NCBI RefSeq assembly: GCF_021389955.1
Contig: NZ_CP089980.1
Coordinates: forward strand, 1,735,501 to 1,799,500
DNA from: Fulvivirga maritima
GTDB taxonomy: Bacteria; Bacteroidota; Bacteroidia; Cytophagales; Cyclobacteriaceae
Length of the DNA stretch: 64,000 nucleotides
Reading direction: 5' to 3'
The notes below the pieces were generated by a model. It was given only the letters and a program-made list of their open reading frames with translations, ran no database searches and was not told the origin of the DNA. Positions within the stretch are counted from its first letter, which is position 1, and each line of letters starts with the position of its first letter. The position numbers were made by a program, and so were the translations under genes. Positions 1 to 64,000 of this stretch are shown piece by piece.

Positions 1-666
1 CTGTACTATGCTCATTCCGGTAATATGTTCTTGCACAAAAGAGTTGAGGTTAGCCACAGCGTTACGCACATCGTTAAATGCCACTTTTATTTTCTCTTTA
101 AATACATAAGTAGAAACCAGCAAAATAGGCAATGTAGATAAACTGATTAGTGCCAGGCGCCAATCACTAGAAAACATAATGATTAAAATAAAGATCAGCT
201 GCAGCAAGTCTCCCATCATAGCGGCCAATCCTTGAGAAAAAACATCGGCCAAAGTCTCCACATCAGAAATAGTTCTTGTTACAAGCCTTCCGATAGGGGT
301 ATTATCAAAAAACTTAAGCCTTAGTTTTACTAAATGTTCATATAGCTGTACCCTAATATCTCTGATAACATACTGACCAAGCCAGCCAGAAAGGTAGGTG
401 TGGGCATATTGCACTAGAGCCTGAGCGAATAATATTCCTCCGAGCACCAACATCATATTAACCATGCCCTGGTAGTCTCCGTACGCAACATGATTATCTA
501 ATGTCTGCTGTATAAGCAAAGGCAACAATGGGGCTAAAACTCCTAGTGCTATGGTTAAGAAAATAAGTAGAAAAAACCTTCCTTTATAAGGCTTCACAAA
601 CCGCATTAACCGCTTCAACACATCTAAATCTACAATGCTTCCGCTATTTACTTTCTCTTTTTCCAA
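1..666 (-). CDS. ABC transporter, permease/ATP-binding exporter (partial, C-terminus outside window)
   Basis: The reverse strand is open for 222 codons and runs off the left edge. The visible part is an ABC exporter membrane domain: hydrophobic helices alternate with loops, and the typical cytoplasmic coupling stretch FFDNTPIGRLVTRTISDVE is present, as in MdlB/MsbA-type half-transporters. The ATP-binding domain would lie beyond the edge. No in-frame ATG exists near the beginning. A TTG at 666-664 lies two bases after the truA stop codon, and the first in-frame Met is in the segment KRLMRFVKPYKGRF. The true start is therefore TTG or an internal codon. It is the last visible gene of a leftward operon with truA. 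The exported substrate cannot be told from the sequence. Confidence 0.85.
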   Translation of the reverse strand, partial: MEKEKVNSGSIVDLDVLKRLMRFVKPYKGRFFLLIFLTIALGVLAPLLPLLIQQTLDNHVAYGDYQGMVNMMLVLGGILFAQALVQYAHTYLSGWLGQYVIRDIRVQLYEHLVKLRLKFFDNTPIGRLVTRTISDVETLADVFSQGLAAMMGDLLQLIFILIIMFSSDWRLALISLSTLPILLVSTYVFKEKIKVAFNDVRNAVANLNSFVQEHITGMSIVQ

Positions 667-667
667 T

Positions 668-1414
668 CTACAATCTAATATCTTCGGGATAACATACCCT
701 GGTTAAAAAAAGTCCCTGAGGAGGAGCCGATGCTCCGGCATTTCTTCGGTTTTTACTGTCGATAATTTGCTGAAAGTCATCTATGCTCAACTTACCACTA
801 CCAACCAGAAATAAAGTGCCTACTACCGCCCTTACCATACCGCGTAAAAACCTATTGGCTGAGATATGAAACACATAATAATCTTCCTTCTCCACCCATC
901 TGGCTTCAGTAATGTTACAGCAGAAGTTGTTCACGTCTGTTTTTACCTTACTAAAAGCTTCGAAATCATGCTCCCCAATCAGTAACGAAGCCGCTTGGTT
1001 CATGGTTGTAATATCCATTGGTTTTACAAAAATAAAACTCATATCATGGTAGAAAGGGTTCTTTTGCCTGCTAACATAATATTCATAACTACGAGAAGTA
1101 GCCGTGAACCGCGCATGAGCCTCCTCATTTACTGCAAATATGGCATTAATGCTAATATCTTCTGGCAAATAACTGTTTAAATTATAGCGTAGTTTGCCTG
1201 TATCAATTTCATTTTCAAGATCAGCATGAAAAAACTGCTGCTTGCAATGTACCCCTGTATCTGTTCTGCCACTACCGGTAATTACTATGGGTTGATTAAG
1301 TATTAAGCTCATAGCTTCTTCTACTGCCTGCTGCACAGAAATAGCGTTTTTCTGCCTTTGCCAACCATGATACTTTTTACCATGGTACGAAATTTCAAAA
1401 AAATATCTCATCAA
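668..1414 (-). CDS. truA: tRNA pseudouridine synthase A
   Basis: This 248-residue protein is of normal length for TruA, which makes pseudouridine at positions 38-40 of tRNA anticodon arms. The catalytic-loop signature GRTDTGVH, with the nucleophilic Asp, is present around residue 50. The N-terminal FEISYHGKKYHGWQRQ and the later RFLRGMVRAVVGTL motifs are also family hallmarks. The ATG overlaps the last 4 bases of the upstream HAD hydrolase gene, so the two are probably translated together. The downstream ABC exporter begins almost at its stop codon. Confidence 0.96.
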   Translation of the reverse strand: MMRYFFEISYHGKKYHGWQRQKNAISVQQAVEEAMSLILNQPIVITGSGRTDTGVHCKQQFFHADLENEIDTGKLRYNLNSYLPEDISINAIFAVNEEAHARFTATSRSYEYYVSRQKNPFYHDMSFIFVKPMDITTMNQAASLLIGEHDFEAFSKVKTDVNNFCCNITEARWVEKEDYYVFHISANRFLRGMVRAVVGTLFLVGSGKLSIDDFQQIIDSKNRRNAGASAPPQGLFLTRVCYPEDIRL

Positions 1415-2112
1415 ATATATCTTAGGATGTCATGTAAAGCCTCTACCTGAATGTAGTCTTCTGTTAAAACCTCCTCAGTAGGCACTTCATGCTGCCAGGT
1501 AATTTCATAGGGAACATAAATAGCATTGCTGCCAATATTCAATACAGGAATGATATCTGATTTTAGAGAATTGCCAATCATTAAAAACTCTTCAGGATAT
1601 AAATCAAGATGACTAACGAGTCTTCTATAATCAGATTCCGATTTCTTGTTCATTACTTCTATATGATGAAAATACCCTTCTAAGCCTGACTTTTCTAACT
1701 TTCTATGCTGATCTAATAGATCTCCCTTCGTAACTAAAATAACCCTGTATTTCTTTCTTACTTTGCTTAAAATATCCTCCACCTGATCCAAAAGCACTAC
1801 GGGCTTATCCAGCATTTCTTTGCCTATGTTTAAGATGTGATTGCTCAAGTTGGCTGAGAAATTTTCACCGCATATTTTCAAAGCGGCCTCCATCATAGAT
1901 AGAGTAAAGCCTTTTATGCCAAAACCATATAAATCCAGGTTCTTGACTTCCACCTCATACAGCACCTTCATAATGCTTTCGCTATTTCCATAATCTGCCA
2001 TTAGCTTGCAAAAAGCCGCTTCAGCCTCTCTGAAATAGTTCTCGTTTACCCACAGGGTATCATCGGCATCAAAGCCAATAACTTTTATATTCTTATTTTT
2101 AAAGTCTTTCAT
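1411..2112 (-). CDS. HAD-superfamily hydrolase
   Basis: This 233-residue protein is a haloacid dehalogenase-type phosphatase. Motif I is FDADDTLW near residue 15 (Asp nucleophile and Asp acid/base). Motif II is in VILVTKGD, and motif IV is MIGNSLKSDI near residue 178. The size and helical cap between motifs I and II fit the YjjG/phosphoglycolate phosphatase-like subgroup, whose members act on small phosphorylated metabolites. The substrate cannot be assigned. The gene overlaps the thiolase gene upstream by 14 bases and truA downstream by 4 bases, indicating one transcript. Confidence 0.88.
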   Translation of the reverse strand: MKDFKNKNIKVIGFDADDTLWVNENYFREAEAAFCKLMADYGNSESIMKVLYEVEVKNLDLYGFGIKGFTLSMMEAALKICGENFSANLSNHILNIGKEMLDKPVVLLDQVEDILSKVRKKYRVILVTKGDLLDQHRKLEKSGLEGYFHHIEVMNKKSESDYRRLVSHLDLYPEEFLMIGNSLKSDIIPVLNIGSNAIYVPYEITWQHEVPTEEVLTEDYIQVEALHDILRYI

Positions 2113-3304
2113 ATATCACAGCGGCACCTTGTCCTACTCCTACACACATAGTGGCCAGGCCGTATTTTGCCGATTCTCTCTTTTTTAATTCATGTAGTAA
2201 AGTGGCAGATATTCTAGCACCGCTCGCTCCCAGCGGATGCCCCAGCGCTATAGCTCCACCATTTACATTTACCTTTTCAGGATCTAATTCTAAATCTCTC
2301 ATACAAGCAATTGACTGAGCAGCAAAAGCTTCATTAAGCTCCACCAGATCAATATCGTTGATTTTAAGGCCTGCCCGAGCCAATGCTTTCTGTGTGGCGG
2401 GTACGGGCCCAATACCCATCAGTGCCGGGTCTACCCCAGCTACCGCCATAGAAACTATACGAGCCATAGGCTTCAATTGATATCTTTTCAGCACCTCCTC
2501 ACTTACTACCAAAGCAGCGGCAGCACCATCATTAATACCTGATGAATTACCAGCTGTAACAGTACCGCCCTTTTTAAACGCGGGTTTTAGTGTAGCAAGC
2601 TTATCCATACTGGTAAGCCGTGGGTGCTCATCTTTATCAAAAAGTATATCATCTCCTTTCTTTTGAGGAACTGATACAGAAATTATTTCACCTTCAAAGG
2701 CATTTATTTTATTTGCGTTATCATATTTAAGCTGGGAAAAGTGTGCAAATTCATCTTGTTCTTGTCTGCTAATGTTATACTTTTCCGTCACATTTTCTGC
2801 GGTTTCTCCCATTCCGTAAGGATAGTGCTTTTCTGATAATGCCGAATTTACAAACCGCCAACCTATAGTAGTATCATAGATTTCTGCATTTCTACCAAAG
2901 GCCGTTTCTGACTTACTCATTACAAAGGGCGCTCGTGTCATGCTTTCCGTGCCTCCTGCTATGTAAGCGCCACCTTCCCCCAGCATAACGGCCCTGGCAG
3001 CATCCATAATAGCTTGCAGACCAGAAGCACATAGCCGATTGACCGTAACACCGCCAACAGTAATAGGTACGTCAGCCAATAGAGCGGCCATCCGCGCTAC
3101 ATTTCTATTATCTTCTCCTGCCTGATTCGCGGCTCCAAAAACCACATCTTCCAGCTCTTTCACATCAAAAGCCTTATTTCTCTCTACAAGACCCTTAATA
3201 ACATGTGCCGCCAAATCATCTGGGCGAACCGTAGCCAAACCACCGCCAAATTTCCCGATAGGAGTTCTAAGGATATCTACTATATAAGCCGCTTTCATTA
3301 TCAC
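2099..3304 (-). CDS. acetyl-CoA acyltransferase (thiolase, PcaF/3-oxoadipyl-CoA thiolase-like)
   Basis: This is a complete 401-residue thiolase. The nucleophilic Cys is in [11 protein letters not shown] near residue 91. The catalytic His is in [16 protein letters not shown] near residue 355, and the second Cys is in CVGVGQGAA near the C-terminus. The stretch [21 protein letters not shown] and the 401-residue length resemble 3-oxoadipyl-CoA thiolases (PcaF/PaaJ). No other aromatic-degradation genes are nearby, so it may instead serve fatty-acid beta-oxidation or ketothiolysis. It is the first gene of the leftward thiolase-HAD-truA-ABC run. Confidence 0.92.
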
Positions 3305-3410
3305 AAAAGTTAAAATTGAGGAATAAAGGACCTGATGGTATCTGCGGTTTTGTTTTTTTTAACCGCGTGGTTTGATTTAATTTGCACTTGCAATTTAAGC
3401 CAATAGCCAT

Positions 3411-3890
3411 ATGTTACAAAGGATTCAAACCGTATTTCTATTACTAGTAGTATTACTGATGCTACTTACTCTTATCTTCCCTATGTGGGTTTATCACTCA
3501 CCAGACACCGATAAAGGCATTATGCTCACCGCCTTTTATCTTGTTACTAATAATGGATTAGAAGAAGTGTCTAAAGAATATTTCCCTTACATTCTCATTG
3601 GTGCTTTTGCCATACTTTCTGCCATAGTAGGCATAGTAGAGATTACCAGATTTAAAAATAGGATGCTTCAGATTAAACTAAGTGCGCTTAATTCGCTACT
3701 CATATTTTGTTCTTTGGGCCTAAGCTTTTGGTTTGGTAAAGGAGTAATGGAAAGTGAAGAAATTCAAAACAGCTGGACATACGGTATCGGCAGCTTTTTA
3801 CCAGTAGGAGCCATGATCTTTAATGTGCTTGCCAATCGTTTTATCAGAAAAGATGAAAGACTGGTAAGGTCTGTAGACAGAATTAGATAA
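3411..3890 (+). CDS. DUF4293 family membrane protein
   Basis: This is a 159-residue integral membrane protein with four predicted helices: about residues 5-27, 60-80, 92-112 and 122-140. It begins MLQRIQTVFLLLVVLLMLL and ends in a basic tail, RFIRKDERLVRSVDRIR. The N-terminal MIQRIQT-like start followed by four helices is typical of DUF4293, a family restricted to Bacteroidota with no known function. It is divergent from the thiolase gene and is followed by a strong intrinsic terminator, so it is probably a single-gene transcript. Confidence 0.85.
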   Translation: MLQRIQTVFLLLVVLLMLLTLIFPMWVYHSPDTDKGIMLTAFYLVTNNGLEEVSKEYFPYILIGAFAILSAIVGIVEITRFKNRMLQIKLSALNSLLIFCSLGLSFWFGKGVMESEEIQNSWTYGIGSFLPVGAMIFNVLANRFIRKDERLVRSVDRIR

Positions 3891-3914
3891 GAGTTAATAA
3901 AATACTAATGATAT

Positions 3915-3944
3915 AAAGGAGTGAAGTTTTTCACTCCTTTTTTT
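3915..3944 (+). terminator. intrinsic terminator after the DUF4293 gene
   Basis: A perfect 11-bp stem (AAAGGAGTGAA at 3915-3925 pairing with TTCACTCCTTT at 3930-3940) with a 4-base loop is followed by a run of T. It lies 25 bases past the stop codon. Confidence 0.9.
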
Positions 3945-4023
3945 ATGTCAAAACCTGACTAATTAACCTTTCATAAGCTCAAAAATTCCTGCGAGTTTAT
4001 AATAAAACCGTAAAATCTGTCAA

Positions 4024-4056
4024 TTTGTCATTGCTTAACTAATGGAATAGATTTTG
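4024..4056 (+). promoter_or_regulatory. candidate Bacteroidota-type promoter of htpG
   Basis: TTTG at 4024-4027 and TAGATTTTG at 4048-4056 resemble the phylum's -33 TTTG and -7 TAnnTTTG elements. The spacing is 20 bases and the -7 box has one extra T, so the match is imperfect. It lies about 50 bases before the htpG start codon. Confidence 0.35.
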
Positions 4057-4106
4057 GTCAGCGGTTGAATGTAAAACTGAATTTTAAAAATTAACTCATA
4101 AACGCA

Positions 4107-5999
4107 ATGGCAGAAAAAGGCACCATTTCAATCCATACCGAGAATATCTTCCCAATCATTAAAAAGTTTCTTTATTCTGATCATGAGATATTCTTAAGAG
4201 AGTTGGTTTCTAACGCAGTAGACGCCACTCAAAAACTCAAAAGACTATCATCATTAGGAGAAATCACTTCTGAAATAGGCGACACTACCGTAGAAGTAAG
4301 CTTCGATAAAGATAAAAAGACCATCACCGTAAGTGACCGCGGTATTGGTATGACCGCCGAAGAAATCAAAAAATATATTAACCAAATTGCCTTTTCAGGA
4401 GCTACAGAATTTGTAGAGAAGTTTAAAGATAAAGGTGACGCCAAAGACATCATTGGTAAATTTGGTTTAGGTTTTTACTCCGCCTTTATGGTAGCCAGCC
4501 AGGTAGAAATCATCAGTAAATCATATCAGGATGGTACAGAAGCTGCCCGTTGGATTTGTGATGGATCTACAGAATTTGAAATTACTGAGGCCACTAAAGA
4601 AACTCGCGGTACAGACATTATTCTACATGTAGCTGAAGATTCTGAAGAGTTTTTAGACGAATGGAAATTAAAGTCTATTCTAGATAAATACTGTAAGTTC
4701 TTACCTGTGCCCATTAAATTTGGTACAAAAGAAGAGCAAGTAGAAGATGGACAAGATGATGAAGGTAAGCCTAAGTACAAGTCTGTAACTCAAGACAGAA
4801 TAATTAACGATACTACTCCTCTATGGACTAAAGCGCCAGCAGATCTTAAAGATGAGGATTATCTTAACTTCTATAAAGAACTTTACCCTATGTCAGAAGA
4901 TCCATTATTCTGGATCCACCTGAACGTAGATTATCCTTTTAACCTTACTGGTATTCTTTACTTCCCTAAAGTGAAAAATGACTTTGAGGTTCAGAAAAAC
5001 AAAATACAGCTTTATTCACGCCAGGTATTCATTACTGATGAAGTAAAAGATGTAGTGCCTGAGTTCTTAATGTTATTACATGGGGTTATAGATTCACCAG
5101 ATATTCCTCTTAACGTATCAAGAAGTTACCTTCAGTCTGATGGTAATGTGAAAAAAATCAATAATCACATCACTAAAAAGGTAGCAGACAAGCTAGAGGA
5201 GTTATTTAAACAAGACAGAGAGTCTTACCAAGCAAAATGGAATGACATAGGTGTTTTTGTAAAATACGGTATGCTTAGTGAAGATAAATTCTATGATAAA
5301 GCTAAGAATTTCGCTCTATTCACTAACACCGAAAATGAGTTCTTCACATTTGATGAGTACAAAGAAAAAGTACAGGAAACTCAAAAAGATAAAGACGACA
5401 ACGTTATCTACCTATACACTACAGATGCTGGCAAGCAAGATGCCTACATCCAATCAGCCAAAAATAAAGGCTATGATGTACTTCTGTTAGATGGTGTTAT
5501 TGACAGCCACTATGTTAACTTCTTAGAGCAAAAGCTAGAAAAAACACAGCTGAAACGTGTAGATGCTGAAAACATAGAAAAGATTATTGATAAAGGCGAG
5601 ACTATTGCCAGTGTTTTAAGCAAAGAAGAAGAAGAAAAAGTAAAAGAAATCTTCGAAAAGGCCGTGAATAACCCAAGCATGAATATCTCTGTAGAGTCAT
5701 TATCTCCAGATGATATGCCTGTAACTATAACCATGTCTGAGTTTATGAGAAGAATGAAAGATATGGCCAAAAATGGCGGAGGTGCTTATGCCATGATGGG
5801 TAGTATGCCTGATCAGTTTGAAATGTCAATTAACGGTAATCACAACATAGTAGGCAAAATACTGAGCGCTGATAACGATGATAAAAAGGCTCAATTGGCT
5901 AAACAAGCCTATGACTTGGCCATGCTTTCTCAGAACATGCTACAAGGTAAAGACCTTACTAACTTCATAAAAAGAAGTATAGACATGGCTGCAGAATAA
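4107..5999 (+). CDS. htpG: molecular chaperone HtpG (Hsp90)
   Basis: This is a 630-residue bacterial Hsp90. The N-terminal ATPase domain (about residues 1-215) has the GHKL motifs ELVSNAVDA, DRGIGM and GKFGLGFYSAFM. The middle domain (about 220-480) contains DIPLNVSRSYLQ with the conserved catalytic Arg. The C-terminal dimerisation domain follows. An acidic insert near residue 215 (EEQVEDGQDDEGKPKY) sits where eukaryotic Hsp90 has its charged linker. The protein refolds or holds client proteins in the cytosol, especially under heat stress. It is monocistronic, with its own candidate promoter and terminator. Confidence 0.98.
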   Translation: MAEKGTISIHTENIFPIIKKFLYSDHEIFLRELVSNAVDATQKLKRLSSLGEITSEIGDTTVEVSFDKDKKTITVSDRGIGMTAEEIKKYINQIAFSGATEFVEKFKDKGDAKDIIGKFGLGFYSAFMVASQVEIISKSYQDGTEAARWICDGSTEFEITEATKETRGTDIILHVAEDSEEFLDEWKLKSILDKYCKFLPVPIKFGTKEEQVEDGQDDEGKPKYKSVTQDRIINDTTPLWTKAPADLKDEDYLNFYKELYPMSEDPLFWIHLNVDYPFNLTGILYFPKVKNDFEVQKNKIQLYSRQVFITDEVKDVVPEFLMLLHGVIDSPDIPLNVSRSYLQSDGNVKKINNHITKKVADKLEELFKQDRESYQAKWNDIGVFVKYGMLSEDKFYDKAKNFALFTNTENEFFTFDEYKEKVQETQKDKDDNVIYLYTTDAGKQDAYIQSAKNKGYDVLLLDGVIDSHYVNFLEQKLEKTQLKRVDAENIEKIIDKGETIASVLSKEEEEKVKEIFEKAVNNPSMNISVESLSPDDMPVTITMSEFMRRMKDMAKNGGGAYAMMGSMPDQFEMSINGNHNIVGKILSADNDDKKAQLAKQAYDLAMLSQNMLQGKDLTNFIKRSIDMAAE

Positions 6000-6025
6000 G
6001 CTATTTCAATAAAATAAATATTATG

Positions 6026-6061
6026 AGGCCATTCATTTTAAAAGTGAATGGCCTTGTTTTT
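6026..6061 (+). terminator. intrinsic terminator of htpG
   Basis: The 10-bp stem AGGCCATTCA (6026-6035) pairs with TGAATGGCCT (6045-6054). A T-rich tract follows immediately. Confidence 0.88.
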
Positions 6062-6184
6062 TGAGCTAAACAACAGAGAAGTGACCAAAACCTCTAATTA
6101 TGGAACTTTTATAAGCTCAACCTTATTGAAGAATAGAAATAAAATTTAGTTCTTTACGTTAATTATCCTAAACTAAAATTTATT

Positions 6185-7000
6185 GTGAAATATCCATTTC
6201 TTAGTATAATACTCCTATTAGTTTGTTTCCACACCAAAGCACAGGAAGTAGATCCTGAAAGTGAAGATAAGATGTTTACCATCAATACGCCTATTACCAT
6301 AGAGCTAGATGATGACAAGGAAGAAGAAGACGATACTGTAGAACCCAAAAAGAAGAAAAGAAAGAAAAAGGTATTTTACGGTATTAAAACTAAAAAACGC
6401 TTTACGCAAAGTGGTAGTGGCACAAGAAAGACCTACGAGTTATTTTATGTCATAAAAGATCCTATTGAATTAGACCCTTACGTAAGGGATATTTATTGGG
6501 TAGACTATAGAAGAGGTGCTATTCGTCATGGCGGAGAAGTAGATCAGGAGCATGGTGCCGTACTTCACGGTCCTTATAAGCGCATGCAGGGTGAACAACT
6601 TATAGAAGAAGGCATCTTCTATAAAGGTATGAAGCATGGCCGGTGGGTAGAATATGATAAAAACGATCTTCTTGTAGACAAAGAAAAATATTACAAAGGG
6701 TGGCCTAAAGAATCAAAAGTGAGCTATTACGATAGAAATCGTGAAAAAATGAAAGAAATAGTACCTATAGAATATGGAGAAAAAGAGGGCAACTATTTTT
6801 ACTTTCATGAAAATGGCCGAGTAGCTGTTCGGGGTGAATTTAAATGGGACCAAAGGGTAGGTGATTGGGTAGAATATTACTCCACAGGCCGAAGAAAAAA
6901 GGTAGTTAGGTATCCAAAAGAACCCTTTGATAATGATATGACCCCATTTACATGGAAAGAATGGAACCGAAGAGGTAAGTTAGTTTACGAAAAAAGGTAA
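6185..7000 (+). CDS. secreted MORN/YwqK-type repeat protein
   Basis: This 271-residue protein starts at GTG with a signal peptide, MKYPFLSIILLLVCFHTKAQ, probably cleaved after AQ. A very acidic stretch (about residues 35-52, DDDKEEEDD) is followed by a lysine-rich stretch (EPKKKKRKKK). The rest carries repeated motifs such as KHGRWVEYDKN, KEGNYFYFHENGR and VGDWVEYYSTGR. These resemble the 'toxin-antitoxin YwqK' MORN-variant repeats that are common in secreted Bacteroidota proteins. Function is unknown. Despite the family's database name there is no toxin partner nearby. Confidence 0.7.
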   Translation: MKYPFLSIILLLVCFHTKAQEVDPESEDKMFTINTPITIELDDDKEEEDDTVEPKKKKRKKKVFYGIKTKKRFTQSGSGTRKTYELFYVIKDPIELDPYVRDIYWVDYRRGAIRHGGEVDQEHGAVLHGPYKRMQGEQLIEEGIFYKGMKHGRWVEYDKNDLLVDKEKYYKGWPKESKVSYYDRNREKMKEIVPIEYGEKEGNYFYFHENGRVAVRGEFKWDQRVGDWVEYYSTGRRKKVVRYPKEPFDNDMTPFTWKEWNRRGKLVYEKR

Positions 7001-7510
7001 AAAAATCAGGCAAATGGGTTCCGGCCTAATATCCTCTTAACGCTTCAATCAAAATAGGCTAAGTTATTTTGTAGTAAAATTTCATCTAAACCTTACGCTT
7101 ACCTACAAACAGGCAGTTTATTATTTAGTATTTTTTTGGTATCTTATTATCAGGATTAAGAGTTGATAATATGAGTATAAGGCCATTAAAATATTTTTTA
7201 TTAATTTTAAAAGATATTGATTTATTAAGATGCCTTAAAATATATCGAGGCATCCTGTTTTCAATAGCCAGATCCCAGGCTTTTTACGGTAGGTATTTCA
7301 CCTACTCCCCACCGTTCAACTATTCCAGTGTTTCGGTAACTAAAGGGTTCATTCCTTACACATCACATTATCTATTGATGTTTTCACTAAACATAGTGAT
7401 ATCAATGGCGGTTCTATTGGCTTAAAGCAAAAAGCAATACTTACCAAAAGATAAGTACAGTAAACTATATATGATTGTGTAAAGGATAAATAATAATTAA
7501 AAAGCAGGTT
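7001..7510. other. 510-bp intergenic region with small hairpins, no convincing gene
   Basis: No convincing gene is visible. An 84-codon frame (7171-7425) has no recognisable family, odd composition and no good ribosome site. Three short inverted repeats are present: GATGCCT/AGGCATC (7229-7235 and 7248-7254, followed by CTGTTTT), GTAGGT/ACCTAC around 7290-7305, and CACTA/TAGTG (7385-7398). The region may be the leader of the signalling array or encode a small RNA. Confidence 0.4.
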
Positions 7511-9469
7511 GTGAGGCAGATCATGAGGAACAAATTATCATTTAATATTCCAGCTACCAGAGCTATACATTTTAAGAACTTTCTGGTACTCATCTTATCG
7601 TTAGCCATTGCACTGTATATTGATTTTATAACTCCACTTGGCTTAGCTGCTGGCAGCTGTTTTCTAATAGCTTTCATTTCCACCAGAGGTTCAGAAAGTA
7701 TCATATTTCCATTTCTGATTGCTTTTACAGTAAGTATTCTAATTATCATAGGAGCATTTATTTCTCCTATGGGCCTGGATAGAGAAACGGCTCTTTTTAA
7801 CCGATGTCTCACCATTATCATTTCCTGGATAATGGCTAGCCTGCTCTTTTTTAAAAAAATAAGTAAGCTGGAGTTTCAGGAGGTTTCTAAAGAACTAAGC
7901 ACCCATGCTACAGAAATACAAGAAGCCCATGCAGCCCTTGAAGCAACTCAAAAAGAAGTATTGAACATGACAGAACGCACAGCAAATTACCAGCGAGAAC
8001 TAGAAGAAACCCAATTAATATTAGAGATGGCCACTGAAGCTACTGAAGCAGGAGTTTGGTCATGGAATACTTCTACCAAGATAATGACCAGTGATGAACG
8101 CATGTTATTGCTTTTTGACTTGGATTTAGAGAATAAAACAAATTCTGCCAGGCCTTTTATTAACCGTATTCACCCAGAAGAGCGAAAAGAGGTGTTGGAA
8201 ATTCTTAAAACCTCAACAGAGCAAAACAAGAGCTTTCAATTTGATGCACGTATTATAGATCGTTTTGGTAATCGTAAACATGTCAAAACCATTGGATCAG
8301 TTAAAGCAAATCCACAAACAAACGAAAAGGAAATAACAGGCCTTTGCCTAAACATAACCAGAGATAAGCTTAAAGATCAGGCACTTCTGGAGAGCACAGA
8401 AAGATTTCAATCGGCCATAGAATATTCGCCTATAGGCATAGGTATATTAGATTTATATGGCAATTGGATACAAGTAAACCGGGCATTAGAAGAAATATTT
8501 GGTTACTCAGCAGATGAGTTATACCAGTTTAGCTTCCAGGATCTTACACATCCTGATGACCTGGAAGAAGACCTTCAATTTGTAGAAGAAATTATTGATG
8601 GTAAAATTAAAAGCTACCAGATGGATAAAAGATACTACAAAAAAGATGGTTCCATATTCTGGGCTCAGCTAAACGTATCCTTATTACGGAGTGGAAATGA
8701 CGTACCACAATACTTTATAAGTCAGATCCAAGAGATTACAGAACGTAAACTAGCGGAGCAAAGAATTCAGGATATAGTAACAGAAAGAACACAGCAGCTT
8801 GAAGTAGCCAACAAAGAGCTAGAAGCCTTTAGCTATTCTGTATCTCATGATTTAAGATCTCCACTGCGTAGTATTCATGGTTTTAGCCAAGCACTGCTAG
8901 AAGATTACTCGGACAAGTTAGATGATACTGGTAAAAATTATCTAAACCGTGTTTCTTCTGCCAGCATACGTATGGGTAGACTTATTGATGATTTGCTCAC
9001 CTTATCACGTATTACCAGGCAGGATATAAACATTACAGAAATAGATCTTTCTGACATCGCCAACCAGATAGTTTCCAACCTATCTCAAGATTATCCGAAA
9101 ACCAATTTTACTATACAGCCCAATATTATAGGCAATGCAGACCGTGGACTCATGTCTGTAGTATTAGAAAACCTTTTAGGAAATGCTGCCAAATACTCAG
9201 GAAAAGAAGAAACTCCTCAAGTAACACTTACTATGGAAAAGATTGAGGGTAAAAAAACCATAATAATAGAAGATAATGGGGTTGGTTTTGACATGCAATA
9301 TTCATCTAAGCTATTTGGAGCCTTCCAAAGGCTGCATAGTGACAGTGAATTTGATGGTACAGGCATAGGCCTGGCCACTGTAAAAAGAATACTTAATCGG
9401 CACGGAGAACAGGTTTATGCCGAAAGCACACTGAATCAAGGATCGAAATTTTACTTCACTCTAAACTAA
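7511..9469 (+). CDS. membrane PAS-domain sensor histidine kinase
   Basis: This 652-residue kinase has about four N-terminal membrane helices (residues 20-120) and a coiled coil (about 120-160). Two PAS/PAC sensor domains follow (about 165-285 and 295-410). The HisKA domain has SVSHDLRSPLRS with the phospho-acceptor His near 446. The GHKL ATPase has NLLGNAAKYS, EDNGVGFD and GTGIGLATVKRI. The GTG at 7511 and the ATG at 7523 are both possible starts; the ATG has GAGG 7 bases upstream. It is the first gene of a seven-gene phosphosignalling array and is followed after 5 bases by an Rcp1-like response regulator, its likely partner. Confidence 0.92.
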   Translation: MRQIMRNKLSFNIPATRAIHFKNFLVLILSLAIALYIDFITPLGLAAGSCFLIAFISTRGSESIIFPFLIAFTVSILIIIGAFISPMGLDRETALFNRCLTIIISWIMASLLFFKKISKLEFQEVSKELSTHATEIQEAHAALEATQKEVLNMTERTANYQRELEETQLILEMATEATEAGVWSWNTSTKIMTSDERMLLLFDLDLENKTNSARPFINRIHPEERKEVLEILKTSTEQNKSFQFDARIIDRFGNRKHVKTIGSVKANPQTNEKEITGLCLNITRDKLKDQALLESTERFQSAIEYSPIGIGILDLYGNWIQVNRALEEIFGYSADELYQFSFQDLTHPDDLEEDLQFVEEIIDGKIKSYQMDKRYYKKDGSIFWAQLNVSLLRSGNDVPQYFISQIQEITERKLAEQRIQDIVTERTQQLEVANKELEAFSYSVSHDLRSPLRSIHGFSQALLEDYSDKLDDTGKNYLNRVSSASIRMGRLIDDLLTLSRITRQDINITEIDLSDIANQIVSNLSQDYPKTNFTIQPNIIGNADRGLMSVVLENLLGNAAKYSGKEETPQVTLTMEKIEGKKTIIIEDNGVGFDMQYSSKLFGAFQRLHSDSEFDGTGIGLATVKRILNRHGEQVYAESTLNQGSKFYFTLN

Positions 9470-9474
9470 AGATT

Positions 9475-9900
9475 ATGGCCGATGAAATTCTCCTGGTAGA
9501 AGATAATGAGGATGATATAACACTAACCCTCAGGGCACTAAAAAAACAAAACATCCTTAATAATGTAATAATAGCTCGTGATGGTAGCGAGGCCTTGGAT
9601 TTATTGCTGGGTAAAGATGGGCAAGAAGCTATTAAACCAGCACTGATATTACTAGACCTAAAACTACCCAAGGTAGATGGTCTTGATGTGCTAAAGAAGA
9701 TTAATAAATTAAAAATGGACCGACCTCCGATTGTGGTTCTTACTACTTCTACGGAAGAAGAAGATATAGTAAAAAGCTATAATCTTGGTGCCAATAGCTA
9801 TATACGTAAGCCCGTGGACTTTTCACAGTTTACTGAAGTAGTAGGTCAGTTAGGTTTATACTGGTTGGTTATTAATGAAAAAAAGCCGAAGAATGAGTGA
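9475..9900 (+). CDS. Rcp1-like single-domain response regulator
   Basis: This 141-residue protein is a receiver domain only. The acidic pocket is VEDNEDD, the phospho-acceptor Asp is in LLDLKLPKVDG (near residue 61), and the conserved Thr and Lys are in VLTTST and YIRKPVDF. The EDNEDD start and LLGKDG insertion match the Rcp1 subfamily, usually the partner of phytochrome-type or PAS kinases. It has no output domain, so it probably shuttles phosphate or binds another protein. It lies 5 bases after the PAS kinase and overlaps the next gene. Confidence 0.92.
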   Translation: MADEILLVEDNEDDITLTLRALKKQNILNNVIIARDGSEALDLLLGKDGQEAIKPALILLDLKLPKVDGLDVLKKINKLKMDRPPIVVLTTSTEEEDIVKSYNLGANSYIRKPVDFSQFTEVVGQLGLYWLVINEKKPKNE

Positions 9901-11341
9901 CGGATTTCTGAAAATACTAATTATAGAAGACTCTGTAGATGATTATGATTTATTGGTAATGCAAATAAAAAGAGCCGGCTATAAATTAAATTCCAAAAGA
10001 ATAGAGAGCAGAGAAGAATTGATTAACTCTCTGGATGATCACTGGGATCTGATTATTAGCGATAACTCATTACCACAATTTAATGCACCGGAAGCCTTGA
10101 AGATTACACGGTCTACAAATTATCATCTACCTTTTATTATAGTATCAGGTACTATAGGGGAAGAGGCTGCGGTCAGTGCTATGCGCGCGGGAGCCAATGA
10201 CTATATTCTTAAGGGCAACCTAAGCCGCCTTATGCCTGCTATAGAAAGGGAAGTAAGAGAGTCTGATAACAAAATAAAAAAAATAAAAATAGAAAAGAAG
10301 CTGGAGCAAAGTGAAAAGATGTACCGCTTCCTTTCTGGCAGTATTCAAGATGTATTTATAGCATTAGACGCTGACTTTAATATTAGTTACTGGAATGATC
10401 ACGCTCAGCATGAGTTTAATACCGGGCAGGGTGTTCTTAAAACGCCAATTTTTAATGTACTTCCGGCATTTAAAAATGAAAAATTAAAATCCGTTCTAGA
10501 GCATGTTTTAAATGAGAAGAAATCTCAACACTTTGAATTTGAACATGCTTCTTATAAGTATTTTGAAGGAAGTATCTATCCTACAGAAGAAGGTATAACT
10601 ATAATAGCCAAAAACGTAACGGAGCAGAAACAAGTAAAAGAAAACCTGCTGAAAATTAATAATGAGTTAGAAACACTAATGTACCGCATCTCTCATGACT
10701 TAAAAGGGCCCGTAGCTTCTATTAAAGGGCTTATTAATATAGGCATGAAAGATTTTCATGATAATAAAGAGGTGCAGCTATTATTAAAAATGTTTGATAA
10801 CAGCACACTAATGCTCAATAACACCCTTAATGAACTTCTCAATATTACCAGAATAAAACAAGGGCAAATCAAACCTGATCCATTTCAGCTTCATACACTT
10901 TTAAATGATGTGGTTAGTGGTTTAAAATTTTCTGATGGTTTTGATGATGTTGAAATAAAATTAGAAGGTTGTGAAGACATAGAAATATTAACTGATAAAA
11001 GGCTGTTTAGATCAATAATTCAAAACTTACTAGAAAATGCCATAAAATACCGTGCAAGAGACAAAAACAAGAAATTCATAAAAATATACGCCTCAAAACA
11101 AAAAAACACTACCACTCTTTATATAGAAGATAATGGCCAGGGCATTCCTAATACATTACAAAAAAATGTTTTTGAGATGTTTTATAGGGCCAATGAATCT
11201 TCACAAGGATCCGGATTAGGATTATATATTGTTAAGAGCGCATTGGACAAATTAAATGGAATAGTTACCTTGAATAGTGAAGAAGGAACCGGCTCAACAT
11301 TTATGATTAAAATTCCGGATTTAAATGACCTCTGGGGATAA
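9893..11341 (+). CDS. response-regulator-first hybrid kinase (receiver-PAS-HisKA-HATPase)
   Basis: The receiver domain comes first, with IIEDSVDDYD and the phospho-Asp in LIISDNSLP. A PAS-like domain follows (about residues 140-245), then HisKA with RISHDLKGPVAS, and a GHKL ATPase ending IFEMFYRANESSQGSGLGLYIVK. There is no membrane segment, so it is cytosolic. I prefer the ATG at 9893, which overlaps the preceding stop by 8 bases and starts MSDGFLKILIIEDS like its neighbour. An upstream ATG at 9875 would add six basic residues and give 488 residues. Its receiver is closely similar to that of the next gene, pointing to duplication. It probably receives phosphate and passes it on within the array. 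Confidence 0.88.
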   Translation: MSDGFLKILIIEDSVDDYDLLVMQIKRAGYKLNSKRIESREELINSLDDHWDLIISDNSLPQFNAPEALKITRSTNYHLPFIIVSGTIGEEAAVSAMRAGANDYILKGNLSRLMPAIEREVRESDNKIKKIKIEKKLEQSEKMYRFLSGSIQDVFIALDADFNISYWNDHAQHEFNTGQGVLKTPIFNVLPAFKNEKLKSVLEHVLNEKKSQHFEFEHASYKYFEGSIYPTEEGITIIAKNVTEQKQVKENLLKINNELETLMYRISHDLKGPVASIKGLINIGMKDFHDNKEVQLLLKMFDNSTLMLNNTLNELLNITRIKQGQIKPDPFQLHTLLNDVVSGLKFSDGFDDVEIKLEGCEDIEILTDKRLFRSIIQNLLENAIKYRARDKNKKFIKIYASKQKNTTTLYIEDNGQGIPNTLQKNVFEMFYRANESSQGSGLGLYIVKSALDKLNGIVTLNSEEGTGSTFMIKIPDLNDLWG

Positions 11342-13652
11342 CAAGAAAAATATTAAAATACTATTCATTGAAGATTCTGAAGATGACTTCGAGCTTATTC
11401 TAAATAAATTAAGAAAAGAAGGGTACACAGGGAAGAATAAGAGAATTCAAAATTCAGAAGAACTTATTGAAGCATTACAGGAAGAAGATTGGGATCTTAT
11501 TATAAGTGACAATCAACTTCCTCGCTTAGATGCTCATACAGCTTTAAGAATAACTCGTAATAAAGATTTACATGTTCCTTTCATCATAGTATCAGGCACT
11601 ATTGAAGATGGAGACGCGGTAAATGCCATGCGTGAAGGAGCTAATGACTATATCATAAAAAATAACCTGGCTCGCTTTATTCCCGCTGTAGAACGAGAGC
11701 TAAAAGAGGCTCATAACCGAAAAAAGAAATACAAGGTAGAAAAGGCACTAGCCAAACGCCATAAAGAATACCAGCTGCTGGCAGAAAACATCCATGATCT
11801 TGTTTGTCTACATAATCCATACGGCACTTACATATGGGTAAGTCCCTCTTCCAAAAAAATTACAGGATATGATTATCAGGACCTGGTGGACACAGCACCA
11901 GAAAACCTCCTCCTATCTCATGAAAAAGGCCTTTTAGAAGAAAGAATCTGGAGCGCCTTCCGAGAAGAGAATAGAGCACAGCCCATTCGCCTTGATTATA
12001 AGGTTAGAAGAAAAGAAGGCATTATTATTTATCTGGAAACCATAGCTCAGCCTATTTATGAAAACAATGAACTCAAGCAAATACTTACTACCTCCAGAGA
12101 TATTACAGAACAGAAACTGGCTTATGACCTGCTCATAGAAAGTGAATCTCAATATCAAAGTGTAGTAGAATCCATTGCTGAGGGCGTAATCCTTTATGAT
12201 GAAAAAGGAACCATTGTAAATTATAATAAAAGCGCCTCCCTTACTTTGGGGCTTTATGAAGAGGTAAATAAATTTACCAATCTGGAAGATAGGTTTGAAC
12301 TAATTAAGCCAGACCGTACACCATTTCCTGCAGAAGAGTTACCGCATAAGGTCACATTAAAAACAGGAAAACCATGCTCCAACGTGCTGATTGGTTTGCC
12401 CAAAGAAGGTAACATTATGTGGCTCTCATTCAATTCCTCTCTTTTCCTTCAACCTAATGGAAAGACAGGAGTAGTTATTTCTATTTCTGATGTTACTAAA
12501 CAAAGGGTATATGAAGAACGCGTAACAGCAGTAGCTGAAGAGCTAACCACATTAATAGACACGGCCAACGCGCCTATTTTCGGCCTAGATTGGTATGGAA
12601 AAATAAACGAATGGAACCAGGTAGCCTCTAAAATAACCGGATATAGCAAAGATGAAATCTTAGGTAAAACCCTTATTGATGAGTTCATTTTAGATGGATA
12701 TAAAGTAGCCGTTACAAATTTACTCAAGTCAGCCTTTAGAGGTAAGAGCGTCACTAACTACGAGTTACCCATTTACACCCGTACGGGTAAAGTAGTTACC
12801 ATCCTTTTTAATGCTACCCCTCGCCGAAATATTAATAATGACATTACAGGCCTTTTAGGGGTAGGCCAGGACATTACCGAGCTAATAGATTATAGAGAAA
12901 GACTAGAGCATAAAGTAGCAGAAAGAACCAAAGAACTTAAAGAAGCCCTTAATAAAGAAAAAGAGCTTGTAGCCTTAAAATCAAAGTTCGTTTCCATGGC
13001 CTCTCATGAATTCAGAACCCCATTATCTACTATTAATTTCGCTGCCAATTACCTTTTAAAGTACAGCGAAAAGCTTACTCCGCAAGATGCCCAGCAAAAG
13101 CTCAATAAAATTATGGAACAGGTTCGTCACATGACTTACCTGCTAGATGATGTATTGCTTATTGGTAAATCAGAATCAGGTAGAATAAAAGTAAACCCGG
13201 ATGTACTTAACATTCAGGAGTTCTTCTTAAAAATGAAAGAAGAAGTAACTAACAGCACCCAGAACACACATGAAATTTCGGTCTCTCTCGGTCTGGAGAA
13301 AAATGTAATCGTAATTGATGAAAAGCTGCTTAGGAATATAGTCATTAACTTATTGACTAATGCCATAAAATTTTCCCCTGGCAAGAAAAAAGTGCTGCTA
13401 GATGTTATTTACAAAAGTGGCCTGCTTACCGTAAAAGTAAAGGATTGGGGTATAGGAATAGATGATGAAGACAAGAGTAAAATTTTTGAAGCATTTCACA
13501 GATCTAACCAGGCCCATGCTATTCAGGGCACAGGTTTAGGATTGTCTATAGTAAAAAAAGCCGTTGATATGCAAAATGGAAACATTGAAGTAGAAAGCGT
13601 GCTGAATGAAGGTACCATGATAAAAGTAGAAATTCCAATAGATGAAGAATAG
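11325..13652 (+). CDS. response-regulator-first hybrid kinase with three PAS domains
   Basis: This 775-residue cytosolic kinase has an N-terminal receiver (phospho-Asp in LIISDNQLP near residue 62). Three PAS domains follow at about 150-260, 275-390 and 400-520; the first and third end in canonical PAC motifs such as TTSRDITEQK and GVGQDITEL. A coiled coil leads to HisKA with SMASHEFRTPLSTI (His near 561) and the ATPase (NLLTNAIKFS, GTGLGLSIVKKA). The start overlaps the preceding gene by 17 bases and the end overlaps the next by 11. The receiver is a paralogue of the one in the preceding protein, while the kinase core belongs to a different HisKA class (SHEFRTPL rather than SHDLKGP). Confidence 0.9.
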   Translation: MTSGDNKKNIKILFIEDSEDDFELILNKLRKEGYTGKNKRIQNSEELIEALQEEDWDLIISDNQLPRLDAHTALRITRNKDLHVPFIIVSGTIEDGDAVNAMREGANDYIIKNNLARFIPAVERELKEAHNRKKKYKVEKALAKRHKEYQLLAENIHDLVCLHNPYGTYIWVSPSSKKITGYDYQDLVDTAPENLLLSHEKGLLEERIWSAFREENRAQPIRLDYKVRRKEGIIIYLETIAQPIYENNELKQILTTSRDITEQKLAYDLLIESESQYQSVVESIAEGVILYDEKGTIVNYNKSASLTLGLYEEVNKFTNLEDRFELIKPDRTPFPAEELPHKVTLKTGKPCSNVLIGLPKEGNIMWLSFNSSLFLQPNGKTGVVISISDVTKQRVYEERVTAVAEELTTLIDTANAPIFGLDWYGKINEWNQVASKITGYSKDEILGKTLIDEFILDGYKVAVTNLLKSAFRGKSVTNYELPIYTRTGKVVTILFNATPRRNINNDITGLLGVGQDITELIDYRERLEHKVAERTKELKEALNKEKELVALKSKFVSMASHEFRTPLSTINFAANYLLKYSEKLTPQDAQQKLNKIMEQVRHMTYLLDDVLLIGKSESGRIKVNPDVLNIQEFFLKMKEEVTNSTQNTHEISVSLGLEKNVIVIDEKLLRNIVINLLTNAIKFSPGKKKVLLDVIYKSGLLTVKVKDWGIGIDDEDKSKIFEAFHRSNQAHAIQGTGLGLSIVKKAVDMQNGNIEVESVLNEGTMIKVEIPIDEE

Positions 13653-14016
13653 GATCCTGATCATAGATGACACTATTCCTCTTTTAGAAGAAATAACTGA
13701 CATTCTAAAAATGGAAGAGTACGAGGTAGAAACAGCCAGCGATGCCTATGAAGGTATGCGTAAAGTAGCTACTACCTCTCCCGATCTTATCATTACCGAT
13801 GTTCTCATGCCAGAGATCAACGGGTTTCAGTTTATTGAAAAGATAAAATCTTTAGATAAACATAAACATATACCCATAATAGTATTATCTGCCCAGGCCT
13901 CTAAAGAAAATCTCGATAAAGCCAAAGAGGTAAAAGCCGATCTCTATTTGAAAAAACCTTGCTCGGCAGATGAACTTATTTATTCTATTGAAAGTCTTTT
14001 AAATAAAAATATATGA
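13642..14016 (+). CDS. single-domain response regulator (CheY-like)
   Basis: This 124-residue receiver has ILIIDDT, the phospho-Asp in LIITDVLMPEINGF (near residue 53), a Ser in VLSAQ, and the conserved Lys in YLKKPC. It has no output domain. It overlaps the upstream hybrid kinase by 11 bases and the downstream NarL-type regulator by 4, so its stoichiometry is probably coupled to both. It may act as a phosphate shuttle or sink between the kinases and the DNA-binding regulator. Confidence 0.92.
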   Translation: MKNRILIIDDTIPLLEEITDILKMEEYEVETASDAYEGMRKVATTSPDLIITDVLMPEINGFQFIEKIKSLDKHKHIPIIVLSAQASKENLDKAKEVKADLYLKKPCSADELIYSIESLLNKNI

Positions 14017-14669
14017 CTCCCGTAAAAATACTGTTGGTAGATGATCATACATTAATGAGAGAAGGAATAGCCTCTATGCTTCAGCATATTGAATTTGTGC
14101 AGATAGTAGGTAAGGTTGAAAGCGGAGAAGATGCCATAAACGCAGCTCAAAGCATGCAACCAGATATTATTCTCATGGATATTGTTATGAAAGGAATGAG
14201 CGGCATAGAGGCCACCAGATGGATAAAAGAGCAAAACCCTGACATAAAAGTAATTCTTCTCTCCAGCGAAGTAAGTAAAGACTACATTACCTTAGGTGCT
14301 AAAGCCGGTATAAATGGCTACCTACCAAAAAACGTGAATAAAGAAGGATTAGTAGAAGCTATTAGAAAAGTAAATGCAGGCGAAAAATACTTTAGCCCAT
14401 CTATCATGGAAATAGTATTTGAAAACTTCTATGAGCAAGAGTCATCAAATAAAAAGCCTACCAAAAAGAATACTGATCTTTCCAACAGAGAAATGGAAGT
14501 GCTGGAGCAGGTGGCCTTAGGCAAAAGCAATAAAGAAGTAGCCGATGCTCTTTTTATAAGTGTTAAAACCGTGGAAACTCATAAAACTAATATCCTATCA
14601 AAACTCGGCCTGAAGAACACTGCCGAGTTGGTAAAATATGCTATAAAAAATAATATTATTGAGCTCTAA
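14013..14669 (+). CDS. NarL/FixJ-family DNA-binding response regulator
   Basis: This 218-residue protein has an N-terminal receiver (VDDHTLMREG, phospho-Asp in ILMDIVMKGMSG near residue 56, Lys in YLPKNV). The C-terminal LuxR-type helix-turn-helix is LSNREMEVLEQVALGKSNKE followed by VADALFISVKTVETHKTNIL. It is the only DNA-binding output in the 7511-15594 signalling array, so it is the natural endpoint of the relay. Its ATG overlaps the stop of the preceding receiver gene. Confidence 0.94.
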   Translation: MTPVKILLVDDHTLMREGIASMLQHIEFVQIVGKVESGEDAINAAQSMQPDIILMDIVMKGMSGIEATRWIKEQNPDIKVILLSSEVSKDYITLGAKAGINGYLPKNVNKEGLVEAIRKVNAGEKYFSPSIMEIVFENFYEQESSNKKPTKKNTDLSNREMEVLEQVALGKSNKEVADALFISVKTVETHKTNILSKLGLKNTAELVKYAIKNNIIEL

Positions 14670-14776
14670 GAATCTTAAAGCCATTTATCAGGGTTTCCCC
14701 TAAAATAGAAACAGTAAGTTTTATTCTATATCGGTCTCATACATTATCCATAAAGCTCAGTCTTAAAATAAGGCGC

Positions 14777-14825
14777 TTTTTAAGGGGAATACGTAATATA
14801 ATTTTTCAGTACAAACCCTTAAAAA
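14777..14825. repeat. inverted repeat between the NarL regulator and the soluble kinase
   Basis: TTTTTAAGGG (14777-14786) and CCCTTAAAAA (14816-14825) are perfect inverted copies with a 29-base spacer. The repeat could be a weak terminator or a regulatory site in front of the kinase gene. Nothing else is obvious in the 208-base gap. Confidence 0.4.
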
Positions 14826-14877
14826 AACATACCACTTTATCACCAAATTTGTATAGAGTGAATGATTATTTAGGGAT

Positions 14878-15594
14878 ATGAATGATAATTTAAACCGAGA
14901 TCTAACCGAAGCCAATAACCTGCTGGAACATTTTATTTACAGCTGTTCTCATGATTTGAAAGGACCACTAAGCTCCATAAAAGGGCTGATACATTTGGCC
15001 AAATTATCAGAAGGAGATGAGCACAGAGAACAATATTTAAAGCTGATCAATGAAAGTACTATTAGAATGGATCGGTTCATTCAATCAATGGAAAACTACC
15101 TGATCAACGCCAAAGAACCGGTAAAGAAAGAAATGGTTGACTTCCAGGAAATTATAGATGCCATAGTCCTTCCTATGACGCCCCTTATTAAAGAGAAAGG
15201 GATCAAGGTAAACACCAGAATTCTACAAGAAACGGACCTTATGGGGGATAAAAATAGAATTATCCTTATCCTAAAGCATTTAATTGATAATGCCATATGT
15301 TATCAAAAAGCCACTAAGCAAGAAAACTTTCTGGATATAGCCATTCGAGTTAACAACCAAGAGGCCAACATAGAAATATGTGATAATGGAGAAGGCATCA
15401 GCAAAGATAATATCAATGATATTTTTAAGATGTTTTTCCGATCTTCAGAAAACTCCAGAGGATCAGGTTTAGGTCTATATCTGGTTAAAGAAACTTTGGA
15501 GAAGCTTAAGGGCAGTGTGAGAGTGGTTTCTAGCCGTGGTGTGGGAAGTAACTTTATCATAAAAATACCCAACACGCTAGACAGAGCGGCTTAA
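14878..15594 (+). CDS. small soluble histidine kinase without sensor domain
   Basis: The protein is only 238 residues: HisKA (YSCSHDLKGPLSSIKGLI, phospho-His near residue 25) plus a GHKL ATPase (DNAICYQKA, CDNGEGIS, RGSGLGLYLVKETL). There is no receiver, PAS domain or membrane helix. The kinase core resembles those of the 9893 and 24766 genes, which share SHDLKGP/SHDLKAP and FRSSENSRG/YRANESS motifs. It lies 208 bases after the NarL regulator on the same strand. It probably takes signal from a partner protein or serves as a phosphotransfer/phosphatase unit in the array. Confidence 0.88.
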   Translation: MNDNLNRDLTEANNLLEHFIYSCSHDLKGPLSSIKGLIHLAKLSEGDEHREQYLKLINESTIRMDRFIQSMENYLINAKEPVKKEMVDFQEIIDAIVLPMTPLIKEKGIKVNTRILQETDLMGDKNRIILILKHLIDNAICYQKATKQENFLDIAIRVNNQEANIEICDNGEGISKDNINDIFKMFFRSSENSRGSGLGLYLVKETLEKLKGSVRVVSSRGVGSNFIIKIPNTLDRAA

Positions 15595-15597
15595 GAA

Positions 15598-15954
15598 TTA
15601 ATAAAAAGCATCTATAAAATGATCTATACTGTCAGTAGCCTTATTATATGAGATAATGTCAAAGCGAATATCTTTTTGCCAGCCCATCTCATAGGTATAG
15701 TAATCTGCCGCTTCTGTTACTTTCTTTATTTTTACATGATTTACAGCCTCTTCAGGGAAGCCAAAAGCGGTAGATGTTTTCGTTTTCACCTCCACAAAAA
15801 CGATTATTTCATCTTTTTTAGCAATAATATCTACTTCTGAACGCCTATATCTATAATTTCTATTTAAAATTTCGTAACCTTTGCAGTGCAAATAATTCAC
15901 TGCAGCATCTTCCCCTTCTCTTCCGGTTTTCGCCTTAGTGTTTATATTATTCAT
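15598..15954 (-). CDS. yraN: YraN family protein (UPF0102, nuclease-like)
   Basis: This 118-residue protein is a normal-length UPF0102 member. It has GREGEDAAVNYLHCKGYEIL and the restriction-endonuclease-like core RRSEVDIIAKKDEIIVFVEVKTKT, with the D...ExK arrangement. The biochemical role of the family is uncertain, although some members bind or process DNA. It is divergent from lipB, with the two start regions only 26 bases apart. Confidence 0.92.
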   Translation of the reverse strand: MNNINTKAKTGREGEDAAVNYLHCKGYEILNRNYRYRRSEVDIIAKKDEIIVFVEVKTKTSTAFGFPEEAVNHVKIKKVTEAADYYTYEMGWQKDIRFDIISYNKATDSIDHFIDAFY

Positions 15955-15961
15955 ACCTTTG
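15954..15961 (+). promoter_or_regulatory. candidate -7 box (TAnnTTTG) for lipB
   Basis: TACCTTTG matches the Bacteroidota -7 consensus TAnnTTTG exactly and lies 19 bases before the lipB GTG. A good -33 TTTG is not visible at the expected distance. The box overlaps the start codon of the divergent yraN gene. Confidence 0.4.
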
Positions 15962-15980
15962 TTTATTAAAATCAGTAATT

Positions 15981-16700
15981 GTGAATAGTGTTCTAAATAA
16001 AAAAGTAAAGTTGATAGACCTCGGCACTATCGATTACAAAGAAGCCTGGGATTATCAGACCGAACTGTTTGATCAGATCGTAAACGTTAAAATAGAAAAC
16101 AGAAAGGCCGAAGGGAATGATCCCGAGATCACGGATAATTACCTGATTTTCTGTGAGCACCCACATGTTTATACATTAGGTAAAAGTGGGCATCCGGAAA
16201 ATTTGCTGATAAACGATGAGCAACTAAAAGAGAAAGAGGCCACTTTCTACAAAATAAATAGAGGTGGAGATATTACCTATCATGGTCCTGGGCAGATTGT
16301 AGGATATCCGATTTTAGATTTAGATAATTTTTTTACCGATATTCATAAGTACCTCAGGTATCTGGAAGAAGCAATTATACGTACTCTTAAGGAATATGGT
16401 ATAGAAGCCGGCAGGATAGAAGGCCTTACCGGAGTATGGATAGATTATATTGAGAGAAAGAACCCCAGAAAGATATGTGCATTAGGCGTAAAATCTAGCA
16501 GATGGGTAACCATGCATGGTTTTGCTTTTAATGTTAATGCAGACCTGAATTACTTTAAAAACATTGTTCCTTGTGGAATTGATGATAAGGCCGTAACTAG
16601 CCTGGAGCAAGAGTTGGGCGCACCTCAGGATATAAATGAAGTAAAGACTAAACTTAAGAAGCACCTTACCGCTCTTTTTGAGATGGAATTATACGTATGA
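15981..16700 (+). CDS. lipB: octanoyltransferase LipB
   Basis: This 239-residue protein transfers octanoyl groups from acyl-carrier protein to lipoyl-dependent enzymes, the first step of endogenous lipoate synthesis. Signatures are RGGDITYHGPGQIVGYP, the Lys in KICALGVKSSRW, and the catalytic Cys in NIVPCGI. The start is GTG. The end overlaps the next gene by 4 bases (ATGA). lipA is not in the window. Confidence 0.96.
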   Translation: MNSVLNKKVKLIDLGTIDYKEAWDYQTELFDQIVNVKIENRKAEGNDPEITDNYLIFCEHPHVYTLGKSGHPENLLINDEQLKEKEATFYKINRGGDITYHGPGQIVGYPILDLDNFFTDIHKYLRYLEEAIIRTLKEYGIEAGRIEGLTGVWIDYIERKNPRKICALGVKSSRWVTMHGFAFNVNADLNYFKNIVPCGIDDKAVTSLEQELGAPQDINEVKTKLKKHLTALFEMELYV

Positions 16701-17101
16701 AAGAAGATATTCAAAAACCAAAAGTAAAGAATGTAACATTGGCCATAGCCAAAAAATTAAACGAGTTAAATGTTGAAGAGTGGAACGTATACCTCATTAA
16801 CAATAATAACTTTGATATAGAAAACACTTTAGTAACTTCTACCGGATACGGTAAAAAGGATGGTGAAGAGCAGAAAACCTCTACACTCAGGCATTTTGTA
16901 GAAACCGTAGCAGCCAAAAGTACTGCTCTCATTGAGCCCATTAACCCTGACGTATTTCATCTTAATAATGAATATTGGGTGAGTTATTATATTGGCTCTA
17001 CCATTTATGATAAAAAATTCATCTTTGTGCCAGACTCCATTAAAGATGAGCATCTGGTGTATATTAAAGAATTAGAAATGGAAGGTATTCTGCATTCCTA
17101 A
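16697..17101 (+). CDS. conserved hypothetical protein between lipB and exonuclease
   Basis: I do not recognise a family for this 134-residue soluble protein. It has no signal peptide or membrane helix. It contains VKNVTLAIAKKLNELNVEEW, YWVSYYIGSTIYDKKFIFVPDSI and an acidic C-terminus. It is translationally coupled to lipB by a 4-base overlap and is followed two bases later by a 3'-5' exonuclease gene, so it is very likely a real gene in a three-gene operon. Confidence 0.8.
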   Translation: MKEDIQKPKVKNVTLAIAKKLNELNVEEWNVYLINNNNFDIENTLVTSTGYGKKDGEEQKTSTLRHFVETVAAKSTALIEPINPDVFHLNNEYWVSYYIGSTIYDKKFIFVPDSIKDEHLVYIKELEMEGILHS

Positions 17102-17103
17102 TC

Positions 17104-17823
17104 ATGTATCCGCTAAAGAACATATTATTTTTAGATATAGAAACGGTAGGCTGTACAGATGACTATGACAGCCTCTCAGAAAGATTAAAAGCCCAGTGGG
17201 CCCGAAAAGCTGCTTTTCTTAAAAAAGGTGATGACCTTACAGATAAAGAAGTTTTTGAAGACCGCGCTGGCATTTTTGCAGAATTTGGTAAAATAGTAGC
17301 CATTGGTTTGGGTTTCTTCTCTTTTGAAAATGAGGAAAAACCCATATTCCGTACAAAGGCCCTGTTTAACCATGACGAAAATATTATTTTAACAGAATTT
17401 GTAGAGACAATAAGCAAATTCTCCAAAAACGGGTTATCATTATGTGCACATAATGGTAGGGAGTTTGATTTCCCCTATCTAAGCCGAAGATTATTAATTA
17501 ACGGCCTCCCTTTACCAGAAGTGCTTAATCTCATGGGTAAAAAACCCTGGGAAGTACAGCATATTGATACCATGGACATGTGGAAGTTTGGCGACTGGAA
17601 GCACTACACTTCTTTAGACCTGCTGGCCACTATTTTTAACATTACCTCCAGCAAATCGGATATCGATGGCAGCGAAGTAAATCAGGTATATTATGAAACT
17701 AAAGACCTCCGAAGAATAGCGGAATATTGCCTGAGAGATGTAGTAGTTACTGCCAAATTATTTCTTAAATTAAAAAGTATTCCTCTGGAGGATTTCGAAA
17801 TTATAGATGTAACTGATTATTAA
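17104..17823 (+). CDS. PolB-like 3'-5' exonuclease (DnaQ/RNase H fold)
   Basis: This 239-residue protein has the exonuclease motifs Exo I LFLDIETVG, Exo II CAHNGREFDFPYLSRRL and Exo III YCLRDVVVTAKLFL. They supply the four acidic metal ligands of the DEDDy/DEDD family. It matches the 'predicted 3'-5' exonuclease related to the PolB exonuclease domain' group. The natural substrate is unknown; DNA or RNA trimming is likely. It is the last gene of the lipB operon. Confidence 0.9.
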   Translation: MYPLKNILFLDIETVGCTDDYDSLSERLKAQWARKAAFLKKGDDLTDKEVFEDRAGIFAEFGKIVAIGLGFFSFENEEKPIFRTKALFNHDENIILTEFVETISKFSKNGLSLCAHNGREFDFPYLSRRLLINGLPLPEVLNLMGKKPWEVQHIDTMDMWKFGDWKHYTSLDLLATIFNITSSKSDIDGSEVNQVYYETKDLRRIAEYCLRDVVVTAKLFLKLKSIPLEDFEIIDVTDY

Positions 17824-17933
17824 GAGAGTAACCTAAAGCCATTCAGCTTGTTAATAAATAATCGTTTATTAATAATGGTTCAACTTATAACAGTATTATT
17901 AGTTGCATCTTTGTAAAGATTCAACACTTATTT

Positions 17934-20087
17934 ATGAGTAAAAAAAAGAGAAAAAAAATAAGGAAAGGAAAGAGTGATGGCATTCAAAATAGACTTAAAG
18001 CCAAAATTGTATCTCTTCTCCACCAAAATTTTAATAAAGAGTATTCTACTAAAGAAATTACAAAAAAGTTAGGCTTTAGAAGAAATGACTACAATAATGC
18101 CATACCCATGGTACTTTCTGCACTAACTCAGGAAGGTCAAATATTAAACAATAGCGGACGATACAAAAGCGCCCAAAGACCCGATTTAATAAGAGGAAAA
18201 CTAGACCACGTTAATCCTCGGTTCGCTTATCTGCTTACTCCTGAAGAGGAAGATGATATCTACATAAAAGCCAAGGATCTAAATTTTGCTATTGATGGTG
18301 ACTTGGTAGATGTAATGGTTATACCTACGCGAGCAGGTAAAAGGCCAGAAGGCAAGGTAGTTAATATAGTAGAGCGAAATAAAGATCAGTTTGTCGGTAG
18401 AATAGAGTTTTCTCCCAGGTTTGCCTTTGTGGTGGCTGATAATAGAAAAATCCATCAGGATATTTTTGTACCACTAGACAAAACCAGCAGTGCTGCCCAT
18501 AATGATAAGGTTATTGTAAAAATTACACAGTGGCCTGGTCATGATAAAAGCCCTGAAGGGGAAGTGAAAATGGTACTAGGAAAAGCCGGAGACAACAATG
18601 CTGAGATACATTCTATCATGGCTGAGTTTGATCTGCCTTTCGAGTTCCCTAAAGAAATAGAACAAGAAGCAGAAAAAATCTCTGATAAAATTACCAAGAA
18701 GGAAATTGCCAAAAGAAGAGATTTTAGAGATATACTTACTTTCACTATAGACCCGGAAGATGCTAAGGATTTTGATGATGCCTTATCATTTGAAAAGCTG
18801 GAAAATGGAAACTATGAAATCGGTATTCATATTGCCGATGTAACTCATTATGTACAGCCCGGTTCCATACTAGAGAAAGAAGCCTATGACAGAGCCACGT
18901 CGGTATATTTGGTAGATAGAACCATACCTATGTTGCCAGAGAGGCTTTCTAACGGACTTTGCTCCTTAAGGCCTCGTGAAGATAAGCTTACATTTTCGGC
19001 AGTATTTGAAATTGATGAAAATGCTAATGTGCTTAAAGAATGGTTTGGCCGAACTATTATTCACTCAGACAGGCGCTTTACCTATGAAGATGCACAGGCC
19101 AGCATAGAAACCGGGGTAGGAGATTTAGCTCCTGAGTTACAACTAATTAATGATCTGGCTAAAAAGCTACGTAAAGAGAGGTTTAAAAAGGGCGCCGTCA
19201 ATTTTGAGTCTACAGAAGTTAAATTTAAGCTAGATGAAAAGGGAAAACCGCTGGGCGTGATTCCTAAAATCAGGAAAGATGCTCATAAACTTATTGAAGA
19301 GTTTATGCTATTGGCTAATAAGCAAGTGGCTTCTTATGTGCATGATATGAAGAAAGGTAAAGAAAAGAATACTTTCGTTTACCGTACTCATGATTACCCT
19401 GATCCGGAAAAATTAAATTCCTTTTCTTCATTCGCTAAACGATTCGGACACAGCTTACAGACTGAAGAAACCGCGGTTTCTAAATCTCTGAATAAATTGT
19501 TAGATGATATAGAAGGTAAACCAGAGGAGAACGTGCTTCAGCAATTGGCCATTAGGGCTATGGCCAAAGCCAAATATACTACCGCTGCAGACATCCATTT
19601 TGGTTTGGCTTTCCCGCACTATACACACTTTACATCTCCCATCCGTCGTTATCCTGATATGATGGTGCACCGATTATTACAGCATTACTTAGATAGTGGT
19701 AAATCGGCCGACAAGGAAGAATATGAAGAAAAATGTGTTCACTCATCAGAGCGAGAAAAAAGAGCTGCCGATGCAGAACGCGCCTCTATAAAATATAAGC
19801 AGGTTGAGTTCATGCAGGGAGTGGAAGATAAGGTGTTTGATGGCATTATCTCCGGTGTTACAGAATGGGGTATTTTCATAGAAATTGTAGAGACCAAATG
19901 CGAAGGAATGGTGAGAATGGTTGATCTGAAAGATGATTACTATGATTTTGATGAAAAGAACTTCAGGGTAATAGGTAATAATAATAAGAAAATCTACGCA
20001 CTGGGTGATAAGGTAAGGGTTCAGGTAAAAGCTACTGATATAGACCGCCGAACAATTGACCTCATATTTGTTGATGAAACAGATTAA
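17934..20087 (+). CDS. rnr: ribonuclease R
   Basis: This 717-residue RNase II/R family 3'-5' exoribonuclease has a lysine-rich N-terminus (KKKRKKIRKGK) and a winged-helix segment. Cold-shock-like OB domains follow. The RNB catalytic domain has DPEDAKDFDDALSF (metal-binding Asp residues), the active-site stretch HFTSPIRRYPDMMVHRLL, and a C-terminal S1 domain (FDGIISGVTEWGIFIEI). It degrades structured RNA and defective mRNA. The downstream polyprenyl synthase gene follows after 27 bases. Confidence 0.97.
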   Translation: MSKKKRKKIRKGKSDGIQNRLKAKIVSLLHQNFNKEYSTKEITKKLGFRRNDYNNAIPMVLSALTQEGQILNNSGRYKSAQRPDLIRGKLDHVNPRFAYLLTPEEEDDIYIKAKDLNFAIDGDLVDVMVIPTRAGKRPEGKVVNIVERNKDQFVGRIEFSPRFAFVVADNRKIHQDIFVPLDKTSSAAHNDKVIVKITQWPGHDKSPEGEVKMVLGKAGDNNAEIHSIMAEFDLPFEFPKEIEQEAEKISDKITKKEIAKRRDFRDILTFTIDPEDAKDFDDALSFEKLENGNYEIGIHIADVTHYVQPGSILEKEAYDRATSVYLVDRTIPMLPERLSNGLCSLRPREDKLTFSAVFEIDENANVLKEWFGRTIIHSDRRFTYEDAQASIETGVGDLAPELQLINDLAKKLRKERFKKGAVNFESTEVKFKLDEKGKPLGVIPKIRKDAHKLIEEFMLLANKQVASYVHDMKKGKEKNTFVYRTHDYPDPEKLNSFSSFAKRFGHSLQTEETAVSKSLNKLLDDIEGKPEENVLQQLAIRAMAKAKYTTAADIHFGLAFPHYTHFTSPIRRYPDMMVHRLLQHYLDSGKSADKEEYEEKCVHSSEREKRAADAERASIKYKQVEFMQGVEDKVFDGIISGVTEWGIFIEIVETKCEGMVRMVDLKDDYYDFDEKNFRVIGNNNKKIYALGDKVRVQVKATDIDRRTIDLIFVDETD

Positions 20088-20114
20088 ACTTAGCTTAGCC
20101 ACTTTTTTAGAAGA

Positions 20115-21089
20115 ATGAAAAGTACAGAACAACTTTTAAAGCTAATTTCAAAGGAAATCAATCAGCAGAAGTATGGTTTAGAACCGCAGGAGCTGTATGA
20201 ACCTATAAGATATATCATGGCCCTAGGCGGTAAAAGGCTAAGGCCATTATTAGCCACTTTATCTTATTCATTATTTAAAGATGACGTAGCATCAATCCTC
20301 CCTCAGGCCATAGCCGTAGAGGTTTTTCACAACTTCACCCTAATGCATGATGACATTATGGATGAAGCTCCGCTGAGGAGAAATAAGCCTACTGTACATG
20401 AAAAGTGGAATAATAATACGGCTATACTTTCTGGAGATGTAATGCTTGTTAAAGCTTATGAAATGTTCATGAGCGAAGAGCATCCTGCTACTATGAAAGT
20501 GCTTAAGGCCTTTAACATTTGTGCTGCAGAAGTTTGCGAAGGCCAGCAGATGGATATGGATTTTGAGACCAGAAAGACTGTTCATGAAAAGGAATACCTT
20601 GAAATGATCAAGCTAAAGACCGCTGTGCTTTTAGGCTTCAGTCTTGAAATGGGTGGCCTGCTATCAGATACTACCACGGCCAACTGTGAGGCACTCAAAA
20701 ATTTCGGTATTAACATAGGCATTGGGTTCCAATTAAAAGATGACCTGCTAGATGTATATGCCGATGCCGAAAAGTTTGGAAAGCAAGTAGGAGGTGACAT
20801 CATTTCAAATAAAAAGACCTTCCTTTTAATTCGTGCACTAGAATTAGCCAAAGGAAAACAAAAACAAGAACTGGAAAGCTGGGTATCAAAGACTGATTTT
20901 GATCCAAAAGAAAAAGTAAAAGCCGTTACTGAGATTTATAACCAGCTACAGATAAAAGAACTCACAGAAGAATTAATGAATAAGTACTTCATTAAAGGAT
21001 TTGAGTCTTTAAAAAGTATAGATGCTCCTCTTTATAGAAAGGCCATTTTAAGAAAATTCGCGGAGAGCTTAATTAATAGAGAAAAATAG
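20115..21089 (+). CDS. polyprenyl diphosphate synthase (trans-isoprenyl)
   Basis: This 324-residue enzyme condenses isopentenyl diphosphate onto allylic diphosphates, for quinone side chains or other isoprenoids. The first aspartate-rich motif is LMHDDIMDEAPLRR and the second is FQLKDDLLDVYAD. GGKRLRPLLATL near residue 35 is also typical. Product chain length cannot be read with certainty. It shares direction with rnr and ends at a bidirectional terminator. Confidence 0.93.
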   Translation: MKSTEQLLKLISKEINQQKYGLEPQELYEPIRYIMALGGKRLRPLLATLSYSLFKDDVASILPQAIAVEVFHNFTLMHDDIMDEAPLRRNKPTVHEKWNNNTAILSGDVMLVKAYEMFMSEEHPATMKVLKAFNICAAEVCEGQQMDMDFETRKTVHEKEYLEMIKLKTAVLLGFSLEMGGLLSDTTTANCEALKNFGINIGIGFQLKDDLLDVYADAEKFGKQVGGDIISNKKTFLLIRALELAKGKQKQELESWVSKTDFDPKEKVKAVTEIYNQLQIKELTEELMNKYFIKGFESLKSIDAPLYRKAILRKFAESLINREK

Positions 21090-21112
21090 AATTTATCGGA
21101 GCTAAGGAATAA

Positions 21113-21147
21113 AAAAGGCTACTCAAATGAGTAGCCTTTTGTTTTTT
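21113..21147. terminator. bidirectional terminator between converging genes
   Basis: A nearly perfect stem of about 12-13 bp, AAAAGGCTACTC/GAGTAGCCTTTT (21113-21124 and 21129-21140), is flanked by A-rich DNA on the left and T-rich DNA on the right. It can serve both the polyprenyl synthase and the M61 peptidase. Confidence 0.9.
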
Positions 21148-23005
21148 ATTTTTGTGGCTCTAGCCAGTATTTTTGCAGTTGCAATTGCTCATCTGTAGGG
21201 TTTTCATCAAACTCTAACACATAAATCTGAGCCTGCTGAATAGGGAATATTTTAGCGGCCAACACTTTTTTCTCAAACTCTCCAGCTTCATTCTCTCTCA
21301 TAACGGTATAAGAAAGGGTACCATCAAGCTCTAATGATTCTTGTGCCTGACCTATGAAATTTCCTAATTCAGGTCCTAATGGAGGAGCATCAACCCCATT
21401 AATAGCTATTACAATATCTCCATTTTCAAAACCTAAAGAATCTCCCTGAGGGTTTAAGTATTCGGCATTTTGTATAGCTAAATACTGCTTGCCATCATAA
21501 GGAGCTACTGCTATATTGCTTTGTTGTAAGCCTAAGCTAAGTGATTCTACCATTTTCTCAGGAGTAAAAGTAACTCCCACTTTGTTAAACAATTCCTCAT
21601 ACGGAAGTGGAGTAGAACCACCTACATAAGTGTTAAGAAATTCACCTATTTCAGGGTAAGTAAGCTCAGTGATTACACCAAAAAGCTCATCATCATCAAA
21701 GGCCTTATCTTTACCATATCTTTTTGAAAGGTCAGCCAATAAATTCTGAACTCCATACTCGCCATTAGATAATTCTCTCAACTGAATATCAAGAGCCATG
21801 CCTATAAGCGCTCCTTTTTGATAAACGTTATAATACTGATCTTCATATTGATCAAGGGTACCTTTACTAATGGTAGTGAAAGCAACAGTATCAATAAACT
21901 GTGTAGCTGTGATCATTTTTTCTCTTAACACCTGTAAATATTCTTCAGGAGTAATCAGGCCATATTTCACTTGCATATTTCCTGCGAAATATTCAGTAAC
22001 ACCTTCATACATCCAAAGATGCTGAGACATCTCAGGGTCATTGAAGTCAAACTCAGCTATTTCATGACTATGAATAGTAAGCGGCGTTACGATGTGGAAA
22101 AACTCATGAGCAGCAAAATCACGAAGTTGCTGTGCCATCTGAGAGATAGTCATCTCAGGCATATAATAGAATGAGCTGTAAGAATGCTCCAACGCACCAT
22201 ATGACATTACGGGCTGATCAGTAAAATAAAATATAAAAGCATATTTATCTACCGGTAAAGTTCCGCCCAGGTATTTCTGCTGCGCCATTAGCACTTCTTC
22301 TATGCTAGCCGCTATTTCTTTGGCTGTCACTTTTTGGTTAGGCGAGTAAGACGCTACCAAAACATCCGTATTACCTACTTTCACAAAAGCCGTATCTGGC
22401 TTGCTATACATAATAGGAGAATCTACTAATTCATCATAGCCAGCTACTTTAAATTCATCTTTCTTGTTATCAATTTTAGCAGGCACAAGTCCGGTAGCTC
22501 CATAAAAACCAGTAGGCTTTATTACATTAAGCTCAAAAGGAACATCCTTTTTACCTTCAAAGTATCCAAAATAACCACCACTGTTAATAATGAAATTTTT
22601 TCCTGCCTCTATGTTAGTGCCTGCGGGTTGAAAAATATCCGGACCTTCTAACTGAGTGTCATAGGTATCTTCAATCCAATAAGTAATTTTTGTAAGCTTG
22701 TTCGCTTTCTTGATCACCCAAGAGTTATCATCAGGGTGCTCCACTTCTAATTCTCTTCCTTTTTTATCTAATGCCTTAAAAGCAGATACCATACGGCCAT
22801 AATCTTCTATAGCATAGGTACCAGGTATCATTTTTGGCAAGTAAAAGGTTATTTCTTTGTCTTTAATGTCTGGAGTAACTAATTCTACATACACTTTATC
22901 ATCTTTTACCTCAGTAAGATCAAGCGTATAGTTGTACCCATCATTAGCAAATAGCGTAAATCCATATAGCAGAAGAGCTATACTTAGTATACAAGTTTTC
23001 TTCAT
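21146..23005 (-). CDS. secreted M61 family metallopeptidase with PDZ domain
   Basis: This 619-residue protein has a signal peptide, MKKTCILSIALLLYGFTLFA. The N-terminal half is a beta-rich M61 domain. The zinc site is AAHEFFHIVTP (HExxH), followed by the third ligand region WMYEGVTEYFAG. A C-terminal PDZ-like domain contains GDIVIAINGVDAPP. The family is glycyl aminopeptidase-like and is expected in the periplasm or at the cell surface. It converges on the polyprenyl synthase gene and is monocistronic. Confidence 0.92.
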   Translation of the reverse strand: MKKTCILSIALLLYGFTLFANDGYNYTLDLTEVKDDKVYVELVTPDIKDKEITFYLPKMIPGTYAIEDYGRMVSAFKALDKKGRELEVEHPDDNSWVIKKANKLTKITYWIEDTYDTQLEGPDIFQPAGTNIEAGKNFIINSGGYFGYFEGKKDVPFELNVIKPTGFYGATGLVPAKIDNKKDEFKVAGYDELVDSPIMYSKPDTAFVKVGNTDVLVASYSPNQKVTAKEIAASIEEVLMAQQKYLGGTLPVDKYAFIFYFTDQPVMSYGALEHSYSSFYYMPEMTISQMAQQLRDFAAHEFFHIVTPLTIHSHEIAEFDFNDPEMSQHLWMYEGVTEYFAGNMQVKYGLITPEEYLQVLREKMITATQFIDTVAFTTISKGTLDQYEDQYYNVYQKGALIGMALDIQLRELSNGEYGVQNLLADLSKRYGKDKAFDDDELFGVITELTYPEIGEFLNTYVGGSTPLPYEELFNKVGVTFTPEKMVESLSLGLQQSNIAVAPYDGKQYLAIQNAEYLNPQGDSLGFENGDIVIAINGVDAPPLGPELGNFIGQAQESLELDGTLSYTVMRENEAGEFEKKVLAAKIFPIQQAQIYVLEFDENPTDEQLQLQKYWLEPQK

Positions 23006-23148
23006 TGCGTATTGTTAAATATATTTGAACGTGCAAACGTAAAGAAAAGGCAAATAGTTAAAAATTTTTTATAAATGGATATAAAGCCCTTTCAGTGAGC
23101 CATTAAATTTCGATATAATAAAGTGATTGATACTTAAAATTAAATAAA

Positions 23149-23538
23149 ATGAATTTTCATACAAGAAAATGGGTAAAACCAGAAGACTTGAATCCAAACG
23201 GAACTTTATTTGGAGGTAGTCTATTGAGGTGGATTGACGAAGAGGCAGCTATTTACGCAATAATTCAGCTGGAAAATCAGAGATGTGTTACTAAATATAT
23301 GTCAGAAATCAACTTTGTGAGTTCCGCTCGTGAAGGTGATATTATTGAATTAGGCATGGAAGCTACCAAATTTGGTAGAACATCGCTCACTCTAACTTGC
23401 GAAGTGCGTAACAAACTGACAAGAAAGACCATTTTAGCAGTAGATAAGATAGTGTTTGTGGGTCTGGATGAGCAAGGTCACCCAAAACCACATGGAAAAA
23501 CTGAGATCTCTTATGTTAAGGATCGCCTGGAATCATAA
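23149..23538 (+). CDS. acyl-CoA thioesterase (hotdog fold, YciA-like)
   Basis: This 129-residue single-hotdog protein has NPNGTLFGGSLLRWIDEEAAI, which carries the conserved Asn/Gly-Gly and the catalytic acidic Asp of the YciA/BACH class. It also has ATKFGRTSLTLTCEVRN. It hydrolyses acyl-CoA to free acid and CoA. Specificity is unknown. Confidence 0.9.
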   Translation: MNFHTRKWVKPEDLNPNGTLFGGSLLRWIDEEAAIYAIIQLENQRCVTKYMSEINFVSSAREGDIIELGMEATKFGRTSLTLTCEVRNKLTRKTILAVDKIVFVGLDEQGHPKPHGKTEISYVKDRLES

Positions 23539-23675
23539 TATTTCCAATTACAAATAATTACTCTATGGCACCGGTTATTCAATAGTCGATGCCATAGTTT
23601 TAAAAGCTAAATTAATTAGTGTACTTTTCAGCCTTAACAAAAAGTACATATTTACCTATAACTAAAACATTGATC

Positions 23676-24773
23676 ATGAATAAGAAAGTACTTGTACTCA
23701 CCGGCGGAGGAGATTGCCCAGGATTAAACGCTGTAATACGTTCTATTGCTAAGCGAGCCAAAAAAGAAGGCGGCTGGGAAGTATGGGGTAGCATAGGTGC
23801 TTTTAATGGTATTCTAAAAGAACCACAAGAACTGGTAAAACTAAGTGGAAAAAGAGTAGCAGGTATTCATGTGAAAGGTGGTACTATATTAAAAACTACC
23901 AGTAAAGGAGATCCATTACAGTTTCCTATACAAAAGGAAGATGGCACATGGGAGATTATTGATCGTTCAGAAGAACTCATTAACAAAATCAAGGAGATGG
24001 GTTTTGAAGCTGTCATAAGCATTGGAGGAGACGGATCTCAAAGAATTTCTCAAAAACTGCATGAAAGAGGTTTAAATGTGGTAGGCGTACCCAAAACTAT
24101 TGATAACGACCTTTCTGCTACTGACCTTACTTTTGGTTTTAGCACCGCTGTGCAAGTAGCCAGTGACAGTTTTGATAAATTGGTAACTACTGCAGAAAGT
24201 CATCATAGAGTAATGATTATGGAGGTAATGGGTAGAGATGCTGGCTGGATAGCACTACACACCGCTCTTTCTGGTGGTGCCGAAGTATGTCTTATTCCTG
24301 AAATTCCTTATGATATTGAAAAGGTAGTAAGCAGACTCAATAAAAGATATGACAAAGGTAAGGGCTTTGCCAACATAGTAGTAGCAGAAGGTGCCAAGCC
24401 TATTTCAGGAGAGGTAACAGAGAGAGAAAGTGGAGAAGTAGGTTATGAAAATACAAGATTAGGAGGAATTGCCTACCAACTATCTGCACAACTGAAAAAA
24501 GCTGGTCTTAAAGCAGATATTCGTGAAACTGTATTAGGACATACGCAGAGAGGTGGTACACCAATAGCTTTCGATAGAATATTGGCTACGCTCTTTGGAG
24601 TAAAAGCTTTTGAAATGGTGCTTAACCGAGAATATGGAAGAATGGCCGCTTATATAGATAATGAAATAACTTCTGTACCTTTATTAGATGCCATTGTAGA
24701 ATATAATTATATTAAAAAAGAATCTTTCTTAGTACAGGCAGCGAAAGGGATAGGTATCTCTTTCGGTGATTAA
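23676..24773 (+). CDS. pfkA: 6-phosphofructokinase, mixed-type (group III)
   Basis: This 365-residue enzyme phosphorylates fructose 6-phosphate. I chose ATG 23676 because the protein then begins MNKKVLVLTGGGDCPGLNAV, as the family does; the frame is open further upstream. The donor-site motif GGDGS (Gly120) is the ATP type. PKTIDND has Lys140, where E. coli PfkA has Gly, which is the pyrophosphate-type residue. This G/K combination is characteristic of group III enzymes, several of which use ATP. Catalytic Asp143 is present. The kinase gene at 24766 may overlap its end by 8 bases. Confidence 0.93.
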   Translation: MNKKVLVLTGGGDCPGLNAVIRSIAKRAKKEGGWEVWGSIGAFNGILKEPQELVKLSGKRVAGIHVKGGTILKTTSKGDPLQFPIQKEDGTWEIIDRSEELINKIKEMGFEAVISIGGDGSQRISQKLHERGLNVVGVPKTIDNDLSATDLTFGFSTAVQVASDSFDKLVTTAESHHRVMIMEVMGRDAGWIALHTALSGGAEVCLIPEIPYDIEKVVSRLNKRYDKGKGFANIVVAEGAKPISGEVTERESGEVGYENTRLGGIAYQLSAQLKKAGLKADIRETVLGHTQRGGTPIAFDRILATLFGVKAFEMVLNREYGRMAAYIDNEITSVPLLDAIVEYNYIKKESFLVQAAKGIGISFGD

Positions 24774-27153
24774 GTGGCTTAAACTCTACATGCACTTGAG
24801 GTATATTTGTTTGGCTTTAATATTCTTATGCCTCGCGCAGGGCATAAGTAGTGCTCAGGACGTCCTTGAAATACAAGGCCTGAGGAAAAAAAGTAACTTA
24901 AATTCTTATTTTGACTATTTAGTAGACCAGAACAATAATCTGGATATAGATGAAGTAGTGTCTTTAGATTCTACCGCCTGGTCTCACATGGATAATAAAG
25001 GCCTGAGAAAAGGAATTGGCAATCAGACCATCTGGCTAAAGCTTCAGGTGGTCGGCCTTGTCTATGATCCGGAGCAACTGGCCATAGAATTTTATGATCA
25101 GTCCATTCAGCAGATAGAGCTTTTTGAAATTAGAGAGTCAGGCAGAACCAGTCATTCTTCTACCGGCTCTTGTATTGATCCGAATGAAAAAAGCATCCCG
25201 GGAAATCATAATAGTTTTATGATATTAGTAGATCCTTTACAGTCTACTGATTATTATTTTAAAATCACTTCACCCAATAGCATTACTATCACTGCTACAA
25301 TAGAAGATGATGCACAGGCGCTTTCGAAAAACACCAATGAAAGAACATATTTAGGATTGTTCTACGGTGCATTAATTATTCTAATGCTGTATAACATTTT
25401 ACTGTTTATCAGCACTAAGTTTAATGTATTCCTTTATTATGCTATATATATCCTGTCGGTATCATTATCTACAGCATACACTGATGGTTTCAATTCACTC
25501 TTTCTTTTTCCGCTAGTAGACTTCTGTAACGGCTATTTAAATGTAATAACCACCAGCACCACATTAATATTAGGTCTATTCTTTATGATGGACTTTCTTA
25601 ATATCGGTTCGTGGTCTCCCAAAATAAGTAATTTCACCAAATGGTTTATTGGCACTATCGCAGGTATTACTTTCATCTGCTTAATTACCTATCCTCCTTC
25701 CGCATTTACAGCTACTGCTATACTGTCTTTAATAGTTCTTCCTTTCATGCTAATAATTGGCTTGTTAGGAATCAAGCTTAATATACCTCAGGCCGGATAC
25801 TTCTTCACTGCTTGTTTAATTTTCGCTGTATTCGTTTTCTTACTTAACCTATATCTTTTACAAGTATTTGATTTCGGGTTTATCCCTAAGTATGCTATTC
25901 ACATAGGGTTCATAAGCAGTACGCTCATTTTATCATATGGACTCGGCGTAAGAATTTATAAAATCTACCAGACGCTAATCAGAGAAGAGAAGAACAAGCA
26001 GATGATGGTAGAGCAAAAAAATAAAGAGCTGGAAGAAAAGGTGCGTGAGCGTACCACTGACATTGTTAAAAAGGAAGTCAACTTACGATCTATTCTTGAT
26101 AATTCTGATAACTCTATTTGGCTTATTGATGAAAATTATAAGCTTATAGATTACAATACCGTTTTTGCTCAGTCTTGGCAGATTTCATACGGTAATACTT
26201 TAAGCAGAGGCAGTAATCTCTTAGAACTCTTCCCGAACGATAATAACTTGAAAAAAACCTGGAAAAAAAGGTTTGATGACATCCTTTCCGGACAAAGAGC
26301 AGTTTATAGAGATATCGTAAACGAAGAGACCGATACTGAAAACAGAAACTATTTCGAGATTTATGCTTACCCTATAGAAGAAAGAGGAAAGATTACCGGC
26401 GCCTCATTTTTCTTAAAAGACATTAGTGAACGCGTTAATGCTGAGGAGCAACTTTTAGCACAAAACGATATGCTAAAAAAGGTAAACAAAGAACTGGATA
26501 GCTTTGTATACAGTGCTTCGCATGATTTAAAAGCTCCGCTGGCCTCTGTTATGGGTCTAATTAATTTAGTTAAATACGAAACGGAGGTTGAAAATAGACA
26601 AGCATATTATGAAATGATGTCTAACTCCATTTCCAGGCTTAACCAATCAATAAAAGATATCATTGACTTCAGCAGAAATGCCAGATTGGATATTGATTAT
26701 GAGGTAGTGGATATCAAAAAAATGCTTTCAAATATTTTTGATGATCTACAATATATTGAAGGAGCTGATCAGATAATAAGATGTGAAGATATTGAACATG
26801 GTCTTATCATTAAAACTGATCCCACCAGACTAAGAGTAATATTGAGAAACCTAGTGAGCAATGCAATTCATTATGGCTGTGTAGAAAGCGATGACAAGCG
26901 TATTGAAATAAAGGTCCTCAAAAATAAATCTGATATGGTGGAGCTTTCTATCCGTGATTTCGGTCCTGGTATACCTGAGAGCTACCACCAAAGAATATTT
27001 GATATGTTTTACAGAGCCAATGAAAGCTCATCAGGAACCGGCCTCGGTCTTTACATTGTTAAAGAAACCGTAGATAAACTAAGCGGAAAAATCAGAATGA
27101 ACTCTGAAGAAGGTAAAGGATCAATCTTTACGGTGGAAATTCCGTATATCTAA
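24766..27153 (+). CDS. 7TMR-DISM sensor histidine kinase with PAS domain
   Basis: This protein of about 795 residues has a signal peptide and a periplasmic 7TMR-DISMED2 domain (about 40-170, with NQTIWLKLQV and FYDQSIQQIELFE). Seven membrane helices follow (about 185-400), then a coiled coil, one PAS domain (about 435-555), HisKA (YSASHDLKAPLASV, His near 586) and a GHKL ATPase (RANESSSGTGLGLYIVKET). The frame opens at GTG 24766, overlapping pfkA by 8 bases. ATG 24790 gives a more typical signal peptide, MHLRYICLALIFLCLAQG, and may be the real start. DISM domains usually sense carbohydrates or envelope state. No response regulator is adjacent. Confidence 0.92.
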   Translation: MIKWLKLYMHLRYICLALIFLCLAQGISSAQDVLEIQGLRKKSNLNSYFDYLVDQNNNLDIDEVVSLDSTAWSHMDNKGLRKGIGNQTIWLKLQVVGLVYDPEQLAIEFYDQSIQQIELFEIRESGRTSHSSTGSCIDPNEKSIPGNHNSFMILVDPLQSTDYYFKITSPNSITITATIEDDAQALSKNTNERTYLGLFYGALIILMLYNILLFISTKFNVFLYYAIYILSVSLSTAYTDGFNSLFLFPLVDFCNGYLNVITTSTTLILGLFFMMDFLNIGSWSPKISNFTKWFIGTIAGITFICLITYPPSAFTATAILSLIVLPFMLIIGLLGIKLNIPQAGYFFTACLIFAVFVFLLNLYLLQVFDFGFIPKYAIHIGFISSTLILSYGLGVRIYKIYQTLIREEKNKQMMVEQKNKELEEKVRERTTDIVKKEVNLRSILDNSDNSIWLIDENYKLIDYNTVFAQSWQISYGNTLSRGSNLLELFPNDNNLKKTWKKRFDDILSGQRAVYRDIVNEETDTENRNYFEIYAYPIEERGKITGASFFLKDISERVNAEEQLLAQNDMLKKVNKELDSFVYSASHDLKAPLASVMGLINLVKYETEVENRQAYYEMMSNSISRLNQSIKDIIDFSRNARLDIDYEVVDIKKMLSNIFDDLQYIEGADQIIRCEDIEHGLIIKTDPTRLRVILRNLVSNAIHYGCVESDDKRIEIKVLKNKSDMVELSIRDFGPGIPESYHQRIFDMFYRANESSSGTGLGLYIVKETVDKLSGKIRMNSEEGKGSIFTVEIPYI

Positions 27154-27204
27154 AAAAGCAATTGCTTTTATAAATAACGAACATTTTAACCTAATACTAA
27201 ACGT

Positions 27205-27756
27205 ATGATTGAGGAAGAAAATAATTTGGAGAAGGCTACTTTAGGCGCAGGTTGTTTCTGGTGCGTAGAAGCTGTTTTTCAAAATTTAAAAGGTGTTAAA
27301 AAAGTGGTTTCTGGTTATACTGGTGGCAAAGTAAAAAACCCAACCTACCGAGAAGTATGCAGCGGACTAACCGGCCATGCCGAGGTAGCTCAAATCACCT
27401 TTGACCCTAATGAAATCAGTTTTAAAGATATATTAGAAGTATTTTGGAAAACACACGATCCTACCACACTCAATAAGCAAGGAGCAGACGTAGGCACCCA
27501 ATATAGATCATCTGTTTTTTATCACAATGATGAGCAGAAAGCCATAGCTGAAGAATACAAACAAAAGCTAAATGATGCAAAGGCTTTCACAGATCCTATA
27601 GTTACAGAAATATCTCCATTAGGAGTTTTCTTTGAAGCTGAAGATTATCATCAGAATTATTTTAATCAAAATCCTGAGCAACCTTACTGTCAGTTTGTGG
27701 TAAAACCAAAGGTAGATAAAGTAAAGGCTGTTTTTAGTGAAAAGCTTAAAGCCTAA
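27205..27756 (+). CDS. msrA: peptide-methionine (S)-S-oxide reductase
   Basis: This 183-residue protein repairs methionine sulfoxide in oxidised proteins. The catalytic motif GAGCFWC has its nucleophilic Cys at residue 17. Other family stretches are VVSGYTGG, HAEVAQITFDP, DVGTQYRS and AEDYHQNYF. MsrB is not fused and is not in the window. Confidence 0.96.
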   Translation: MIEEENNLEKATLGAGCFWCVEAVFQNLKGVKKVVSGYTGGKVKNPTYREVCSGLTGHAEVAQITFDPNEISFKDILEVFWKTHDPTTLNKQGADVGTQYRSSVFYHNDEQKAIAEEYKQKLNDAKAFTDPIVTEISPLGVFFEAEDYHQNYFNQNPEQPYCQFVVKPKVDKVKAVFSEKLKA

Positions 27757-27758
27757 AA

Positions 27759-27825
27759 ATTACAAAGGTTCTAGAAATATGCTCCATTTATAATGGCAGT
27801 ACATTTCAAGAACCTCTTTTGTAAT
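27759..27825 (+). terminator. long imperfect hairpin after msrA
   Basis: ATTACAAAGGTTCT (27759-27772) pairs with AGAACC-TCT-TTTGTAAT (27809-27825), with a small bulge, over a 36-base spacer. It lies directly after the msrA stop and probably ends that transcript or protects its 3' end. Confidence 0.45.
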
Positions 27826-27840
27826 ATTTAAAATATAGTG

Positions 27841-27868
27841 GCGGCTCTTTAAAAAGCCGCTATTTTTA
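27841..27868. terminator. intrinsic terminator between msrA and the thioredoxin-like gene
   Basis: The stem GCGGCT/AGCCGC (27841-27846 and 27855-27860) has a T/A-rich inner part. It is followed by TATTTTTATT on the right and preceded by an AT-rich tract, so it can act on both converging genes. Confidence 0.65.
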
Positions 27869-28414
27869 TTCTAAAACATCTTCTATTTCTGACATCTTCT
27901 TGTCACTATAAGCTCCTGTAGTAGCATAAACTATTTTACCCTGCTTATCAAGAATGAAAAAGTAAGGAACATCCTTTTTGTCAAAAGCTAATGATTCTTT
28001 GTAAGGCTTCAGTTTACCTTTGTAGAATAAAATATTAGGTAATAGCTTCGGATCTATGTTTTTTGCCGCTTTGTTTTTGGCAGTGCCTGTAGCCGCCGCA
28101 TTTATACCAGTAAACATAGGTATGAAATACACATTTACATCATAGCCAAATGAAGAAAAGAGGCCGCCGCCTTCTCTTAAAAACTTGTTATATATGGGGC
28201 TAAACCATGTATTTAGATCCTTCTCTGATTTTTTAGAATAGGCCATTCCTATCAAAGTGTATTTACCCATGGTACCTTTAGGTAAGATCACCACCGAGTC
28301 CGACACGGTTTCTGCCTCCAATTCAGGAAATTGTTTTCCTACAACCTGAGCGCTTGCTGCTGTTTTAATAAAAGCCAAAAATAAAACTGCTAGTAATACT
28401 CTTTTAAAATTCAT
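27866..28414 (-). CDS. secreted thioredoxin-like protein lacking cysteines
   Basis: This 182-residue protein has a signal peptide, MNFKRVLLAVLFLAFIKTAASAQ. The C-terminal VPYFFILDKQGKIVYATTGAYSDKKM looks like the cis-Pro and beta-hairpin part of a thioredoxin/Atp10-type fold. There is no cysteine in the whole protein, and the place of the CxxC motif reads GMAYSKKSEK. It is therefore unlikely to be redox-active and may bind a partner. Family assignment is tentative. Confidence 0.7.
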   Translation of the reverse strand: MNFKRVLLAVLFLAFIKTAASAQVVGKQFPELEAETVSDSVVILPKGTMGKYTLIGMAYSKKSEKDLNTWFSPIYNKFLREGGGLFSSFGYDVNVYFIPMFTGINAAATGTAKNKAAKNIDPKLLPNILFYKGKLKPYKESLAFDKKDVPYFFILDKQGKIVYATTGAYSDKKMSEIEDVLE

Positions 28415-28602
28415 GCAAATACATTTTATGTGATATATCTAAATTATGAAAAAACAGTGCCACTTTTATAAGAACTTATTTTAATTCTTGATGAACATAC
28501 CTGCTCGATTTATTAAAATTGATATCACGCAAGCACAAAATAAGCCATTTTAAGGCACTTAAAACTGTTGTAACCCATTGATATCAAATTTCTTACATAA
28601 AA

Positions 28603-28616
28603 TTACTTTTTAGTAA
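28603..28616 (-). terminator. small hairpin downstream of the DUF6268-like gene
   Basis: TTACT and AGTAA flank a 4-base loop. Read on the reverse strand, the hairpin is followed by TTTTATG. It sits 6 bases past the stop codon of the leftward outer-membrane protein gene. Stability is low, so it is only a possible terminator. The rest of the gap 28415-28621 shows nothing clear. Confidence 0.3.
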
Positions 28617-28621
28617 GTAGG

Positions 28622-29626
28622 TCACTTATAAAACCTTCTGGGAGGCACTATAAATAAGCCAAATCTGGCAAACGGTGCGTTCTGCGGATTGAGCTCTATC
28701 AGGGCATCTCTTCGCCTGTCACCAGGCTCAGCTAGATAGTTTCTCAGGTTAAATGTAAAGCCAGCATCAAAGCCTAACCACAGCCAATCATGAATTTCAT
28801 GCTCCAAACTTAGCCCGGCATATATATCGGATTTTCTCAGGGTAAGTACTTCATCAGATACGTCGGTATTTCTGATAGCATATCTCCAACCCTTTACTTC
28901 GGCAGAGCCTGTTATATAAAATTTATTACTGACCTTATACCTGAGCGCCGCTGTTTTAGGTAGGTATAAATCCAGGGTCCAATTTTTATTGATCTTATGT
29001 TCGTAACTAAAGAAAGGATATATCTGAGGCGCAGATAGGGTATAGGCCAGTGCTAGACCACCTCCGATTTTTGTGCGCTCATTGAGAGCAACTTCATAGG
29101 AGCCCATCAGGTAATACTTGGCACTTTTATTAGTCCATTTTATACCATCACTTTTTAACTCTGCTCCGGCAATAATGGTTACGTTCTTATTTTCGGCTAA
29201 ATCTCTTCGCAATAAAAATCTGCCGCCCAGACTGGTGAATTTTTGTCTTTCTATATGATTGTATAAGCCATAATCTTGGCCACCGTTATCATAATCAAGC
29301 AAAAAGCTATGTCTGTCATATTTAAGCTGTACACCAAACATGGTCTTCTCCTTCATAATAATAGGTGCACCAAGCCTGATTTTCATTTGAGTATCTCTCT
29401 CAATTTCAGTTTCAGCCTCGCCCATATTTTCAGAAGTTGAGCTCATTTTATAATCATACAGATTATTAAACGTAATCTCAGCTATGCGTGGTCTGTAAGG
29501 AATAATATCGGCCTCCAACTCCACATTATCTTCTTCTAAATTTTGCCCAAAGAGTATAATGGTTTTGATAACCATTAGGCACATTAGCCAAAAATATTTC
29601 GCCATATTTGTATTTATGAAAGTCAT
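28622..29626 (-). CDS. outer membrane beta-barrel protein (DUF6268-like)
   Basis: This 334-residue protein has an N-terminal signal region (MAKYFWLMCLMVIKTIILFG after a short leader). Many alternating amphipathic strands follow, for example MKIRLGAPIIMKEKTMFGVQ and TIIAGAELKSDGIKW. It ends GLFIVPPRRFYK, a typical DUF6268 C-terminus. It is expected to sit in the outer membrane; function is unknown. The codon for MAKYF, 7 residues inside the frame, is an alternative start. It is followed on the same strand by no close gene and preceded by the sigma-factor pair. Confidence 0.75.
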   Translation of the reverse strand: MTFINTNMAKYFWLMCLMVIKTIILFGQNLEEDNVELEADIIPYRPRIAEITFNNLYDYKMSSTSENMGEAETEIERDTQMKIRLGAPIIMKEKTMFGVQLKYDRHSFLLDYDNGGQDYGLYNHIERQKFTSLGGRFLLRRDLAENKNVTIIAGAELKSDGIKWTNKSAKYYLMGSYEVALNERTKIGGGLALAYTLSAPQIYPFFSYEHKINKNWTLDLYLPKTAALRYKVSNKFYITGSAEVKGWRYAIRNTDVSDEVLTLRKSDIYAGLSLEHEIHDWLWLGFDAGFTFNLRNYLAEPGDRRRDALIELNPQNAPFARFGLFIVPPRRFYK

Positions 29627-29670
29627 GATTAAACCATTCTCATATGGTATAAGTTCATGACGAGCACACT

Positions 29671-31011
29671 TTATTTTACCCTGAAGCGAAGAGCAGTTTG
29701 CAAGCCTAGCATGCTAATATTTCTTCCTTCATTTCCCAAGGTAGAAATACCATGTTGATAAAACAACGATACGAGTAAATGAGATTTATTTTCTAATATT
29801 TTTTCTATTCCAAGAGAGGCATCTATAGTTCCTAAAAACATAGCGGGCTCATCATGAAATTTAGATGCTTCTATTTCTACAGTAAAATCATCTTCCGAAC
29901 CATTATCATAATTATAGGCATATATGTATTTGAAATTCTGATTGAGATATAGCATAGGTGATATGCCTGATGATACAAACAAATACCTGTTTTCAGAAAG
30001 TGGTAAATTATATTTAAGATGAATAGGGAAGGCTAAAATATTGGATTGATTTCTAATTTTAGTCAACTCGCCTATTTCCTGATCTGCTGCAGGATAGTCT
30101 AATAAATCATCTCCCAATTTTTCCGGATTATCTACCACATAGCTATTGAGCATATATCTGGCTCCGGTTTCTATTCTTAATGCCGGACTTAAAATAAATT
30201 CAGCCTCTATTCCACCCATAGGACCTAAATTGCCAGACGCTTTATCAACTCCCAATTTATAAAAGCCCACTTCTGGGCCAAACTGAAATCCTATACCATT
30301 CATCCTATGCTTTTCCAGCTCACGCATCATAGCTATAGAGGTTCTATGTTTTTTGTTTTTGTTGATCTCTTCAACCTCCTTTTCAAGATCTACCATAGCT
30401 ATCATGGAAGAATGAAAACCTTGAGAAACAGGTAAATAAGCCCCTTTTCTATTTACATGATCAGGATTCTCTTCATTTCTATAATTCAGGTAAATATTTC
30501 CGTGAGCATCTGCACTGGCTAAAGAATATCTGGTTAAGAATGATTTCAATTCATCTGATATTTCACTATCAGTACCCAGCAAAATCTTATTTTCATTTCT
30601 ACCCACTGTAGTTTGAGCCATAGCATACATAGGTATATGTTTTACTACCTCTCGTTCTACATATACCGTATCTGTATTTACCGAAATGGCATTAGCCTGA
30701 TTTTGCCAATAGTTTATTTGAGATTTTAGCTCTTCGTTTTCTTCAATATTTTCTTTTAAGCTGGCCAAAGCCTCTCTCAACTCATCGTTATCCTGATTAT
30801 GATAATATGAGTAAACTCCAAAGTTCAATAAGGAGATAATAATCACAGCGGCAGCTATTCTCATAAAATCTTTGTATTTGACGTACCAAGGCACGTAATG
30901 TACCCCTTCCATCCTGGCCCTAAAAGCAGCCAGAGCACCCTCATCTTCCTGGGTGTCTTTATAAGACTCTACCTTATTTCTTATATATTCGTCAAACTTG
31001 TTATCATCCAT
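29671..31011 (-). CDS. membrane-anchored protein with C-terminal beta-barrel domain, sigma-factor-linked
   Basis: This 446-residue protein has a cytoplasmic N-terminus of about 48 residues and one membrane helix (about 50-69, MRIAAAVIIISLLNFGVYSY). A periplasmic coiled coil follows (about 73-105, ELREALASLKENIEENEELK), then a linker and a C-terminal barrel-like domain (about 240-446, FGPEVGFYKLGV...FPIHLKYNL...GLQTALRFRVK). It overlaps the upstream ECF sigma gene by 8 bases. The arrangement suggests an anti-sigma or signal-transducing partner. A barrel tethered to an inner-membrane-type helix is unusual. No signal peptidase site is evident. Confidence 0.78.
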   Translation of the reverse strand: MDDNKFDEYIRNKVESYKDTQEDEGALAAFRARMEGVHYVPWYVKYKDFMRIAAAVIIISLLNFGVYSYYHNQDNDELREALASLKENIEENEELKSQINYWQNQANAISVNTDTVYVEREVVKHIPMYAMAQTTVGRNENKILLGTDSEISDELKSFLTRYSLASADAHGNIYLNYRNEENPDHVNRKGAYLPVSQGFHSSMIAMVDLEKEVEEINKNKKHRTSIAMMRELEKHRMNGIGFQFGPEVGFYKLGVDKASGNLGPMGGIEAEFILSPALRIETGARYMLNSYVVDNPEKLGDDLLDYPAADQEIGELTKIRNQSNILAFPIHLKYNLPLSENRYLFVSSGISPMLYLNQNFKYIYAYNYDNGSEDDFTVEIEASKFHDEPAMFLGTIDASLGIEKILENKSHLLVSLFYQHGISTLGNEGRNISMLGLQTALRFRVK

Positions 31012-31561
31012 GATTTTTACGAACGTTACTTATTTTCTTGATTGCAGCTTGCAACTTGGTGCGAGCTACAGAAAGGTTAGATTTTGAGGTTCCTGCACTT
31101 ATTCCGAGCTTCTGCGCTATTTCGTCATGCTTAAATCCCTCAATGGCGTACAGGTTAAACACTATTCTATAGGATGGAGGCAGCTCTTGAATAAGAGCAA
31201 TTATCTCTTCTTCGCTTATTTTACCCAGAATATCATAGTCATTATATTCAAAGCGAGCATAAGAAATATCTACATTATGATAATGCTTTTCATTTCTCCT
31301 GTAATAATCTATGGCGCTATTGATTACTATTTTTCGTAACCATCCTTTAAAGGAAAGACCTGCCGTGTATTTATTTAGGTTAGTAAAAACCTTTATAAAT
31401 GCGTCGTTAACTATTTCGAGTGCTTCTTCGCGATCACGAGAATATCGTAAGCCTATACTCATAGCATAGTTATAAAAAGCCAGGTACAATCTATCTTGAG
31501 ATTGCCTATGACCTTTTTTGCATTGCTTTAGCAGCTGATGAAATTCCTTGTTCTCTTCCAC
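31004..31561 (-). CDS. ECF-type RNA polymerase sigma factor
   Basis: This 185-residue protein has sigma region 2 (SRDREEALEIVNDAFIKVFTN, SFKGWLRKIVINSAIDYYRR) and region 4 (LIQELPPSYRIVFNLYAIEG, FKHDEIAQKLGISAGTSKSN). It is an extracytoplasmic-function sigma factor. The co-transcribed membrane protein at 29671 overlaps it and is the likely regulator. Confidence 0.94.
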   Translation of the reverse strand: MEENKEFHQLLKQCKKGHRQSQDRLYLAFYNYAMSIGLRYSRDREEALEIVNDAFIKVFTNLNKYTAGLSFKGWLRKIVINSAIDYYRRNEKHYHNVDISYARFEYNDYDILGKISEEEIIALIQELPPSYRIVFNLYAIEGFKHDEIAQKLGISAGTSKSNLSVARTKLQAAIKKISNVRKNHG

Positions 31562-31594
31562 GGTTATTTCTCTACACGCAGTGATTTAAAATTT

Positions 31595-31655
31595 GGTTGG
31601 TCACAAAAATTAAATAATAACAATTTCGATAAAATAATTTATTGCTCAACCAACC
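31595..31655. promoter_or_regulatory. inverted repeat upstream of the ECF sigma gene
   Basis: GGTTGGT (31595-31601) and ACCAACC (31649-31655) are inverted copies. CCAACCGTTGG, a near-palindrome, overlaps the second copy. The pair lies in the divergent region between the sigma factor and the HD-domain gene and may be an operator or promoter element. Confidence 0.3.
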
Positions 31656-31682
31656 GTTGGTAGAAAGGTTGCGTGTTGATGA

Positions 31683-32315
31683 ATGAAAAAGGAAAAGTGC
31701 ATGAGATCCATAATTAAAAAATCGGAAGCCTACGTATGTAAAATATTAGCTAACACATCTAATGATTTGTGTTTTCATAATATTAATCATACAAAAATGG
31801 TGGTTAAAGCCACTCAGGAGGTATGTGACAAGCTCAAAGTTGATGATGAAATTCGCGAGATAGTCACTATTGCTGCCTGGTTTCATGATACCGGATATTT
31901 GAAAGATTATTTTAATCATGAAGAGGAAAGCAAAATTATAGCTCAGGATTTTTTAGAGAAGGAACAGTATGCACCGAAGAAGTTGAAGGAGGTGCTCAAT
32001 TGCATCAATGCCACCAAATTTGGCCATAAGCCAACAACTTTAGCCGAACAAATTATTTGTGATGCTGATGTTTATCATCTCGCCTGTAACAAATATTTCG
32101 ATTGGCTGGAAAAACTAAGGATAGAGTGGGAGAAAAATCTCAATACCTGCCTATCAGACAAACAGTGGTATAATAACAATCTGGAATTCCTTCAAAAACA
32201 TTCATTCTGCACCGAATACGGAAAACATGTACTTGAAAAAAGAAAGCAAAAGAATATTTACAAGAACATTGAAAAAATGGAGGGAGATTTAACAAGATGG
32301 CGCAATATGATTTAA
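31683..32315 (+). CDS. HD-domain phosphohydrolase
   Basis: This 210-residue cytosolic protein has an HD metal site: HNINHTKMVV, WFHDTGYLKDYFNHEEES and ICDADVYHLA. HD proteins hydrolyse nucleotides or cyclic nucleotides; the substrate here is unknown. The ATGs at 31683 and 31701 are both possible. The second has AAGGAA about 10 bases upstream. It is transcribed divergently from the ECF sigma operon. Confidence 0.85.
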   Translation: MKKEKCMRSIIKKSEAYVCKILANTSNDLCFHNINHTKMVVKATQEVCDKLKVDDEIREIVTIAAWFHDTGYLKDYFNHEEESKIIAQDFLEKEQYAPKKLKEVLNCINATKFGHKPTTLAEQIICDADVYHLACNKYFDWLEKLRIEWEKNLNTCLSDKQWYNNNLEFLQKHSFCTEYGKHVLEKRKQKNIYKNIEKMEGDLTRWRNMI

Positions 32316-32389
32316 TCATAGTGGTACCTAACTATAATATTCCATATTAAGGGAGCTTAGCGCTTCACCTAGTTGACAAATAGCCTGAG

Positions 32390-33070
32390 CTATTTTGCTG
32401 AAGCAATAGCAGCCACGCCAATAGATGTCGCTCCTGCCTCTGTAAGCGCTTCTATGCAAGCTTCTAGCGTGGCTCCAGTGGTGATCACATCATCTACCAA
32501 AAGCACGCTTAAACCGCTCAATGAGACCTCTTTATTATAGCCAAAAATGGTTTTTACATTCTTCAATCGGTCCAGACGAGATTTCTTAGTCTGAGTAGAA
32601 GTATAGATATTTCTTACCAAGGCATTTTCATACTGAGGTAGTTCCAGTGATTCTGACAGACCCGTACCAAACATAGCACTCTGATTATAGCCTCGCCGGC
32701 GTAACTTCTTCTTATGAAGAGGTACTGGCACTATTACATCATAATGCTCAGAAAAATTAGCTTCTCTTAATTCTTTACCATATTCGCTACCCATTAAAGT
32801 TCCTAATTCCGGTTTATCGCCATATTTCAATCGGTGCAGTAATCTTTGAACTTTTCCACTTTTATTAAACTTATATCTGGCAACAGCATGTAATAGTTTC
32901 GCCCTGCCGTAAAATTTGGAGGCTATGAAATTATCATGGTGTAAATGAGAATCAGTTTTTGGCAGATTATATTCACATTTTAAACAAAGCAATTTTTCTC
33001 CTTTGGCCAGCCCACGATTGCAGGCCAGGCAGTAGTTAGGGAAGAACAATGATATGAAATCATTTAGCAT
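32390..33070 (-). CDS. comF: ComF family phosphoribosyltransferase-like protein
   Basis: This 226-residue protein has an N-terminal zinc-finger region, CLACNRGLAKGEKLLCLKC, and a PRPP-binding motif, VLLVDDVITTGATLEAC. GYNQSAMFGTGLSESL matches the ComF core. In naturally competent bacteria ComF helps take up single-stranded DNA, but its exact role in Bacteroidota is not established. It is divergent from the AhpD-like gene. Confidence 0.92.
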   Translation of the reverse strand: MLNDFISLFFPNYCLACNRGLAKGEKLLCLKCEYNLPKTDSHLHHDNFIASKFYGRAKLLHAVARYKFNKSGKVQRLLHRLKYGDKPELGTLMGSEYGKELREANFSEHYDVIVPVPLHKKKLRRRGYNQSAMFGTGLSESLELPQYENALVRNIYTSTQTKKSRLDRLKNVKTIFGYNKEVSLSGLSVLLVDDVITTGATLEACIEALTEAGATSIGVAAIASAK

Positions 33071-33117
33071 TGTATGAGAATGGATATATTTGCAGGAATA
33101 TTTTACTAAATAATTTA

Positions 33118-33465
33118 ATGAATAAAGTCGAAGAATTTAACAGTTACCGCAGCAAGATGAATGAAAAAATTCTTGGTGCCGATAACAAAGTGCTGAAAAG
33201 AATATTTAACCTGGATACCAATGCTTATACTGAAGGTGCTTTAGATGTAAAAACTAAAGAACTTATGGGTATGGTGGCTTCTATGGTGCTAAGATGTGAT
33301 GACTGCATAAAATATCATGTTCAAAAATGCTATGAGATAGGAATAACCAAAGAGCAAATCTTTGAAGGCTTTGCCATAGCCAACCTGGTAGGCGGAACCA
33401 TAGTAATACCGCACCTGAGAAGAGCAGTAGAATTTTGGGAAGAATTAGAAGGTGAATCAGCATGA
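33118..33465 (+). CDS. carboxymuconolactone decarboxylase/AhpD-like protein
   Basis: With ATG 33118 the protein is 115 residues and starts MNKVEEFNSYRSKMNEKILG. The open frame to 33070 overlaps the comF start and is probably not translated. The motif RCDDCIKYHVQKC holds the redox CxxC plus His of the AhpD/CMD family. It probably acts as a small disulfide reductase or peroxidase helper in the cytosol. It overlaps the next gene by 4 bases. Confidence 0.88.
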   Translation: MNKVEEFNSYRSKMNEKILGADNKVLKRIFNLDTNAYTEGALDVKTKELMGMVASMVLRCDDCIKYHVQKCYEIGITKEQIFEGFAIANLVGGTIVIPHLRRAVEFWEELEGESA

Positions 33466-33824
33466 TAAAAAAAGACCTTGAGTTAGAGAGAGCCTGGCAA
33501 AAACTTCGCCTACACTTAAGAGAAGTAATTGGTAAAAAGCCCAAAGATTTAAATGGCATATTATTTCTTATAGGCGTGCAAGAGCTTGGCAAAGGGAAGA
33601 AGGTCTTTAGTAAAGAAGAAAAACAAGACTTAATGCACATAGCCATTTGCAAGGTGCTTAGCTTTTCCGGATTCTATCAGTTAGAAGGACTTGATGAAGA
33701 GGGTTGGCCACATTGGAAAAAGGTGAAGAATCTTCCGCACTTTGATCTTCTGGAACAAGAGAAAATGCTGAAGATGCACGTGCTTGAATATTTTGAAAAA
33801 GAACTGAATATTGTAGTGTCTTAA
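33462..33824 (+). CDS. conserved hypothetical protein coupled to the AhpD-like gene
   Basis: I do not recognise a named family for this 120-residue soluble protein. It contains KDLNGILFLIGVQELGKGKK, FSKEEKQDLMHIAICKVLS and GWPHWKKVKNLPHFDLLEQE, with no signal peptide or membrane helix. Its ATG overlaps the AhpD-like gene's stop by 4 bases, so the two are co-translated and probably share a process. Confidence 0.8.
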   Translation: MIKKDLELERAWQKLRLHLREVIGKKPKDLNGILFLIGVQELGKGKKVFSKEEKQDLMHIAICKVLSFSGFYQLEGLDEEGWPHWKKVKNLPHFDLLEQEKMLKMHVLEYFEKELNIVVS

Positions 33825-33980
33825 TTGAGGATTTTGGTAGGAATAGCATATCGATGTATATTTAAAAAGTTAGAGATAAATCATACTGAACTATGGTCCG
33901 TTCTTATACGTATAATATATTTCCAAAGTCCGATTTAAGAATACTGGATTATATATGAGATTTAAAATTATCTGGTGAAT

Positions 33981-36900
33981 ATGAATAACGTTGAGCAAAA
34001 CATTTACAGCAAAATACGACAGTATCGAAAAAAGTACTTTTTGAACCTCGCTGTAAAAGGTTTGCTCATTTCTCTAGGCCTTACTTTTTCCATATTCCTG
34101 ATTTTCAATACTTTAGAGTATTCTTTCCGCTTCGGATCACTAATTAGGGCCATTTTACTGTTTCTTTTTGTGGGAGTTGCCCTATGGGCCATGGGTAAAT
34201 ATGTAGTAATTCCTTTGATCTCGTTGCTCAAAAATGAAAAAGCTATGAGCGATGAAGAAGCGGCTAAAAAAATTGGACAGCATTTTCCGGAGATAAATGA
34301 TAAACTACTGAATATCATTCAGTTACAAAAGTTTCAAGGAGCCCTGGTTCAAGCCAGCATATTACAAAAATCAGATATAATTGCATCTTACGAATTCACT
34401 GAAGCCGTAGATTTTAAGCGCAATCGCTCGTACGTTAAATATTTGGTAGTGCCCTTGGTTGTACTACTCTCTGTGCTAATTATAAGCCCTTCATTTATCA
34501 CTTCCAGCTCCTCAAGAATCATAGAATTTAATAGAGAGTTCGTTCCGGAAGCACCATTTTCTTTCGAACTGGAAAATGATGAGTTGATCGCATTTAAAAA
34601 TGAAGACTTCAATCTGAAGCTAAACTTAGATGGAGATGTACTTCCGGAAAATGCTTACATAGTTCTAAATGATCGAATGATCAAAATGTCACCTGAAGAG
34701 GGGAGCTATACTTACACTTTCAGTAAAATCCAGGATGACAAAAATTTCTCCTTCCAGGCTGCCGGATATAATTCATCTACTTATCATGTAAAAGTAGTGG
34801 ATCGGCCTAATATCAAAAACTTCAACGTATATCTGGATTACCCTGCCTATCTCGGTAAGAAAAATGAAAGACTCAATAATACAGGCAATTTACAAATACC
34901 AGAAGGCACCCAAGTGAAGTGGCAACTTAAGACTATTCAGTCAGAAGAAGCTACTATTGGTTTTGATAAATCTGACAGCTTATACACCCTTCAAAATATT
35001 GACAATCAAGTATTTGAGTTTGAAAAGCAGTTTTTTAACTCACAGATTTATAGTCTAAATCTTAAGAACCAATACAGTAATAATAAAGAGAAAATTCTTT
35101 ACAAAATAGACGTTGTTAAAGATCAATATCCTGAAATAGACCTCAGTACTTATCAGGATACTACTATGTATAATTACATTGCCTTAGGCGGAAATATATC
35201 AGATGATTACGGTCTCACGCAACTAAAGTTATTTTACACTATTAATGAGAAGGGCAAAAACGGTAAGGGAAAAACTAAATCTATAAACATTGCCATTTCC
35301 AAAAACCAGAATAGTCAGCGCTATTACTATCAATGGTTTTTAGATTCTCTAAACATAGAAGAAGGCAATAGCATTAATTACTATCTACAAGTTTGGGATA
35401 ACGATGGTGTAAATGGTAGAAAATCTGCCAAAACAGGTACATATTCCTTTAAACTGCCTACCAAATCAGAAATAAAAGATCAGGTAGATAAAACCAATGC
35501 TAAGACTGAAAAGGACATCGATAAAACTATTAAAGATGCTCAGGAACTAAAGGAAAAGATAAAAGAGGCAGAGAATAGGCTAAAAGGTAAGAAAGATCTC
35601 AACTGGCAAGAAGAGAACTTACTTAAAGATATTATAGAGAAGAAAGAAGAACTCAACAAATCATTAGAAGAGTTAAAGGAGCAGAATAAAAATAACCAGG
35701 ATAAGAGAAATCGTTTTTCTGAAGAAAATAAAAACATCAGTGAAAAATCTAAGCAGTTACAAAAGTTGATGGATGAATTGCTGGATGATGAAACTAAAAA
35801 GCTATATGAAGAACTCAAAAAGCTGCTAGAAGAAAAGGATATTGATGATATTCAAAACACCTTAGATCAGATTGATAATAAAGAAGAGAACCTGGAGCAG
35901 GAACTGGAAAGAACTCTTGAGCTATTTAAAAGAATGCAATTTGATCAAAAGCTAGATGATGCCATTAGTGAATTAGATGATCAGATCAAAAAGCAAGAAG
36001 AACTGAGCGAAAAAACAGATGATAAATCATCGGATAAAGAGGAGCTAGCTAAGGAGCAGGAAGAACTACAAAAGGATTTCGAAGAATTTAAGAAGGATAA
36101 GGAAGAGCTTGAAGAGATGAATCAGGAGCTTAAAAATCCTGAATCATTACCAGACACTCAAGAAGAGGAAGAGCAGATAGAGCAAGAGCAGCAGAATGCT
36201 AAGGAATCTCTAGAAAAGAATAAGAAGAAAAAGGCCAGTGAATCTCAGCAGAATGTTAAGCAGCAGATGCAGAAGATGAAAGAAAAGATGCAACAAATGC
36301 AGAGTGGTATGGAAATGACTATGATGCAGGAAAACCTGGATGACTTAAGAGATATAGTTCATAACCTGCTTAAGCTTTCTTTTGATCAGGAGGATTTAAT
36401 GAAGGAGTTTAAAAATGTACAACAGAGTGATCCACGCTTTGTAGACCTGGGCCAAACAGAACTGAAACTGAGAGATGATGCCAAGATAGTGCAGGATAGT
36501 TTACTATCATTGGCCAATAGAGTATTTCAAATAGCCACTTTCGTTACTCGTGAGGTAGGAGAGATGAACGATCATATGGATAAGAGTGTAAAGGCTATTA
36601 AAGATCGTAAGAAACCCATAGCAGTATCTGAGCAACAGTTCGCCATGACCTCTATGAATAACCTGGCACTGTTATTAGATGATGTACTGGAACAGATGAT
36701 GAACGCCATGCAGGATGCTCAAGGCCAAGGACAGTCTAAGCAGAAGGGTAAACAAAAGACACCATCACTTAGTCAGCTTCAAAAAGAGCTTAATAATAAG
36801 ATTAACGATCTAAAGAAAAGTGGCAAGAGTGGTAGAGAGCTATCTGAGGAGCTGGCTAAACTTGCAGCAGAGCAGCAACGTATAAGACAGCAAATGCAGG

Positions 36901-37268
36901 AGATGCAAGAGAAGTATGGCGAATCAGGAAACAAACCAGGAGATGGATTACCTGAAAAGATGGAAGAGACAGAAACAGATTTGGTAAACAAACAGATCAC
37001 TCAAGAAACCATTAATCGCCAGAAAGAGATATTAACTCGTATGCTCGAGGCAGAAGATGCTATGAGAGAAAGAGAGCAAGACGAGGAAAGAAAAGCGGAG
37101 TCAGCTAAGGACTATGAAAAGGCTTTACCAAAAGCTTTTGAAGAATACTTTAAGCTGAAGGAGAAAGAGGTAGAACTATTAAAGACAGTTCCACCGAAAC
37201 TCTATCCATATTACAAGCAAGAAGTAAACGAGTATTTTAAAAGACTAGGTAATAAACCTAATAATTAA
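33981..37268 (+). CDS. DUF4175 family large membrane/coiled-coil protein
   Basis: This protein of 1095 residues has two N-terminal membrane helices (about 25-45 and 55-75) and a third at about 155-175. Beta-rich extracellular domains follow (about 190-490). A very long charged coiled coil runs from about 500 to 960, rich in E, K and Q. The C-terminus is KTVPPKLYPYYKQEVNEYFK. It matches the DUF4175 architecture found in Bacteroidota and some Proteobacteria; function is unknown. I prefer ATG 33981 over GTG 33975. It is followed after 5 bases by the SpoIIAB-like gene. Confidence 0.85.
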   Translation: MNNVEQNIYSKIRQYRKKYFLNLAVKGLLISLGLTFSIFLIFNTLEYSFRFGSLIRAILLFLFVGVALWAMGKYVVIPLISLLKNEKAMSDEEAAKKIGQHFPEINDKLLNIIQLQKFQGALVQASILQKSDIIASYEFTEAVDFKRNRSYVKYLVVPLVVLLSVLIISPSFITSSSSRIIEFNREFVPEAPFSFELENDELIAFKNEDFNLKLNLDGDVLPENAYIVLNDRMIKMSPEEGSYTYTFSKIQDDKNFSFQAAGYNSSTYHVKVVDRPNIKNFNVYLDYPAYLGKKNERLNNTGNLQIPEGTQVKWQLKTIQSEEATIGFDKSDSLYTLQNIDNQVFEFEKQFFNSQIYSLNLKNQYSNNKEKILYKIDVVKDQYPEIDLSTYQDTTMYNYIALGGNISDDYGLTQLKLFYTINEKGKNGKGKTKSINIAISKNQNSQRYYYQWFLDSLNIEEGNSINYYLQVWDNDGVNGRKSAKTGTYSFKLPTKSEIKDQVDKTNAKTEKDIDKTIKDAQELKEKIKEAENRLKGKKDLNWQEENLLKDIIEKKEELNKSLEELKEQNKNNQDKRNRFSEENKNISEKSKQLQKLMDELLDDETKKLYEELKKLLEEKDIDDIQNTLDQIDNKEENLEQELERTLELFKRMQFDQKLDDAISELDDQIKKQEELSEKTDDKSSDKEELAKEQEELQKDFEEFKKDKEELEEMNQELKNPESLPDTQEEEEQIEQEQQNAKESLEKNKKKKASESQQNVKQQMQKMKEKMQQMQSGMEMTMMQENLDDLRDIVHNLLKLSFDQEDLMKEFKNVQQSDPRFVDLGQTELKLRDDAKIVQDSLLSLANRVFQIATFVTREVGEMNDHMDKSVKAIKDRKKPIAVSEQQFAMTSMNNLALLLDDVLEQMMNAMQDAQGQGQSKQKGKQKTPSLSQLQKELNNKINDLKKSGKSGRELSEELAKLAAEQQRIRQQMQEMQEKYGESGNKPGDGLPEKMEETETDLVNKQITQETINRQKEILTRMLEAEDAMREREQDEERKAESAKDYEKALPKAFEEYFKLKEKEVELLKTVPPKLYPYYKQEVNEYFKRLGNKPNN

Positions 37269-37273
37269 TTCAA

Positions 37274-37675
37274 ATGAACACCATTAAAATTCAGATCCCT
37301 TCCTTATCAGAGAATATCCGAATGATCGAGAGCTTCATTGACAATGCAAAGGAGAAGTTCAAGCTGGATGATGACATCTATGGCAACATTATGATTGCTG
37401 TAACAGAGGCCGTCAACAATGCCATAAAGCATGGCAACCAGCAAGACAAGTCGAAGAATGTAGCCCTAAGTCTATCACTACAAGATAGTCTCATCAGATT
37501 CACTATAGAAGATGAAGGGCCTGGATTTGATTATCATAATCTTCCAGACCCTACTTCACCAGAAAATCTGGAGAAACCAGGAGGTAGAGGCATATTCCTT
37601 ATGCGGCATTTGTCTGATGAAGTAACATTCAAAGATGAAGGTAAGGTGGTAGAACTCAATTTCTATATAGATTAA
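37274..37675 (+). CDS. SpoIIAB/RsbW-like ATP-binding protein
   Basis: This 133-residue GHKL ATPase has VTEAVNNAIKHGN (N box), EDEGPGFDY (G1) and GGRGIFLMRHLSDEV (G2). Such proteins are serine kinases or anti-sigma/anti-anti-sigma switches. No matching STAS protein or PP2C phosphatase is nearby. It lies 5 bases after the DUF4175 gene and its stop overlaps the ybeY start by one base. Confidence 0.9.
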   Translation: MNTIKIQIPSLSENIRMIESFIDNAKEKFKLDDDIYGNIMIAVTEAVNNAIKHGNQQDKSKNVALSLSLQDSLIRFTIEDEGPGFDYHNLPDPTSPENLEKPGGRGIFLMRHLSDEVTFKDEGKVVELNFYID

Positions 37676-38091
37676 TGGAGATACATTTCTTTCAGGAAGA
37701 TACAGAATTCAAGCTTTCTAATCCTGAGCCTACTCAAACATGGATCAATAAGATCATAGAGAATGAAGGCTATAAACTTCAGGAGCTGAACTTCATCTTT
37801 TGTTCTGATGATTATCTATACGACATGAACATGGAATACCTTGATCATGATACGCTCACAGACATTATCACCTTTGACAATTCAGAAGACGCTGAGATGA
37901 TAGAGGGAGATATATTTGTAAGCATCGATAGAATAAAAGACAATGCAGATAGCATGAACATTCCTTTTGAAACAGAATTACACCGTGTGCTTATACATGG
38001 AGTATTTCATCTTTTGGGATATGGAGATAAAACAGAAGAAGAAAAAACGATAATGAGATCAAAGGAAGATGAAAGCTTAACATCACTATAA
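37675..38091 (+). CDS. ybeY: endoribonuclease YbeY (rRNA maturation)
   Basis: This 138-residue metal-dependent RNase takes part in 16S rRNA maturation and ribosome quality control. The zinc motif reads HGVFHLLGYGDK. The third His of the classical HGxxHLxGYDH is Asp here. I recall the same substitution in other Bacteroidota YbeY proteins, so it is probably still functional. It ends just before the parS-like cluster and mnmG. Confidence 0.93.
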   Translation: MEIHFFQEDTEFKLSNPEPTQTWINKIIENEGYKLQELNFIFCSDDYLYDMNMEYLDHDTLTDIITFDNSEDAEMIEGDIFVSIDRIKDNADSMNIPFETELHRVLIHGVFHLLGYGDKTEEEKTIMRSKEDESLTSL

Positions 38092-38093
38092 AC

Positions 38094-38109
38094 TGTTCCA
38101 CGTGGAACT
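38094..38109. other. parS-like site 1
   Basis: The core GTTCCACGTGGAAC is at 38095-38108. With its flanks it matches the 16-bp parS palindrome TGTTCCACGTGGAACA with one mismatch. ParB is expected to load here and spread to organise the origin region for segregation. Confidence 0.88.
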
Positions 38110-38132
38110 TTAATAAAGCACTTACTCAGATG

Positions 38133-38160
38133 AAATAATGTTCCACGTGGAACATTATTT
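38133..38160. other. parS-like site 2 inside a perfect 28-bp palindrome
   Basis: TGTTCCACGTGGAACA at 38139-38154 is perfect. Symmetry continues through AAATAA on the left and TTATTT on the right. It is the most symmetrical of the four sites and a likely primary ParB loading point. Confidence 0.92.
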
Positions 38161-38184
38161 GAAATCGAGAATTGCAAAAGTTCA

Positions 38185-38200
38185 TGTTCCACGTGGAACA
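38185..38200. other. parS-like site 3
   Basis: A perfect 16-bp TGTTCCACGTGGAACA. It lies 46 bp from site 2 (core to core). Confidence 0.92.
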
Positions 38201-38231
38201 CATACAAAACAACGAATGACATTTAAGACTA

Positions 38232-38247
38232 CGTTCCACGTGGAACA
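38232..38247. other. parS-like site 4
   Basis: CGTTCCACGTGGAACA has the full 14-bp core and one flank mismatch. It lies 47 bp from site 3 and 18 bp before the mnmG ATG, so ParB binding could also influence mnmG expression. Confidence 0.88.
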
Positions 38248-38265
38248 CTAAAAGAGATATTATAT

Positions 38266-40131
38266 ATGTTTCCAGAATATGATGTAATAGTAGTAGGGGC
38301 AGGACATGCTGGATGTGAAGCTGCACACGCGGCGGCTCGAATGGGATCAAAAGTGCTTTTGGCAACTATGAACATGAATACTATAGCTCAAATGAGCTGC
38401 AACCCAGCAATGGGTGGTGTAGCGAAAGGACAGATTGTAAGAGAGATAGATGCGCTCGGAGGGATATCAGGTATCATTTCAGATAAAAGTATGATCCAAT
38501 TCCGTATGCTTAATAAGTCTAAAGGTCCTGCAATGTGGAGTCCACGTACTCAAAATGACAGAATGCGCTTTGCAGAAGAATGGAGATTAGCGTTAGAAGC
38601 CACACCTAATGTAGACTTCTGGCAAGAAATGATCACAGGAGTATTAGTAGAAGGTAATAAAATCAAAGGTGTTACTACAAGTCTTGGACTAGAAATTAAA
38701 GCTAAAGCTGTAGTTCTTACCAATGGAACCTTTTTGAATGGACTGATACATATTGGTGAAAAACAATTCGGTGGTGGGCGTACAGGAGAGAGGGCTGCTA
38801 AAGGAATTACAGAACAACTGGTGAACCTGGGCTTTGAAGCAGGACGTATGAAGACAGGAACGCCTCCAAGAATAGATGGTCGTAGCCTTGACTATTCTAA
38901 AATGGAAGAACAAAAAGGAGATGAGCTACCAGAAAAGTTCTCATATTCTAACAATACCAAGCCATTAGAAAACCAAAGAAGCTGTTTTATTACCTACACC
39001 AATAATAATGTACATGAAGAACTACAGACTGGCTTTGATAAATCTCCCATGTTCAATGGTAGAATACAAGGTGTAGGCCCAAGATATTGCCCATCTATAG
39101 AAGATAAAATAAATAGATTTGCTGAGAGAGAAAGACATCAAATATTTGTAGAACCCGAAGGATGGGATACTGTAGAAATATATGTAAATGGTTTCTCCAC
39201 TTCTTTGCCAGAAGATGTTCAATATAAAGCATTGAGGCTAATACCAGGATTTGAGAATGCCAAAATGTTCAGACCAGGATATGCAATTGAATATGATTTC
39301 TTTCCTCCAACACAACTACAGCTCACCCTCGAAACAAAACTGGTAGAGAATCTATATTTTGCTGGGCAGATAAATGGTACCACAGGATATGAAGAAGCAG
39401 CATGTCAAGGATTAGTTGCAGGTATAAATGCTCATAATAAGATCAATGAAAAAGATCCCTTTGTTCTTAAAAGATCAGAAGCCTATATAGGAGTATTGAT
39501 TGATGATCTAATTAATAAAGGTACCAAAGAACCTTATAGAATGTTTACTTCCAGAGCAGAATTCAGAATTCTATTAAGACAAGATAATGCAGATCTTCGC
39601 TTAACAGAAAAAGGACATAGTATAGGTTTGGCAGACAATGACAGATTAGAAGCTATGCTAGACAAAAAGAATGATGTATCAAGAATAATCAACGATCTAA
39701 ATCAAAAGAGAATAGAACCTGAATACGCAAATGAAGGGTTAAGTTCATTCAATTCTGCAGCACTCAAACAAAGAGTACCAGTCATCGGATTGCTTAAAAG
39801 ACCTGAATTAAACATATTTCAGCTACAGCAATTAGATCCTGATCTTAAAGAATATCTATCCAAATATGATAAGAACATACTTGAACAAGCAGAAATACAA
39901 ATTAAGTATGATAGTTATATAGACAAAGAGCGGCAGCTGGCAGAGAAGATGGAACAATTGGAGAATAAGAAAATACGTGACAACTTCAATTATGATGATG
40001 TAAAAGCATTATCCTCTGAAGCCAGAGAGAAACTAAGAAAGATTCAACCTTCAACCATAGGACAGGCCTCTAGAATAAGTGGTGTATCTCCTGCAGATAT
40101 ATCAATTCTAATGGTCTATTTAAGTAAATAA
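38266..40131 (+). CDS. mnmG: tRNA uridine-5-carboxymethylaminomethyl(34) synthesis enzyme MnmG (GidA)
   Basis: This 621-residue FAD protein works with MnmE to modify U34 of tRNAs. It has the dinucleotide-binding start [22 protein letters not shown], the signature [21 protein letters not shown], and the second FAD motif [19 protein letters not shown]. Length is normal. gidA is often next to the origin, which fits the parS cluster in its upstream region and the DnaA boxes 2.6 kb past its end. Confidence 0.98.
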
Positions 40132-40137
40132 AAAAAC

Positions 40138-41034
40138 ATGTTAGAAACACTTGATCACTGCCCAGTATGCGGTGAGAGTAATTATAATCAATTCCTGACT
40201 TGCAAAGATTATACGGTAAGTCAGGAATCTTTTAATATAGTAGAATGTAGTAACTGTAATTTTCTGTTTACCAATCCAAGACCATTCCCTAAAGATCTAG
40301 GTAAGTATTATAAATCGGAAGAATACATATCACATAGTAATAAATCTAATAATCTAGTAAACTCCATATATAGGGTCGCCAGGAATTACACGCTCAAGAA
40401 TAAGCTCTCTTTGGTGAATAGTTTACAATCAAACAAGGGCAGTTTACTAGACCTGGGTTGTGGTACTGGTCATTTCCTTAAAACCTGTAAAGATGCTGAT
40501 TGGAATACAACAGGAGTAGAGCCTGATGATAGTGCCAGAAGCATAGCTACTGCACAAGAATTAAAGGTATACACCGCAATCCAAGAACTACCGGATAAAC
40601 AATTCGATATCATTTCTATGTGGCATGTGTTAGAACATGTTCCTGATCTTAATGATTACTTAAGCTTCATTAAAACAAGACTAGCTCAAACTGGTACTTT
40701 TATTGTTGCTGTTCCTAATCATGAATCTCACGATGCTCAGAAGTATAAAGACAAGTGGGCGGCCTATGATGTTCCAAGACATCTCTATCACTTCGATCAG
40801 AAGAGCATGGTAAGACTTATGGAAAAACATTCATTGCATGTAAAAGAAGTAAAACCGATGAAATTAGATTCTTATTATGTTTCCATTTTAAGTGAAACCT
40901 ATAAAGGATCGAGTATTGAGAAATATCCAAAAGCTTTCATTTCTGGACTGAAATCGAACCAATACGCACGTAAAAATTCAAACAACTACTCAAGTTTAAT
41001 ATATATAATTGAACACCTTAATGAAGCCAATTAA
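40138..41034 (+). CDS. class I SAM-dependent methyltransferase with zinc ribbon
   Basis: This 298-residue protein has an N-terminal CPVCG...CSNC zinc ribbon (about residues 8-40). The SAM-binding motif I is LLDLGCGTGHFL (near residue 104), followed by WHVLEHVPDLNDYL. It resembles methyltransferases acting on sugars or lipids in envelope synthesis. The substrate is unknown. It follows mnmG after 6 bases and overlaps the lipoprotein gene. Confidence 0.88.
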   Translation: MLETLDHCPVCGESNYNQFLTCKDYTVSQESFNIVECSNCNFLFTNPRPFPKDLGKYYKSEEYISHSNKSNNLVNSIYRVARNYTLKNKLSLVNSLQSNKGSLLDLGCGTGHFLKTCKDADWNTTGVEPDDSARSIATAQELKVYTAIQELPDKQFDIISMWHVLEHVPDLNDYLSFIKTRLAQTGTFIVAVPNHESHDAQKYKDKWAAYDVPRHLYHFDQKSMVRLMEKHSLHVKEVKPMKLDSYYVSILSETYKGSSIEKYPKAFISGLKSNQYARKNSNNYSSLIYIIEHLNEAN

Positions 41035-42739
41035 TTTTTTAATTATACTACTTACTACTCTTTGCATATGGTCTTGTGCTAATCAGACATCACCTACTGG
41101 TGGACCTAAAGATGAAGAACCACCAGAACTAGTATCATCTAATCCTGCTCAGGGAGAGGTGAATTTTAAAGGAGATGAGATCATACTTGAATTCAATGAA
41201 TTTGTTAAAACTGATAATCCTAAAGAACAGATACTCATTACGCCCAGAGTAGATCAGGAATACACCTTCAAATACAAAAAGAACAGAGTAATTATAGAAT
41301 TTGAAGAACCACTAAAAGATAGTACCACCTATTCATTAACCTTTAGAGAAGGCATAAAAGATATAACAGAAGGTAATCCTACAGATAATTTAATTCTAGC
41401 CTTTAGTACAGGAAGCTATTTAGACTCTCTTTCCATCTCAGGTAAGGTTACTAATTTAATGAATAATACACCTGCCAAGGATATTACTGTATCTCTTTAT
41501 GATTCTCAAGACACAGTTGATGTTTTTAACGGACCACCAATCTATTTAACTAAGACTGATGAAGAAGGTAATTATAAATTCAATAACTTAAAGAATGGTC
41601 TGTATAAGATCTATGCTTTAAATGATAAGAACAAAAACCTAATGCTCGATAGCAAAACTGAAGCACATGGTTTTAGATCTGCACTCATTCCTCTTGATAC
41701 CAATCTTACGGAAATAGACATTCCAATATTACCAATGGATGTTAGACCGTTCGAATTTCAAAGTGCCAGACAATCAGGAACCACATTCAATGTGAAATAC
41801 AACAAATACATTGATGATTATTCTATAGTTAGAGCAGACAGCATGGGAACTATGTTTAGTAATATCAGTGCCTCTGATCCTAACACAATTGAGCTTTATC
41901 ATAACTTCAACAAGGATAGCTTGCAAGTAATTATTACTGCTACTGATACCACAGGCAGCACCATTATCAACAGTGTATATGCCAAGTTTGAAGAGACTAA
42001 CAGGTCGCCTAATGAATTCAAATCAGAAAGTAAACTTGAGAATGTATTATCTATTGATCCTAAATTCAAAGCTACATTTAATTTCACCAAGCCTATAGCA
42101 CAAATAAATACAGACAGCATATACTTGTTTCTAGATTCTGCAAACATCGTTTTCTTTAAAGAAGATCAATTCACGTGGAACAAACACAAGACAGAACTAG
42201 AGATCAACTATAATATCAATCCAGAATTGTTTGTAGTAGAAGACACCAAAAACGTAACAGCATCTGAGTTATATTCTAAACAATCGTCACCGACTGAATC
42301 GGATACAACTAAAGCAAATAAAGCTCCTGATCCAAGGCCATTCTTTAGATCGGCTAAGGGCACGTTTATATCAATCGAGAACGACAGTAGTAGTAATGTA
42401 CAGTCTAACCTGAGTTTCAACAAACCAGATCAATTAGCCACAGTAGTAGTGAAAATAGAAACTGAAGCCAATAGTTTTATTGTTCAGTTATTAGACACTC
42501 AAAATAAGGTACTTCAGGAGCGCGTGAATGCTAAGGACTTTGAATTTAAATACGTAAAGCCAGGAGACCATAAACTACGTGTATTGGTAGATGTAAATCA
42601 GAATGGTGTATGGGAAGCAGGTAACATTACTAAAGACGAAGAACCAGAACCTGTTATATTCTATAAATCATCAGAAGGAAAAGAGCAGTTTCCTTTAAGA
42701 GCTAACTGGGTTTATGGCCCCTGTGAGATATCATTTTAA
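41021..42739 (+). CDS. Big_5-domain lipoprotein
   Basis: With ATG 41021 the protein has 572 residues and begins MKPINFLIILLTTLCIWSCANQ, a lipoprotein signal with its lipid-carrying Cys at residue 18. An Ig-like Big_5 domain follows (about 30-125, PPELVSSNPAQGEVNFKGDE, ...TYSLTFREGIKDITEG), then a carboxypeptidase-like repeat region (about 130-230, ISGKVTNL...YKFNNLKNGLYKIYAL). The rest is beta-rich. It is expected at the outer membrane. The frame begins at a TTG (41009), but the ATG fits the lipoprotein signal better. It ends at the first DnaA box of the origin. Confidence 0.85.
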   Translation: MKPINFLIILLTTLCIWSCANQTSPTGGPKDEEPPELVSSNPAQGEVNFKGDEIILEFNEFVKTDNPKEQILITPRVDQEYTFKYKKNRVIIEFEEPLKDSTTYSLTFREGIKDITEGNPTDNLILAFSTGSYLDSLSISGKVTNLMNNTPAKDITVSLYDSQDTVDVFNGPPIYLTKTDEEGNYKFNNLKNGLYKIYALNDKNKNLMLDSKTEAHGFRSALIPLDTNLTEIDIPILPMDVRPFEFQSARQSGTTFNVKYNKYIDDYSIVRADSMGTMFSNISASDPNTIELYHNFNKDSLQVIITATDTTGSTIINSVYAKFEETNRSPNEFKSESKLENVLSIDPKFKATFNFTKPIAQINTDSIYLFLDSANIVFFKEDQFTWNKHKTELEINYNINPELFVVEDTKNVTASELYSKQSSPTESDTTKANKAPDPRPFFRSAKGTFISIENDSSSNVQSNLSFNKPDQLATVVVKIETEANSFIVQLLDTQNKVLQERVNAKDFEFKYVKPGDHKLRVLVDVNQNGVWEAGNITKDEEPEPVIFYKSSEGKEQFPLRANWVYGPCEISF

Positions 42740-43104
42740 TGTGGATAAGTGTAGATAACTTATGTGGACAGCTGAGAACATATTGTGGGCAAATGAGAAT
42801 TCACACCAAATTTCAGTATTTTGTGTGGATGGCGGAGAACAACTCACATTTATACCATCAGAAATCCACAATCAACACAAAGATTTTATTTTATCCACAA
42901 AGACACATTTATTCTGTGGACATTTTATAAATGATTGTTTTACAGTAAATTATATAGAAACTAGCTGTGGATAAACTATGGACAAGTTCAGATTTAATAA
43001 ACAAATGTTTTATGCAAACTATATTTTTAATACTTATCCACGTATCCACATCTTAATAGATAATAATAATTTTAAATAAATATATATTATATAAAATATA
43101 GAGT
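42740..43104. other. putative chromosomal replication origin (oriC)
   Basis: This is a gene-free 365-bp stretch. Perfect DnaA boxes (TTATCCACA or its complement) occur at 42740-42748, 42891-42899 and 42966-42974. One-mismatch boxes are at 42750-42758, 43034-43042 and 43042-43050. More distant ones are near 42763, 42784, 42824, 42862, 42915 and 42977. An almost pure A/T tract (43051-43100) follows and would serve as the unwinding element. dnaA itself is not in the window. The short open frames crossing this region are chance. Confidence 0.85.
43051..43100. other. AT-rich tract, candidate DNA unwinding element
   Basis: After TCTTAATAGATAATAATAAT the sequence is nearly all A and T up to the start region of the next gene. 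It adjoins two overlapping DnaA-box-like sites at 43034-43050, the usual geometry for origin melting. Confidence 0.6.
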
Positions 43105-43131
43105 GTGAACAGTGTGAATAACATGAGCGAG

Positions 43132-44940
43132 ATGAAAATTTTGATCCTTCTTACATTTCTTACTTTATCTGTTTTTGTGCAAGCACAAAAATTTGATGAA
43201 GTACAGTTGGCCAATGAATATTTCACTAAAGGTGAAACTGAAAAAGCTTTAAGCATGTACGAAGACCTTTCGCGGCAGATGGCTAATATTCCACTTATCC
43301 ACAATAACTATTTCCATCTCCTGCTGGAGATGAAAAAATATGACGAGGCTCAGAAATATTTGCGCGGCCTTACCAAGCGTTTTCCAAACAATGTGTATTA
43401 CAGGTTAGACGAAGGCCTCATTTATGAAAGTCAGGGAAATGAAGAAAAAACTAATAAGCACTTTCGCCAAATTATAAATGACATAAAAGATGACAACTAC
43501 CTGGTGCAAACCGTGGCCAGTTATTTTGTGAATAAACAGTTTACCGCTTTAGCTGCAGAAACTTTGGAGCAAGCACGCAAGGCCATGCATAATGATAACC
43601 TTTATGCTCTGGAACTTGCCAATGTTTATCGGGTAGCCAATGAGAAGGACAAGATGGTGGAAGAGTATCTCAAGTATGTTACTCAAAACCCGGCCAACTT
43701 AAGTTATGTGAAAAACACTTTGCAAAACTTACTGGTAGAGCCGGAAGAACTTGAAAGTCTGGAAAATCTGCTTTATCAGAAAATACAAGATGAGCCTGAC
43801 AGTCAGATTTATGGAGAATTGCTTATTTGGGTAAACTTACAGCAGAAGAATTTCTATGGTGCTTTTATTCAGGCTCGAGCAATAGATAAACGAATGAAGG
43901 CCGAAGGGAGTAGGAGTATGAACATTGGCCATATAGCTCTGGACAATAATGATTACGAAACGGCCATTAAGGTTTTTTCATACATCATTAAAACTTATCC
44001 TGAAACTTATAACTATTTGCTAGCTCGTATGTATTTGATAAAAGCCTATGAGAAGAAAGTTAAAAACACTTTCCCTGTTGATAAAGAAGAAATAAAAATT
44101 CTGATAAAGGATTATGACATCTTTGTGAGTGAAATGGGGATAAACAGAAATACTTTGGAGGCTCTTAGAAACAAAGCTTTACTCCATGCTTTTTATCTGG
44201 ATCAGAAAGATTCGGCCATTGCTATTTTAAAAAAAGTTATTGAAAACCCTAAGGCTACTAGCGAGCTAAAATCTCAATCTAAGCTAGACCTGGGAGATAT
44301 TTATATTCTTACTGGCGAACCGTGGGAATCAACATTGCTCTATTCTCAAGTAGAAAAATCTAATAAAAACGAGCCGCTTGGTTATGAAGCCAAATTGAAA
44401 AATGCCAAGCTCTCTTACTACAAAGGAAATTTTCAGCTAGCACAAGAGCATCTCGATATTTTGAAACAAGCTACCACACGTGAGATAGCAAATGATGCTA
44501 TGGCATTAAGTATTTTGATAAAAGATAACGTAGCTTTGGACAGCACGGAAACAGCGATGAAAAAATACGCCGCTATTGAACAAATGCTTTACCAAAATAA
44601 AACGGATAGTGCTTTGGTAGCCATTAAGCAAATGCGCAAAGAATTTTCTCGTCATAGTTTGTCTGACGAACTACTGTGGCTGGAGGCAGATATTTACAAA
44701 AAGAGAGGAGACTTTGAAGAGTCCATTCGTTTACTGAAAAAAATAGTAGATGAATATGATTATGATATCCTCAGTGATGATGCCTACTTTACCATGGGAG
44801 ATATTTATGACAAACAACTGAATGATAAAGAAAAGGCGATGGAAATCTATCGTGATTTTCTCACCCGCTATCCGGGCAGTGTATATGTAGCTGAAGCTAG
44901 AAAGCGCTATAGGCAGTTACGTGGAGATTTCAATATGTAA
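43132..44940 (+). CDS. secreted TPR-repeat protein
   Basis: The protein starting at ATG 43132 has 602 residues and a signal peptide, MKILILLTFLTLSVFVQAQ. The GTG at 43105 and the ATG at 43123 are alternatives. Tetratricopeptide repeats occur throughout, such as LANEYFTKGETEKALSMYED near the start, and a YfiO/BamD-like end (DKEKAMEIYRDFLTRYPGSVYVAEARKRYRQL). It probably scaffolds a periplasmic or outer-membrane complex. A perfect DnaA box lies inside it at 43295-43303. It is the first gene to the right of the origin. Confidence 0.85.
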   Translation: MKILILLTFLTLSVFVQAQKFDEVQLANEYFTKGETEKALSMYEDLSRQMANIPLIHNNYFHLLLEMKKYDEAQKYLRGLTKRFPNNVYYRLDEGLIYESQGNEEKTNKHFRQIINDIKDDNYLVQTVASYFVNKQFTALAAETLEQARKAMHNDNLYALELANVYRVANEKDKMVEEYLKYVTQNPANLSYVKNTLQNLLVEPEELESLENLLYQKIQDEPDSQIYGELLIWVNLQQKNFYGAFIQARAIDKRMKAEGSRSMNIGHIALDNNDYETAIKVFSYIIKTYPETYNYLLARMYLIKAYEKKVKNTFPVDKEEIKILIKDYDIFVSEMGINRNTLEALRNKALLHAFYLDQKDSAIAILKKVIENPKATSELKSQSKLDLGDIYILTGEPWESTLLYSQVEKSNKNEPLGYEAKLKNAKLSYYKGNFQLAQEHLDILKQATTREIANDAMALSILIKDNVALDSTETAMKKYAAIEQMLYQNKTDSALVAIKQMRKEFSRHSLSDELLWLEADIYKKRGDFEESIRLLKKIVDEYDYDILSDDAYFTMGDIYDKQLNDKEKAMEIYRDFLTRYPGSVYVAEARKRYRQLRGDFNM

Positions 44941-44994
44941 AGTGCTTTAGGAAAGCATGAATATTTGTAAGTCAAAATAAGAAGTTGGAAGAAA

Positions 44995-46745
44995 ATGAAT
45001 ATACGCAGACTGTTTGATGTACTTCTGTTTCAAAATGAAGACAGACCGCAACAGGTATCACTTGCACATAAAATAGATAATCAGTGGAAACAATTTTCCA
45101 CCGAGGAAGCCATAAAAATTGGTAATCAGCTCAGTACTGGTCTGCTAAAAGCAGGGATTAAGCCAGGAGATAAAATTGGGTTGGTATCACTTAACCGACC
45201 TGAATGGGTCATCGTTGATTTTGCCATTTCTCAAATTGGTGCCATCAATGTACCCATGTATCCAAACTCTACGGCTGAAGATTATGCCTACATCGTAAAT
45301 GATGCTGAAGTTAAAATAGTATTTTCCGGAGATGCTAACCTGTTCGCCAAACTGGAAAAGACAGTAACTCTTGTAGACCATGAGCTGTCTCTTTATAGTT
45401 TCGAACGTCGGTCAGATGAGTATGCCTGGACTAATCTACTTGTTGAAGAAATTGATCACTCAAGCATTGAAGCCTTAAGAGCTCAAATTGAGTACGAAGA
45501 TCTTGCTACGATCATCTATACTTCGGGTACTACAGGTAATCCTAAGGGGGTGATGCTTTCTCATAAAAATATTATCTCAAATGCAGGCGCTGTAACGAAA
45601 GCTTTTGCTATGGGTGGACCCGAACACACGGTTCTCAGTTTTCTTCCTCTAAGCCACATCTTTGAGCGCACAGCGCTGTATGTATACCTACAGATGGGAG
45701 CGTCAATTTACTACGCCGAGAGTATGGACACTATTGCGGAAAATATGAGGGAGGTAAAGCCTCACTTTTTGCTACCGTTCCCAGGCTGTTAGAAAAGGTT
45801 TATGAAAAAATTCTGGTAACAGGATATGAGCTTAAAGGAATTAAAAAAGGCCTTTTCTTCTGGGCACTTAACCTAGCCAAGAAATATGATTTGAATAAGC
45901 CCAAAGGATTTGTGTATAACTTACAACTTGCCTTGGCAAACAAAATCATTTTCAGCAAATGGCGAGAAGCTCTTGGTGGCAGAGTAGAATTTATTGTTTC
46001 TGGCGGCGCGGCCCTGCAGCCGAGACTTGCTAACATTTTCTGGGCTGCTCAGATAAAAGTGCTCGAGGCCTACGGCCTTACAGAAACTTCTCCCGGTATA
46101 AGCTTCAGCCTTATTGATGATCTTAAGGTCGGTTGTGTAGGTCCGTTGCTAGAAGGAATACAAGTAAAAATAGCGAATGACGGCGAAGTACTCGTGAAAG
46201 GTGACAACGTGATGATGGGCTACTACAAACGTCAGGATCTTACAGATGAAGTGATTGATGGAGACGGTTGGTTTCATACTGGTGATATTGGTGAAATGGT
46301 GGATAACCATTATTTAAAAATCACTGATAGGAAAAAGGAAATGTTCAAAACCAGTGGTGGAAAGTATATTGCACCACAAGCGTTAGAAAATAAATTTGCC
46401 GAATCATTATTGATAGATCAGATTATGATAGTAGGTGAAGGGCAGAAATTCCCTGGCGCACTGATAGTTCCTAACTTCGAAAAACTAAGAACCTGGTGCG
46501 AACTTCATGATTTGGCTTATACCACTGACAGTGAAATGATAAGTAATCCACAAGTTGTGGATAAGTATGAGCGAGAAGTGGCAGGACTCAATGAATCTTT
46601 CGCTCAATACGAAAAAATAAAAAAATTCCGGCTGCTACCGCAGCACTGGACCATCGAGAATGGAGAAGTTACTCCCAAGCTTAGTCTGAAAAGAAAAATC
46701 ATTATTAAAAATTATCAGTCTGTTATTGACAGCATTTATAATTAA
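44995..46745 (+). pseudogene. long-chain acyl-CoA synthetase (AMP-dependent ligase) split by a one-base frameshift
   Basis: The N-terminal part (44995-45792) has the AMP-binding motif IIYTSGTTGNPKGVMLSH and the start of the FACL fold. It ends abnormally with HFLLPFPGC. The C-terminal part is in another frame and continues the family sequence without loss from 45771 (ATVPRLLEKVYEKI) to 46745, with GDGWFHTGDIGEM and ITDRKKEMFKTSGGKY. Adding one base in the run of five T at 45766-45770 restores a single frame of 583 residues (HFFATVPRLL). This is a sequencing error, a recent mutation or slippage at the T run. The enzyme would activate fatty acids with ATP and CoA. Confidence 0.88.
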
Positions 46746-46748
46746 AAA

Positions 46749-47228
46749 ATGATTATCGGAATCGGTGGATTAAGCAGAGCCGGAAAAACTACTCTTTCCA
46801 AAAATCTGGCTGAGCATTTGGGTGTAGAAAGCACCCATCTCTTTCATCAAGATGATTATGTGAAATCTGAAAGTGAAGTTCCACTTATCAACGGTCGTTT
46901 GGATTGGGATCATCCGGAAGCCATGGATTATGAAGGCCTTATACAGGCCATAAAAAATGTTGACTCTGGTAATGTTATAGTAGAGGGCATTCTCGTGTTC
47001 TTTAATTCCGAGCTCAAAAACATGTTTGATAAGAAAATTCTTATGGAAGTGGAGAAATCCACATTTTTAGCTCGAAAACGTGTGGATAACCGCTGGGGAC
47101 CCGAACCAGAGTGGTTTATTGAGCATATTTGGGAAAGTTATCAACAATTTGGCCGACCACAGGATATGAATGATTACATTTTGATTAAAGAAAATGAGCA
47201 TTTCGATTTAACTCAAATCTGCAATTAA
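46749..47228 (+). CDS. uridine kinase-like P-loop kinase
   Basis: This 159-residue protein has Walker A GIGGLSRAGKTTLSKNL, a Lid/Asp region (HLFHQDDYVKSE), and VIVEGILVFFNS. It resembles the uridine kinase/nicotinamide riboside kinase group. Its small size favours a nucleoside or ribosyl-nicotinamide kinase, but the substrate is not fixed. It starts 3 bases after the acyl-CoA synthetase gene. Confidence 0.82.
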   Translation: MIIGIGGLSRAGKTTLSKNLAEHLGVESTHLFHQDDYVKSESEVPLINGRLDWDHPEAMDYEGLIQAIKNVDSGNVIVEGILVFFNSELKNMFDKKILMEVEKSTFLARKRVDNRWGPEPEWFIEHIWESYQQFGRPQDMNDYILIKENEHFDLTQICN

Positions 47229-47340
47229 TTTGTGGAATGGCTTTTTCCAAAATCGCTATCATTTTTATTTACTAAAAGTATAAATTATAAGCGTAATTGG
47301 GCATTCAATAATTCTTACCAAGACACTTTCAAAACAACAA

Positions 47341-47369
47341 TGAGCCAATTAGACCTTCTAATCGGCTCA
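47341..47369. promoter_or_regulatory. palindromic operator-like element 1
   Basis: TGAGCCAATTAGA (47341-47353) and TCTAATCGGCTCA (47357-47369) form an inverted repeat with one mismatch. It has the same half-site (GAGCCRATTA) as element 2, suggesting binding sites for a dimeric regulator. Confidence 0.65.
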
Positions 47370-47384
47370 TAATTTTGCTATATT

Positions 47385-47413
47385 TGAGCCGATTAGCTTA
47401 AATAATCGGCTCA
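47385..47413. promoter_or_regulatory. palindromic operator-like element 2
   Basis: TGAGCCGATTA (47385-47395) and TAATCGGCTCA (47403-47413) are perfect inverted copies. The right arm touches an ATG at 47413 that begins the short frame MTYNWQHRNWSRV. Together with element 1 it looks like an autoregulatory region left from a lost gene. Confidence 0.65.
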
Positions 47414-47563
47414 TGACATATAACTGGCAGCATAGGAATTGGTCAAGGGTTTAGTTGAGAAGATTGTCCGAATTCTTATAGTCTAAATTGCATTTACCAA
47501 CCAAGAGATAGAAGAACTTTATCAACAAGTAAATGTGGGTACGCCTATTGAAATCTTTCCATA
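47413..47563 (+). pseudogene. possible remnant of a Fic-family (DUF4172) gene
   Basis: ATG 47413 starts MTYNWQHRNWSRV before a stop. MxxxWQxxxWP-type starts are typical of Fic proteins with an N-terminal DUF4172 domain. The piece further on (about 47498-47563, TNQEIEELYQQVNVGTPIEI) is open in another frame and may be its tail. Nothing between is intact. The assignment rests on a short motif and could be wrong. Confidence 0.3.
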
Positions 47564-47564
47564 G

Positions 47565-48503
47565 TTAACTCACCACATGAATAGGATTTCCACTCATAAA
47601 TAGTTTCAGGTTGTTAAGTACTATTTCTTGTAATCGATGTTGTGCTTCTGCAGTCATCCAACTAATATGAGGGGTGATTATACAATTTTTCGCGGTAAGC
47701 AAAGGATCATTTTCAGTAGGTGGTTCTTGGGTAAGCACATCTAAACCGGCTCCGGCTAATTGATTTTGGTTAAGCGCTTTTACCAGATCCTTTTCATTTA
47801 TTACTGCCCCCCGGCTAGTGTTGATAAGATAGGCCGAAGGTTTCATTAACTTTAGTAAACTTTCATTGACCAAATTTGTAGTCTCTTGTTTTAGAGATAC
47901 ATGTATGGACACCACATCGCTTTCGCTAAACAATTTTTCAATATTTACCAGAGTACCAATACTGGTTTCCGTTGCATGTTTTGAATGAATGAGCACTTGC
48001 ATACCAAAACCACTGGCAATTTTTGCTACTTCTTTTCCCGTGGCGCCCCAGCCAAGTATTCCTATGGTCTTGCCGTGCAACTCTACCATAGGATTAGTGT
48101 AATAACTAAAGTTAGTATCGCGCACCCATTCCAGGTTTTTGTGCTCGGCGGTAATTCGGTTAGTGAGCTGTAGTAATAAACCAAAAGTATGCTGAGCAAT
48201 GGATACTACACCATAGCCCGGAGCATTAGTAACTGTAACATTATGCTTTTTTGCTGCTACTAAATCTACATGATCAAAGCCTGTGCCGGTAAGGCCAATA
48301 TATTTCAACTGAGGAAGTTGCTCTATAATTACACCTGTCATTCTACATTTGTTAAGAATTACGGCATCAGCATTTTTGGCACGTTCCACTATCTCATCCT
48401 GATGTGATTTTTCATAAAGGGTAAGACTTCCTAAATCTTTAAAAGGCTCCCAATATTCCGTAAAGGCATTAATGGTAAAGCTATCTAAAACTACAATATT
48501 CAT
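47565..48503 (-). CDS. D-2-hydroxyacid dehydrogenase (glycerate dehydrogenase-like)
   Basis: This 312-residue NAD(P)-dependent enzyme has the Rossmann motif TIGILGWGATGKEVAKIA (near residue 148). The catalytic Arg is in LINTSRGAVIN, the Glu in LTQEPPTEND, and the His in IITPHISWMTAEA. It reduces 2-keto acids such as hydroxypyruvate or glyoxylate. The exact substrate is not fixed by sequence. Confidence 0.92.
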   Translation of the reverse strand: MNIVVLDSFTINAFTEYWEPFKDLGSLTLYEKSHQDEIVERAKNADAVILNKCRMTGVIIEQLPQLKYIGLTGTGFDHVDLVAAKKHNVTVTNAPGYGVVSIAQHTFGLLLQLTNRITAEHKNLEWVRDTNFSYYTNPMVELHGKTIGILGWGATGKEVAKIASGFGMQVLIHSKHATETSIGTLVNIEKLFSESDVVSIHVSLKQETTNLVNESLLKLMKPSAYLINTSRGAVINEKDLVKALNQNQLAGAGLDVLTQEPPTENDPLLTAKNCIITPHISWMTAEAQHRLQEIVLNNLKLFMSGNPIHVVS

Positions 48504-48565
48504 AATGGAAAGATAAGCATTGAATATGTTTATAACCCAATGCTTTTGTTTCCTGTTTATTAATT

Positions 48566-48754
48566 ATGCTCGAACAAGAACATTTTTTCACTTGCCCTTA
48601 CTGTGGAGAAACCATTTCTATGTTTCTGGATGTTTCAGTGAGAAAGCAACAGTACATTGAAGATTGTGAAGTGTGTTGCAATCCTATTCAGATTAATTAC
48701 GAATTTGAAAATGAAATTATTATTTCATTTTCTGCCCGCTCTATAGAGCAATAG
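48566..48754 (+). CDS. CPXCG-motif cysteine-rich small protein
   Basis: This 62-residue protein has TCPYCGETI and CEVCCNPIQI, two zinc-knuckle Cys pairs. It matches the small CPXCG family, which is widespread but uncharacterised. It is divergent from the dehydrogenase and convergent on the YkgJ-type gene. Confidence 0.88.
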   Translation: MLEQEHFFTCPYCGETISMFLDVSVRKQQYIEDCEVCCNPIQINYEFENEIIISFSARSIEQ

Positions 48755-48762
48755 CCCTTGAT

Positions 48763-49356
48763 TTATGCTCTTCTGGGTTTGCGGTAAGCATAGTAGCTAA
48801 GTACTATTTTCAGCGCTTCCAAAATGGCTTGGTTTATAGGCATTAAATTTTGCCCTAATTCAGAGTCAATAGATCTAAGCTGAAAATAATAATTGCGCAT
48901 TACAGGTGTTTTTTTCCCTTCCGCAATATGTTGCTGAGCAGTTAGTACTGCCTGTGGTAGCTCCGTTTTTATAGTTTTGCACGTTACTAATTGCGGTGTG
49001 CCTTGTTTATCTAGCATGGCAGAATAACCAAAAAGCCTGCAAATAAGGCCACGGTATTTATAATTACTACAAAAACCGGTATCACCATCCGTTAGCAGTG
49101 GTCTGAAAATTTTGCAAATAGGTTCACTGCCAGAAGCTTGTAATTCTTCCAGCCATTGGTAAGCCAGATCTTCTTTAAAAAGTGAATAGGCCAATGGTAA
49201 AAACTCCAGCGGACTAGCTGAAATATCTGGCTTTTTGCAACACAGTCCGCAACCTGAAATACAGTGCAGTCCGGTAGCATTTTTAAAGGCAGCCAGTTCC
49301 TTTTCCAGGTTGGAGAAAACCCGTTCTACAGCCTGAACTTTACGATAAATTGACAT
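48763..49356 (-). CDS. YkgJ-family cysteine cluster protein
   Basis: This 197-residue protein has a cysteine cluster: CISGCGLCCKKPDIS near residue 32, PICKIFRPL, FCSNYKYRGLICRLFGYS, and VTCKTI. The family is thought to bind zinc or an Fe-S cluster; function is unknown. It is followed 67 bases away on the same strand by the rhomboid gene. Confidence 0.88.
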   Translation of the reverse strand: MSIYRKVQAVERVFSNLEKELAAFKNATGLHCISGCGLCCKKPDISASPLEFLPLAYSLFKEDLAYQWLEELQASGSEPICKIFRPLLTDGDTGFCSNYKYRGLICRLFGYSAMLDKQGTPQLVTCKTIKTELPQAVLTAQQHIAEGKKTPVMRNYYFQLRSIDSELGQNLMPINQAILEALKIVLSYYAYRKPRRA

Positions 49357-49423
49357 CCGTAAAAAACGGTGTGAAATTAGTAAAGAGCAGAAATATTAAT
49401 TCTTAAATCCTCAGAAAAATTTC

Positions 49424-51340
49424 TTAAAAATTAATGGTCTGATAGCCCTGAGAAATTACAGAATGAATACCATGTTCTTTAGCCGGTATCCAGCGCGGTC
49501 CACCTTTCAAAATATTGATAGCTGTAACATGTAAATCTGCATCATCACTTTTATAAATGCGCACATTATATATTTTACCTTCCGTATCTATATCAAAAAT
49601 TAAGGCTACAGTTCCTTTACCTTGCAAATGAGGATACTGTAATAATGATTTTTCTACATAGGTTTGAAACTGTTCCCTTCCTCCTTCCGGATGTGGTATG
49701 TAAGTGCTGAAATCATAATTAAAAAGTTGACCTTTTTTGTCATATGCGATTCCTTTCATTAATCGGCCACTTTCATAATATTCTTTGAAATAGGGTTCAC
49801 CATTTTCATAAAAACCGTAGCTAACACTATCTTGAAGTCCATCACTAAAATGTTTGTAGGAGGCAACGGTTCCGTTTTCATATTGCTTTACAATATTTCC
49901 AAATCCGTTCTCTACCTGAGGTTTTTGATTTTCATCCCAGGCATTGATTAGATAGGCACGGTCAGAATATCTAACTTCTTGAGCCATTTTACCATTTTCA
50001 TGGAATTCTTCCCATTTGCCTATTCGCTCTTCATTATCATATCGACCCGCGGCAGAGTAAGTGCTGTCTTTAGTATAATAAAGGAAAACGCCATTTTTCA
50101 AATCATTTTTATAAGTACCTTTCATCTGTATGCCACCATCAAGAAAATAATCTCTTACCGGTCCGTTCCATTTTCCTAAACTATCTTGATAACCTAGTCT
50201 ATAATAACTGGCATTCATGGCCATAGTCTCATGCCAGTTACTGTCATAATACTGCCTTGTCATGCTGCCACAAGATTGAGGTACTGGTAAGTTAGTAGTT
50301 TCCGGAACTTCATCAGCCACTGACTCCATAGCCAAAGGGTATTCAAGATCCAGATTCATTTTTGATCGGATGATGTCAAGACTGTCGAAATACACGTATG
50401 ATTCTTTTTCAATCATTTTAATCATAAAATCCATCTCGCTGGCTTTGCTATGACTATAGGTTTTTATCTGATCATAATCACCCATAAGTGCAGTGGGTAA
50501 GTTGGTAAGACTATCCATTTTCCACAACAGGCTGTCCCAATGTGGATAAAACTCTTTTAAGTCTTTAATAAAAACCGCATCAGAAGCATATTCGCCATTC
50601 ATGATATTGTTACTCTGCCTCTCGGTTTTTACTAATTGTTGAAAAACATCAAAATATTCTTTTTTGGCTCTTGGCAACAACATGAAATAAGCAAAACCAA
50701 GGAATGTTAATGTTACTCCGGTAATCCAGAAATAATTGATTTTTCTGCGGTACATGCTGTAAGCATAAAACAGGGCCAAAATAATACCGGCTATCATACC
50801 ACCGAAATGAGCGGCATTATCAAAATGAAACGCGTTGCCCATCAGAGTGATGATAACTATGTAGATAACAAACTGCACAATAATTGCTCGCAGCTTTTGT
50901 CTATTTCTCCAATGGATTAAAACCATGATAGCAATTTCAAAACCATAGAGACCAAATATGGCACCACTGGCACCGGCACTCACCACGTACAAATTCCAAA
51001 AAAGGCTGGCTACGCCAGCAAATAGAGCACTAATAATATAGACTACGCAAAAAATTAAACTACCCGTTTGCACTTCTACTGCTCTGCCCAAACTGTACAA
51101 AGCCACCATATTCATAACCAGATGCAAAGCTCCGAAATGAAGAAAAGCACTGGTAAATATGCGCCACCAGTCACTACCTAAAGTGTAAGGAGAAAAATTA
51201 GCGCCCCATGAAATCATAGTGATAATGTTACTTTGATCATCCTCCAGAAGCCATTGTGCTATAAACACAAGTACATTAATGGCTATAATTATGCTGGTAA
51301 ATACTGGTATGGGCTTTCCGGAGCGAGAAGTAAGTATCAT
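49424..51340 (-). CDS. rhomboid protease fused to MORN-like repeats and a TonB-like C-terminus
   Basis: This 638-residue protein has a rhomboid domain at about 1-235 with six membrane helices, the catalytic Ser125 in GASGAIFG and the catalytic His178 in NAAHFGGMIAG. After a charged linker there are YwqK/MORN-type repeats (about 370-550, MKGTYKNDLKNGVFLYY, RIGKWEEFHENGK). The last 80 residues resemble a TonB C-terminal domain (GTVALIFDIDTEGKIYNVRI, GPRWIPAKEHG). Rhomboids cut membrane proteins. The added parts would lie outside the inner membrane and may recruit substrates or outer-membrane partners. Confidence 0.85.
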   Translation of the reverse strand: MILTSRSGKPIPVFTSIIIAINVLVFIAQWLLEDDQSNIITMISWGANFSPYTLGSDWWRIFTSAFLHFGALHLVMNMVALYSLGRAVEVQTGSLIFCVVYIISALFAGVASLFWNLYVVSAGASGAIFGLYGFEIAIMVLIHWRNRQKLRAIIVQFVIYIVIITLMGNAFHFDNAAHFGGMIAGIILALFYAYSMYRRKINYFWITGVTLTFLGFAYFMLLPRAKKEYFDVFQQLVKTERQSNNIMNGEYASDAVFIKDLKEFYPHWDSLLWKMDSLTNLPTALMGDYDQIKTYSHSKASEMDFMIKMIEKESYVYFDSLDIIRSKMNLDLEYPLAMESVADEVPETTNLPVPQSCGSMTRQYYDSNWHETMAMNASYYRLGYQDSLGKWNGPVRDYFLDGGIQMKGTYKNDLKNGVFLYYTKDSTYSAAGRYDNEERIGKWEEFHENGKMAQEVRYSDRAYLINAWDENQKPQVENGFGNIVKQYENGTVASYKHFSDGLQDSVSYGFYENGEPYFKEYYESGRLMKGIAYDKKGQLFNYDFSTYIPHPEGGREQFQTYVEKSLLQYPHLQGKGTVALIFDIDTEGKIYNVRIYKSDDADLHVTAINILKGGPRWIPAKEHGIHSVISQGYQTINF

Positions 51341-51468
51341 ATTGTGGATAAACTAAATTTAGTCGAATAAAAGGTCGTGCACTTATAAATGTTTTGCAAA
51401 TTAAAGATCACAATGTTTCTTTTCAGTAGAATTCACATCTACTATACACATTTTACGTATCAAAGCAC

Positions 51469-53205
51469 ATGAGCAAAAGCAAAGTAACTATAAGTCATGT
51501 ATTCAAAACGATAGTATGGCCAAGAAAATACCAGTTGTTATTAGGTTTACTATTAGTATTTATAAGTAGGATAGCTGGTCTGGTGCTGCCAGGCTCTAGT
51601 AAGTTTTTGTTAGACAATGTTATTCCTGATAATAATATTGATAATCTAAAGCTGCTCATAGGTGTAGTAGTACTAGCCATATTAGTGCAGGCCGTTACTT
51701 CATTTTTACTTACGCAGATTTTAAGTGTAGAAGCCCAAAACTTGATAGCCCAACTGCGGCTTAAAGTGCAAAGTCATATTATAAAATTGCCGATAAGGTA
51801 TTTTGATAATACTAAAACAGGTGAACTGGTTTCCAGAATAATGACTGACGTAGAAGGGGTGAGGAATATTGTGGGTACCGGATTGGCCCAGTTATTTGGA
51901 GGCATACTTACTTCTATAATTTGTCTGGGAATTTTAATTACCATCAGTCCTATGATGACCCTGTATGTGTTAGTACCAGTAGTTATTTTCGGACTGATTT
52001 CACTAAAGGCCTTTGGTTATATACGTCCTATATTTCGCGAACGAGGAAAAATTAATGCTGAAGTAACTGGCAGACTTACCGAAACCCTGGGCGGGATAAG
52101 AGTGATTAAAGGGTTTAATGCAGAGCAACATGAAATTGAAACTTTTGAAAAGGGGGTAACCAGACTTTTTCTTAACGTGAAGAAAAGCCTCACTTCTACC
52201 AGTATCATGACTAGTTCATCTACCTTTTTGCTGGGCCTGGCCACAGCAGGTATAATGGGTATTGGCGGATATATGATGATGAATGATGAGCTTAGCACGG
52301 GAGATTTTCTGGCTTTCACTTTGTACTTGGGCTTTATGATTGCACCTATAATACAGATGAGTAATATTGGTAGTCAGCTGACTGAAGCTTTTGCCGGGCT
52401 GGACAGAACAGAAGACATTTTAAACGAGCCTTTGGAAAATGATGATTTACAGCGAACGGAAAAATTGGAAAATGTAGAAGGTCATATTCATTTTGACAAG
52501 GTAGAGTTTGCTTATGAAGAAGGTAAAAAAGTGATAAAAGGAGTTTCTTTTGATGCTCCCGCTGGTAGTGTAACCGCACTGGTGGGTACTTCTGGTTCTG
52601 GTAAGTCTACCATAGCCGGTTTGGCAGCATCATTTTTAAATCCTAAAGCTGGTACTATCACTGTAGACGGAACCGATCTTTCAAAAGTATCTTTGGAAAG
52701 CTATAGAAGTAAACTCGGAGTAGTTTTACAAAATGATTTTCTTTTTGAAGGTACTATCAGAGAAAACATACTTTTTCCACGGCCCGATGCTACTGAGGCA
52801 CAACTATTACATGCTGTAAAAGCAGCACATGTTAATGAATTTACTGATCGTTTTGAAGAGGGCCTCGAAACAGTCATTGGTGAGCGCGGGGTAAAACTTT
52901 CTGGTGGCCAACAGCAGCGTATAGCCATAGCTCGAGCCATATTGGCTGATCCGAGAATATTGATTTTAGATGAAGCAACTTCTAATTTGGATATGGAAAG
53001 TGAAGCATACATTCAAAAAAGCTTAAAAGACCTGATGCAGGGAAGAACCACTTTTGTCATAGCTCACCGCCTCAGTACCATCCGACAGGCCGATCAGATT
53101 TTAGTAGTAGAAAATGGAAATATTGTAGAAAGAGGCACGCATAATGAACTTATAAAACAAGAAGGCCGCTATCATGAACTATATACTTATCAAGCGAGGA
53201 TATAA
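51469..53205 (+). CDS. ABC exporter half-transporter
   Basis: This 578-residue protein has a six-helix membrane domain (about 1-300, with RYFDNTKTGELVSRIMTDVE). The ATP-binding domain (about 335-570) has Walker A GTSGSGKST, signature LSGGQQQRIAIARAIL, Walker B ILILDEATSNLD and the H-loop AHRLST. The export substrate is unknown; the family includes lipid, peptide and drug exporters. It is divergent from the rhomboid gene. Confidence 0.95.
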   Translation: MSKSKVTISHVFKTIVWPRKYQLLLGLLLVFISRIAGLVLPGSSKFLLDNVIPDNNIDNLKLLIGVVVLAILVQAVTSFLLTQILSVEAQNLIAQLRLKVQSHIIKLPIRYFDNTKTGELVSRIMTDVEGVRNIVGTGLAQLFGGILTSIICLGILITISPMMTLYVLVPVVIFGLISLKAFGYIRPIFRERGKINAEVTGRLTETLGGIRVIKGFNAEQHEIETFEKGVTRLFLNVKKSLTSTSIMTSSSTFLLGLATAGIMGIGGYMMMNDELSTGDFLAFTLYLGFMIAPIIQMSNIGSQLTEAFAGLDRTEDILNEPLENDDLQRTEKLENVEGHIHFDKVEFAYEEGKKVIKGVSFDAPAGSVTALVGTSGSGKSTIAGLAASFLNPKAGTITVDGTDLSKVSLESYRSKLGVVLQNDFLFEGTIRENILFPRPDATEAQLLHAVKAAHVNEFTDRFEEGLETVIGERGVKLSGGQQQRIAIARAILADPRILILDEATSNLDMESEAYIQKSLKDLMQGRTTFVIAHRLSTIRQADQILVVENGNIVERGTHNELIKQEGRYHELYTYQARI

Positions 53206-53261
53206 TTATTTTAAAAAGATTAAGTGTAAAATACACTACTAAATAGGATTAATAGTTAAAA

Positions 53262-53304
53262 AGGTATATTTTATAATAAAATATTTTAATTAAAAGATAT
53301 ACCT
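53262..53304 (+). promoter_or_regulatory. inverted repeat abutting the next start codon
   Basis: AGGTATAT (53262-53269) and ATATACCT (53297-53304) are perfect inverted copies. The second ends immediately before the ATG at 53305, so folding could hide the start. Confidence 0.3.
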
Positions 53305-54501
53305 ATGAAAATTATTTGTCTACTAGTGTGCTTTATTACTTGTGCTGCACAAGCACAAACTAATTTTGTAAATGGTTATTTTATTGATAACCAAAATATA
53401 AGAACTGATTGTTTGATTAAAGATCAAGATTGGAAAAATAATCCAACATCTTTCACTTATAAACTTGATAGAGAATCTCAGGTTGAAACGGCAACAATTG
53501 AAGATGTGCAAGAATTTGGGATAAGTGATTATTCAAAATACATCAGACAAACGGTACTCATTGATCGATCCTCAGAAGAAATTAAGGAGATGAGCTCAAC
53601 CAGAGCCCCAGAAAATAATAAGGAAACTTTATTTCTGATGGTTTTAGTAGAGGGTGCTGCCAACCTGTATGGATATCAGGATGGTAATCTTAGACGATTT
53701 TTCTTTTCTACTCAGCAAAATGATAGCATTAGACAATTAGTATTTAAAAGTTTCAAAATAGACAAATACGAAATAGGTACTAATCAGCAGTATAAACAAC
53801 AGATTAAGGTCGAGCTTCCTTGTGAGAAAATAACGGATAAGCAGATAGAAAATCTGGGATATAATAAGAAGGATCTTTTAAAATTATTTAATATTTATAA
53901 TCAATGTGGAAAAGAAGAATCAGACATAAGTACAGATCAGCCATCAGTCTATCAAAGAAAAAGCAGAAATCTCTTTAAGCTTGGACTAAGAGTAGGATTG
54001 GGTCATGATATGGTGGCTGTTAAAAGTGAGGTCTCTTATTACGAGCCAATGGAGACAGACTATAAAATTACGCTTAGATTAGGCGCCGAGCTTGAATTCA
54101 TATTGCCATTTTGGAATGAAAAGGTATCTCTAATTTTGGAACCGAACTACAAAAGTTTTCAATCTTCTAATCTAGGTGAATCTGGTATGGAGGTGGATTA
54201 CTCATTCATAGAGATTCCATTGGGTGTGCGCTATAACTTTTACTTGACTCCATCATCTACCATATTTTTGAATGCACAATATGCTGTTGTGCCAATTAAT
54301 AGAGGGAATATTCATTATAAAAACCAATATACAGATAGAAAAATGAAACCAGAACATCATAACTACATCGTTGCTGGACTAGGTGTAAAAATCAAGAGGT
54401 TTACTATGGAGGCAAGAATCGGTACTCAACGAGATGTATCAATTCCCTGGGAATCAGAATATAAATCAACAAATATTATCCTTGGCTACCATTTGTTTTA
54501 A
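53305..54501 (+). CDS. secreted outer-membrane beta-barrel-like protein of unknown function
   Basis: This 398-residue protein has a signal peptide, MKIICLLVCFITCAAQAQ. The N-terminal domain (about 20-200) contains GYFIDNQNIRTDCLIKDQDWKN, seen in Bacteroidota proteins of unknown function. The C-terminal half (about 220-398) is strand-rich (LFKLGLRVGLGHDMVAV, FIEIPLGVRYNFYLT, VAGLGVKIKRFTMEARIG) and looks like an eight-stranded barrel. It is monocistronic, 99 bases after the ABC exporter. Confidence 0.72.
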   Translation: MKIICLLVCFITCAAQAQTNFVNGYFIDNQNIRTDCLIKDQDWKNNPTSFTYKLDRESQVETATIEDVQEFGISDYSKYIRQTVLIDRSSEEIKEMSSTRAPENNKETLFLMVLVEGAANLYGYQDGNLRRFFFSTQQNDSIRQLVFKSFKIDKYEIGTNQQYKQQIKVELPCEKITDKQIENLGYNKKDLLKLFNIYNQCGKEESDISTDQPSVYQRKSRNLFKLGLRVGLGHDMVAVKSEVSYYEPMETDYKITLRLGAELEFILPFWNEKVSLILEPNYKSFQSSNLGESGMEVDYSFIEIPLGVRYNFYLTPSSTIFLNAQYAVVPINRGNIHYKNQYTDRKMKPEHHNYIVAGLGVKIKRFTMEARIGTQRDVSIPWESEYKSTNIILGYHLF

Positions 54502-55144
54502 TTGGTAATTAAAAATCAGGGAGACATAATAACCTTTTACAAAACCGCTCTGTAGTCAATACGACATAAGGAGAAAACTTTTAAATTTCTGGCTAACTTC
54601 TAATAAGGCCTGAATCCTTGAGATTTTTTAAAATGCCTGTGAAGGAAATAACAAGTCTTATGAAAGGTTAAAAACAGTTAATGCATAATTAAATCATGAA
54701 TCAGAACTGGTCGTCTACACTTCGACGCGGCTCAGTGTGACTCGGCAGTGGTTTCATCTTGCTGTACCGTCGTGAGGTGAAATAATATTGAAAAGCAGGC
54801 TTTTCTCAAGTCCTTAGTGGCAGGTCATAACTATGAAATGCTTCTTTGGTCGGAAGACCTCACAGCAAGAAAGAGTTTTTTGTTACTTTTTTGATCGATT
54901 GCAAAAAGGAACATAAAACTAGATAATCCAAATGGACTAGTATTTGAAATGCCTTACTTACAAGAATAGATTGATGTATCCTTTTAATCCAATCTTGGTG
55001 CGGTTGAAACAAATGTTAGGCCTCTATATGACCGGATGGGCTTATAGGTATAAACCAATTCTATTAGTCATTTCAACATAAGGAGAAATCTTTTAAGTTC
55101 TATATGTCTCTAAATCAAACACATAATTAAAACCTATACCCAGG
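54502..55144. repeat. intergenic block built from REP-like dispersed repeats
   Basis: No gene is visible in these 643 bases. A repeat of about 36 bp with the shared core ACATAAGGAGAAA occurs as direct copies at 54554-54590 and 55066-55101. A palindromic unit lies at 54713-54742. TGTTACTTTTTT and AAAAAGGAACA (about 54880-54913) form an imperfect inverted repeat. The stretch GGTCGGAAGACCTCACAGC near 54848 looks like another repeat fragment. The composition suggests several mobile palindromic elements decayed in place. Confidence 0.6.
54713..54742 (-). repeat. REP-like palindromic unit, copy C
   Basis: GTCTACACTTCGA and CTCAGTGTGACT pair to form a hairpin. Read on the reverse strand it is the same unit (AGTCACACTGAG, GAAGTGTAGAC) as at 61846 and 62009, so it is a dispersed family. 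Confidence 0.7.
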
Positions 55145-56695
55145 TTAATAATTAGAAAGATCGCTAATCTTTTTAATGCCTAATTCTTCGGCTTGCTGCT
55201 GGCGCATCATGAGTGCAAAAGTATTATTGAAACCTAAAGGCTGTAGCCATTCAATTTGATACTTTTCTACAAAAGACTTTTTCACAAATTCATAAACGGC
55301 CTCTTTTTCATATAGAATGTCTTTAGTATCTTCTGGCTTAAGTATAACCAAAAGACCGGTGCCGGTGTATTCAGGATAAATATCCACTTCACCTGTGTTA
55401 AGAGCATCAAAAAGTAGCTTAGTGCCACCAAATCCTAACCTGAGTTCACAGGTATAGGGCGTATAACTTTCTATGATCAGTTTAAAAACATGAGCTAGAA
55501 TAAAGCTTTCCGTAAAATTTTTAGATCCTATGATTATGTCGGGCTTTCCTGTTTTTGAAGCTGAAATTTGAAAACCTTTCTTTTCTAAAAAATCCCGACC
55601 TATTTTTTCTATATCCATCTTTTTTTCATCGACAAGGAAGTTCATATTAGCCATTTCCTTATCGGTGATTTTGTTGGCAAGCTGATCTAATGCTTCTTTT
55701 ACCTCAGGAAACTTTCCTAAAGTGGCTTTTCGCACCACGGGCGCCGCATGGTATGGAGGAAAGTAGTTTTTATCATCCTCAAGCACTGCAAGGTTGAAAG
55801 CTTCTATGCGGCCGTCAGTAGAAAATCCGCTTATCACATCTACATTTTTGTTCTTCACCGCTTGGTACATCAGGCCAATTTCCATTTCTTTTACTTCCAG
55901 GTCTAAATCATAAGCAGCTTTAAGACCCACATAACCATCTCCACGCTCGATAAACTCTGAAGGAAAACCACCAATTAACTTATGCTCATCATTCGCACTT
56001 AAAAACTGATAACCAATAACCAACCCAAAAATGACTGCTGTCCCTATTATTAAAGGTTTCATAAGTTTATAGATATGGTGCTGAATGAAACCCATCAGGG
56101 CATCAAAAATTAGTGCCATGAGCGCTGCGGGTATGGCACCAGCTAAAATCATAAACTGATTATTAGTGCTGAGACCGCGGAAAATGAATTCACCTAAACC
56201 ACCGGCAGCAATGAGTGAACATAGCGTGGCCACTCCTACATTAATTACAAAGGCAGTGCGGATACCCGCAAACAGGATGGGCATAGCTAAAGGGATTTCT
56301 ACTTTCAGTAAAACCTGCCTGGGAGACATACCCATTCCTACGGCCGCCTCCTTTATGGCAGGATCTATTTCCACTATACCTGTATAAGTATTTCTAACAA
56401 TGGGGAGCAGGGCATATAAAAACAAAGCTACAATGGCCGGAAAAACTCCTATACCGAGCAAGGGTAAAAGAAACCCGAGTAAAGCTACGCTGGGTATGGT
56501 CTGTAGGGTATTTACAAACCCTAATACCGGAGTGGCAAGTCGCTTATTTTTGCTTATCAAAATTCCTAATGAAATACCAGTGAAGCTGGCTATGGCTAAC
56601 GAGAGTAAAGTTAAACTCAGATGTTCTATGATCTGATCCAGAAGTTCCTGCTGGTGAGAGGCTATGAATGATATGAATTGCCCAATACTATTCAT
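55145..56695 (-). CDS. osmoprotectant ABC permease fused to a (permuted) substrate-binding domain
   Basis: Residues 1-210 of this 516-residue protein are an OpuC/ProW-type permease (QTIPSVALLGFLLPLLGIG; EAAVGMGMSPRQVLLKVEIP). One extra helix (213-232) leads to an OpuCC-like binding domain at about 239-516. Its halves are in reverse order: first the part usually C-terminal (GGFPSEFIERGDGY, FSTDGRIEAF, DDKNYFPPYHAAPVVRK), then the part usually N-terminal (IIIGSKNFTESFILAHVFK, DIYPEYTGTGL), ending ISDLSNY. It imports glycine betaine, choline or similar solutes. It overlaps the ATPase gene by 8 bases. Confidence 0.88.
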   Translation of the reverse strand: MNSIGQFISFIASHQQELLDQIIEHLSLTLLSLAIASFTGISLGILISKNKRLATPVLGFVNTLQTIPSVALLGFLLPLLGIGVFPAIVALFLYALLPIVRNTYTGIVEIDPAIKEAAVGMGMSPRQVLLKVEIPLAMPILFAGIRTAFVINVGVATLCSLIAAGGLGEFIFRGLSTNNQFMILAGAIPAALMALIFDALMGFIQHHIYKLMKPLIIGTAVIFGLVIGYQFLSANDEHKLIGGFPSEFIERGDGYVGLKAAYDLDLEVKEMEIGLMYQAVKNKNVDVISGFSTDGRIEAFNLAVLEDDKNYFPPYHAAPVVRKATLGKFPEVKEALDQLANKITDKEMANMNFLVDEKKMDIEKIGRDFLEKKGFQISASKTGKPDIIIGSKNFTESFILAHVFKLIIESYTPYTCELRLGFGGTKLLFDALNTGEVDIYPEYTGTGLLVILKPEDTKDILYEKEAVYEFVKKSFVEKYQIEWLQPLGFNNTFALMMRQQQAEELGIKKISDLSNY

Positions 56696-57584
56696 AAGCC
56701 TTAATAATTTTATCTCGGTAAGTGAAATAGATTTTTAGTATTTCATCATCTTCATTTTGACTGAGATATGCTGCCAATGTGCATAAAGGATCCGCCTTTG
56801 TGGATAACTTGAGTGGAGTAAACTTTTCCAGATCTTGTAAACGAATGATATGTAGTTCCAGCTGCATCCGATTTTGAGCTAAAAACTGTTTTACAAAATC
56901 ATTTGCAGGACTAAAGATCAGTTGAGACGGAGTACCTATCTGTTGAATAGTACCTTTGTCCATAAGCGCTATTTTATCACCAAGAATTACGGCTTCCAGC
57001 ACATCATGCGTTACTAAAACCATAGCCTTTTTTAAGTCACTGTTTAGGCTTTTAAATTCTTGCTGTAATTCTGCACGTGTGATAGGATCCAAGGCGCCAA
57101 AAGGTTCGTCTAGTAAAATTACTTCGGGATCAGCAGCCAGTGCTCGGGCTATTCCTACCCGCTGTTGTTGACCACCGCTAAGTTCGTGAGGCATTTTGGC
57201 TGCCATATTTTCTGGTAGCCCAGTCATAGTTAATAATTCTTTTACCCGGGTATTAATTTTATGCTGGGGCCATTGCAGTAGTTCTGGCACAGTGGCTATG
57301 TTTTCCTGAATACTATAATGAGGAAAAAGGCCTATGCTCTGTATAACATAACCAATCTTTCTGCGTAGCTCATGAGCTTTATAATCTTTAGTGTTATTTC
57401 CATGAATGAATACTGAACCTGAAGATTTCTCCACCAGCTGATTGATCATTTTCAAGGTCGTGGTTTTTCCACTGCCGCTGGTGCCTAGCAGTACCAGCAC
57501 TTCGCCTTGAGCTACGGTAAAGCTAACATCATCAACCACTTTTTGGCCATTATATATTTTAGAGAGATGTTGTACTTCTATCAT
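56688..57584 (-). CDS. osmoprotectant ABC transporter ATPase
   Basis: This 298-residue ATPase has Walker A GTSGSGKTT, the Q-loop YVIQSIGLFPHYSI, signature LSGGQQQRVGIARAL and Walker B VILLDEPFGALDP. It resembles OpuCA/ProV, which power betaine or choline import. The C-terminal part is short and no clear CBS pair is visible. It is the first gene of a two-gene operon with the fused permease. A perfect DnaA-box sequence lies inside it at 56799-56807. Confidence 0.92.
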   Translation of the reverse strand: MIEVQHLSKIYNGQKVVDDVSFTVAQGEVLVLLGTSGSGKTTTLKMINQLVEKSSGSVFIHGNNTKDYKAHELRRKIGYVIQSIGLFPHYSIQENIATVPELLQWPQHKINTRVKELLTMTGLPENMAAKMPHELSGGQQQRVGIARALAADPEVILLDEPFGALDPITRAELQQEFKSLNSDLKKAMVLVTHDVLEAVILGDKIALMDKGTIQQIGTPSQLIFSPANDFVKQFLAQNRMQLELHIIRLQDLEKFTPLKLSTKADPLCTLAAYLSQNEDDEILKIYFTYRDKIIKAYE

Positions 57585-57769
57585 GCAGTAAGTAAAGCTA
57601 GTATAATTACAGGTTAATCATAATACATTTATAGCTATTCACTCCGCCTAATATACATTTCAGTATTTGTATTATTCCATTCATTCTAATGGGTCAGGAA
57701 GGTTAGAGGATAAGTGGGTTAAAACCATAAATCTTTAATCTAATACATAACACCTTAAAAATTAAAATC

Positions 57770-59569
57770 ATGAAAATGTTTAATAGCTACTTAAAATTAG
57801 TGCTGGCAGGTATGCTGCTGGTGCCTGGTTTGTTGCTCACCAGCTGTGGAGATGATGACGATGGAGGGGGAGTTACACCAGATGAACCTAATATAGTGGA
57901 CGTGGCTGTGGCCAATGGTTATAATACACTTGCAGCTGCACTTACTGAAGCCGATTTGGTAGATGATCTGGAGGCAACAGGTCCTTTTACTGTATTTGCA
58001 CCTACTGATGAAGCCTTTGCTGCCGCAGGAATTACCGCATCTAATGTGGGTGATGTGGAAAACCTTGAAGCGATATTACTTTACCATGTTGTTTCAGGCA
58101 GAATAGTGTCATCGGACCTTTCCAGTGGTGAGGTGGAAACTCTCAATGGTGCTTCTGTAACCATAGATGCCGCAGAGCTTATGGTAGATGAAGCAGATAT
58201 TGTAGATCCGTATGATGTTGAAGCCAGTAACGGAGTTATCCACACTATCAACGCTGTACTTATGCCACCGGCCCCAACCATTCTGGCCACCGCTCAGGCT
58301 AATAGCAATTTGAGCATGCTAGCTTCAGTGCTATCTAACTACCCTGATCTGGTAACTATGCTGGATGGTGAAGGAACATATACTGTTTTTGCTCCTACTA
58401 ATGATGCTTTTGAATCACTTTTAGAGGTAATTGGTCAGGATAATATAGATAATGTGCCTGAAGATGTGATTAAAAGAATTTTACAATATCATGTAATTGC
58501 TAACTCAGCACTTATGTCGGCTGACTTAACTGATGGGCAAATGGCTGCCACCGCATTGAGTGATGAAGATATGATCACAGTTTCAATCGATGGGGATGTT
58601 ATGATAAATAATGCCACCGTAACTATGGCTGATATAGAAGCTAGTAACGGTGTGGTGCATGTAATAGACGCTGTGTTAGTTCCCGAGATGGAAATGAGTA
58701 TTGTTAATACCATTGTGGAGCCAGCGTATTTCAATAATGATTTTTCTGTACTAACTGCTGCTGTAGTTAAAGCCGGACTATTAGAGACTTTAATAGATTC
58801 TGAAGCGAACTTCACTTTATTTGCTCCTGATAATGATGCATTTGAAGCAGCAGGAATTACTTCTTTAGACGGAATTTCTGGAGAGGACTTAGTGCCTATT
58901 CTTCAATATCATGTTTTGGGTTCAGAAGTTTTTGCTGAAGATTTACCTGTCACCACAGATATGTTTGCTACATCGGTTGCCACTTTAAATGGAGATTTTT
59001 ATCTTACCAATAATGTGAATGGCGTGTTTATCAATGGTAATTCCAGGGTGACTATGGCCGCTTCGGCTGATGGCCCTATGGATTATGATAATGGAACGGT
59101 GCATGTAATCAGTAGGACTTTAATGCCAGCTACTATGGATGTGGTGGGTATAGCTAATGCCGCTGGTTTTACAGATTTGGCCGCCGCACTTACTGAAGCC
59201 GGACTGGTAGGTGACTTGCAATCAGATGGACCTTTCACCGTGTTTGCTCCTACTAATGAAGCTATTCAAGCGCTTTATACCGCCTTGAACGTAAGTGGCC
59301 CTGAAGAGGTGGATGACGAAACCTTAACCATGGTGCTGCTATATCATGTAATTGGTGACAGAGTATTTTCTTCTGACCTCACTGATGGCTTTGAAGCTAC
59401 CACCTTGGCAGAAGGAGCCAGCTTTACAATTGATATTACTGATGGTACCGTGACCCTGCAAGATAACGATCCTGATTTTGCTGATCCTGTAGTTAGTTCT
59501 ACTGATCAGTTGGGAACCAATGGCGTGGTGCATGTAATAGATGCGGTGTTATTACCAGCCGATTTATAA
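57770..59569 (+). CDS. lipoprotein with four fasciclin (FAS1) domains
   Basis: This 599-residue protein has a lipoprotein signal, MFNSYLKLVLAGMLLVPGLL, with a Cys in LLLTSCGDDDDGGG. Four FAS1 domains follow at about 40-170, 170-310, 310-460 and 460-599. They are marked by TVFAPTDEAF, TVFAPTNDAF, TLFAPDNDAF and TVFAPTNEAI, and by the H2 motifs ending GVIHTINAVL, GVVHVIDAVL, TVHVISRTL and GVVHVIDAVL. Fasciclin domains mediate adhesion, so a surface or matrix role is likely. It ends at an intrinsic terminator. Confidence 0.93.
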   Translation: MKMFNSYLKLVLAGMLLVPGLLLTSCGDDDDGGGVTPDEPNIVDVAVANGYNTLAAALTEADLVDDLEATGPFTVFAPTDEAFAAAGITASNVGDVENLEAILLYHVVSGRIVSSDLSSGEVETLNGASVTIDAAELMVDEADIVDPYDVEASNGVIHTINAVLMPPAPTILATAQANSNLSMLASVLSNYPDLVTMLDGEGTYTVFAPTNDAFESLLEVIGQDNIDNVPEDVIKRILQYHVIANSALMSADLTDGQMAATALSDEDMITVSIDGDVMINNATVTMADIEASNGVVHVIDAVLVPEMEMSIVNTIVEPAYFNNDFSVLTAAVVKAGLLETLIDSEANFTLFAPDNDAFEAAGITSLDGISGEDLVPILQYHVLGSEVFAEDLPVTTDMFATSVATLNGDFYLTNNVNGVFINGNSRVTMAASADGPMDYDNGTVHVISRTLMPATMDVVGIANAAGFTDLAAALTEAGLVGDLQSDGPFTVFAPTNEAIQALYTALNVSGPEEVDDETLTMVLLYHVIGDRVFSSDLTDGFEATTLAEGASFTIDITDGTVTLQDNDPDFADPVVSSTDQLGTNGVVHVIDAVLLPADL

Positions 59570-59584
59570 AAAGTTTATGATTTT

Positions 59585-59630
59585 GAACAGGGTGTTATTT
59601 ATGATCATTAAGTGACACCTTGTTCTTTTT
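59585..59630 (+). terminator. intrinsic terminator of the fasciclin gene
   Basis: GAACAGGGTGT (59585-59595) pairs with ACACCTTGTTC (59615-59625), with one G-T pair, over a 19-base loop. A run of T follows. Confidence 0.8.
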
Positions 59631-59661
59631 CTTGTTATTGAAAAAGATCTGATTTATTGCC

Positions 59662-60672
59662 ATGTTCAAAATCAAATACCGGTACATTTTTATTTTCCTA
59701 CTTGCCCTTTATTCTTATGTAAATATTCTTTTTACTGAAGGGCATAAGCTTTTTGGTTTTGAGCTTAATCCTTTCTTATTTTTTTCGATTTTATTAATTA
59801 TCGTATTTCTGGTTTGGGAAGTAAACCGATGGCTGTATTCATTGGCTTTTCAAATTCCCCTAAAAAAGATTCATCCCCTAATTATTCTTTTTGTGATGAG
59901 TGTGATGAATGTATTTCTAATTTCTGCCTTAGTAACTCTTGGCTTTAGCTTCTTTTCTTCTCACTATGTTAATCCTATTACCACCTTTAAGCTCAGTTTA
60001 GGCTTTAGTTTTAGAGTCAATCTGTTTTTACATTGTATAAATGCTATCTATTTTTTTATTAACCAATACAAAACGGCTCAGCTGGAGGCAGAAAGATTAA
60101 AGAAGCAAAGCATTGAGGCCAGGTTTGAGACTTTAAGAAATCAGATTAATCCGCACTTTTTGTTTAACAGTTTTAACGCCTTATCCACATTGGTGTATAA
60201 AGATGCCGATGTTTCAGCCAAGTTTATTGAGCAACTCAGTAACGTATATCGCTACATTCTGTATAATCAGGATAATAAAGTAGTAACTATTTACGATGAG
60301 TTGGCTTTTATAGAATCATACATCTACCTTATTAAAATCAGGTTTAAGGATAATATTATTATTAAAAATGGCATAGCGCCAGAGGTGAAGAATAAATATA
60401 TTGCTCCGGCAGCATTACAGCTGCTAATAGAAAATGCCATTAAGCATAATGTGGTTTCCAGAGCAGAGCCACTGAGCATAAATATTTATAATACACAAAA
60501 TTATCTTGTAATAGAAAACAATATTCAGCTAAAGGAAGTTAAGGAAGCATCTACAGGTATAGGTTTAAAAAATATACAGGAGCGCTATAACTACCTCAGT
60601 GGTGACCACCCTATGGTTATAGAGCAGTCTGATATCTTCAAAGTAAAAATACCGATAATAGAAGTTTCATGA
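59662..60672 (+). CDS. LytS-type sensor histidine kinase
   Basis: This 336-residue kinase has four N-terminal membrane helices (about 8-25, 35-55, 72-95 and 110-135). The His_kinase motif is LRNQINPHFLFNSFNAL, with the His near residue 165, and the ATPase has LLIENAIKHNVV and STGIGLKNIQERY. It forms an overlapping pair (4 bases) with the LytTR regulator downstream. Confidence 0.94.
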   Translation: MFKIKYRYIFIFLLALYSYVNILFTEGHKLFGFELNPFLFFSILLIIVFLVWEVNRWLYSLAFQIPLKKIHPLIILFVMSVMNVFLISALVTLGFSFFSSHYVNPITTFKLSLGFSFRVNLFLHCINAIYFFINQYKTAQLEAERLKKQSIEARFETLRNQINPHFLFNSFNALSTLVYKDADVSAKFIEQLSNVYRYILYNQDNKVVTIYDELAFIESYIYLIKIRFKDNIIIKNGIAPEVKNKYIAPAALQLLIENAIKHNVVSRAEPLSINIYNTQNYLVIENNIQLKEVKEASTGIGLKNIQERYNYLSGDHPMVIEQSDIFKVKIPIIEVS

Positions 60673-61439
60673 ATGTGCTTATAGTAGAAGATGAACCTTT
60701 AGCAGCGGAAAGACTTAGCGGACTTATCCATCAGTACGATGCTGATGTGCGTGTGATTGAAGAACTCGATACTGTAAAAAGCTCAGCGGCATTTATAGAT
60801 AAGCATAGTAAGGATATTGATCTGATTTTTCTTGATATACAGCTTTCTGATGGTAAGTGCTTTGAAATATTTCAGAAGATCGAATGCTATAAACCTGTAA
60901 TATTTACTACCGCCTACGATGATTATATGTTGCAGGCTTTTAAAACCAATAGTCTTGATTATCTGCTTAAGCCCGTAAATTATAATGACCTGCAAGCAGC
61001 TTTAGAAAGGTACAAAAAGATAAAGAATGAAGACCGCACGCTGAGCATTGATCAGGACACGCTCAAGAGCTTGTTAGGAGGAAAGGCAAAAAATTATAAA
61101 TGTCGCTTTTTAGTAAAATTTGGAAAGCGCATGCAGTTCAAAAATGTAGATGAGATAGCTTATATAACCGCCAACGACAAGATCTGCCATATTGTAGAGC
61201 GTAAAACAGGCAATAAATATATCATAGATCACACTCTGGAAGAGCTTGATGAATCGCTTTTAGATCCGAATGATTTTTTCAGGATCAATCGCCAATATAT
61301 CATATCTATAGCCTGTATAAGAGAAATCAGCCCTTATGATCAACAGAGACTGAGAATAATTTTGAATGTACCATGTGAAGAAAAGCTTATTGTGAGTAGG
61401 GGGAAGGTACCCGATTTTAAAAAATGGCTTAACGCTTAA
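60669..61439 (+). CDS. LytTR-family response regulator
   Basis: This 256-residue protein has a receiver (VEDEPLAAERL, phospho-Asp in LIFLDIQLSDGK near residue 56, Lys in DYLLKPVNY). The C-terminal LytTR DNA-binding domain has FLVKFGKRMQFKNVDEIAYI and FFRINRQYIISIACI. It is the partner of the LytS-type kinase. Targets are unknown; the small secreted protein downstream is a candidate. Confidence 0.95.
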   Translation: MNVLIVEDEPLAAERLSGLIHQYDADVRVIEELDTVKSSAAFIDKHSKDIDLIFLDIQLSDGKCFEIFQKIECYKPVIFTTAYDDYMLQAFKTNSLDYLLKPVNYNDLQAALERYKKIKNEDRTLSIDQDTLKSLLGGKAKNYKCRFLVKFGKRMQFKNVDEIAYITANDKICHIVERKTGNKYIIDHTLEELDESLLDPNDFFRINRQYIISIACIREISPYDQQRLRIILNVPCEEKLIVSRGKVPDFKKWLNA

Positions 61440-61452
61440 CTTAAATATACTC

Positions 61453-61797
61453 ATGAAAGCAATTCTATTACTATTCTTTAGCGCCTTGCTGTTTACTAAT
61501 GCGAAGGCACAAAACAATTACGATTCATTAAAAAGCCAGGTTCTTGCTCTACAGATGGATGTTGAAAACATTCATTTGAATTTAGAAAAATCGAAAAGCA
61601 AGTTTCAGAAAGGTATTTTGGTGGCTACCCTGGGCTATACCGTAACTATAGCTGGCGGCCTCATGCTGGGCCGTGAAAATGATGACCTCGGACAAGGCTT
61701 ACTAGTAGCCGGAGGAGTTACCGGCGTAATAGGTACTTATATGTTAGTAGATGCTTTTAAATTCCTGGGCAGAACCCGCAGAGTAAGCACCAGGTAG
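61453..61797 (+). CDS. small secreted protein of unknown function
   Basis: This 114-residue protein has a signal peptide, MKAILLLFFSALLFTNAKAQ, and a short coiled coil (about 22-50, SLKSQVLALQMDVENIHLNL). Two glycine-rich hydrophobic segments follow (about 55-72 and 80-100, GLLVAGGVTGVIGTYMLVDA), and it has a basic end. It lies 13 bases after the LytTR gene and is probably co-transcribed. No family is recognised. Confidence 0.75.
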   Translation: MKAILLLFFSALLFTNAKAQNNYDSLKSQVLALQMDVENIHLNLEKSKSKFQKGILVATLGYTVTIAGGLMLGRENDDLGQGLLVAGGVTGVIGTYMLVDAFKFLGRTRRVSTR

Positions 61798-61845
61798 CTT
61801 GTTTCAGCATTAGCTACCCAAAGTCAGCCAGCTTGAAGAAGAATA

Positions 61846-61900
61846 ATTAAATTATCCAAAATCACACTTAGGCTCACGAAGTGTAGACTTTCTGCTGACT
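61846..61900. repeat. REP-like repeat, copy A
   Basis: This 55-bp unit contains the palindromic core ATCACACTTAGG and GAAGTGTAGACTTT. It differs from copy B at about four positions. Confidence 0.8.
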
Positions 61901-61951
61901 TTAATTTAATCAATAAACGTTACAAAGAGCAAAATTCAATAATGAAGGCAC

Positions 61952-61998
61952 GTTTCCATAATACCGGCGAAGCTTCGAGTGCCTCAGCTTGACCTGTA
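61952..61998. repeat. second segment of the tandem unit, copy A
   Basis: GTTTCCATAATACC ... CCTCAGCTTGACC is the partner of the segment at 62110-62153. With copies A and B of the 55-bp unit it shows a duplicated block of about 160 bp. Confidence 0.6.
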
Positions 61999-62008
61999 GA
62001 AATAACCG

Positions 62009-62063
62009 ATTAAATTATCCAAAGTCACACTGAGGCTCTCGAAGTGTAGACTTTCTGCAGACT
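62009..62063. repeat. REP-like repeat, copy B
   Basis: The 55-bp unit recurs 163 bp after copy A. The hairpin AAGTCACACT / AGTGTAGACTT is best preserved here. Confidence 0.8.
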
Positions 62064-62109
62064 AGCAACTCGCTAATAAAAATAAGATTAACCTTAATAG
62101 TAAAAAGAG

Positions 62110-62153
62110 GTTTCCATAAAGTAGGCTTAAGCTGCATGTCCCTCAGCTTGACT
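62110..62153. repeat. second segment of the tandem unit, copy B
   Basis: GTTTCCATAAAGTAGG ... CCCTCAGCTTGACT lies 158 bp after the matching segment at 61952, in the same order relative to the 55-bp repeat. Confidence 0.6.
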
Positions 62154-62200
62154 TAATGTACTGCTCCTTTAAATGAGGCAAAGTCAAGCTGAGGGTTTTT
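62140..62200. terminator. 15-bp perfect hairpin with T tail
   Basis: CCCTCAGCTTGACTT (62140-62154) and AAGTCAAGCTGAGGG (62181-62195) are perfect inverted copies with a 26-base loop. TTTTT follows. It can end rightward transcripts from the LytTR operon and may also act on the converging AsmA-like gene. One arm is part of the tandem repeat. Confidence 0.65.
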
Positions 62201-62212
62201 AAAACTCCTTAA

Positions 62213-64000
62213 TCAATTAAAATTTAATTCCCTTTTAATAGAGGCCTTTTTATTGATGATAGTGGAATCAGCTTTATCTTGTAATCGCTTTTTGTCAGTG
62301 AAATAATACTTGTATTTGGCTTTGGTTACTTTGATATTATAATCATCTACATCCCCACTTACATCTACGCCGGTTTTAAAAGGAACCGGAGATTCCAATA
62401 CAGAAATGTGATAGTCAAAAGTCATATCTAAATGTTGAGTGCCCCCCAATGCCAGCTTGTATCTGTCTATCTCTAATACAGCAGGTAAGATGTTAACATC
62501 ATTTCCTTCAAATTCCATTTCTGCTTCCAGACTTTCAATAGGGTTGAGCTCCTTATTTTTAAACATAAAGGTCTTAGCCAATTCTGTAAAAGTTGGTCCA
62601 TCCATTACCATAATATCTCTGGCCTTTAAGGCACCAATGCCTTTAAAAGTTTTAGTATTCATTTCCAGATTTTCATTAAGCTCTGCTTTTCCTTTTACCC
62701 TAAAATCAACTTTACCAACAAAGGATTTACTCATGGGGAAGAGCGTATCTAGTGGGGGCAAAAACTGATTGAGCTTACTCATTTCTATTTGAGTAAGGTA
62801 GAATTTAAAATCAATATTGGCCTTTTCATTATCGCTGGCTGTGTATACTACATCGGCATCCAGGTTGGCGGCCAGGGTTTTGAGTTTGAAATTATTCAAA
62901 TAGAGGTTGCCATTTTTTACTTTTAAGTTACCTTGAATTTCATCGAAATCACTGTAGCCTAGCTTTAGTTTATTGATTCTTGTGGTGAAATTGAACTGTA
63001 AGCTATCCGGTATTCTGAATGCATGTGCTCCTTCTCCTGACTGAAAAGTAGTAGAATCAGCAGTCACTGTAGGGTTTTGAACCTCGGCAGTTGTTTCTTC
63101 TTCTGAAGTTTCCATTCCGGCAAAAGCCATAAAAAGTTGATTGGCGTTAATATAATCAGCTTCCAGGTCAAGGCTGGCTGTTACCATAGTTCCTCTAAAG
63201 AATCCAATAGCATGTTCCAGCTTACCGGTAAGGGTTACATCACTGTCTTTATATTTGAGGGTGGTATGATCTAAGGTAAAGTTGTCATTTTCAAAAGTCA
63301 GTTTAGTTGCCGGCATAAAAACCGGTCCATCCAGCTTAGCTATTTTTCCAAACATTCTGGTAAACTGGATATTCCCCTTGGGTAGCCATATTTTTGGAGC
63401 CTTTTTATCCAGGCGCACATGATAACTCCCCTGTCTTATGCCCACGAAATTACTAGCTTGCTTTATACCCACGCTATCTATGGTGAAATCTGAGATCAGA
63501 TAGGCCTGTTGCTCTTCGGTAGAAGGATGTAAAGTGCCTGTAAATTTCGCTCTTCTCAAAAGTAATGTGAGAGAATCAGATTTCATCTCTGCTTTTACGC
63601 TTTCCATATTGGCATCTACATTTATAATTGCTTTTCGGTCAGCTACCTTATCGGCCAGGGCTTTTACCTCTAGTTTTTTAGCTTTGAAATCAATGTTATA
63701 CTTATAGTGAAGCTCAGTGCTGTCAAGATTTAGCCTAGCCGCTGTTTTGTTATATATCTTTTGCTCTCTATAAAAGTTCAAATCCACACTTTTAGAGAAG
63801 AATAACAGACTATCTCTTCTGGAAAGCACCACCACATGATCCATATCGATAATACCAGAAGCATTAATCTCATGGTATTTTTCCTGCTGTATTTGATCCA
63901 TAGAAAACTCAGAGTTGAGTTCTATTTTGGTTTTACCGCGCAGCATAACACTGGTATCCATTGGGAATTTTTTATATAACTCGGTCAGGTCGATATCACC
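62213..64000 (-). CDS. AsmA-like protein (partial, N-terminus outside window)
   Basis: The frame is open to the right edge, giving the last 596 residues of a larger protein. It is beta-rich, with repeated amphipathic strands, and has LKVKNGNLYLNNFKLKTLAA and KGIGALKARDIMVMDGPTF. The end, LDMTFDYHISVLESPVPFKT followed by GVDVSGDVDDYNIKV, is typical of AsmA/YhdP-type C-terminal regions. Such proteins bridge the periplasm and are linked to lipid transport or outer-membrane assembly. The codon for Met at 63961 is internal; the reading frame continues upstream with GDIDLTELYKKFP. Confidence 0.85.
   Translation of the reverse strand, partial: GDIDLTELYKKFPMDTSVMLRGKTKIELNSEFSMDQIQQEKYHEINASGIIDMDHVVVLSRRDSLLFFSKSVDLNFYREQKIYNKTAARLNLDSTELHYKYNIDFKAKKLEVKALADKVADRKAIINVDANMESVKAEMKSDSLTLLLRRAKFTGTLHPSTEEQQAYLISDFTIDSVGIKQASNFVGIRQGSYHVRLDKKAPKIWLPKGNIQFTRMFGKIAKLDGPVFMPATKLTFENDNFTLDHTTLKYKDSDVTLTGKLEHAIGFFRGTMVTASLDLEADYINANQLFMAFAGMETSEEETTAEVQNPTVTADSTTFQSGEGAHAFRIPDSLQFNFTTRINKLKLGYSDFDEIQGNLKVKNGNLYLNNFKLKTLAANLDADVVYTASDNEKANIDFKFYLTQIEMSKLNQFLPPLDTLFPMSKSFVGKVDFRVKGKAELNENLEMNTKTFKGIGALKARDIMVMDGPTFTELAKTFMFKNKELNPIESLEAEMEFEGNDVNILPAVLEIDRYKLALGGTQHLDMTFDYHISVLESPVPFKTGVDVSGDVDDYNIKVTKAKYKYYFTDKKRLQDKADSTIINKKASIKRELNFN

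Follow-up and report, generated by a model that had tools for sequence, protein, structure and literature searches.

A candidate chromosomal replication origin of Fulvivirga maritima lies between genes for a Big_5 domain protein and a TPR protein, far from dnaA

The DNA analyzed, a window of 64,000 nucleotides, represents bases 1735501-1799500 of the F. maritima genome, which consists of one contig of 6,392,613 bases; positions refer to the window unless genome positions are indicated. On the + strand, mnmG (gidA, 38266-40131) is followed by a methyltransferase gene (40138-41034), by the gene for a Big_5 domain protein (41009-42739), considered a lipoprotein in the original prediction, and by a gene encoding a TPR protein with a signal peptide (43132-44940). 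The latter two are the left and right neighbors of the intergenic stretch described here, with the Big_5 gene serving as syntenic anchor. The gap between them, previously placed at 42740-43104, is real, but its right end had to be moved. The TPR gene was listed from a GTG at 43105, whereas the ATG at 43132 opens a typical signal peptide and is the more likely start, so that the free stretch extends from 42740 to 43131. Farther to the right, an AMP-binding acyl-CoA ligase (44995-46745) is distributed over two open frames with a break at approximately 45793-45890, representing either a frame break or a sequencing error. A tRNA search of the 64-kb window revealed none.

In total, three perfect DnaA boxes (TTATCCACA), three boxes with one mismatch and seven with two mismatches were counted within 42740-43050 (311 bp), in agreement with the three perfect, at least three one-mismatch and several weaker boxes predicted for about 310 bp. 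The whole stretch 42740-43131 contains three perfect and four one-mismatch boxes. Perfect boxes are located at 42740-42748 (- strand), immediately 3' of the Big_5 stop codon, at 42891-42899 (+) and at 42966-42974 (-); in the alignment of 14 genus members, the first of these is free of mismatches in 10 (own genome included). One-mismatch boxes were found at 42750-42758 (-, TTATCTACA) and 43113-43121 (-, TTATTCACA). Furthermore, a tandem pair of co-oriented boxes, TTATCCACG and GTATCCACA, occupies 43034-43050 (+), its members, with one mismatch each, starting at 43034 and 43042, i.e., 8 bp apart with one base in common. Downstream of the pair, a DnaA-trio-like run, TAA TAG a TAA TAA TAA (43054-43069, +), was recognized by the rule given in the accessible part of PMC8287927; it is kept in the genus alignment and beyond. 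The near-pure A/T tract that had been expected to follow the boxes was recovered at 43052-43101, next to the tandem pair, as the least stable 50-mer of the window, and is presumed to represent the duplex unwinding element. The 50-mer ranking second, at 53265, is less pronounced and is not accompanied by a box cluster.

The cluster exceeds chance expectation: none of 5000 dinucleotide shuffles of 42740-43131 contained three perfect boxes, and none of 5000 contained seven boxes with at most one mismatch. It had also been described as the densest cluster, which held for the sequence surveyed. A scan for boxes with at most one mismatch, covering 2,231,500 bases (35%) of the 6.39 Mb genome, yielded six boxes per 320-bp window at the cluster and a maximum of three outside it. 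Neither among the 67 perfect boxes of the genome nor in the 35% scanned for one-mismatch boxes was a stronger cluster detected, and the 64-kb window has no other cluster of equal density. Density alone would not prove an origin, since 3 of 60 anagram motifs also reach six per 320 bp somewhere (57 do not).

Perfect boxes also become rarer with distance from the cluster. Their frequency per 100 kb is 22 within 25 kb (cluster included), 4.7 up to 100 kb, 3.3 up to 250 kb, 1.8 up to 500 kb and 0.46-0.70 beyond. The resulting near/far ratio of 11.35 compares with a median of 0.94 for anagram motifs in sampled sequence; of 200 anagrams drawn, five were excluded because of their rarity in the distal sample, and the remaining 195 all stayed below 11.35. 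In G004, a complete genome of the genus, a hand count gave eight boxes within 25 kb of its cluster; of 84 boxes in total, 31 (3.1 per 100 kb) are no more than 500 kb from the cluster and 53 (approximately 1.0) are farther away, a weaker trend than in the own genome.

Two further features of box distribution were observed. More than 500 kb from the cluster, perfect boxes occur at approximately 0.5 per 100 kb, compared with an anagram median of 1.24 in the distal sample, as if they were avoided away from the origin in this genome. Genome-wide, 67 perfect boxes stand against 98 matches to the reversed motif; unlike in the own genome, boxes are not depleted relative to the reversed control in G004 (84 vs. 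78) and G014 (109 vs. 73). Of the 11 perfect boxes in the window, eight are spread over 43295-60181, the 17 kb to the right of the intergenic stretch, and possibly are titration sites; none lies in the 42 kb to the left.

In order to locate the switch in strand composition, GC skew was determined in eighty 20-kb samples, some of which hold runs of N; a 16S rRNA search of the genome gave no match. The sign of the skew changes twice, from minus to plus at 1.70-1.76 Mb and the other way at 5.22-5.28 Mb. Within 664 kb of contiguous sequence around the candidate origin, the raw cumulative minimum falls at genome position 1739123, which corresponds to position 3623 of the window and precedes the cluster by 39 kb. 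Taken literally, this touches the refutation clause of the original prediction, which named a minimum elsewhere. Nearly all genes at 3.6-27.5 kb of the window are on the + strand and pull the curve up, and the raw minimum is therefore read as an effect of gene orientation. A change-point fit to third-codon-position G/C and T/A of 487 open reading frames of at least 450 bp, with gene strand as covariate, placed the switch at the cluster: the optimum is 1777.5-1779.5 kb, with the runner-up 5.9 log units lower, and the cluster lies at 1778.24 kb. The median of 2000 bootstraps was 1778.5 kb (95% interval, 1766.0-1787.5 kb, 21.5 kb wide), with 66% within 5 kb and 84% within 10 kb of this value. None of the 2000 came within 3 kb of 1739.5 kb, and an origin at the raw minimum was rejected. 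After the same correction, the optimum was 1766.5 kb with GC alone (up to 1770.5 kb at a cost of no more than 0.3 log units) and 1791.5-1792.5 kb with AT alone; because these positions differ, the resolution of the switch is no finer than approximately 20 kb.

The opposite switch is placed only roughly, because the raw skew maximum of the contiguous 5.16-5.36 Mb stretch, at 5167408, lies only 7 kb from the stretch's left end, while the samples point to 5.22-5.28 Mb. Within 864 kb of the genome scanned for dif-like sites, the best one, at 5183499, agrees in 19 of 20 positions with a dif consensus and would divide the chromosome into arms of 3.41 and 2.99 Mb. The runners-up reach 15 of 20 in the same 200 kb and 16 of 20 in the 664 kb around the origin.

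Proximity to mnmG and to parS-like sites had been put forward in support of an origin, and the sites proved to be exact. Four parS sites (GTTCCACGTGGAAC), starting at 38095, 38140, 38186 and 38233, i.e., 45-47 bp apart, occupy 38095-38246 (genome 1773595-1773746) between ybeY and mnmG, 4.5 kb from the cluster. All four match NGTTNCACGTGNAACN exactly (reversed control, 0), and no further exact parS was found in the window or the genome. The genome also encodes ParB, with a single match at 5909535 (5.91 Mb), 2.26 Mb from the region of the cluster and parS. The presence of parS near the Fulvivirga origin region differs from the situation in Escherichia coli, which is not known to have a chromosomal ParABS. 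The sole dnaA family match is located at 3.10 Mb, 1.32 Mb away, as anticipated for an origin without adjacent dnaA. The encoded DnaA carries GGRDHSTV, the usual box-reading motif.

Conservation was evaluated in related genomes. Matches to the TPR protein were obtained in 55 of 58 genomes, counting the own one, in some cases weak repeat matches only, and 50 TPR loci including the own one were examined; L142, which ends at a contig end, was dropped. At least three boxes with at most one mismatch were present upstream of TPR at 37 of 41 Big_5-TPR junctions (own included); of the others, L166 and L177 have two each and L159 and L160 none. Of the eight loci lacking a detected Big_5 gene within 6 kb of the TPR gene, one (L170) has at least three boxes and seven have 0-1. 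The comparison of 37/41 with 1/8 gives a Fisher p of 2.8e-5, with relatedness ignored and three boxes being the authors' own choice of threshold; since related genomes are not independent observations, such values overstate the evidence. Moreover, mnmG was sought in 18 genomes and found in 17, for 12 of which the 5 kb behind mnmG were fetched. There, all seven Big_5 loci, which show no TPR match in the 5 kb, keep three to seven boxes in 400 bp, and all five loci without Big_5 have 0-1. The element therefore tracks the Big_5 block, usually together with mnmG, and not the TPR promoter. L159 and L160, from one genus of another family, keep parS, mnmG and Big_5 and have no box with at most one mismatch in a gap of approximately 385 bp, which may reflect either diverged boxes or a moved origin. 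In 12 of the 14 other genus members, exact parS sites share a contig with TPR and precede it by approximately 5 kb; of the remaining two, one has parS on another contig, and in one no parS was found. Overall, 51 of 58 genomes gave a parS match, with places known among the matches listed, vs. 7 for the reversed control.

These results bear on three other explanations of the cluster. The boxes could control transcription of the TPR gene or, like datA or DARS, titrate DnaA, the true origin being elsewhere within tens of kb. Their position upstream of a gene, the eight additional perfect boxes dispersed at 43295-60181 and the raw skew minimum at 3623 can be cited in favor, but this reading is very unlikely. 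At seven of the eight loci where the fetched stretch shows a TPR gene and no Big_5, 0-1 boxes are present, and the Big_5 loci without a TPR match retain their boxes at seven of seven; a role as TPR promoter boxes was rejected on the basis of these loci, where TPR and Big_5 stand apart. In addition, the window offers neither a second cluster of such density nor another exact parS, and its next least stable 50-mer (53265) is weaker and lacks a box cluster.

An origin next to dnaA (3.10 Mb), the arrangement of many bacteria, follows a rule of thumb that applies to other phyla only and was rejected as extremely improbable. The 3,486-bp stretch holding dnaA has no box with at most one mismatch, and all skew samples from 1.76 to 5.22 Mb are positive, without a switch at 3.10 Mb. 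Finally, low G+C content and the 3 of 60 anagram motifs reaching equal density somewhere leave room for a chance cluster in A/T-rich DNA. In view of the 5000 shuffles, none of which reproduced the box counts, and of a tandem pair present with at most two mismatches in all 14 genus members, chance has a practically negligible probability.

The best-kept part of the stretch identified as the candidate origin, in an alignment of 14 genus members including the own one, is TTWTCCACGTAtyCACA, followed by approximately three bases, TAATA..ATAATA and the A/T tract. The tandem pair has no mismatch in 11 of these genomes (own included), one in two and two in one. In the own genome, the pair at 43034-43050 is the sole zero-mismatch match to TTWTCCACNWATCCACA; at two mismatches this motif is no commoner than its reversed control (18 vs. 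16). In the order, 22 of 390 genomes (own included) carry one copy of the motif TCCACNWATCCACANNNTARTA, compared with 0 of 390 for the reversed control; six of these 22 places, the only ones looked at, lie beside a box cluster seen in this analysis. A looser form was found once each in 7 of 296 genomes of the phylum (own included; control, 0), three of the seven being from one other family of the class. An exact-motif scan of named contigs yielded seven loci, representing four named Fulvivirga species, one Fulvivirga MAG, one Cytophagales bacterium and one Flammeovirgaceae MAG.

Spacing was analyzed in 56 regions by scanning for co-oriented boxes, each with at most two mismatches, at every offset from 6 to 16. 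On the strand of the own pair, offset 8 was found in 34 regions and no other offset in more than six; none of the 34 belongs to the eight loci without Big_5. On the opposite strand, offsets 11 (17 of 56) and 10 (12 of 56) were observed, which in our reading reflect the pair adjoining the Big_5 gene. Of the 34 offset-8 pairs, 33 are succeeded by a TA[A/G]-type start, mostly after three (22) or four (7) bases. Alignment on this start fixes positions 0-2 by construction; beyond them, A was found at positions 4, 8, 11 and 14 in 29, 27, 33 and 28 of 33 regions, and at positions 7, 10 and 13 in 11 of 33 each. Past the second unit, the three-base rhythm is thus shifted by a single base.

This core fits a basal unwinding system (BUS). 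The strand arrangement of trios and boxes agrees with that of the E. coli origin. The trios share the strand that reads TTATCCACA at the boxes, in accordance with the consensus 3'-[G/A]AT-5' as it appears in the available text of PMC10797057. According to the accessible part of PMC8287927, a BUS combines three or more NAN trinucleotides with a box no more than 16 bases from them, and tandem boxes are up to 3 bp apart. In the present stretch, two co-oriented boxes precede the trios: the distance from the second box to the contiguous run TAATAATAA is 10 nt, and 11 nt separate the upstream box from the first TAA. Three contiguous NAN trios, TAA TAA TAA, are located at 43061-43069, with the two preceding units one base out of phase. 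Tandem co-oriented boxes, a short spacer, central-A trinucleotides and a melting tract are likewise described for Bacillus subtilis and other species in that part of PMC8287927. Differences concern the register, with box starts 8 bp apart and one base shared where the rule as stated there sets only an upper limit of 3 bp between boxes, and the central A's, spaced 3-4-3-3 instead of 3-3-3-3. The six species whose DnaA was tested besides B. subtilis, as named there, include none from Bacteroidota. The conserved 8-bp register together with the phase slip may represent a BUS variant. More tentatively, and with somewhat less than even confidence, Cytophagales could possess a distinct BUS, defined by the 8-bp register with one common base and the one-base slip after the second trio, so that the DnaA filament would have to pass over one base or begin only at the third unit; this BUS would be kept by mnmG-Big_5, with dnaA and parB megabases off.

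Based on sequence anatomy, uniqueness, skew switch, parS linkage and conservation, the stretch 42740-43131 is very probably the chromosomal origin, oriC, of a Fulvivirga species (Cytophagales). The box cluster, the corrected skew switch, parS, the box gradient and conservation agree in this respect, and the central claim of a likely origin was thereby strengthened. By analogy with known systems, from which DnaA binding, unwinding, helicase loading and segregation are derived, DnaA supplied by the distant dnaA gene would bind the boxes at 42740-42974 and the tandem pair at 43034-43050. A filament starting at the pair would then extend over the trinucleotides (43054-43069) and melt the A/T tract (43052-43101), where the helicase would be loaded. 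Forks would depart both ways toward a terminus near 5.17-5.28 Mb. Segregation of the duplicated origins would fall to ParB, bound to the parS array at a distance of 4.5 kb.

Searches of the literature retrieved no paper treating Fulvivirga together with an origin of replication, and none on origin-proximal parS and ParB in Bacteroidetes. A comparable arrangement is found in Prevotella intermedia OMA14, whose genus belongs to another order than Fulvivirga. For its chromosome I, the accessible text of PMC4755523 (Ori-Finder/DoriC) likewise describes multiple boxes at the skew switch and a distant dnaA; in the present case, parS, BUS and conservation across relatives were tested in addition. The same text states that, according to DoriC, oriC is commonly far from dnaA in Bacteroidetes, and the present finding is therefore a well-supported case of an already known origin type. 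In E. coli, oriC lies between gidA (mnmG) and mioC, as given in the available part of PMC10225481; mnmG is thus nearby in both organisms, with two genes separating it from oriC in F. maritima.

At the strength stated above, the results would place the start of replication of a Cytophagales chromosome within a single intergenic stretch. For draft genomes of relatives, the position 3' of mnmG and Big_5, approximately 5 kb from parS, would provide a landmark, with dnaA being no guide. Furthermore, the box register and the phase slip of the trios would offer a test of how strictly the DnaA filament follows its three-base step.
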